Shown here one piece after another: positions 1 through 25,218 of a stretch of DNA of 25,218 nt. Below the pieces are notes generated by a model, which saw nothing but the letters and a program-made list of their open reading frames with translations, did not search any database and was not told the origin of the DNA. The DNA is from a virus. The DNA is taken from the IMG/VR virus record IMGVR_UViG_3300045953_000017, positions 1 through 25,218 of that record. One strand, given 5' to 3'. Position numbers and translations under genes: made by a program. The first letter of the stretch is position 1. Every line of letters starts with the position of its first letter.

Positions 1-1
1 G

Positions 2-100
2 ACGGATACCCGCGCCGCTGTCACGGCTGGCCTCGAAGCGGTGGACGGTCGCTGGGCTGCGCTGGCCGACTCCATACAGCGGGGATTGAGCGATGCGTAA
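2..100 (+). CDS. C-terminal end of an upstream phage gene (partial)
   Basis: An open frame enters from the left edge and ends at the TAA at 98-100, overlapping the next start (ATG at 93) by 8 bases, the same tight packing as the rest of the operon. Only 32 residues are visible. They are rich in Ala, Arg and Asp and end in a helix-like segment with Trp-Ala-Ala-Leu and Ile-Gln-Arg. No family can be recognised from this fragment. By position it is probably a virion or head-region protein, but that is inference. Confidence 0.55.
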   Translation, partial: TDTRAAVTAGLEAVDGRWAALADSIQRGLSDA

Positions 101-446
101 CGGCGATCCGTTGGTAGCAGGCGGTGTGGCGGACGTCGCCGAGCAGATGGCGGCCATGACCGACACCATCGCGAAGCGCCCGCCGCCGCAAGTGACGGTG
201 AACGTGCCGGAGCAACCGATCGAGGTGCGCGTACCCGAAGCGCTGCCGCCGCACTTCCACATCAACTTCCCGCCACAGGCGACGCCCGAGGTGCGTTTCG
301 ACGTACCGCAGCTGCCGGCGCCGGTCGTGAACGTGAAGCAGCCGATCGTCAACGTGCTGCCACCCGAACCACGCGCCTACAACTGCCGAATTACGGAAAG
401 GGATGAAGCGGGATTCATTCTCGCTTTTACGATTACACCCGCTTAA
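93..446 (+). CDS. Proline-rich hypothetical phage protein
   Basis: 117 residues, starting at ATG 93 after a GGGGA-type ribosome site. Residues 1-30 look helical. Residues about 33-97 alternate Pro and Val in short strand-like pieces, repeatedly pairing Val-Asn-Val or Val-Arg-Val with Pro. The last 20 residues form a separate beta-like end. I do not recognise a named family. Similar Pro/Val-rich small proteins occur beside phage structural genes, so a virion-associated role is plausible but inferred. It is followed by a short gap containing a strong ribosome site for the next gene. Confidence 0.6.
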   Translation: MRNGDPLVAGGVADVAEQMAAMTDTIAKRPPPQVTVNVPEQPIEVRVPEALPPHFHINFPPQATPEVRFDVPQLPAPVVNVKQPIVNVLPPEPRAYNCRITERDEAGFILAFTITPA

Positions 447-449
447 CAG

Positions 450-455
450 AGGAGG
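450..455 (+). promoter_or_regulatory. Ribosome binding site AGGAGG for the gene at 462
   Basis: A perfect AGGAGG lies 6 bases before a GTG codon. It supports GTG 462 as the true start of the following gene although the codon is not ATG. Confidence 0.75.
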
Positions 456-461
456 CCGATC

Positions 462-899
462 GTGGCCACATTTACCTTCTTCGATGAATTCAAGCGACGC
501 CTCGGCGACGGGGACATCGATCTCACGACGAGCACCGGGCACGTATTCAAACTCTTTCTGACCAATACCGCGCCCAACGTCGACACGCATGATGACAAAG
601 GCGACTTGACCGAGATTTCCGCGACCGGCGGTTATGCCGCAAAAACGATCACGCACACCTGGGCTGAGACCTCGGCGGGCACCGGCATCTGGCGCTTCTC
701 GGGCGGGGCGGATCAGGTATGGACGGCGAGCGGTGGCACGTTCGATACGTTCCGCTACGTTGTCTTGTACGACGATACGCACGCCAACGATGCGCTGGTC
801 GGATATTGGGACAACGGCAGTACGGTATCGCTCACCGATACCAATACCTTCACCCTGAATCTCGATAGCAATTTCGAGATCTTCACGCTGGACGGCTGA
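462..899 (+). CDS. Beta-rich phage virion protein, hypothetical
   Basis: 145 residues, GTG start fixed by the AGGAGG just upstream. The N-terminus is a short amphipathic helix with Phe-Phe-Asp-Glu-Phe. The rest is rich in Thr, Gly and aromatic residues in alternating strands, including a Val-Phe-Lys-Leu-Phe-Leu strand near residue 30 and a Tyr-Val-Val-Leu-Tyr-Asp strand near residue 100. From memory, proteins of this type are common in siphophage structural clusters and are usually annotated only as hypothetical or putative structural. No enzymatic motif is seen. A decoration or fibre-base role is inferred from the neighbouring adhesin-like genes. Confidence 0.65.
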   Translation: MATFTFFDEFKRRLGDGDIDLTTSTGHVFKLFLTNTAPNVDTHDDKGDLTEISATGGYAAKTITHTWAETSAGTGIWRFSGGADQVWTASGGTFDTFRYVVLYDDTHANDALVGYWDNGSTVSLTDTNTFTLNLDSNFEIFTLDG

Positions 900-926
900 A
901 CGTGGCGCGGCGGGTACGCATCACCC

Positions 927-932
927 GGAGGA
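927..932 (+). promoter_or_regulatory. Ribosome binding site GGAGGA deciding the start at 938
   Basis: GGAGGA lies 5 bases before ATG 938. The same frame is open back to a GTG at 902, but that GTG has no such motif and would add a 12-residue Arg-rich leader. The shorter start is preferred. Confidence 0.65.
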
Positions 933-937
933 CACCG

Positions 938-3130
938 ATGGCGAAAGATACCAAGCGACCCACCATGCCGACGGGCGTGCAAGCGGTGGCGCTCGACAGC
1001 ACACGGGTCAACGTGAGCTGGCTGGCCTCGACGGATCCGGTGGTGCCGGGTCGACCGACCTCCGGGGTCAAGGGCTACCGGGTGTTTCGCAATGGCGTCC
1101 TCGCGGTCGAATTGCCGAATCCGGCGTTGATCTGGTGCGACACCGGGCGCACGCCGGGCGAGAGTTACGACTACAGCGTGGCGGCCGTCGATAACGCGGG
1201 CAACCAGTCGTACCCATCGAAGCACTACTCCGTGACGATGCCGACCACCGACACGCCCGTGCCCGACGGGCCGGACACCACAGCACCGACCGTGCCGCAG
1301 AACCTCTCCGCCGTGACGCAGGGTGAGGATCAGATCAACCTGACCTGGTCGGCGTCGAGTGATCCGCTGGTGGCGGGGCAAGAGCAGAGCGGCGTCGTCG
1401 GCTACAAGGTGTTTCGCGACGGTGCGCAAGTGGCGACCGTGGCGCTCGTGCCGTCGTACCAGGACACCGGGCTCGTTGCGGAGACCGAATACAGCTACAC
1501 CGTCTCTGCGGTGGACTTCGCGGGCAATGAAAGCGCCCAGAGCGCGGCGGCGCTCGCCACGACGACCGGTGCAGGCTTGGCACCCGATACCACTGCGCCC
1601 ACGGTGCCGACGAATCTGCAGGCGACCGCGCAATCGAGCTCGAGCATCAATCTCACCTGGGGCGCCTCCACCGACCCGAGCGTCGGCGGTCAGCAGCAGA
1701 GCGGGCTCGCGGGCTACCAGGTGCGTCGTGACGGCTTGCTGGTGGCCTCACCGGGGCTGGTGACAACGTACCAGGACACCGGCCTCGCCGCCTCGACGCA
1801 GTACACCTACACGGTGGCCGCGCGCGATGCCGCCAACAACGTGAGCGCACAGAGCGCGAGCGCACAGGCGACCACCCAGGCCGCCGCGCCGAGCACTGCC
1901 TTCAAGTGCGTGCGCCAGGGCGCCACCGGCAGCGCCAACGGCAACGACTGGACCAATGCTTACGTCGCGCTCCCTTCGGCACTGACGCGCGGCACCACGT
2001 ACTACGTGGCCGACGGGACCTACAGCGGTTATACCTTCGATGACGCGGCGAGCGGCACGCAGGTGATCACGATCAAGAAAGCTACCGCCGCGGATCACGG
2101 CACAGAGACCGGGTGGAGCGCTGGCTACGGCGACGGGCAAGCGGTGTTCGGGGGGTGTTCATTCCTCACCGATTACTACGTGATCGACGGGCAAGCGCGC
2201 GATGCGACCTGGTGGTTAGGCTCGGTGAGCGGCTACGGCATCCGCTTCCAGGGCAACGGCGGCAAAGTACTGCGGCTCGATAACACGAGCGGCAGCGGCG
2301 GGGATAACTTGACTCTGCGCTATTGCGACCTGGTCGGCGCCGGCCGCGACACGGGTCACGGCGATGATGTGGTCTACAGCCTCGCCAATAATCACAATGT
2401 GACCTTCCAATACTGCGCGCTGCGGGACTCCGACCGCACGATCTTCATTACGGCCGGCGGCATGACCGACTGGCTGGTCGATCACTGCTACATCGCGCGC
2501 AATTGCTCCACGCCCGCCGTGCATTCCGAGATGATCTCCTCCTGGGGCAGCGCGACCGGGATCACCTTCTCGCACAACATCATCGAGGACATTGAGGGTA
2601 CGGCGATCTGGGCCTTCATCAACGATGGCAACGCCAGCAACTGGAAAATTTACGGCAACGTGATCTTTCACTCAGCCAGCTTCAACCGCGAGGGCATCAC
2701 CGGCTCAATCTTCTGCGCCAATGATGCGAGTAATAACAATTTCCTCAGCAACCTGAAATACTTTAATAACACGCACCACAACCTCAAGGGCTTATGGAGC
2801 GGTGTCGTGATCCAGGGCACGACCAGCAACAACGAGGTCCGTAATAATCTCTGGTACAGCTGCTGCCGTACCAACTCGACCGCAAGCAGCGCGCACAGCC
2901 ACAACCTGTACTACAACACGGTGCAGGACGGCGACTCCACGCCGACCAAGGTGGTGCTCTCGGCGGGCGAGAGTGACATCTTCGTATCGGCCTCCGGCAA
3001 AAACTTCCGCCTCAAGGTCGCCACCGCTGCTGGGCAAAGCCTGGCCTCGCCGTACAACGTCGACCTGGACGGCACGACGCGCGGCGGGGATGGAACGTGG
3101 GATCGGGGCGCCTACGAGTTCACGGGTTAA
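938..3130 (+). CDS. Three fibronectin-III domains fused to a parallel beta-helix; fibre or adhesin protein
   Basis: 730 residues from ATG 938. Three tandem FN3-like domains occupy about residues 8-110, 114-217 and 218-320. Each has a Pro-x-Asn-Leu (or equivalent) opening strand, a Val-x-Trp or Leu-Thr-Trp strand, Gly-Tyr-x-Val, and a Tyr-x-Tyr-x-Val-x-Ala-x-Asp strand followed by Asn. Domains 2 and 3 both start Thr-Ala-Pro-Thr-Val-Pro. Residues about 320-730 have spaced Asn and short hydrophobic strands (for example Asn-Asn-His-Asn-Val-Thr-Phe), typical of a right-handed parallel beta-helix as found in phage tailspikes and pectate-lyase-like proteins. Role: surface binding or polysaccharide recognition or cleavage; no catalytic residues can be assigned. 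Its place before the neck genes is unusual for a tail fibre and would fit a head fibre. Confidence 0.75.
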   Translation: MAKDTKRPTMPTGVQAVALDSTRVNVSWLASTDPVVPGRPTSGVKGYRVFRNGVLAVELPNPALIWCDTGRTPGESYDYSVAAVDNAGNQSYPSKHYSVTMPTTDTPVPDGPDTTAPTVPQNLSAVTQGEDQINLTWSASSDPLVAGQEQSGVVGYKVFRDGAQVATVALVPSYQDTGLVAETEYSYTVSAVDFAGNESAQSAAALATTTGAGLAPDTTAPTVPTNLQATAQSSSSINLTWGASTDPSVGGQQQSGLAGYQVRRDGLLVASPGLVTTYQDTGLAASTQYTYTVAARDAANNVSAQSASAQATTQAAAPSTAFKCVRQGATGSANGNDWTNAYVALPSALTRGTTYYVADGTYSGYTFDDAASGTQVITIKKATAADHGTETGWSAGYGDGQAVFGGCSFLTDYYVIDGQARDATWWLGSVSGYGIRFQGNGGKVLRLDNTSGSGGDNLTLRYCDLVGAGRDTGHGDDVVYSLANNHNVTFQYCALRDSDRTIFITAGGMTDWLVDHCYIARNCSTPAVHSEMISSWGSATGITFSHNIIEDIEGTAIWAFINDGNASNWKIYGNVIFHSASFNREGITGSIFCANDASNNNFLSNLKYFNNTHHNLKGLWSGVVIQGTTSNNEVRNNLWYSCCRTNSTASSAHSHNLYYNTVQDGDSTPTKVVLSAGESDIFVSASGKNFRLKVATAAGQSLASPYNVDLDGTTRGGDGTWDRGAYEFTG

Positions 3131-3140
3131 GGATCACCTC

Positions 3141-3578
3141 ATGGCCATTTACAGCATCGCCGGCCGCTCGACGGTTGTCGGCACAACTGCGCGGGCGATT
3201 GCTTCCGTTTTTGCGACCGCGAGCGTCGGCTTTCGGCTGCTCGAAGTGCACGTTTTCAATACCACCACGACTGCAACCGCCGTGGCACTCGCACGTTTCA
3301 CGGCCGCGACCAACGTCGGCACAGGGTTGACCGAGGCGGAGTACGACGAGGTGCTGCCGCCACCGCTCTGTACCGGATTCGCCGGGCACACGGGCGACGG
3401 CACGACCGGGCAGATTATCTGCCAGGCGTCGCTCGGCGCGGCGATCGGTTCGGGCGTGATGTGGACCTTTCGCGAGGGGATTGCCGTGCAGATCGGCACC
3501 GCCAACGGCATCGGGGTGATCGGGGTGAGCGGCGTCACCGGGCAAATCCTCGACTACACGTACGTCTGGTACGAGTGA
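3141..3578 (+). CDS. Small beta-rich phage structural protein, hypothetical
   Basis: 145 residues from ATG 3141, ten bases after the previous stop, following a short GGATC-containing spacer. The frame is open further upstream, but only inside the beta-helix gene. The sequence has alternating strands: Ser-Thr-Val-Val-Gly, Gly-Phe-Arg-Leu-Leu-Glu-Val-His-Val-Phe-Asn near residue 30, and a closing Tyr-Thr-Tyr-Val-Trp-Tyr-Glu strand. This resembles small phage virion proteins that form jelly-roll or sandwich trimers. I do not recognise a named family. It sits in the run of adhesin-like genes and probably belongs to the same particle structure. Confidence 0.65.
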   Translation: MAIYSIAGRSTVVGTTARAIASVFATASVGFRLLEVHVFNTTTTATAVALARFTAATNVGTGLTEAEYDEVLPPPLCTGFAGHTGDGTTGQIICQASLGAAIGSGVMWTFREGIAVQIGTANGIGVIGVSGVTGQILDYTYVWYE

Positions 3579-3584
3579 TGTGAT

Positions 3585-4304
3585 GTGGCGATTACCCGCC
3601 CCACCGGTGGCACTGCGACCGGTGTTGCCAATACGACGAGTCTATCGATCACTCTCGGGACGACGGCGGCGGACGATGTCATTGTCGTCGAATATGTGCA
3701 CCGCGGCACGGCGGCGGGCACGCTCGGCGGCACTTCGATTTCGACCGGCGGGCTGACCTGGACGGAGAAGCACAGCCAGTTATTCGCCACCAGCACTTTT
3801 TCGGGTCGTACGCTCTGGACGCGGGCAACCGCTGATCACAACGGTCAAACTCTCACAATCTCAGGGCTGACGGATTCCTGCGCAGCCATCTATGCCGTCT
3901 GGCGCGGTGCTCTCGCCACGGGCGATCCGCTCACCGCTGCGACCATCGTCGGAGAGCAGAACACCTCGGGGAATGAACTCTCGGGCCAGATCACGACCAA
4001 TGTGCCCGGTGCAGTGGTGGTGTTCATCGTGGCGAACTCGCCTGACCTGGCCGTTACGTCTCAGAGTGCAGCGACACTCGGAGCGCTCGCCGCCGGCAAC
4101 GAGCACCTGAACACGGGCGGCACGGATGCGTCGGTGGCGAGTGCGTGGAAGGAGTCGGCGTCGGCGGCGGCGACCGGGCAATTCAGTTGGTCGCAGACCA
4201 ATGCGGCGAGTGGCTCGTGGGCATATGCAATCGCGCCTGCGACGACGATTGATCTGCCGATTCTGGTGATGGCACCGATCCAGCGGCCCGTGCGCTGGCC
4301 ATGA
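3585..4304 (+). CDS. Beta-sandwich phage virion protein, hypothetical
   Basis: 239 residues, starting at GTG 3585 just after the previous stop and ending in an ATGA overlap with the next gene. It opens with Arg-Pro-Thr-Gly-Gly-Thr and strands with Ser-Leu-Ser-Ile-Thr-Leu, then Asp-Asp-Val-Ile-Val-Val-Glu-Tyr-Val near residue 35, Gly-Leu-Thr-Trp-Thr near 60 and Gly-Ala-Val-Val-Val-Phe-Ile-Val near 145. This strand pattern is widespread in phage structural proteins annotated as hypothetical. The C-terminus is a Pro/Arg-rich tail. No enzymatic motif is seen. Virion location is inferred from context. Confidence 0.6.
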   Translation: MAITRPTGGTATGVANTTSLSITLGTTAADDVIVVEYVHRGTAAGTLGGTSISTGGLTWTEKHSQLFATSTFSGRTLWTRATADHNGQTLTISGLTDSCAAIYAVWRGALATGDPLTAATIVGEQNTSGNELSGQITTNVPGAVVVFIVANSPDLAVTSQSAATLGALAAGNEHLNTGGTDASVASAWKESASAAATGQFSWSQTNAASGSWAYAIAPATTIDLPILVMAPIQRPVRWP

Positions 4305-5695
4305 GTAATCACGTCCGCTGGAACTCGCAGCCGTGGCGGCCGCCGACTGAGCGGCGGGTCTCGCAGTTCATCCTCGGGCTGACCCCCGACGAGTCGGTCA
4401 CCCTGACCGGGACCGGTGGCTCACTGGTCCTGACGGGCGGGACCGCCAGCTTTGCGCTCGGGCTGGCGGCGGTCGGAGCGGCGCTGCTGTTGACGGGCGG
4501 CACCGCGACGCTGACCGCGACCGCCAATGTGCGGTTGGTGGCGACGGGTGGCAGCCTGGTGCTGTCGGGGGGCACCGCCACCCTGACGGCGACCAATCAC
4601 GTCACGCTGCCGGCCACCGGTGGCTCGCTGGTCCTGTCGGGCAGTGCCGCCACGTTGACGGCCACGCAGCATGTAATTCTCGATGCGTCGAGTGGCAGCC
4701 TCCTGCTCAGCGGCGCGGGTGCCACGTTAGACACGGCGGGAAATGTCTCGCTGGCGGGCACTGGGGGCGCTCTCACGCTCTCAGGGGCATCCGCGCCGTT
4801 CGACCAGGGATTGACGGCGGGCTCGGGGACGCTCGTCCTGAGCGGCTCTGTAGCGTCGCTGGATACGTCCGCTTTCGTCATCCTCGGTGCGATTGGTGGG
4901 GCGCTCACCCTCACGGGCGCGTCGGCGACGCTCGATCAGGGATTGACGGCGGCGGGCGGTAGCCTGCTGCTCTCCGGCGGGTCGGCGGGACTGGATCTCA
5001 CGCTGCCGGCGGGTTCGGGCGCGCTGCTCCTAACGGCCGGCGAGGCGACGCTCGCATACACCGCGAACGTCAGCCTGCCGGCCGACGGTGGGTCGCTGCT
5101 GCTCTCGGGCGGTGGGGCGACGCTCGAGGTAGCAGGCAACGTCGTCTTAGTCGGCGAGGGCGGGGCGTTACTGCTCACGGGCAGCGCCGCACCGTTAGAC
5201 CAAGGATTGAGCGCGGGCGGTGGCAGCCTGCTCTTGAGCGGCGGCTCTGCGACTTTTGCGCAGACCTTCCACTCGACGCTCGACGTCTTTGGCCGCCTCC
5301 TGTTTTTGACAGGAGGGGTGGCGACGCTCACGGCGTCGCAGCACTACACGCTCGCGGCCGATGCCGGCGCGCTCCTGCTAAGTGGCGCAGACGCCGCGCT
5401 GCAATCGACCGCGGGCACGAGTCTCAGTGCCACGGGTGGGGCACTGCTCCTCTCGGGCGCCGAGGCCGAGCTGCTCACGACTGGCCCGGTCACGCTCGAC
5501 GCGACCGGCGGCACGCTGCTCCTGTCGGGCGGCACGGCCAGCTTCGAGATCGCTGCACCGCCGGTCATTCAGATTGGCGCGGGACCGGGGCCGGAACCGC
5601 CCAAGCGACCTTCGTTCGCCCGGCGGCGGATCGAGCATCAGGATTTCTTAGATATCGCAATCATCATTGTGGAAATCATCAATGCCGGACGTTAA
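4301..5695 (+). CDS. 17-unit short-repeat structural protein
   Basis: 464 residues, start coupled to the previous gene by ATGA. After a basic and aromatic leader (residues 1-32), residues 33 to about 420 are 17 imperfect units of 20-25 residues. The core is Gly-Gly-Ser-Leu-Leu-Leu-Ser-Gly-Gly-x-Ala-x-Leu, a pattern suggesting one beta-hairpin per unit and a solenoid or stacked trimeric rod. The end has a Pro-rich linker, an Arg-rich patch and a hydrophobic helix with Ile-Ile-Ile-Val-Glu-Ile-Ile that could anchor it or form a trimer. Similar short repeats occur in other phage proteins annotated as hypothetical. Fibre or decoration role is inferred. Confidence 0.75.
   Translation: MSNHVRWNSQPWRPPTERRVSQFILGLTPDESVTLTGTGGSLVLTGGTASFALGLAAVGAALLLTGGTATLTATANVRLVATGGSLVLSGGTATLTATNHVTLPATGGSLVLSGSAATLTATQHVILDASSGSLLLSGAGATLDTAGNVSLAGTGGALTLSGASAPFDQGLTAGSGTLVLSGSVASLDTSAFVILGAIGGALTLTGASATLDQGLTAAGGSLLLSGGSAGLDLTLPAGSGALLLTAGEATLAYTANVSLPADGGSLLLSGGGATLEVAGNVVLVGEGGALLLTGSAAPLDQGLSAGGGSLLLSGGSATFAQTFHSTLDVFGRLLFLTGGVATLTASQHYTLAADAGALLLSGADAALQSTAGTSLSATGGALLLSGAEAELLTTGPVTLDATGGTLLLSGGTASFEIAAPPVIQIGAGPGPEPPKRPSFARRRIEHQDFLDIAIIIVEIINAGR
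4397..5562 (+). repeat. 17 degenerate tandem coding repeats (60-75 bp)
   Basis: Each unit encodes a variant of Thr-Gly-Gly-Ser-Leu-Leu-Leu-Ser-Gly-Gly-Ala-Thr-Leu. Three units (6, 8 and 12) end in Asp-Gln-Gly and are followed by a shorter Leu-Thr-Ala or Leu-Ser-Ala unit, hinting at higher-order duplication in two-unit blocks. DNA identity is reduced at wobble positions, so the array looks old rather than freshly expanded. Confidence 0.75.
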
Positions 5696-6533
5696 TGCAC
5701 TCGGCGAGCGGATCGTGGGGACGGTGCGCAGCTTCGTCGCGCGCTCGATCGCGCCGATCGAAGCACGGCTCGCGGCACTTGAGCAGGCGAAACCGGCACC
5801 GTCGCTTGAGGAAGTGAAGGATGCACTCTCGCCCCTGGTTGCCGAATGGACGGAGGATCACGTCCAGATATTCCGGCGAGCCTCGGATGAAGCCTTCAAG
5901 GACTGCATCCGGGAATATCTCGCCAAAGTACCGACGCCGAAGGATGGCAAGGACGGCAAAGACGGGAAGGACGGGACCAGTGTCTCCGTAGCCGACATCG
6001 AGACGGCGCTGCACAAGATGCTGGACCTTCGGTTCGCTGAGTACGTGCTCGAGCACGAGCGGCGGTTGCCCGAGCTCATGCAGCGGATGATCGACGCGCT
6101 CGAAAAACCCAAAGACGGCCGCGACGGTCGCGATGGGAAGGACGGCAAAGACGGCGAGGACGGGGCTGACGGGTTCGATCTGCGGCATTTCAGCGTCACG
6201 CAAGTCGACGAGCGCAGCTTCGTGCTGCGGTTCAAGGATCTGCGCCGAGAGATCGCTGAGAAGATCACCTTGCCCGTGCCGATCCCGCGGGCGATCTGGA
6301 AAGACGGCGAGACCTACCGAAAAGGGGACATCGTGACCTGGGGCGGCTCGGCCTTCATCAAGCAGACCGACGAGGACGGCGGCAAGCCGGAGGAGTCGAC
6401 GCACTGGCGGCTCTTCGTCAAGCGCGGCCGGGACGGGAAAGACGGGGCCAAGGGTGAAAAGGGCGATCCCGGCAAAGTGGGTCGCAACGGTCGCGACCTC
6501 ACGCAGCTCGGCCAAGACGGGAGCCGCTGGTGA
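5682..6533 (+). CDS. Collagen-like phage structural protein with CBM-like C-terminal module
   Basis: 283 residues from ATG 5682, overlapping the previous gene by 14 bases; a TTG at 5667 is a weaker alternative. Residues 1-80 are helical. Three Gly-x-y tracts dominated by Lys-Asp-Gly and Arg-Asp-Gly lie at about residues 85-98, 143-165 and 249-271, separated by helical segments; such tracts form collagen-like triple helices in phage fibres. Residues about 203-247 (Trp-Lys-Asp-Gly-x-x-Tyr-x-x-Gly-Asp-Ile-Val, then Trp-Arg-Leu) resemble the small aromatic carbohydrate-binding fold of CBM5/12 type. Predicted role: trimeric virion fibre with glycan contact. Confidence 0.8.
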   Translation: MPDVNALGERIVGTVRSFVARSIAPIEARLAALEQAKPAPSLEEVKDALSPLVAEWTEDHVQIFRRASDEAFKDCIREYLAKVPTPKDGKDGKDGKDGTSVSVADIETALHKMLDLRFAEYVLEHERRLPELMQRMIDALEKPKDGRDGRDGKDGKDGEDGADGFDLRHFSVTQVDERSFVLRFKDLRREIAEKITLPVPIPRAIWKDGETYRKGDIVTWGGSAFIKQTDEDGGKPEESTHWRLFVKRGRDGKDGAKGEKGDPGKVGRNGRDLTQLGQDGSRW

Positions 6534-6955
6534 TCGCGCTCGTCACGCTCGCGCAGGCGAGAGCTCATCTATCGATGGATCACACGGCCGACGACACGTA
6601 CATCCAAGGCTTGATCTACGCGGCGAGCCAGGCCGTGCTCAATTACGTCGGCGAGGAAGGATCGCTCGGGTGGTCGGACACCTCGGGCGCGTTTCCTGAC
6701 AGTTCCTCAAGCGACAGTTCCGGCTCGCTCGGCAACGTGCCGGAGGATGTGCGCTTCGCCACGTTGCTTCTGATCGGGGACTTCTATGCGAATCGGGAAC
6801 CCACGCCGACGGATCCGGTCGATCCGCAGTTTGGGTATGCCTATCTCCCTCGGGCGGTCGTCGCGCTCCTCTGGCCGTACCGGCTGCCCGGTCTCGGTGT
6901 CCCGGAAGAGAGCGAAGAAGCAGCGGGCGACAGCTCCAGTTCGTCTTCGTCGTGA
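6530..6955 (+). CDS. Head-tail connector protein, HK97 gp6-like
   Basis: 141 residues, GTG start coupled to the previous stop by GTGA. Residues 4-45 show the hallmark of the gp6-like connector family (Phage_connect_1): Leu-Ala-Gln-Ala-Arg-Ala-His-Leu, then an acidic Asp-Asp-Thr-Tyr-Ile and a helix with Tyr-Ala-Ala-Ser-Gln. In this family the protein forms a ring below the portal that completes the head. Residues 75-120 give the second helical part (Phe-Ala-Thr-Leu-Leu-Leu-Ile-Gly-Asp-Phe-Tyr). Unusual are two serine tracts, residues 58-66 and 135-141; the second ends the protein. They are probably flexible loops. Confidence 0.85.
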   Translation: MIALVTLAQARAHLSMDHTADDTYIQGLIYAASQAVLNYVGEEGSLGWSDTSGAFPDSSSSDSSGSLGNVPEDVRFATLLLIGDFYANREPTPTDPVDPQFGYAYLPRAVVALLWPYRLPGLGVPEESEEAAGDSSSSSSS

Positions 6956-6956
6956 C

Positions 6957-7655
6957 ATGCCGCAGCCGTGGAGCGTGCCTCGCGATTGGACCGGTGAGAT
7001 GGTTGCGGTATTGGCGGCAGGGCCGTCGATGTCGCGCGAAGTGTGCGAGCGGCTGCGTGGGCGCTGTCGCACGATTGCCGTTAACAACGTGGCGATCGAC
7101 ACGGTCGACAGCACGACGGGTCAGATGATGCCGGCGCTCGCGCCGTGGGCCGATGTGCTTTTTGCGTCCGATGCCAAGTGGTGGCGCACCTACCACGAGC
7201 GGGCATTGAAGTTTGAGGGCCTGAAGATCGGCACGCTGGCCGGCGCAAGCGTGGACAGTATCAAGCGCGTCGCCTTCTCGGGCAACGCGCCGTTTGACGA
7301 GCGACCCGACCGAGTGGTGAGCGGCGGCAACTCGGGCTACCAGGCCGTGCATATCGCGGCGCACTTTGGGGCGGCTCGGATTCTGCTCTTTGGGTTCGAC
7401 ATGCGGGAAGTCAATAAGCGCCGGCACTACTTCGGCAACCACCCGGCACCGTGCAACTCGCAGGGGCGTTTCGGTGTCTGGATTACCAACTTTGAGCGGC
7501 TCGCGAAGGCGCTCGAGCAGCGGGGAGTCGCGGTGGTGAACTGCACGCCGGGCAGCGCGCTGCGCGGCTTGAAGGTGTCGACGCTCGAGGCTGAATTTCC
7601 GGTGCAGGAGGTCCAGTGGCAGGATTCAAAGCAGGCCGCTTGCGCCACCGCGTAA
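6957..7655 (+). CDS. MptE/DUF115-like protein, copy 1
   Basis: 232 residues, ATG two bases after the connector stop. Motifs: Val-Leu-Ala-Ala-Gly-Pro-Ser at 18-24 (nucleotide-binding-like loop), Ile-Ala-Val-Asn-Asn at 40-44, Ala-Pro-Trp-Ala-Asp-Val-Leu at 62-68, Gly-Gly-Asn-Ser-Gly-Tyr-Gln-Ala near 123-130, Phe-Gly-Phe-Asp-Met at 145-149 and Val-Val-Asn-Cys-Thr at 193-197. This pattern fits phage proteins annotated as DUF115 or 6-hydroxymethylpterin diphosphokinase MptE-like, which are related by fold to some glycosyl- and sialyltransferases; the substrate is unknown. It overlaps the joining protein by 40 bases. A diverged paralogue lies at 17561-18349. Confidence 0.75.
   Translation: MPQPWSVPRDWTGEMVAVLAAGPSMSREVCERLRGRCRTIAVNNVAIDTVDSTTGQMMPALAPWADVLFASDAKWWRTYHERALKFEGLKIGTLAGASVDSIKRVAFSGNAPFDERPDRVVSGGNSGYQAVHIAAHFGAARILLFGFDMREVNKRRHYFGNHPAPCNSQGRFGVWITNFERLAKALEQRGVAVVNCTPGSALRGLKVSTLEAEFPVQEVQWQDSKQAACATA
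7606..7611 (+). promoter_or_regulatory. Ribosome binding site AGGAGG for the head-tail joining gene
   Basis: AGGAGG inside the end of the MptE-like gene lies 4 bases before GTG 7616. It fixes the start of the joining gene despite the 40-base overlap. Confidence 0.7.
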
Positions 7656-7999
7656 CGATCCAGGACCCGATCGAGGGGCAAGATGCCGACTCAGGTGCGG
7701 TGTTGATTATTGCCTGGGATGACACGTTCTCGGATGTGCCGGCCGACGTGGACGCGCTCTCGGGACGCGAGTACCTCGCCGCCGCACAGATTCAATCTGA
7801 GGAGACCCATGTCATCACGCTCCGATGGCGGCCGGGGCTGCACGCGAAACAGCGGATTGTATGGGCGCCGTCGGGCGATGAGATCAAATACTTCAACATC
7901 GTGGCCCCCATCGCGGGCGGCTATGGAATGCGGGAATTCATCGAGATCCGCTGCTCGGAAGGGCTCAACGATGGCGGCCGTGACACCTATGCCGGATGA
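7616..7999 (+). CDS. Head-tail joining (adaptor) protein
   Basis: 127 residues from GTG 7616, preceded by AGGAGG. It opens Ala-Gly-x-Leu-Arg-His-Arg-Val-Thr-Ile-Gln at about residues 6-17, followed by a Trp-Asp-Asp strand, the Val-Asp-Ala-Leu-Ser-Gly-Arg-Glu segment near 43-51, and a Thr-His-Val-Ile-Thr-Leu-Arg-Trp strand. These are typical of the phage head-tail joining family (Phage_H_T_join; SPP1 gp16-like). In that family the protein forms the ring between connector and tail. Length matches the usual 100-130 residues. Confidence 0.88.
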   Translation: MAGFKAGRLRHRVTIQDPIEGQDADSGAVLIIAWDDTFSDVPADVDALSGREYLAAAQIQSEETHVITLRWRPGLHAKQRIVWAPSGDEIKYFNIVAPIAGGYGMREFIEIRCSEGLNDGGRDTYAG

Positions 8000-8588
8000 C
8001 GGCACCCAGCCGAGTTCGCTCAGCTATCGCAAGGCGCGGGCGGCGATCTGGGAAGGGAAGGTTCCGGCGAAGTATCACCGGCTGCTGCCCTTCATCGGCG
8101 GCGGGCGAGTGCTCGAAATCGGCGCCGCCGAAGGCGTGCTCGCGCTGCTCTTGTCGCGCGAAAGTCGCGTCGACATGGTGACGGCGCTGGAACTGCGCGA
8201 CTACCGGCATCTCGAGGCGCAACGGCTGCAGCGGGCGTGGGCCGAGCAGGGGTTTGATGTGAGTCGCTGTCTCATGTTGCAGGGCGACATCCGCGAGCGC
8301 CTGGACCTGCTGCAGACCGTTGAGACGCTGGTGGCGGTGCGGGCGATCTATTACCTGCGCGAGGAAGCACGCGGCGTCATTGCGGCGGCGCATCGCTTCG
8401 TGCCGCGGGTGGTGCTCTGCGGCAATCGCAACCGGGCGGCGCAGTACCGCCAGCATCCGCGCAGCGAACTCGGCCGCTTCAATTTTCTTGCATCCATCGA
8501 TGGTATGCAGTGGCTGTTGAAAAAAGCCGGCTATCACATCGCCACCGTCGTCGCAGAGGGCGACCCGATCGTGGTGGGCGTGCAATGA
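7971..8588 (+). CDS. Class I SAM-dependent methyltransferase
   Basis: 205 residues from ATG 7971, preceded by GGAAGGG and overlapping the joining gene by 29 bases; ATG 7989 is an in-frame alternative. Residues 47-58 hold motif I (Val-Leu-Glu-Ile-Gly-Ala-Ala-Glu-Gly), followed by an acidic strand end at Glu74 and Gly-Asp-Ile near 105-107, as in Rossmann-fold methyltransferases. The middle Gly of motif I is replaced by Ala. There is no target-recognition domain or DNA-methylase Asn/Asp-Pro-Pro-Tyr motif, so a glycan, protein or small-molecule substrate is more likely than DNA. First gene of a block of four ending at 11403. Confidence 0.75.
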   Translation: MAAVTPMPDDGTQPSSLSYRKARAAIWEGKVPAKYHRLLPFIGGGRVLEIGAAEGVLALLLSRESRVDMVTALELRDYRHLEAQRLQRAWAEQGFDVSRCLMLQGDIRERLDLLQTVETLVAVRAIYYLREEARGVIAAAHRFVPRVVLCGNRNRAAQYRQHPRSELGRFNFLASIDGMQWLLKKAGYHIATVVAEGDPIVVGVQ

Positions 8589-9964
8589 CCGATGCGCTGC
8601 GGGTCTCGCCGCAGGATGTCACGCACAAGCTCTCGGCCGACCTTGATAAGACCGAAGCGCAGGCGTGGATCGATAAGACCTATATGCCCATTGCGGAGAC
8701 GATCAAGCATCGCTCGATCGTGGCGCGCTACGTCGAGGGGCAGCGGTGGGAGGATACGGAACTCTTCACCCGCATCTATCGGCGGCGCTTTGAGGAAGGC
8801 CAGGAGGTGCGCGGCTGCGAAACGTACGAGGGGCTGCTCACGCAGTACTACACCCGCGTCGATCACATGTTCGCCGACATGCGCCGCTACGGCTATCGCG
8901 AGGACGCGGATGATCTGATTCCCGTGGTGATTTCGCCGGACGGGAATCTCGTGATCGGCAACCAGGGCAATCACCGGCTCGCGATGGCGCAGGTGCTCAA
9001 GGTCCCGACGGTGGCAGTGAAGGTGAAAGGCCGCATGCATACGCCTATTGCCTGCCCGGTGGAGTCGGTGAAGTTCCCGCCAGAGCTGCATCCGGGGGCG
9101 GAAGAAATCCCGGCGATGACGACGCCCGCGGAGCGCAGAGCGTACTACCAACTGGCGAAGGACCAGGCGCCGCTCGGAGCGGTGATCGAACTCGGCACCT
9201 GGCTCGGGGCGGCGACGATCTACATCGCGGCGGGGGTGCGCGATGCGGGCGTGGCGGGTCCGATGCATTCCTACGATCGCTTCAGGTGGCTGTCGATCCA
9301 CGAGTACAAGGCGGGGCATCCGCTCAACTGCGACATGATGACGCAGGTGCAGCGCAATCTCGGGCCGCTCGTTGAGCTCGTGAAGCTCCACAAGGGCGAG
9401 ATCAAGGCGGCGAAGTGGACCGGCAAGCCGATTGGGCTGCTGGTCGCCGACGGTCCGAAGCGATGCGATGAAGTGGCGCGCACGCTCGCGATCTTTGGTC
9501 CCTCGCTCGTGGTTGGAAGTTGCACGGCCTGGCAGGACTTCGCCTACTTCCCGGCGTATGACTTGCCGGTCTGTTTTGAGCTGCTCGAGCGGGCTGGGTG
9601 CCTTTCCTTCGTGCGCGGGGTATTCCCGGGGACCACAGGGATCTTTCGCGTGGAACGCGCGATCCGGCGCGAGGATGTGCGGCGGCTCGAGCTCGCGCAG
9701 ATCGACACGGCGCAGATTCTGCCGACCTGGCAGAAGTGGCGCGACCGGCTGCCCGATGAGATGCGCCCGCGCTTCATGTGCGGCGCGGCGATGTTTCTCC
9801 ACGACCGGGGCGCGCAGCCGCAGGCTGTGGCGCTCTTCAAGTCGCTGCTCGCCGAGCATCGCGAGGACATCGCGGCCAAGTGGCAGTATTTGAAGGAAAA
9901 GCGGCCGGTCATGGCGGCTAAGTACCGGGACTTCGTAAAGGCGGTCGATCACGCCCATGCATGA
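8585..9964 (+). CDS. ParB-like domain fused to a class I methyltransferase
   Basis: 459 residues, start coupled by ATGA to the previous gene; the frame extends upstream, but only as an Arg-rich read-through. Residues 105-150 have the ParB/sulfiredoxin-like signature: a Pro-Asp-Gly-Asn hairpin, then Gly-Asn-His-Arg-Leu-Ala at 128-133. Such domains appear in proteins of surface polysaccharide clusters. Residues about 185-350 are a methyltransferase of the Methyltransf_24/TylF kind: Val-Ile-Glu-Leu-Gly-Thr-Trp-Leu-Gly at 200-208, Asp231 and a Val-Ala-Asp-Gly strand at 287-290. Residues 400-459 are helical, TPR-like in look. Substrate unknown; glycan or natural-product-type methylation is a guess. 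Confidence 0.65.
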   Translation: MTDALRVSPQDVTHKLSADLDKTEAQAWIDKTYMPIAETIKHRSIVARYVEGQRWEDTELFTRIYRRRFEEGQEVRGCETYEGLLTQYYTRVDHMFADMRRYGYREDADDLIPVVISPDGNLVIGNQGNHRLAMAQVLKVPTVAVKVKGRMHTPIACPVESVKFPPELHPGAEEIPAMTTPAERRAYYQLAKDQAPLGAVIELGTWLGAATIYIAAGVRDAGVAGPMHSYDRFRWLSIHEYKAGHPLNCDMMTQVQRNLGPLVELVKLHKGEIKAAKWTGKPIGLLVADGPKRCDEVARTLAIFGPSLVVGSCTAWQDFAYFPAYDLPVCFELLERAGCLSFVRGVFPGTTGIFRVERAIRREDVRRLELAQIDTAQILPTWQKWRDRLPDEMRPRFMCGAAMFLHDRGAQPQAVALFKSLLAEHREDIAAKWQYLKEKRPVMAAKYRDFVKAVDHAHA

Positions 9965-10700
9965 CCGGCTGACGAGCGAGGAGCTCGCCGCACTGCCCGA
10001 GAAAGCGAAGCGCGATCCGGCGGTGGTCGATCTCTATCGCGAGAACGATTATCTGACGGCGTATGCGCTCCATACCGATCGCCGGGTGCTGAAGGAAGGG
10101 CACGAGCCGGCGGCCGGCGCGGATGCGAGCCGGGACAATTGGGATCGGCACGGCGAGCTGCAGCGCGATTTCCTCATTCACGCGGGATTGAAGCCGGAGC
10201 ACTGGCTGCTGGATCTGGGCTGCGGCGCAGGAAGGCTCGCCCGCAAAATCGTGCCGTATTTGGAGATTGGACACTATCACGGTGTAGACATATCGGCCGC
10301 TTCACTCGAAGCCGCACATAAGCTAGCCCGAACGGAGGGCTGGCTTGAACGTGCGCCGTTGTTCTGGATCGATCACGTACCGCCTGTGGCGGAGTCATAC
10401 GATTTCATCTGGGCGCACTCAGTCGTCCCGCACCTGCCACCACCGCTCATTGCCGAGCTAATGGTCGAGGCCGCGCGGCTACTCAAGCTCGGGGGCGTCT
10501 TCTATTGGACCTACGTTCCCTCGAAGACGACGGCGCGCTACGGGCTCACGCAGTTTCGCACCGCACTCGACGTGTACCAGGCATGCACCGCGCAGGCCGG
10601 GCTCACCTTTGCCGAGGTGCCCGATTGGGTACGGGCGGCGGGATACGTGCCGGGGCGGTGGAGTTACGGGCAGAGCCTCGCGGTAAGCCGGCATGTCTAA
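9957..10700 (+). CDS. Class I SAM-dependent methyltransferase
   Basis: 247 residues, overlapping the preceding gene by 8 bases. Canonical motif I is Leu-Leu-Asp-Leu-Gly-Cys-Gly-Ala-Gly at 84-92, motif II acidic residue Asp111 in Gly-Val-Asp-Ile-Ser, motif IV Tyr-Asp-Phe-Ile-Trp-Ala-His at 148-154, and a Leu-Leu-Lys-Leu-Gly-Gly-Val-Phe strand at 175-182. This is the Methyltransf_11/25 pattern, with all expected SAM-binding elements intact. The N-terminal 75 residues are a helical extension. Third methyltransferase in a row; the substrate cannot be told from sequence. Confidence 0.85.
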   Translation: MHDRLTSEELAALPEKAKRDPAVVDLYRENDYLTAYALHTDRRVLKEGHEPAAGADASRDNWDRHGELQRDFLIHAGLKPEHWLLDLGCGAGRLARKIVPYLEIGHYHGVDISAASLEAAHKLARTEGWLERAPLFWIDHVPPVAESYDFIWAHSVVPHLPPPLIAELMVEAARLLKLGGVFYWTYVPSKTTARYGLTQFRTALDVYQACTAQAGLTFAEVPDWVRAAGYVPGRWSYGQSLAVSRHV

Positions 10701-11403
10701 GCTCACGGTCGTCTGCTGGAAGTGGCAGGCGGCACCGGGATATCGCTCGACCTTTACCTCGACGCACGTGAACACGCTGCGGGCGATGGTGGCGCGGCAC
10801 TACGCGAAGCCGCACGACTTCGTGTGTCTCACTGACGACGCGAAGGGCATCGACGGGGATATTCGCGTCGTCCCCTTGTGGAACGATTACCACGAGCTCC
10901 GCGGGCCGAATGGTGTCAATTGCTATCGGCGCTTGCGTGCTTTTTCAGCCGAGGCGGCCGACATCATCGGCCCGCGGTTTGTCTCGCTTGACCTCGACTG
11001 TGTGATCACGGCGGACGTGGCGCCGCTCTGGGATCGGCCTGAGGACTTCGTGATCTGGGGCGATACCGCGCGGGGGACGCCCTACAACGGCAGCATGTTT
11101 CTGTTAACGGCTGGCGCGCGGCGGAAAGTGTGGGAGCAATTCAATCCGCACCACTCTCCGGCGCTGGCGCGGAACTTGGGCTACATCGGCAGCGACCAGG
11201 CGTGGATCGGTGCGTGCCTCGGGCCGCACGAGCGTAAGTGGACGAAGGTGGACGGGGTGTATTCGTTTCGCAATGAAATTCAAAAGCGACCGCTCGCGGG
11301 CCTGCCGGGCAACGCACGCATCGTGATGTTTCACGGACGCTTCGATCCGTGGATGCCGGCGGTGCAGGCGTGGCACCCGTGGATTAAGCAGCACTACCAC
11401 TAA
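10693..11403 (+). CDS. GT-A fold glycosyltransferase, putative
   Basis: 236 residues, overlapping the upstream gene by 8 bases and meeting the next gene at TAATG. The N-terminus has Leu-Thr-Val-Val-Cys-Trp-Lys-Trp, then Phe-Val-Cys-Leu-Thr-Asp-Asp near 43-49 as in the nucleotide-sugar region of GT-A enzymes. Residues 97-103 (Val-Ser-Leu-Asp-Leu-Asp-Cys) contain the DxD metal motif at Asp100-Asp102. The Pro-Tyr-Asn-Gly-Ser-Met-Phe segment at 130-136 and Gly-Ser-Asp-Gln-Ala-Trp further on match the acceptor and base region of such enzymes. Likely sugar transfer to a protein, glycan or lipid; donor unknown. Confidence 0.7.
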   Translation: MSKLTVVCWKWQAAPGYRSTFTSTHVNTLRAMVARHYAKPHDFVCLTDDAKGIDGDIRVVPLWNDYHELRGPNGVNCYRRLRAFSAEAADIIGPRFVSLDLDCVITADVAPLWDRPEDFVIWGDTARGTPYNGSMFLLTAGARRKVWEQFNPHHSPALARNLGYIGSDQAWIGACLGPHERKWTKVDGVYSFRNEIQKRPLAGLPGNARIVMFHGRFDPWMPAVQAWHPWIKQHYH

Positions 11404-11897
11404 TGGCAGAGTTTTCCATCACTGGCGTCGACACGTTGGTCGACCGGCTGTCTGCGCTCCCGAAAAAGTTACAGCGGAAAGCGGCGAAGGTCGCTACCCG
11501 CCGCGCCGCTGCATTAATCCGCGACGAGGCACGGCGTTTAGCCAAGCGCCTCGACATCGACGATCCGGTATTCAAGCGGACCATCTGGAAAAACATTCGC
11601 GTCCAGGAGGCTACGCGCTCGAGCAAGCGCGTCGGCGGGGTCGTCATGCGGGTCGGCGTGGCCGGCGGGGCGCAGCTCGGCAAGAAGCTGAAGCAACGGC
11701 AGGCCGAATCCTCGGACCTCCCCGGCAAGGCGACGCAGCACTGGCGGATGCTCGAGTTCGGTAGCGAGAACACCCGCGCGCAGCCCTTCATGCGACCGGC
11801 GATGGAATCGAAAGCCAATGCCGCGATCGAGAAGCTCGCAATGGAACTCTCGGCGGCGATTGATCGTCTGGCGGTCTCTGGACCTGGAGCCGAGTAA
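11403..11897 (+). CDS. HK97 gp10-like tail completion/neck protein
   Basis: 164 residues, ATG overlapping the previous TAA by one base (TAATG). The start Phe-Ser-Ile-Thr-Gly-Val-Asp-Thr-Leu, a Lys/Arg-rich helix at residues 18-50 (Lys-Lys-Leu-Gln-Arg-Lys-Ala), the Val-Gly-Val-Ala-Gly strand and the closing Phe-Gly-Ser-Glu-x-x-x-Ala-Gln-Pro-Phe-Met-Arg-Pro-Ala at 118-132 are the signature of the HK97 gp10 family. Members act at the head-tail junction. Its normal neighbour, the joining protein, is 3.4 kb upstream because the enzyme cassette lies between them. Confidence 0.88.
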   Translation: MAEFSITGVDTLVDRLSALPKKLQRKAAKVATRRAAALIRDEARRLAKRLDIDDPVFKRTIWKNIRVQEATRSSKRVGGVVMRVGVAGGAQLGKKLKQRQAESSDLPGKATQHWRMLEFGSENTRAQPFMRPAMESKANAAIEKLAMELSAAIDRLAVSGPGAE

Positions 11898-12272
11898 ATG
11901 TATCCGCCCCTTTATGCGACCTGCGCCGCCGACTCCGGGGTGCAGGCGGTGCTCACAGACACCTCCGGCTTACTGCGCCTGTATCCCTTTGGCGAGGCGC
12001 CGCAGCAGCACGAGCGGCCCTATGCGGTGTGGCAGACGGTGTACGGCGAGCCCTACAACTCGCTGTCCTGCCCGCCGGATGTGGACCAGTTTGGGGTACA
12101 GATTGACGTCTACGGGCCGACGGCGGACTCGGTGCGAACCGTCGCCGCCGCACTGCGCGCGGCCATCGAGCCGCATGCCTACATCGTCCGTTTCAACGGC
12201 GAGACGCGCGAATCTGCCACGCGCGCGTATCGCTATTCCTTCGATGTGGAGTGGCAGATCTATCGAGCATGA
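11898..12272 (+). CDS. Tail terminator-like protein (DUF3168)
   Basis: 124 residues, starting directly after the previous stop. Pattern: Pro-Tyr-Ala-Val-Trp-Gln-Thr-Val near residues 41-48, Val-Asp-Gln-Phe-Gly-Val-Gln-Ile-Asp-Val-Tyr near 62-72, then a helix with Ala-Ala-Leu-Arg-Ala-Ala-Ile and a closing strand Tyr-Ser-Phe-Asp-Val-Glu-Trp-Gln-Ile. This is the DUF3168 fold, whose members (SPP1 gp17-like) form the ring ending the tail tube. Size and position (gp10-like, DUF3168, tail tube) fit the usual siphophage order. Confidence 0.88.
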   Translation: MYPPLYATCAADSGVQAVLTDTSGLLRLYPFGEAPQQHERPYAVWQTVYGEPYNSLSCPPDVDQFGVQIDVYGPTADSVRTVAAALRAAIEPHAYIVRFNGETRESATRAYRYSFDVEWQIYRA

Positions 12273-12294
12273 CGAGAACGTTAGGAGTAATTAA

Positions 12295-12771
12295 ATGGCT
12301 AAGCTGACCCAGGGCACACAACTCTATTTCCTTGATCCCGAAACTGATGCAGTGACATTGGTCGAATGCCCGACCGGCATTACGGGCCTCGGTGGCACAC
12401 GCGATCAGGTTGACATCACCTGTCTAGACTCGTTGGAAGCGGAGTCGCTGCCGGGCCTTGCGCGGCCTGGAGAGGTGTCGGTTCAAATCCAGTTTGATCA
12501 AGACAACACCTCGCACGTGCGGCTTTTTGAGCTGTTTCAGGACACCTCGCAAGAAAATATCTGGTGGGCGATCGGCGGATCTGACGGTCGGGACATTCCG
12601 CCGACATCGGGAGACAGCACCGGCTGGGTAGTGCCGCTTACCAGAACGTATTGGCTTTTCGAGGGATACATCTCGAACATGCCCGTAGACTGGCCGCTCG
12701 GCGGAGTCCAGGGCGGAACCATGACGATCCAGCGTTCCGGCCGTGCGACGCTGAGCCGGAAGACTGCCTGA
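12295..12771 (+). CDS. Major tail (tube) protein
   Basis: 158 residues from ATG 12295, with AGGAG at 12283-12287. It starts Gly-Thr-Gln-Leu-Tyr-Phe, has Thr-Gly-Ile-Thr-Gly-Leu-Gly-Gly-Thr-Arg-Asp-Gln-Val-Asp-Ile-Thr-Cys-Leu near residues 27-45, then Pro-Gly-Glu-Val-Ser-Val-Gln-Ile-Gln-Phe and a C-terminal Met-Thr-Ile-Gln-Arg-Ser-Gly strand. This is the beta-barrel pattern of siphophage tail-tube proteins related to lambda gpV. It lies between the terminator and the G-type chaperone, as expected. Its good ribosome site and intergenic start suit a highly made protein. Confidence 0.88.
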   Translation: MAKLTQGTQLYFLDPETDAVTLVECPTGITGLGGTRDQVDITCLDSLEAESLPGLARPGEVSVQIQFDQDNTSHVRLFELFQDTSQENIWWAIGGSDGRDIPPTSGDSTGWVVPLTRTYWLFEGYISNMPVDWPLGGVQGGTMTIQRSGRATLSRKTA

Positions 12772-12776
12772 CCTTC

Positions 12777-12782
12777 AGGAGG
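12777..12782 (+). promoter_or_regulatory. Ribosome binding site AGGAGG for the G-type chaperone
   Basis: AGGAGG lies 9 bases before ATG 12792. It sets that start although the frame is open upstream into the tail-tube gene. Confidence 0.75.
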
Positions 12783-12791
12783 TCTTCACCT

Positions 12792-13253
12792 ATGGATCTC
12801 AAAGACCTGATCGCGCGGGGTGCGCTCGTCCAAAATCCGCCCACGCCGCGCGATGTCACCTGGACGCCGCCTGACGGCGATCCCATCACCTTCACCGCCT
12901 ACATCAAGGCGCCCTCCTCGGGCTGGCTCGATCGCGCCCGCATGGCTGCTGCCCGCGACATGGATCGCATCAGCTACCGTACCGCGATCATCTCGCACGC
13001 CATTTCTTTCCGTGACGATGACGGCAAGGAATGGGCTTTCAGCTACGAGCAAGCCTACGTTCTCAAAAACGAACTCGCGCAGGCGCTCGAGGACGCCTAT
13101 AACGCCGTCAATGCGCCGCCGCCACGGCCGCCGGAGGATGCGGATAAGCAGGAGGCCTTCGCAAAAAATTCGGAGCCGATGCCTGGTTCTGGCACCAACT
13201 CGCACGGGCCGGCATCGGCGGACGAACCATTGCCGAGGCTCGGGAATGCCTGA
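12792..13253 (+). CDS. Tail assembly chaperone, G-type (unshifted product)
   Basis: 153 residues from ATG 12792, between the tail-tube and tape-measure genes. It starts Met-Asp-Leu-Lys-Asp-Leu-Ile-Ala-Arg-Gly-Ala, with a Trp-Thr-Pro strand, a Phe-Thr-Ala-Tyr-Ile-Lys strand near 36-41 and helical 55-115. The C-terminus is Pro-rich and unstructured. In lambda-like phages the unshifted G protein and a -1 shifted G-T protein are made in a set ratio and bind the tape measure while the tube polymerises. Here the shift site is at 13163-13169, about 84 bases before the stop. Role known from the family; assignment by position, composition and the shift site. Confidence 0.82.
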   Translation: MDLKDLIARGALVQNPPTPRDVTWTPPDGDPITFTAYIKAPSSGWLDRARMAAARDMDRISYRTAIISHAISFRDDDGKEWAFSYEQAYVLKNELAQALEDAYNAVNAPPPRPPEDADKQEAFAKNSEPMPGSGTNSHGPASADEPLPRLGNA

Positions 13254-13564
13254 GCGAAGCCGAGGCGCAGCAGTGGGCGCGCTACATCGAGGCCTTTGGT
13301 CCGCTCGATTGGGGCGAGCGGATCTTCGCGCGCCTCGATTCCGGCTTCGCTTTATTGGCGGCGCTCATCATCAATCGCTCGGGCGGTATTCGTCATTCTC
13401 CCGATCCGCGAATCCCCGGCACGCCGGCCGAGCCGCGCGAGTTCATGTGGCAACCGCCGCCGGAGCCAGAAGCCACGCCGGAATTCTTAACCGAACTCTT
13501 CGGCCTGAAGGCAGTTAAACGTGGCAAGAAATCTCGGCACGCTGACCGTCGATCTCGTCCTTAA
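12792..13564 (+). CDS. Tail assembly chaperone G-T fusion by -1 ribosomal frameshift
   Basis: Reading frame zero to 13169, slipping one base back and continuing from 13169 to the TAA at 13562-13564 gives 257 residues (126 + 131). The T part reads Phe-Gly-Ala-Asp-Ala-Trp-Phe, then Ile-Ala-Glu-Ala-Arg-Glu-Cys-Leu, Trp-Ala-Arg-Tyr-Ile-Glu-Ala-Phe-Gly-Pro-Leu and Leu-Ala-Ala-Leu-Ile-Ile-Asn-Arg, matching lambda gpT-like minor tail proteins. The T frame has a TAA at 13145-13147 and no ATG, GTG or TTG before about 13355, so it can be expressed whole only by frameshift. Its end overlaps the tape-measure start by 44 bases. Confidence 0.85.
13163..13169 (+). promoter_or_regulatory. -1 frameshift slippery heptamer A AAA AAT
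   Basis: In the frame of the G gene the codons are GCA AAA AAT. Slipping back one base lets both tRNAs re-pair on AAA AAA, fitting the X XXY YYZ rule. The GC-rich bases that follow could fold and stimulate the shift, but I cannot compute a structure. The run of six A is exceptional in this GC-rich region. Confidence 0.85.
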
Positions 13565-16412
13565 GCTCGGTGGATTCGAGCAAGGGGCCAATCGAGCAGC
13601 ACGCCAATTGTCGGCGTTCGAGCGCGATGTGCGAGCCACAGCGGCGCGCATCCAGACCGGCTTCGCTCGTTTTAGTGCTGCGCTGGGGGCCATCGGCGTT
13701 GGTGTCTCACTTGGCGCGGTCATCAGCGAATTGAAGGAGGCCGCAAAAGAAGCGATCGACTTTGGAGATGCCATCGAGAAGGCGATGGCGGCGACCGGCG
13801 TCGGGGCCGAAGCACTGCAGGAATTGGCCTTCGCCGCGAAGCAGACCGACGTTGACTTCCAGACGCTGACGACCTCGCTCTTCCGAATGCAGAAGGCGAT
13901 CAGTGAGGCGGCGAGCGGCAATAACAAGGCGCTCATCCAGACCTTCAACGAGCTCGGCCTCAGTATCAAGGAGCTGCAGCAACTCGACGCCGCCGATCAA
14001 TTCGAGGCCATTGCGGGTGCGCTAGCGCAATTCAAGGACGAGGGCGACCGGGCCGCGCTCGGCGCGGATATCTTTGGCAAAGGCGTGCAGACCCTGTTGC
14101 CGCTGCTCGCACAAGGGGCCGATGGAGTTCGCGAGTTCCGCGAGCAGGCGCACGAGTTGGGCGTCGTACTGACCGAGGAGCAAGTCAAGGCACTCGCGGA
14201 AACCGATCAAGCCATCAAGCAACTGAGCGCGGCCTACGACGGCCTCACTCGGGCGTCGACCGCTGCGATTGCGCCGAAGCTCACGGATTTTTTCCGTGGC
14301 CTGACGGGTGTGATCACGGATCAGGCCGACGAGGTCCTGACGCTCAGTGATCGATTCAAGATTCTTTTTGAGGTACTGAAGGCCGGGCCGATCGTCGGTG
14401 CCTTCACATTCTTTCGTGAAACCGGCGAGCAGATGGAGGAGGCCGCAAAGGAAACGGAGAACTTTGCGGATGGACTGTCGGAACTTGCGATTACCGCGAG
14501 TCGCTTGCGGGTGCCGAGGCTCACCGTCGGCGGCGGCGGCAGCAATGAGCTGAAGAGTGCTAAGGCAGCCGTCGATAATTTCATTGAATCCCTGGAGCGC
14601 CAGCAGGCGACGCTCGGCGCGACCGCTGCCGAGGCGCAGCGCTACGCGGTATTGCACGGCGAGATTGCCGAGGCTCTAAAGAAGCTTGGGCCGGCCGCTG
14701 ATGGCCTCCGCACCAAGCTTCTCAACCTGATCGACGTCGGCGAACAGCAGGCGGCCACGAAGGCGATCGAGGATCAGATCAAGGCGCTGCGGGACGAGGC
14801 GGCGCAAGTCGGGCTCACGGAAGAGCAACTCTTCGAGTACCAACTGCGGCAGGCAGCCATCGAGGGCCAGCTCGGTAAGACAGCGGACGAGCAGGCGCGA
14901 CTGACGGCCGAGTTGCGCCAGGCGTGGCAGGACATGCGCGCGGCGGTCGACCAGGCGGCGATCGTTGAAGCCGTGGGCGAGCTCGATCGCGAGCTGCTCG
15001 AGCTGATGGGCGACACGACCGCTGCCGCTGTCGCTGAGATAACAGAGCGATTCAAAAAGATCCGCGAGGCGGCCGAGGCCGAGATTGCCCGCGGCGGGCC
15101 GAGGGCGGCCCAAGCGCAGGAAGTACTGGTCAAGATCAAGGCGCGCATCGACCTGGAAGAGTTCCGCGCCAAGGCCGAGCAATTCCGCAAGGAAGTGGAG
15201 GAGATCCGCGAGGAGTTCGGCCGGCGCGAGCAGACCATACAACTGCGCATCGAGACGGGCGTCATCTCGGATACCGGCGGACGTCGCGAGATCATCAAGA
15301 CGCACCAGGAAGAGGCGAAAGCGCTCGAGGCGGTGATCGCCAAGTATCCCGAGATGCGGGAAGAAATAGAAAAAGTCATACCCGTGATCGAGGACCTGAA
15401 GACCACCACCAACGAGTTCGTCAAGATCGCGGCGGATGCCTTCGAGACCGAATTCGCCGATGCGATTGCTGATGCGGCGCTCGGGATGAAGAGCCTCGAG
15501 GATGCGTTCCGCGACATGCTCTCGAACATGGCCGAGTCGATTGCGCGCTGGGCCTCTGAGCAGATCGCCTCGATGTTGCGTGACAAGCTGCTTGAGATCC
15601 TCACGGGCGTGGGCGACGGAATGGAGGGCGGGATACTCGGCGCGCTCGGTGGAGCATTCGGCGGTGGCGATGGGCTCGAAGAGATCGCTGTCACCGCGCA
15701 GCGGATTCCCACAGCCGCCGCGGAGACGACCGCCGCCACCGCGGCGGCCACTGCGATGTCGACCGCTATTACGACCGCGGGCGCCACGGCGGCGACGGCC
15801 ATCACTACGGCGGGAACGGCCACGGCGACTGCAATCGGCGCCGGTGGCACCACGGCGGCCACGGCCATCGGCACGGCCTCGGCCGCAATGGCGACCGCGA
15901 TCACGACGGCCGGCACGGCAGCGGCGGCGGCCATTCGTGCCGCGTCGGCCACCTCGGGGCTACCGATTCCCGGATTGGCAGAAGGCGGTCTCATTGTCGG
16001 ACCCGGCACCGCCACCAGCGACAGCATCCCCGCGTGGCTCTCGGCCGGGGAGTTTGTCGTCAAGGCGCAGGCCGTGCAGCGACCGGGCGTGCAGCAACTG
16101 CTTGAGCGCATCAACGACGGCGGCGGGATGTTCCGTGGCTTCGCCGAGGGTGGCGCAGTCGAGCGGCCGGTGTTTATCGCGCCGAAGTATGCCGACGGCG
16201 GCCTCGTTAAGGCGATGCCGGCCGCCGGGCACATGGCACTGGTCCCGTCTTGTGAGGCGGCGGAACGTCCCGAAGTCAACATCCGCAACATCAATGCCTT
16301 CGATACGAGTGTCATCCGAGACTACCTGCTGAGCGCCTCGGGCGAAGAGGTGCTCTTGAACTTCGTGCAGCGCAACGGCACGCGGGTGCGCGCGGCGACG
16401 GTGGGTGGCTAG
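13521..16412 (+). CDS. Tail tape-measure protein
   Basis: 963 residues from GTG 13521, the second longest gene here. The N-terminus is Arg-Asn-Leu-Gly-Thr-Leu-Thr-Val-Asp-Leu with helices, and a hydrophobic stretch lies near residues 50-75. The middle (about 430-600) is charged, coiled-coil-like Glu/Arg/Ala sequence. An Ala/Thr tandem repeat is at about 748-813. The end has Ala-Glu-Gly-Gly-Leu-Ile-Val-Gly-Pro-Gly-Thr, then Asp-Ser-Ile-Pro-Ala-Trp-Leu-Ser-x-Gly-Glu-Phe-Val-Val, a motif common in tape-measure C-termini. It sets tail length: at about 0.15 nm per residue the tail would be roughly 140 nm (inference). No lytic-transglycosylase or peptidase motif is seen. Confidence 0.92.
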   Translation: MARNLGTLTVDLVLKLGGFEQGANRAARQLSAFERDVRATAARIQTGFARFSAALGAIGVGVSLGAVISELKEAAKEAIDFGDAIEKAMAATGVGAEALQELAFAAKQTDVDFQTLTTSLFRMQKAISEAASGNNKALIQTFNELGLSIKELQQLDAADQFEAIAGALAQFKDEGDRAALGADIFGKGVQTLLPLLAQGADGVREFREQAHELGVVLTEEQVKALAETDQAIKQLSAAYDGLTRASTAAIAPKLTDFFRGLTGVITDQADEVLTLSDRFKILFEVLKAGPIVGAFTFFRETGEQMEEAAKETENFADGLSELAITASRLRVPRLTVGGGGSNELKSAKAAVDNFIESLERQQATLGATAAEAQRYAVLHGEIAEALKKLGPAADGLRTKLLNLIDVGEQQAATKAIEDQIKALRDEAAQVGLTEEQLFEYQLRQAAIEGQLGKTADEQARLTAELRQAWQDMRAAVDQAAIVEAVGELDRELLELMGDTTAAAVAEITERFKKIREAAEAEIARGGPRAAQAQEVLVKIKARIDLEEFRAKAEQFRKEVEEIREEFGRREQTIQLRIETGVISDTGGRREIIKTHQEEAKALEAVIAKYPEMREEIEKVIPVIEDLKTTTNEFVKIAADAFETEFADAIADAALGMKSLEDAFRDMLSNMAESIARWASEQIASMLRDKLLEILTGVGDGMEGGILGALGGAFGGGDGLEEIAVTAQRIPTAAAETTAATAAATAMSTAITTAGATAATAITTAGTATATAIGAGGTTAATAIGTASAAMATAITTAGTAAAAAIRAASATSGLPIPGLAEGGLIVGPGTATSDSIPAWLSAGEFVVKAQAVQRPGVQQLLERINDGGGMFRGFAEGGAVERPVFIAPKYADGGLVKAMPAAGHMALVPSCEAAERPEVNIRNINAFDTSVIRDYLLSASGEEVLLNFVQRNGTRVRAATVGG
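15762..15959 (+). repeat. 33-bp tandem repeat, six units, in the tape-measure gene
   Basis: Six units of exactly 11 codons, without insertions, encode variants of Thr-Ala-Ile-Thr-Thr-Ala-Gly-Thr-Ala-x-Ala. The 11-residue spacing equals three helical turns and would give an unbroken small-residue face on an alpha helix. A weaker seventh unit may precede it at 15729-15761. Confidence 0.75.
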
Positions 16413-17564
16413 ATGCTCTGGCCGTTCTGCCCGCTCACTCCGATGACCGAGGGCGTGGAGTTCGTCACGGATGTGATGCGGGCTTTCTCGGAAGAGCAGC
16501 GGGTGCGGCTGCGGGCCGTAGCGCGCCGACGGTTCGAGGCGAGCTACGTTTTTGATGCTCGCGAATATGAGCGGGCGCGGCTCTCGATGCGTGGCACGCT
16601 GCCCGGCCCGTTTGACGTCCCCGACTGGACCGACGTGCGGCGCACGGTGGCGGCGGCCACCGACAACTCGCTCAGCTTCGACAATAACAATCCACAGTTC
16701 ACCGCCGCGATGGATCTGATCATTCTGCAGGACAGCGAGACGTACGAGGTGCTGTCGGTGAGCGGCTCGACCTCAGGCGGGCTCACGCTCTCAGTCCCGC
16801 TCGTGAACGATTATCCGAATGGGCGGGTGCTGCGACTGCTCGAATGCGATGCGCCAGGCGGCTTTACCGCCGAGCATCCGGCAGGACCGTACCGCTCGGC
16901 CGATGTCGAATGGGTCTGCTACGACGACGATCTGCCGACGGCCGACGAGAGCCAGTTTGGCACGTATCGCACTGAGCCCTTGCTCGATGATTGCCCGCTC
17001 GTGGGCGACGACGCACTGCCGGAGTCGGTGCAGCGGCTCTACCAGACGGTGGATAACTTCATCGCGCGGCCGTTTGTCGACAGCGCGCGAGGACAGCCGA
17101 GCGAGGTGCTCGGGCTCGCCTGGCAGCCCGCGAGCCGTGCCGAGCGGTGGTCGCTGCGCCGACATCTACTGGCACTGCGGGGCCGACAGCGGGCTTTTTG
17201 GCTTCCTTCGTTCAATACCGGCGGCCTTGAACTGGCGGCGACGGCGACGGCGGGCGCGGGCTCGATCACCATCCGCGAGGTGAATCTCGGCATCGGCTAT
17301 CCCGACGGCGAGCTCGACATCTATCTCCTCACCACGAGCGGCACGGTGATCACCCGCCAGGTGACCGCGATCACGCCGGGCGTCGGCACGGAGGTATTGA
17401 CGATCACGCCGACGTGGCCCACGACTGTCACGCCGGCCGCCGTGCATCGCTTTCACATCCTCACCCGCATGAGGCTCGCGCAGGACCGCGTGGAATGGCT
17501 GCACCGGGCGGCGTCGGGTCCGAAGGTCGTCGTGGCGGCGCACGAGGCGCCGCTGCCGGCATGA
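16413..17564 (+). CDS. Minor tail protein, distal-tail position
   Basis: 383 residues, ATG immediately after the tape-measure stop; ends in an ATGA overlap with the next gene. The N-terminus is Leu-Trp-Pro-Phe-Cys-Pro-Leu-x-Pro-Met, then a helix Arg-Arg-Arg-Phe-Glu-Ala-Ser-Tyr-Val-Phe near 38-47. Strand-rich sequence follows with Trp-Leu-Pro-Ser-Phe-Asn near 265-270 and a C-terminal beta domain (about 275-383). The place right after the tape measure is that of distal-tail or tail-tip proteins in siphophages and gene transfer agents. I recognise it as a phage tail protein by context and look, not by a named domain. Confidence 0.7.
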   Translation: MLWPFCPLTPMTEGVEFVTDVMRAFSEEQRVRLRAVARRRFEASYVFDAREYERARLSMRGTLPGPFDVPDWTDVRRTVAAATDNSLSFDNNNPQFTAAMDLIILQDSETYEVLSVSGSTSGGLTLSVPLVNDYPNGRVLRLLECDAPGGFTAEHPAGPYRSADVEWVCYDDDLPTADESQFGTYRTEPLLDDCPLVGDDALPESVQRLYQTVDNFIARPFVDSARGQPSEVLGLAWQPASRAERWSLRRHLLALRGRQRAFWLPSFNTGGLELAATATAGAGSITIREVNLGIGYPDGELDIYLLTTSGTVITRQVTAITPGVGTEVLTITPTWPTTVTPAAVHRFHILTRMRLAQDRVEWLHRAASGPKVVVAAHEAPLPA

Positions 17565-18349
17565 GCGTCGAGCTCACGGCCCGCCGCGCCTTCGCCGGGC
17601 GCGAAGGGCCGGTCGTCCGTGGTCAGCGGCTGACGGCCGAGGAACCCTATGCTCGGCAGTTGCTTCGCGCGGGCCTGGTGGCGCGCGGCCACGCGACCTT
17701 TCCACCCCGCCCGCCGCTCATCCTCGAATCCCGCGCCATCCCGCGAGCCTCGGGTCCTTGGGACGGTGCGACCGCCTTCGTCTTCGCGCCGGGGCCGTCG
17801 CTCACCCTGGACGATACGGCGCTCTGTCGAGGCCGTGGCAAGGCGATCGTGGTCAATGGCGCCTTCCCGTGGGCGCCGTGGGCGGATGTGCTCTATGCCG
17901 CCGACGATCGGTTCTGGCGGACCTATGCCGAGGACATCGAGGCCGGCTTCGCCGGGGAACGATGGAGCCTCAGCGCAACCGCCTGTCAGCGCTATGGGCT
18001 CAAGCTCGCGACGCGCGGCACGGGTGAGGGGTTTTGCCGGCGACCGTTCACGATCAATGGCGGCGGCAATTCCGGCTTTCAGGCCGTACACCTCGCCGCC
18101 ACCTTCGGCGCCGCGCGGATCGTGCTCTTAGGGTTCGACATGCAGCGCACCAATGGCCGCGAGCACTGCCACGGCCCGCACAAGGGAGGCTTGCCGAGCG
18201 GTAAGGGCTTTGCGAGCTGGATCGGCCGCTTCCGCTACCTGGCACGGGATCTGAAGGCGCTTGGGGTCGAGGTCGTCAACTGCACGCGCAGCACGGCATT
18301 GCACTGCTTCCCGGAGCGGCGGCTCGAGGATGTCTTAGATGGCCTATGA
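17561..18349 (+). CDS. MptE/DUF115-like protein, copy 2, with extra N-terminal domain
   Basis: 262 residues from ATG 17561. Residues 75-262 share with the 6957 protein a Gly-Pro-Ser loop (78-80), Ala-Pro-Trp-Ala-Asp-Val-Leu at 105-111, Phe-Trp-Arg-Thr-Tyr near 118-122, Gly-Gly-Asn-Ser-Gly-Phe-Gln-Ala-Val-His at 168-177, Gly-Phe-Asp-Met at 191-194 and Val-Val-Asn-Cys-Thr near the end. Residues 1-42 (Ala-Phe-Ala-Gly-Arg-Glu-Gly-Pro-Val-Val-Arg-Gly, then Pro-Tyr-Ala-Arg-Gln-Leu-Leu-Arg-Ala-Gly-Leu) resemble a small stand-alone phage domain, fused here. Role unknown; a glycosyltransferase-like or nucleotide-binding function is inferred from the family. It overlaps the next gene by 11 bases. Confidence 0.72.
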   Translation: MSVELTARRAFAGREGPVVRGQRLTAEEPYARQLLRAGLVARGHATFPPRPPLILESRAIPRASGPWDGATAFVFAPGPSLTLDDTALCRGRGKAIVVNGAFPWAPWADVLYAADDRFWRTYAEDIEAGFAGERWSLSATACQRYGLKLATRGTGEGFCRRPFTINGGGNSGFQAVHLAATFGAARIVLLGFDMQRTNGREHCHGPHKGGLPSGKGFASWIGRFRYLARDLKALGVEVVNCTRSTALHCFPERRLEDVLDGL

Positions 18350-19157
18350 CACGCTTGAGCGCAGCGAGCAGGATGCCGCGCCAGTCGAACTCTATGAGTT
18401 CTATCACGGCAACGACGTCTATCGGTACACGAGCGCCGAGATGGATGTCGAGTTCGAGAGCCAGGCGTATACCTCTGAGGCGATCCGCCGCTCGAGCATC
18501 GCGCTCAGTATCGAGCAGCCGCGTAATGCGATTGCGCTCGAAGTGCGCCGTAATCTGCCGGTGGCGGATCTCTTTCGCGCGGCGCACCCGCTCGAGCCGG
18601 TGGGCCTCATCGTCAAGCGGTTCCATCGCGACGACAGTGACGTCGGCACGATCTGGGTCGGCCGGGTGCTCAACTGCTCGTGGCAGAGCACCACGACGGC
18701 GGTGCTCAATTGCGAACCGGCGAGCATCTCGGGCAACCGTAACGGCCTCGCGCGGTATTACCAGGTGCCGTGCCCGTATGCGCTCTTTGACCCCGACAGT
18801 TGTCGGGCCGATCGCACGGCCTTCGATCACGCGACCGTCATCGATGCGATGAGCGGTCTTTCGCTCACCGTTGACTCGCTGCATTCAACGCTGCCGTATC
18901 CCGGCGGCTGGGTGGAGTGGGCCAACAACGAGACGCCGCCGACCTTTGAGCGGCGGCTGATCGTCTCACGTTCGGGACTGGTGCTCACCTTGAACCGGCC
19001 CTTCTCCTCCGCGGTCGCAGTCAATGACGCCGTGACCGTGTTCCCCGGCTGCGATCACACGAAGACGACGTGTAATACCCACTACAACAACATCCTCAAT
19101 TACGGCGGCTTCGACATGCCGACGAAAAATCCGTTTGAAGGGCCTCCGGTGTACTGA
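18339..19157 (+). CDS. BR0599/DUF2163-type tail protein, gpL-like with four cysteines
   Basis: 272 residues from ATG 18339, preceded by GAGGA. The end carries the family signature: Cys145-Pro-Tyr-Ala-Leu-Phe-Asp-Pro-Asp-Ser-Cys155, Phe-Pro-Gly-Cys238-Asp-His-Thr-Lys-Thr-Thr-Cys245, then Asn-Tyr-Gly-Gly-Phe and Asn-Pro-Phe. Members sit at the tail tip of siphophages and gene transfer agents. In lambda gpL and, as I recall, a gene-transfer-agent hub protein, four Cys in two pairs bind a 4Fe-4S cluster; the spacing here (9 and 6 residues within pairs) is very similar. Cluster binding is inference. Two further Cys at 113 and 125 lie outside the motif. Confidence 0.85.
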   Translation: MAYDTLERSEQDAAPVELYEFYHGNDVYRYTSAEMDVEFESQAYTSEAIRRSSIALSIEQPRNAIALEVRRNLPVADLFRAAHPLEPVGLIVKRFHRDDSDVGTIWVGRVLNCSWQSTTTAVLNCEPASISGNRNGLARYYQVPCPYALFDPDSCRADRTAFDHATVIDAMSGLSLTVDSLHSTLPYPGGWVEWANNETPPTFERRLIVSRSGLVLTLNRPFSSAVAVNDAVTVFPGCDHTKTTCNTHYNNILNYGGFDMPTKNPFEGPPVY

Positions 19158-19393
19158 TGAACTTCTTCATCCAGATCGCCATTCTGCTCGTCTCGAGTTA
19201 CGTCGCGTGGGCCTTAGCACCGAAGCCGCCCGCACCGAAGCCCGCAATGCTCGATGACTTCGACGTGCCACGCGCCGAGCAGGGCACCCCGATCGGGGTG
19301 GTGTTCGGTACGGTCATCATCAAGGCGCCGACGCTCGCCTGGTGGGGGGATCTTTCCACCGAGCCGATCAAGACGAAGCAGAGCAAAAAGTGA
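19157..19393 (+). CDS. Small membrane-anchored tail-tip assembly protein, hypothetical
   Basis: 78 residues, ATG overlapping the previous TGA by one base. Residues 4-20 are a hydrophobic helix (Phe-Ile-Gln-Ile-Ala-Ile-Leu-Leu-Val), followed by Ala-Pro-Lys-Pro-Pro-Ala-Pro and then Gly-Thr-Pro-Ile-Gly-Val-Val-Phe-Gly-Thr-Val near 43-53 and Trp-Trp-Gly-Asp. The Pro-Ile-x-Val-Val-Phe-Gly-Thr pattern recurs at the N-terminus of large phage tail-hub proteins, so this may be a detached piece of that system. It occupies the slot where a cell-wall peptidase is often found in gene-transfer-agent-like tails. Function unknown. Confidence 0.7.
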   Translation: MNFFIQIAILLVSSYVAWALAPKPPAPKPAMLDDFDVPRAEQGTPIGVVFGTVIIKAPTLAWWGDLSTEPIKTKQSKK

Positions 19394-19599
19394 TCAGGGT
19401 CTTTCGCCGCCACCTCTATCACGATACCCCCGCCAAGCCCTATTGCGCCCGAGGCGCGCGCCAGTTTTTTGCACGGCACGGTCTCGACTGGCCGGCTTTT
19501 TTACGCACCGGCATTGCTGGAGAGATGCTCGTTGAGACGCGCGACGCGATGGCATTGCGCGCGGTGAGACACGCTGAGGACGAGGCGCGTGGGCGGTAA
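19390..19599 (+). CDS. Small conserved phage tail-cluster protein, hypothetical
   Basis: 69 residues from GTG 19390, coupled by GTGA to the previous gene and overlapping the hub gene by 11 bases. Notable residues: Tyr-Cys-Ala-Arg-Gly-Ala-Arg-Gln-Phe-Phe, His-Gly-Leu-Asp-Trp-x-x-Phe-Leu and Asp-Ala-Met-Ala-Leu-Arg near residue 50. From memory, short proteins with this Gly-Leu-Asp-Trp pattern occur just before large tail-hub genes in other siphophages, so it is likely real. No function is known to me. Confidence 0.7.
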   Translation: MIRVFRRHLYHDTPAKPYCARGARQFFARHGLDWPAFLRTGIAGEMLVETRDAMALRAVRHAEDEARGR

Positions 19600-22500
19600 G
19601 AGCAAAAGCTTCACCGTCGGCTACCGCTACAAGATGGGGCTGCACTTCGTGCTCTGCCGAGGCCCAGTCGACGAGGTGAGCGAGATCATCGCCGGGGAGC
19701 GCACGGCCTGGACCGGCCCGGTCACTGATAATACGACGATCACCATCGACAACGCCGAGCTCTTTGGCGGCGACAAGCGCGAGGGCGGCATTCTCGGTGA
19801 TGCCGACATTCTGTTCGGGCGTCCCGACCAGACACAGAACGGCTACCTGCTGTCGCAGCTCGGCTCAGTGCTTTCTGCCTTTCGTGGCGTGGTGTCCTGC
19901 GTGTTCAAGGGCGGGCGCGTCACCAGCAACAATCCCTACATCAAGCCGTGGTGGTTCCGCGTCCAGCGCATCCACGTCGCAGGCGACGGCACCGACTCTC
20001 CGCAGCAGTGGTACGACGAGACGGCCGAGGTGCCGCTCACCGTGGGCGGCCCTGAGAACCTGATCGCCACGCACCTCGTCAACATCGACGCGCTCACCAA
20101 TGCGGCGCCCACGACGCCCGGCATGAAGCTGGTGTCGGCGGCCGATATCGACGGCCTGCTGCCGACCGACGTGCTCAGCATCACGGCGAATACCGAAGGA
20201 TCCTTCATCGCCTGGTCCCGCTTCGGGGTGCCGGCATACTCGGGCGGGCTGACGGGCTCCACGTATCACTTCGACGTCGTGCTCGACGACGCCTCACTCG
20301 CGATCGAGGCGTATACCGACAGCGGACAGTTGGACGGTTACGCCGAAGCGCGGGATCTCTTCGTCGCGCAGCAGCCCGTCATCCTCTCCGGCGCCAGCCG
20401 CTATCGGTTCGGCCTCATCGACGACCCCATCGACGACAACACCGGCGGCGTGTCGCTCATTGTGCGGGTCTATCGCGGCCTCGACTTCGGCGCCATGAAC
20501 CCGGCGCACATCATTCGCGAGGTGCTGACCGACCCGTACTTCCGGCAGAACTACCCGGAAGCGATGATCGATGACGTCTCATTCACGGCGGCGGCGGACA
20601 CCTTCTTCGCCGAGGGCATGGGCCTGTGCTTCTTCTGGAACATGCAGTCGCAGTCGAAGGCGTTTATCCAGACGGTGCTCGATCACTGCGGGGCGGTCTA
20701 CTACGCCGACCCCTACACCGGCAAGTTTGTGCTCACGCCGATTCGCGGCGACTACACGCCCGCGCTGCTCGACATCTACGACGAGAGCTCGATCATCGAC
20801 CTCGAGCGCTTCGACCGGCCGGGACCGGGCGAGATCGTCAACGAGATCACGGTCGTCTACATCGACGTGGTGACGGGCAAGGAAGCCACCGTCACGGTGC
20901 AGGACAACGCGCACATCCAGATCCAGGGCTCGATTGTCGCGCGCACCACGCAATACCCCGGCCTGCCGACAGCGGATCTCGCCGCGCGAGTCGCGCAGCG
21001 GGATCTCACGGCCTCCACCGCTGAACTCGCGCAATTCAAAATAAAGTTTACTCGCGAGGCGTGGCCGCTGCGGCCGGGTGGCGTCTTCAAGCTGTCGTGG
21101 GCGAAACTCGGGATCAGCGAGGCAATCCTCCGGGTGCTCGACATCGACTACGGGCTCTTAGAGGACGGCATCATCCAGGTCTCGGCGGCGGAGGATGTTT
21201 TTGGCTTGCCGTCGGAATCGTTCCAGGCGGATCAGCCGAGCGGCTGGGAGGAACCCGATACGACTCCCGTCGCGGTCGTGATCGAGGATGTGGCCGAGGC
21301 GTCGTATTGGGATGTCCAGCGGCAACTGGACCCCGCCAATCTCGCCACCCTCGACGCCGACGCCGGCTTCGTCTCAACGCTCGCCGCTCGGCCGTCGACG
21401 GGCGTGATGGGCTACAGCGTGCATACGCGCATCGACCCGGCCGCGTACGAATTGCGGACGGGTGCGACCTTTGCGCCGACTGCGCTCCTGTACGACCCCG
21501 TGGTTCGCAGCGACACGATGATCGTGATCGGCAGCGAAAACAATTTCAGCTCGAGCACGGTCGAGGTCGGCGAGCGGCTGCAGATCGGCACCGGGCGCGA
21601 AGCAGAATTCGTTGAAGTCACGGACACCACTGACCTCGACGCCTACGGGACGATCGTCGTCAATCGCGGCATCCTGGACACCACGCCGCAGGAGCACATT
21701 ATCGGCGCGCGGGTGTGGCTGGTGGAGGACGAGATCGGGCAGGGGGACAACTACGGGCAGGAGGGCATCGAGCGGGCGACCTACGATGTGGTCGACGTCA
21801 AGCTCACGACCTTCTCAGGCACGGGTGAAAGCTTGCTCGGCGAGGCGGCCGAGATGTCCCTTACGCTCGACCAGCGGTTCTACCGACCCTACGCACCGGG
21901 CAACGTGCTCATTGCGGGCGATGCCTTTCCGTATGTGGAGGTGAACGCCGGGGCCGAAATCACCTGGGCGCACCGCGACCGCCTGCAGCAGACCGCTTCC
22001 TATATCGCGCAATCTGAGGCGTCCATCGGGCCGGAATACGGCACGACCTACAACCTCTACATCTACGACGACGACACCGAAGCCCTCGAAGCGTCGCAGC
22101 TCGCCATCGATGACGACGTTTATGTCCTCGACATTCCCGGCAATTTCACCGCACGCCTGGAGCTCGAGGCCGTGCGCGATGGCGTGGTGTCGTGGCAGCG
22201 CCAGATCCGAGTATTCGACTACGTCGGCTCGCTGCCGGAGTTGGCCGCGATGGTGACGGATTCTGCGACCACGACCCTGCTCGGCAACCAGAACACCACG
22301 ATCAATTTCGACACTGAGACGCTCGATGAGGGCGGCTATTTCACCGCGCCGAGCACCGATCTCACCGTGCCGACGGGTGCCGCCGGATGGCACTACATCA
22401 GCAACAATTTCAGCATCGACGCCGGCTCGCCCGCGCGCTACTCGAACTCGGCCATCATTCCCGGCGGCGGCACGGCGTGGGTGACGAATCTCAACCTGCA

Positions 22501-23509
22501 ATACGAACGCTCGACCAATGCGACGTTCAATCACACGCGCAGCTTAGGCCACCTCGTCAAGCTCGCCGACGGCAGCAACGCAAACTCGGTGCACGGCGTC
22601 GTGACGACCAATCGCACGATGGCGGCGGGCGGTAAATTCAACATCGCGCGCGTGCCGAACAATGGCGCGGCCGCGGGTGCGGCGACGCTGCGCACGACTG
22701 CACAGTCGATTGCCGCCACGACGGAAACGGCCATCACCTTCACGACTGAGGTCCTGGACGAGGGTGCGATGATCGATATCGCGGGCCAGCCGACCCGCGT
22801 CACGATCACCTCCGACGGCTGGTATCTCGCGGTATCCCATGCCGACTGGGCGACGACGGCCACCTACGGCAGCCGCAATACCTCGATCCGCCTGAATGGA
22901 TCGGGCGCCTGGTTCGCTCGCAATACGTTCGTCTCCGGCGAGGTGTCGGGGAGCGTCACGTTGCCGACCTACGGCATTGGGTATTTAACCAACGGCGATT
23001 ACTTAGAGGTAATGGTGCGGCATTCGGAGGTCGCCGGTAATCGTAACGTCGAGGCGTGCTATCTCACCGCCGCAAAGGTCGAGACCTTCGAGACGATCGG
23101 GGCGCACGTCTCGTATGCCGGCTCAGCGCAGACCGTCAATACCGGCTCGGACGTACTCATCACCTTCGATACCGAGAACCGGGACGATGACAACATGGTC
23201 AATCTCGGCGCCCAGGCCGGGCGGATCACGGTCAGCGAGAACGGGTGGTATGCCATCGCCGGGCACGTCGGCACCACGCTCAATACCGGCGGCTTGCTGT
23301 CGGTCATCCTCAAGGTCGACGGCAGCACCGTGATCGCTCAACAAAACTGCGAGGGCTTCGTTGACTTCGTTCTCAACGTCACCTCCGTCACGCACCTCAC
23401 CGCTGGTCAGTACGTCTCGCTGTATGTCAATGCAGCGGCGAATACCGCCACCCTGACCGGCAACGATCGACCGAAGCTGGCACTCGTGCTGCTAGCCAAA
23501 GACAACTGA
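19589..23509 (+). CDS. Tail hub / host-specificity protein, J-like, with three C-terminal C1q-like domains
   Basis: 1306 residues from GTG 19589, preceded by GAGGACGAGG. Residues 1-300 form the hub part (Tyr-Lys-Met-Gly-Leu-His-Phe-Val-Leu-Cys-Arg-Gly). Residues about 300-560 (Ile-Ile-Arg-Glu-Val-Leu-Thr-Asp-Pro, Gly-Leu-Cys-Phe-Phe-Trp, Gly-Gly-Val-Phe-Lys-Leu-Ser-Trp) match phage tail proteins of the Phage-tail_3/J type. The C-terminus holds three tandem modules of about 140 residues, starting near 890, 1030 and 1170, each with Ile-x-Phe-x-Thr-Glu, a Gly/Asp-rich turn and a Gly-Trp-Tyr strand, like trimeric C1q/TNF jelly rolls. These would be the receptor-binding tip. Longer than lambda gpJ (about 1130). 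Confidence 0.88.
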   Translation: MGGKSKSFTVGYRYKMGLHFVLCRGPVDEVSEIIAGERTAWTGPVTDNTTITIDNAELFGGDKREGGILGDADILFGRPDQTQNGYLLSQLGSVLSAFRGVVSCVFKGGRVTSNNPYIKPWWFRVQRIHVAGDGTDSPQQWYDETAEVPLTVGGPENLIATHLVNIDALTNAAPTTPGMKLVSAADIDGLLPTDVLSITANTEGSFIAWSRFGVPAYSGGLTGSTYHFDVVLDDASLAIEAYTDSGQLDGYAEARDLFVAQQPVILSGASRYRFGLIDDPIDDNTGGVSLIVRVYRGLDFGAMNPAHIIREVLTDPYFRQNYPEAMIDDVSFTAAADTFFAEGMGLCFFWNMQSQSKAFIQTVLDHCGAVYYADPYTGKFVLTPIRGDYTPALLDIYDESSIIDLERFDRPGPGEIVNEITVVYIDVVTGKEATVTVQDNAHIQIQGSIVARTTQYPGLPTADLAARVAQRDLTASTAELAQFKIKFTREAWPLRPGGVFKLSWAKLGISEAILRVLDIDYGLLEDGIIQVSAAEDVFGLPSESFQADQPSGWEEPDTTPVAVVIEDVAEASYWDVQRQLDPANLATLDADAGFVSTLAARPSTGVMGYSVHTRIDPAAYELRTGATFAPTALLYDPVVRSDTMIVIGSENNFSSSTVEVGERLQIGTGREAEFVEVTDTTDLDAYGTIVVNRGILDTTPQEHIIGARVWLVEDEIGQGDNYGQEGIERATYDVVDVKLTTFSGTGESLLGEAAEMSLTLDQRFYRPYAPGNVLIAGDAFPYVEVNAGAEITWAHRDRLQQTASYIAQSEASIGPEYGTTYNLYIYDDDTEALEASQLAIDDDVYVLDIPGNFTARLELEAVRDGVVSWQRQIRVFDYVGSLPELAAMVTDSATTTLLGNQNTTINFDTETLDEGGYFTAPSTDLTVPTGAAGWHYISNNFSIDAGSPARYSNSAIIPGGGTAWVTNLNLQYERSTNATFNHTRSLGHLVKLADGSNANSVHGVVTTNRTMAAGGKFNIARVPNNGAAAGAATLRTTAQSIAATTETAITFTTEVLDEGAMIDIAGQPTRVTITSDGWYLAVSHADWATTATYGSRNTSIRLNGSGAWFARNTFVSGEVSGSVTLPTYGIGYLTNGDYLEVMVRHSEVAGNRNVEACYLTAAKVETFETIGAHVSYAGSAQTVNTGSDVLITFDTENRDDDNMVNLGAQAGRITVSENGWYAIAGHVGTTLNTGGLLSVILKVDGSTVIAQQNCEGFVDFVLNVTSVTHLTAGQYVSLYVNAAANTATLTGNDRPKLALVLLAKDN

Positions 23510-23754
23510 TGCGCGCGGCCATCCTCGCAGCCTTGCTGCTCCTCGCGGGTTGTGAATGCTCCCTGCGTCGCGACGTCAAGGTCGACCGCCGCTGCCCGCA
23601 GGCCCACTGCGAGAGCGAGAGCAAGTGCAAATGTCCGGCGGCGCAGTGCCCGGAGGCGTCCAATATTACGGCTGTGGATACTGGAATTTCCGCAGTTTTC
23701 GCACCGCTAACGGCCGGAAATATTGGACAGTTAAGGGTTGATTTCTGCAGCTGA
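23509..23754 (+). CDS. Small cysteine-rich lipoprotein
   Basis: 81 residues; ATG overlaps the hub stop by one base. A signal peptide (Met-Arg then hydrophobic 4-13) ends in the lipobox Leu-Ala-Gly-Cys at 12-15, so it should be lipidated at Cys15. The mature part has Cys at 17, 29, 34, 40, 42, 47 and 80 in a charged stretch, probably disulphide-bonded in the periplasm. Its last third lies over the attP arm region (from 23658). It is not proline-rich like Rz1, and no i-spanin is seen next to it. Candidates are a superinfection-exclusion lipoprotein or a lysogenic-conversion protein; neither can be proved. Confidence 0.65.
   Translation: MRAAILAALLLLAGCECSLRRDVKVDRRCPQAHCESESKCKCPAAQCPEASNITAVDTGISAVFAPLTAGNIGQLRVDFCS
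23658..23667 (+). repeat. GTCCAATATT, candidate integrase arm site (left arm, outer)
   Basis: First of four copies within 220 bases around the tRNA core; same orientation as the two right-arm copies. It lies inside the lipoprotein gene. Confidence 0.6.
23719..23728 (-). repeat. GTCCAATATT inverted, candidate arm site (left arm, inner)
   Basis: Reads AATATTGGAC on the plus strand, the exact reverse complement of the motif. Extended by one base (A at 23729) it matches the TGTCCAATATT of the right-arm copies. Confidence 0.6.
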
Positions 23755-23759
23755 AATCA
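23739..23759. repeat. Inverted repeat TGATTTC / GAAATCA
   Basis: Seven-base arms at 23739-23745 and 23753-23759 with a 7-base loop, spanning the lipoprotein stop codon. No T tract follows, so a Rho-independent terminator is doubtful. It could be an excision-factor site in the left arm or a weak terminator for the late operon. Confidence 0.4.
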
Positions 23760-23782
23760 GCGACTTAGCGAAGAGAGAACGT

Positions 23783-23831
23783 CCGGCTACGAACCAGAAG
23801 GTCGGGAGTTCGAATCTCTCCGGGCGCGCCA
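23783..23831 (+). pseudogene. tRNA-Arg(ACG) 3' fragment, probable integration core
   Basis: The 3' part is clean: anticodon loop CTACGAA at 23787-23793 with anticodon ACG at 23789-23791, variable bases AGGTC, T stem GGGAG/CTCTC (23804-23808 with 23816-23820) around loop TTCGAAT, acceptor strand CGGGCGC at 23821-23827, G, then CCA at 23829-23831. Upstream there is no matching GCGCCCG strand or D arm, so it is no functional tRNA. The anticodon stem 5' side TCCGG has one C opposite A (TCTGG would pair perfectly), suggesting identity with the host gene starts after that base. Confidence 0.85.
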
Positions 23832-23847
23832 ACTTACGCGCGTTGGC

Positions 23848-23859
23848 TGTCCAATATTC
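23848..23859 (+). repeat. TGTCCAATATTC, candidate arm site (right arm, first)
   Basis: Begins 17 bases after the tRNA CCA end. Identical over 12 bases to the next copy, 19 bases further on. Confidence 0.7.
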
Positions 23860-23866
23860 GGGGCAG

Positions 23867-23878
23867 TGTCCAATATTC
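23867..23878 (+). repeat. TGTCCAATATTC, candidate arm site (right arm, second)
   Basis: Direct repeat of the previous copy at 19-base spacing. It overlaps the stop codon of the minus-strand small gene at 23877. Confidence 0.7.
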
Positions 23879-24089
23879 ATTGGCGAAAATAGGCCAATTG
23901 ATCTGGTTCTGTGCAGACCGTGACTCGTACGATCTGCTCGCCATTTTTCCAGTCGCAGCCAGCCGCATCGGCTGCGGACTTGGAAAAGTAGATGCGGACT
24001 TCCGTCCATACTTTGTTGTTCGCGTACCGACGCACCAGTACACCGTTGCGATTGACGACCGCCCACGCCTTGATGGTTCGTTGTTTCAA
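23877..24089 (-). CDS. Small protein coupled to integrase, hypothetical
   Basis: 70 residues on the minus strand, start TTG at 24089-24087 overlapping the integrase stop (TTGA), with GGAGG 8 bases upstream (24098-24102 on the plus strand). Pattern: Lys-Ala-Trp-Ala-Val-Val, Gly-Val-Leu-Val-Arg-Arg-Tyr, Val-Arg-Ile-Tyr-Phe-Ser, Ile-Val-Arg-Val-Thr-Val, a small beta-alpha-beta look. No winged helix or HTH of an excisionase is visible. It lies exactly between integrase and attP, so control of recombination is possible but unproven. Otherwise hypothetical. Confidence 0.65.
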   Translation of the reverse strand: MKQRTIKAWAVVNRNGVLVRRYANNKVWTEVRIYFSKSAADAAGCDWKNGEQIVRVTVCTEPDQLAYFRQ

Positions 24090-25069
24090 GTCCGCGGCCT
24101 CCCTCTCTGCACACCTCGCCGATAGAAGCGCTGCGTGGTAGATGCGTCCGCATGCCCGAGCCGATCGCGGGCGTCTTCGAGCGTGCCACCGCTCGCCGCC
24201 ACCGAGCGCAGGTCGTGAAAGGTGAAGCGCTGGCCGCCGGCCTTCACGTGCGTTCGCATCAACCGCTGCCAGTTCGCTGAGAACCCGCTCGCGGTGTAGG
24301 GCTTCCCGCCCTCCGTGCGGATGAGGTACTCACCCGGCACCTGGGGCGTGAGCGCCTTGCAGCGCTCGACAATTGCGCGGAGCTCGTCGCTCCATTCGAT
24401 GAGCTGCTCGCGTTGCGTCTTACCGGCGGTAAAACGAATTCCCTCATCGGTAAGATTTCCCCGGCGAAGCCTGAGAACATCTCCCCGTCTCGGACCGAGG
24501 CATACGGCAAGATCAATAGCGCATTGCATACGTCCCGAAGCAATGGCTCTGACTTGTTCCACATCTGCAATTGGCACAGCCGGACGCTTGGCGGCGCGCG
24601 GAAATTTTTCGATACCTCTAACAGGATTCGTGCTAGCCGCACCCCAGCGAACGGCTTTTTTGTAGACGTGACCGAGTAGAACGATCTCGTGTCGCGCCGC
24701 TTCGGGCGCCGGGTTGCCGTCTTTCTTTTTCCGTTCATCGATATACCTGTAAATCATCGGCGGCGTAACTGAATCGGGCAGCATGTGGCCGAAAACCTGC
24801 TTCAGCCGGGTGAGCGCGGCGCCTTCGTTCTGGCGCGTGGCCGGTGAGCGCTTCAACGGCAATACCTGGGCGCGATAGCGGTCAATCACATCGCCCAACG
24901 TGCGGCTCGACCAGGCACCGCCGACCTTCTGACCGTAGCGGGCGAGGGCCTCGGCGAGATCCTTGCCCAACGGATGCCACTTCCCGCGCAAGTCTGCGAA
25001 GTAATACGCGCCGCGGCGCAGGTACATCCGGCGCGGCAAATGCTTATCAATACGGCGACGGCGTCCCAT
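24086..25069 (-). CDS. int: Tyrosine-recombinase integrase, lambda-type
   Basis: 327 residues on the minus strand; GGGGAG lies 6 bases before ATG 25069. Residues 1-48 (Gly-Arg-Arg-Arg-Arg, Leu-Pro-x-x-Met-Tyr-Leu-Arg, Tyr-Tyr-Phe, Leu-Gly-Lys-Asp) match the lambda Int arm-binding domain. Residues 55-160 are the core-binding domain. The catalytic domain has Arg194 in Leu-Gly-Pro-Arg-Arg-Gly-Asp-Val-Leu, Lys217, His285-x-x-Arg288 in Phe-His-Asp-Leu-Arg, His306 in Leu-Gly-His-Ala-Asp and the nucleophile Tyr316 in Arg-Phe-Tyr. All catalytic positions are present. It should integrate the phage at tRNA-Arg through the nearby core. It is transcribed towards attP. Confidence 0.93.
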   Translation of the reverse strand: MGRRRRIDKHLPRRMYLRRGAYYFADLRGKWHPLGKDLAEALARYGQKVGGAWSSRTLGDVIDRYRAQVLPLKRSPATRQNEGAALTRLKQVFGHMLPDSVTPPMIYRYIDERKKKDGNPAPEAARHEIVLLGHVYKKAVRWGAASTNPVRGIEKFPRAAKRPAVPIADVEQVRAIASGRMQCAIDLAVCLGPRRGDVLRLRRGNLTDEGIRFTAGKTQREQLIEWSDELRAIVERCKALTPQVPGEYLIRTEGGKPYTASGFSANWQRLMRTHVKAGGQRFTFHDLRSVAASGGTLEDARDRLGHADASTTQRFYRRGVQRGRPRT

Positions 25070-25217
25070 TAACGGCTCCCCAATCCGGCTCCTGTGCCGA
25101 CAGCGTACCGCCTACAAGCTTACGTTGAAACTCCGCCAGCGCCACCACGGGGGCGCCGACGGCGTTCACCGTAAACCGCCAGCCGTTACGCCGCAGCCAG
25201 CGCACCTGGGCGGAGGC
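25047..25217 (-). CDS. DUF4224 protein (partial, 5' end outside the window)
   Basis: Open from the right edge to the TGA at 25049-25047, 56 residues, overlapping the integrase start by 23 bases. It reads Ser-Ala-Gln-Val-Arg-Trp-Leu-Arg-Arg-Asn-Gly-Trp-Arg-Phe-Thr-Val-Asn, then Gly-Ala-Pro-Val-Val-Ala-Leu. This is the DUF4224 pattern, small proteins usually encoded directly before phage integrases. The fold looks like a short DNA-binding helix-turn-helix-type unit, and a role in integrase control or excision has been suggested by position; no function is certain. Confidence 0.8.
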   Translation of the reverse strand, partial: ASAQVRWLRRNGWRFTVNAVGAPVVALAEFQRKLVGGTLSAQEPDWGAVNGTPSPY

Positions 25218-25218
25218 G

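Follow-up and report, generated by a model that had tools for sequence, protein, structure and literature searches.

What is a run of putative glycosyltransferase and methyltransferase genes doing among the genes that join the head and tail of a tailed phage, and what would its products modify? The stretch we analysed, hereafter the window, comprises 25,218 nt of the IMG/VR record IMGVR_UViG_3300045953_000017, with a cassette region at 6957-11403 (Table 1). A sequence-only reading of this DNA had proposed that enzyme genes split the connector, closure and gp10-like neck genes, and profile matches confirmed these gene calls. From the MptE-like gene through the gp10-like gene the successive overlaps are 40, 11, 4, 8, 8 and 1 nt, so the tight late-operon overlaps it had described are borne out by measurement, as is its view that the cassette is built into the late operon. 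GC3 is high in every frame of the overlapping cassette and neck genes. The glycosyltransferase genes are embedded in an operon of virion structural genes; a promoter scan of 5600-12400 returned zero promoter-like sites (1.3 expected), which lends weak support to a single operon across this interval. A second Maf-like gene, which the earlier reading did not list, lies among the tail-tip genes.

Table 1. Features of the connector-neck region and the tail-side Maf-like gene in the window.
Feature	Coordinates	Strand	Evidence
Head-tail connector (Ad1, gp6-like), bounding the cassette region on the left	6530..6955	+	PF05135 E=1.6e-8; phrog_40 6e-23
Maf/GT42-fold ('MptE-like') putative glycosyltransferase 1	6957..7655	+	phrog_4603 'alpha-2,3-sialyltransferase' 1.2e-35; PF01973 E=1.3e-4, below cut-off
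Head closure / joining protein Hc1	7616..7999	+	PF05521 1.4e-22
SAM methyltransferase MT1	7989..8588	+	Methyltransf_23 7e-6, just below cut-off; ATG start at 7989
Two-part PARB_MT2: GNHR-motif N-terminal region + Methyltransf_24/TylF-type domain	8585..9964	+	Methyltransf_24 1.6e-5, at cut-off
SAM methyltransferase MT3	9957..10700	+	Methyltransf_12 8e-15
GT-A / GT8-type putative glycosyltransferase	10693..11403	+	phrog_1962 5e-14; without Pfam match
gp10-like neck / tail completion protein, bounding the cassette on the right	11403..11897	+	PF04883 7e-7
Tail terminator	11898..12272	+	PF11367 1e-17
Second putative Maf/GT42-fold paralogue, between tail-tip genes 16413 and 18339	17561..18349	+	phrog_4603 2e-48

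PDB sequence searches with single cassette proteins and with profiles gave nothing firm, and the folds were therefore resolved solely through structure models. The AlphaFold2 model of the GT8-type protein (pLDDT 92) matched LgtC (Z 17.9), Skp1 galactosyltransferase (17.5) and glycogenin (17.3). The family keeps a DxD (D100/D102), a GSDQ and a C-terminal HG..DPW motif, and the protein is predicted to combine the GT-A fold with the DxD metal motif and the C-terminal histidine. In bacterial genomes phage head, neck or tail genes flank 6/7 matches to this family. Searches with the tail-tip gene in genomes sampled from the classes to which two GT-bearing genomes belong (one Bradyrhizobium, one Betaproteobacteria MAG) found distant matches only, the best at 25-34% over most of the query, too distant to assign a host. 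Among the methyltransferases, MT1 is 51-69% conserved in the cassettes of relatives L004, L009, L010, L014 and L041. The PARB_MT2 family carries a Methyltransf_24 domain in 5/5 members and TylF in 2, at about residues 200-320. Its N-terminal region has an invariant GNHR motif and is ParB-like by that motif only; no ParB-type Pfam profile matched the 5 members up to E=5. The description of this gene as a ParB-like/methyltransferase fusion holds for the methyltransferase half, while its ParB half comes down to the GNHR motif. PARB_MT2 occurs at seven viral loci and is absent from 50,697 named phages, among which PARB_MT2, MT1 and MT3 have no relative at E 1e-5.

It is possible, if unlikely, that the target of these enzymes is a glycan of the host surface (LPS or capsule), modified late in infection, for example against superinfection or the re-adsorption of progeny to debris. 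O-antigen-modifying enzymes are often phage-borne, the GT8 model is closest to LgtC, which is a LOS galactosyltransferase, and LOS is also a target of GT42 sialyltransferases. The GDPD-family gene in the insert of some relatives would also fit. However, no cassette protein has a hydrophobic segment above 1.5 (19-residue Kyte-Doolittle), and without membrane segments nothing points to a flippase or polymerase. The cassette is in this respect unlike Gtr-type converters, with neither a membrane flippase or glycosyltransferase nor a match to a Gtr family. Its genes overlap those of the virion rather than forming separately expressed morons, and the second Maf-like gene sits amid the tail-tip genes.

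Comparison with relatives showed how the site is occupied. The relatives closest to the window (tail terminator at 62-59%) have contiguous connector, closure and neck genes, with gaps of just 24-27 nt, which upholds the claim that they are normally adjacent and makes the site in the window an occupied one with true empty counterparts. The close relatives L046-L051 have a complete neck and no Maf-like gene there, and the tail-side Maf-like gene is missing from the 16413/18339-type junction in L047, L049, L050 and L014. Elsewhere the site contains GT2, GT-D, GT8-like, FkbM or other methyltransferase genes, and Maf-like genes recur in company with methyltransferases and with genes of the GT2, GT-D and GT8 types; in L074, L075, L086, L092 and L098 a Maf-like gene stands alone between connector and closure. 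A GDPD-family gene is present within the insert of some relatives. Counted per lineage, glycan-type genes occur between connector and closure in 5/35 and between closure and neck in 8/36, with 0/38 between neck and terminator and 0/35 at a further comparison junction. The check proposed earlier, for presence or absence of the cassette at a fixed site, found just such a fixed, optionally occupied site.

An accidental assortment of morons in a permissive junction, with no common pathway, is improbable on this evidence. The contents do vary widely among lineages, as such an assortment would, but nearly all are glycan-type enzymes. The order of MT1, PARB_MT2 and the glycosyltransferase is kept in L009, L010 and L014, and MT1 and PARB_MT2 are also found together in L004 and L041; conserved order in L004, L009 and L010 is the opposite of the scattering that would have spoken against a cassette. 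Several cassette proteins also travel together at identities above those of flanking genes. Between the window and L010 the cassette proteins are 51-72% identical, compared with 32-44% for neck and tail proteins, which suggests that the cassette may be exchanged as a unit.

The Maf/GT42 fold is common to the pterin pyrophosphokinase MptE and thiamin pyrophosphokinase, which counts against the decoration reading given below. For the model of the first Maf-like protein (pLDDT 88) plain Foldseek ranked dehydratases and epimerases on top, with zero matches at E <1e-3. Re-alignment with VIA recovered what this ranking had missed, the top aligned PDB chain being the flagellin-glycosylating Maf 5mu5 (Z 15.9 over 183 residues), followed by CstII/Cst-I (Z ~11.5) and HPPK/MptE (Z 11.4), with unrelated rows at Z about 5. 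The predicted catalytic fold is of the Maf_flag10/CstII-like type. An MptE-type 6-hydroxymethylpterin pyrophosphokinase is not indicated, with 22.2 and 20.2 bits against a PF01973 cut-off of 34.6 and an MptE fold match that ranks behind Maf. The 'MptE-like' protein of the sequence-only reading models as a putative Maf/GT42-type transferase, and the structure models of this protein and the GT8-type enzyme agree with its proposal that the enzymes are of a glycan synthesis or modification type. The tail-side paralogue is assigned to Maf/GT42 by its 44% identity to the first Maf-like protein only. Eight diverse members, spanning the window, D3, PAJU2, P1-type and Caulobacter phages, share G22, P23, N43, D72, S126, G127, D148, H157 and H162 as invariant positions, which are candidate catalytic residues.

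Slightly less probable than an accidental assortment is a reading in which the Maf/MptE-like proteins serve as parts of the virion or neck, or as pyrophosphokinases of small molecules, and the other enzymes are unrelated passengers. PAJU2 ORF010, which is Maf-like, is annotated 'structural protein', and both the secondary MptE/HPPK match and the relatives with a lone Maf-like gene would be explained. Against this, the gene is missing in L046-L051 despite their complete neck, its pairing with GT2, GT-D and GT8-type genes and methyltransferases recurs, and P1 pmgO and pmgP are non-essential.

We know of no Maf/GT42 fold that modifies DNA. Hypermodification of the phage DNA, with glycosyl and methyl groups on bases, is the least credible explanation: viral glycosyltransferases that glycosylate DNA are known, as cited in PMC12619734, but nearby base-hydroxymethylation or replication genes are lacking, the position is a late head-tail one, and the best fold matches work on sugars or proteins.

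The presence of glycan-type enzymes at a fixed, optional site in the late operon is supported, the enzyme types by structure models. We judge the odds to lie a little on the side of a cassette for virion decoration that has docked among the neck genes. The location, two predicted Maf-type O-glycosyltransferase folds, the lack of membrane components and published virion glycosylation favour the particle as target. Also in favour are the confinement of glycan-type genes to certain junctions, the phage structural genes that flank the GT8-type family in bacterial genomes, and the recurrence of these families in the late clusters of D3, PAJU2 and P1-type phages, where the Maf-like PAJU2 ORF010 bears the label 'structural protein'. 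Virion glycosylation is known in actinobacteriophages, where glycosyltransferase and methyltransferase genes are read in this way (PMC12619734, PMC13313380). In the Maf family, acidic sugars, Kdo among them, are O-linked to flagellin at Ser/Thr (PMC11339370). On this reading the Maf-like enzyme, translated alongside the neck proteins, would take an acidic sugar of the host in CMP-activated form, either Kdo or a nonulosonic acid, and attach it in the cytoplasm to Ser/Thr of a freshly synthesised virion protein; against this, no CMP-sugar synthesis genes were seen within the window. The GT8-like enzyme may lengthen this glycan with another sugar, drawn from a nucleotide-sugar donor; methyl caps would come from the three methyltransferases, and the tail-side paralogue may act on another acceptor, located in the tail tip. 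Decoration would be dispensable for assembly and lineage-specific, and would probably alter the particle as seen by antibodies, predators or host surfaces. P1 pmgO, pmgP and pmgQ are reported to be non-essential (PMC10695390), which fits this expectation. Two acceptors were considered and rejected: the collagen-like protein (5667-6533), as G-X-Y repeats showed no significant association with occupied sites (3/9 vs 2/20, Fisher p = 0.29), and the fibre-like block 93-5667, which is missing in several cassette carriers (L010, L005).

Virion glycosylation of mycobacteriophages and actinobacteriophages is credited to Freeman et al. (2023) in PMC12619734 and PMC13313380. In that system, too, phage glycosyltransferase and methyltransferase genes are taken to act in decorating the capsid or tail proteins, whereas the head-tail connector junction of the window carries putative Maf/GT42- and GT8-type enzymes, in an apparently exchangeable cassette with empty-site relatives, among phages related to proteobacterial siphophages. 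Closer in arrangement are Pseudomonas phages D3 (orf7, orf11-13) and PAJU2 (ORF010-012), in which a Maf-like gene adjoins the adaptor and extra genes, including a methyltransferase (in D3 by family match), lie between closure/adaptor and the gp10-like gene. Unlike the window they show no GT8-like gene, and phrog_6804 and, in D3, a KilA-N gene replace PARB_MT2/MT3; searchable text gives no function for these late-region genes. In the late cluster of P1, pmgO-pmgP-ppp-pmgQ encodes a phrog_4603 Maf-like protein (PmgO), a second MptE-like protein (PmgP) and a phrog_1962 glycosyltransferase (PmgQ), but P1 is a myovirus with other neighbouring genes and no methyltransferases in the stretch examined. 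Tetraselmis viridis virus S20 has Maf-like, GT-D, Maf-like, methyltransferase, GT2 and GT8-like genes in the interval between head genes and Hc1, with other contents and upstream of Hc1, not after it. The Maf flagellin glycosyltransferases share the core Maf_flag10/PF01973 fold and O-glycosylate a self-assembling protein filament, but the phage proteins are without Maf's extra N- and C-terminal domains. We found no previous account of Maf-like genes in this position in the open literature, which does not prove absence.

More tentatively, and with the odds somewhat against it, proteobacterial tailed phages, the classic D3 and PAJU2 among them, may use the connector/closure/neck junction as a general dock for trading cassettes of Maf-based glycosylation and methylation genes, so that the particles of each lineage have a sugar coat of their own. 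Such cassettes would be the phage counterpart of flagellin glycosylation islands, with separate Mafs for head/neck and tail tip. Most of what is known about sugar-coated phage particles comes from actinobacteriophages, and such coats are relevant to antibody escape and phage therapy. The window would add a Maf/GT8/methyltransferase version at a fixed, swappable site, with the same gene families in D3 and in P1, whose pmgO, pmgP and pmgQ have so far been listed as of 'putative morphogenetic function' without a role. If true, it would account for the PHROG 4603 'sialyltransferase' genes in phage late operons.

The window, a virus record of 25,218 bases, carries a siphovirus late operon, and our gene calls between 6530 and 12272 agree with those of the earlier sequence-only reading: connector, MptE-like, head-closure, three methyltransferase-type genes, glycosyltransferase, gp10-like neck and tail terminator. 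Consecutive genes from the MptE-like gene through the neck gene overlap by 40, 11, 4, 8, 8 and 1 nt, and the cassette genes have the same G+C content and codon-position pattern as their neighbours. By composition, therefore, the cassette is not a recent foreign block. The promoter scan revealed no promoter-like sites in 5600-12400, which is weak evidence that the cassette region lies on a single transcript.

Positions of the cassette genes, the second Maf-like gene and the integrase in the window
Feature	Position	Setting	Remark
MptE-like (Maf-like)	6957-7655		
MT1	7989-8588		
Methyltransf_24 protein	8585-9964		
MT3	9957-10700		
Glycosyltransferase (GT)	10693-11403		
Second Maf-like	17561-18349	between two tail-tip genes, overlapping both	paralogue, 44% identical to first
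Integrase	right end	strand opposite to late operon	phrog_1, 2.5e-45

The sequence-only reading had proposed checking for a fixed site at which the cassette is present or absent. We collected loci through the tail-terminator family, a choice that makes no assumption about the cassette, annotated them with profiles built in this analysis and grouped them at 95% identity in the terminator gene. Optional occupancy was borne out: among the 36 groups with a visible closure gene and a visible neck gene, the connector-to-neck interval is empty in 24 and occupied in 12. The closest relatives (L046, L047 and L050; 59-62% terminator identity) carry connector, closure and neck as contiguous genes 24-27 nt apart, and their contigs contain no detectable cassette protein; the tail-tip genes of L047 and L050 are 60-61% identical to those of the window. 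Glycan-type genes occur at the connector/closure (5/35 groups), closure/neck (8/36) and terminator/major tail (3/41) junctions, and at neither the neck/terminator (0/38) nor the major tail/chaperone junction (0/35). The terminator tree needs four state changes, of which strongly supported branches force only one; multiple gains or losses are likely, not proven.

The contents of the occupied site are exchangeable. The window's set (MT1, Methyltransf_24 protein, MT3, GT) is also found in L010, where the Maf-like gene has switched sides relative to the closure gene. L004 carries it too, up to a contig end that interrupts the locus, and L009 and L014 have a version in which one methyltransferase is replaced. 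Other loci carry GT2, GT-D, methyltransferase and GT genes (L005/L006/L081), FkbM, Methyltransf_24, GT2 and GT genes (L083), or a Maf-like gene alone (L074/L075/L086/L092/L098). The closure/neck junctions of L104 (8527-9279) and L107 hold further genes, with a GDPD-family (glycerophosphodiester phosphodiesterase) gene in L104 and a gene that by eye looks like ATP-grasp. L022-L033 form a second phage group, with Maf-like, GT-D, Maf-like, GT2 and GT genes in the interval from major capsid to connector. Because the GT2 and GT-D Pfam matches in relatives exceed curated cut-offs, the glycan reading is anchored independently of the window. Cassette proteins of the window share 51-72% identity with those of L010, against 32-44% for the neck and tail proteins; in the comparison with L005 the ranking is different, with GT at 40% and the terminator at 51%. 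These comparisons suggest that the cassette has moved from one lineage to another, but a slower evolution of enzymes than of small connector proteins may also account for them. A block of ~5.5 kb from portal to collagen-like gene (93-5667) encodes an FN3 and fibre-like protein (902-3130), a Gly/Ser/Thr-rich repeat protein (4301-5695) and others; missing from the empty-site relatives L047/L048 and partly present in L004, L092 and L098, it is a further variable module, independent of the cassette.

The MptE-like protein falls under the Pfam cut-off, yet matches PHROG 4603 ('alpha-2,3-sialyltransferase'). Its AlphaFold2 model (pLDDT 88, from 15 sequences) had the Magnetospirillum Maf glycosyltransferase as its best structural alignment (Z 15.9 over 183 residues), followed by CstII/Cst-I sialyltransferases (~11.5) and pterin pyrophosphokinase (11.4). 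Plain Foldseek with this model gave no match below 1e-3; the proposed Maf-type fold is based on the VIA re-alignment, in which unrelated rows scored clearly lower. N43, D72, S126-G127, D148, H157 and H162 are invariant across the window, D3, PAJU2, a P1-type phage and a Caulobacter phage. The second Maf-like gene was not listed in the sequence-only reading, and its junction is closed in L047, L049, L050 and L014. At 13254-13520, between the tail assembly chaperone and tape measure genes, there is an overlapping ORF (13355-13564), possibly a frameshift product. Beside the integrase, a minus-strand frame (23731-24189) contains a 'ARPERFELPTFWFV' stretch of a kind often found by tRNA attachment sites; ARAGORN found no tRNA.

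The model of the last cassette protein (pLDDT 92) matched LgtC (17.9), Skp1 galactosyltransferase (17.5) and glycogenin (17.3), identifying it by predicted fold as a GT-A/GT8 glycosyltransferase; the DxD and C-terminal His are conserved. A Methyltransf_24/TylF-type domain forms part of the 8585 protein, and Methyltransf_24 is matched in all family members. Its N-terminus is 'ParB-like' only by an invariant GNHR motif. Membrane segments are absent from every cassette protein.

Similar arrangements occur in named phages. In D3 the capsid and adaptor genes flank a Maf-like gene, and the interval from closure to gp10-like gene holds a KilA-N gene, phrog_6804 and a methyltransferase. In the corresponding region of PAJU2 a Maf-like gene, its product annotated 'structural protein', precedes two unannotated genes that the D3 record calls similar to D3 orf12 and orf13. 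The P1-type late cluster contains PmgO (phrog_4603), PmgP (MptE-like) and PmgQ (phrog_1962, a glycosyltransferase family); P1 pmgO, pmgP and pmgQ are reported to be non-essential (PMC10695390). In Tetraselmis viridis virus S20 a GT family member sits amid Maf-like, GT-D, methyltransferase and GT2 genes, and 6 of 7 GT matches in bacterial genomes have phage head, neck or tail genes close by. PHROG 6804 repeatedly adjoins a methyltransferase-type gene at a closure/neck-type junction in L088, D3 and PAJU2 (the neighbour's family match was run on D3 and L088), and by eye resembles a GT-B heptosyltransferase-like protein. In Caulobacter phage CcrBL9 (5067-9556) a giant tail protein is immediately followed by a Maf-like gene, then by five genes including a methyltransferase, with the endolysin close behind.

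Flagellin is O-glycosylated on Ser/Thr by Maf enzymes, for which Neu5Ac or Kdo can serve as the sugar (PMC11339370). By analogy, the phage Maf-like proteins would use a host CMP-sugar to begin an O-glycan on virion subunits that are not yet assembled; the GT8-like enzyme would extend this glycan and the methyltransferases would cap it. We lean slightly towards such O-glycosylation of virion subunits; modification of the host surface by the same enzymes seems rather unlikely. The collagen-like protein as glycan acceptor, tested by association, was unsupported. Virion glycosylation is established for some actinobacteriophages, where glycosyltransferase plus methyltransferase genes are interpreted in this way (PMC12619734, PMC13313380). 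The cassette proposed in the sequence-only reading is confirmed and extends beyond what was described there, consisting of exchangeable glycan enzymes at a fixed site of the neck-gene cluster. If the proposed function holds, it would be a new variant of phage-encoded virion glycosylation, a system already known in kind.
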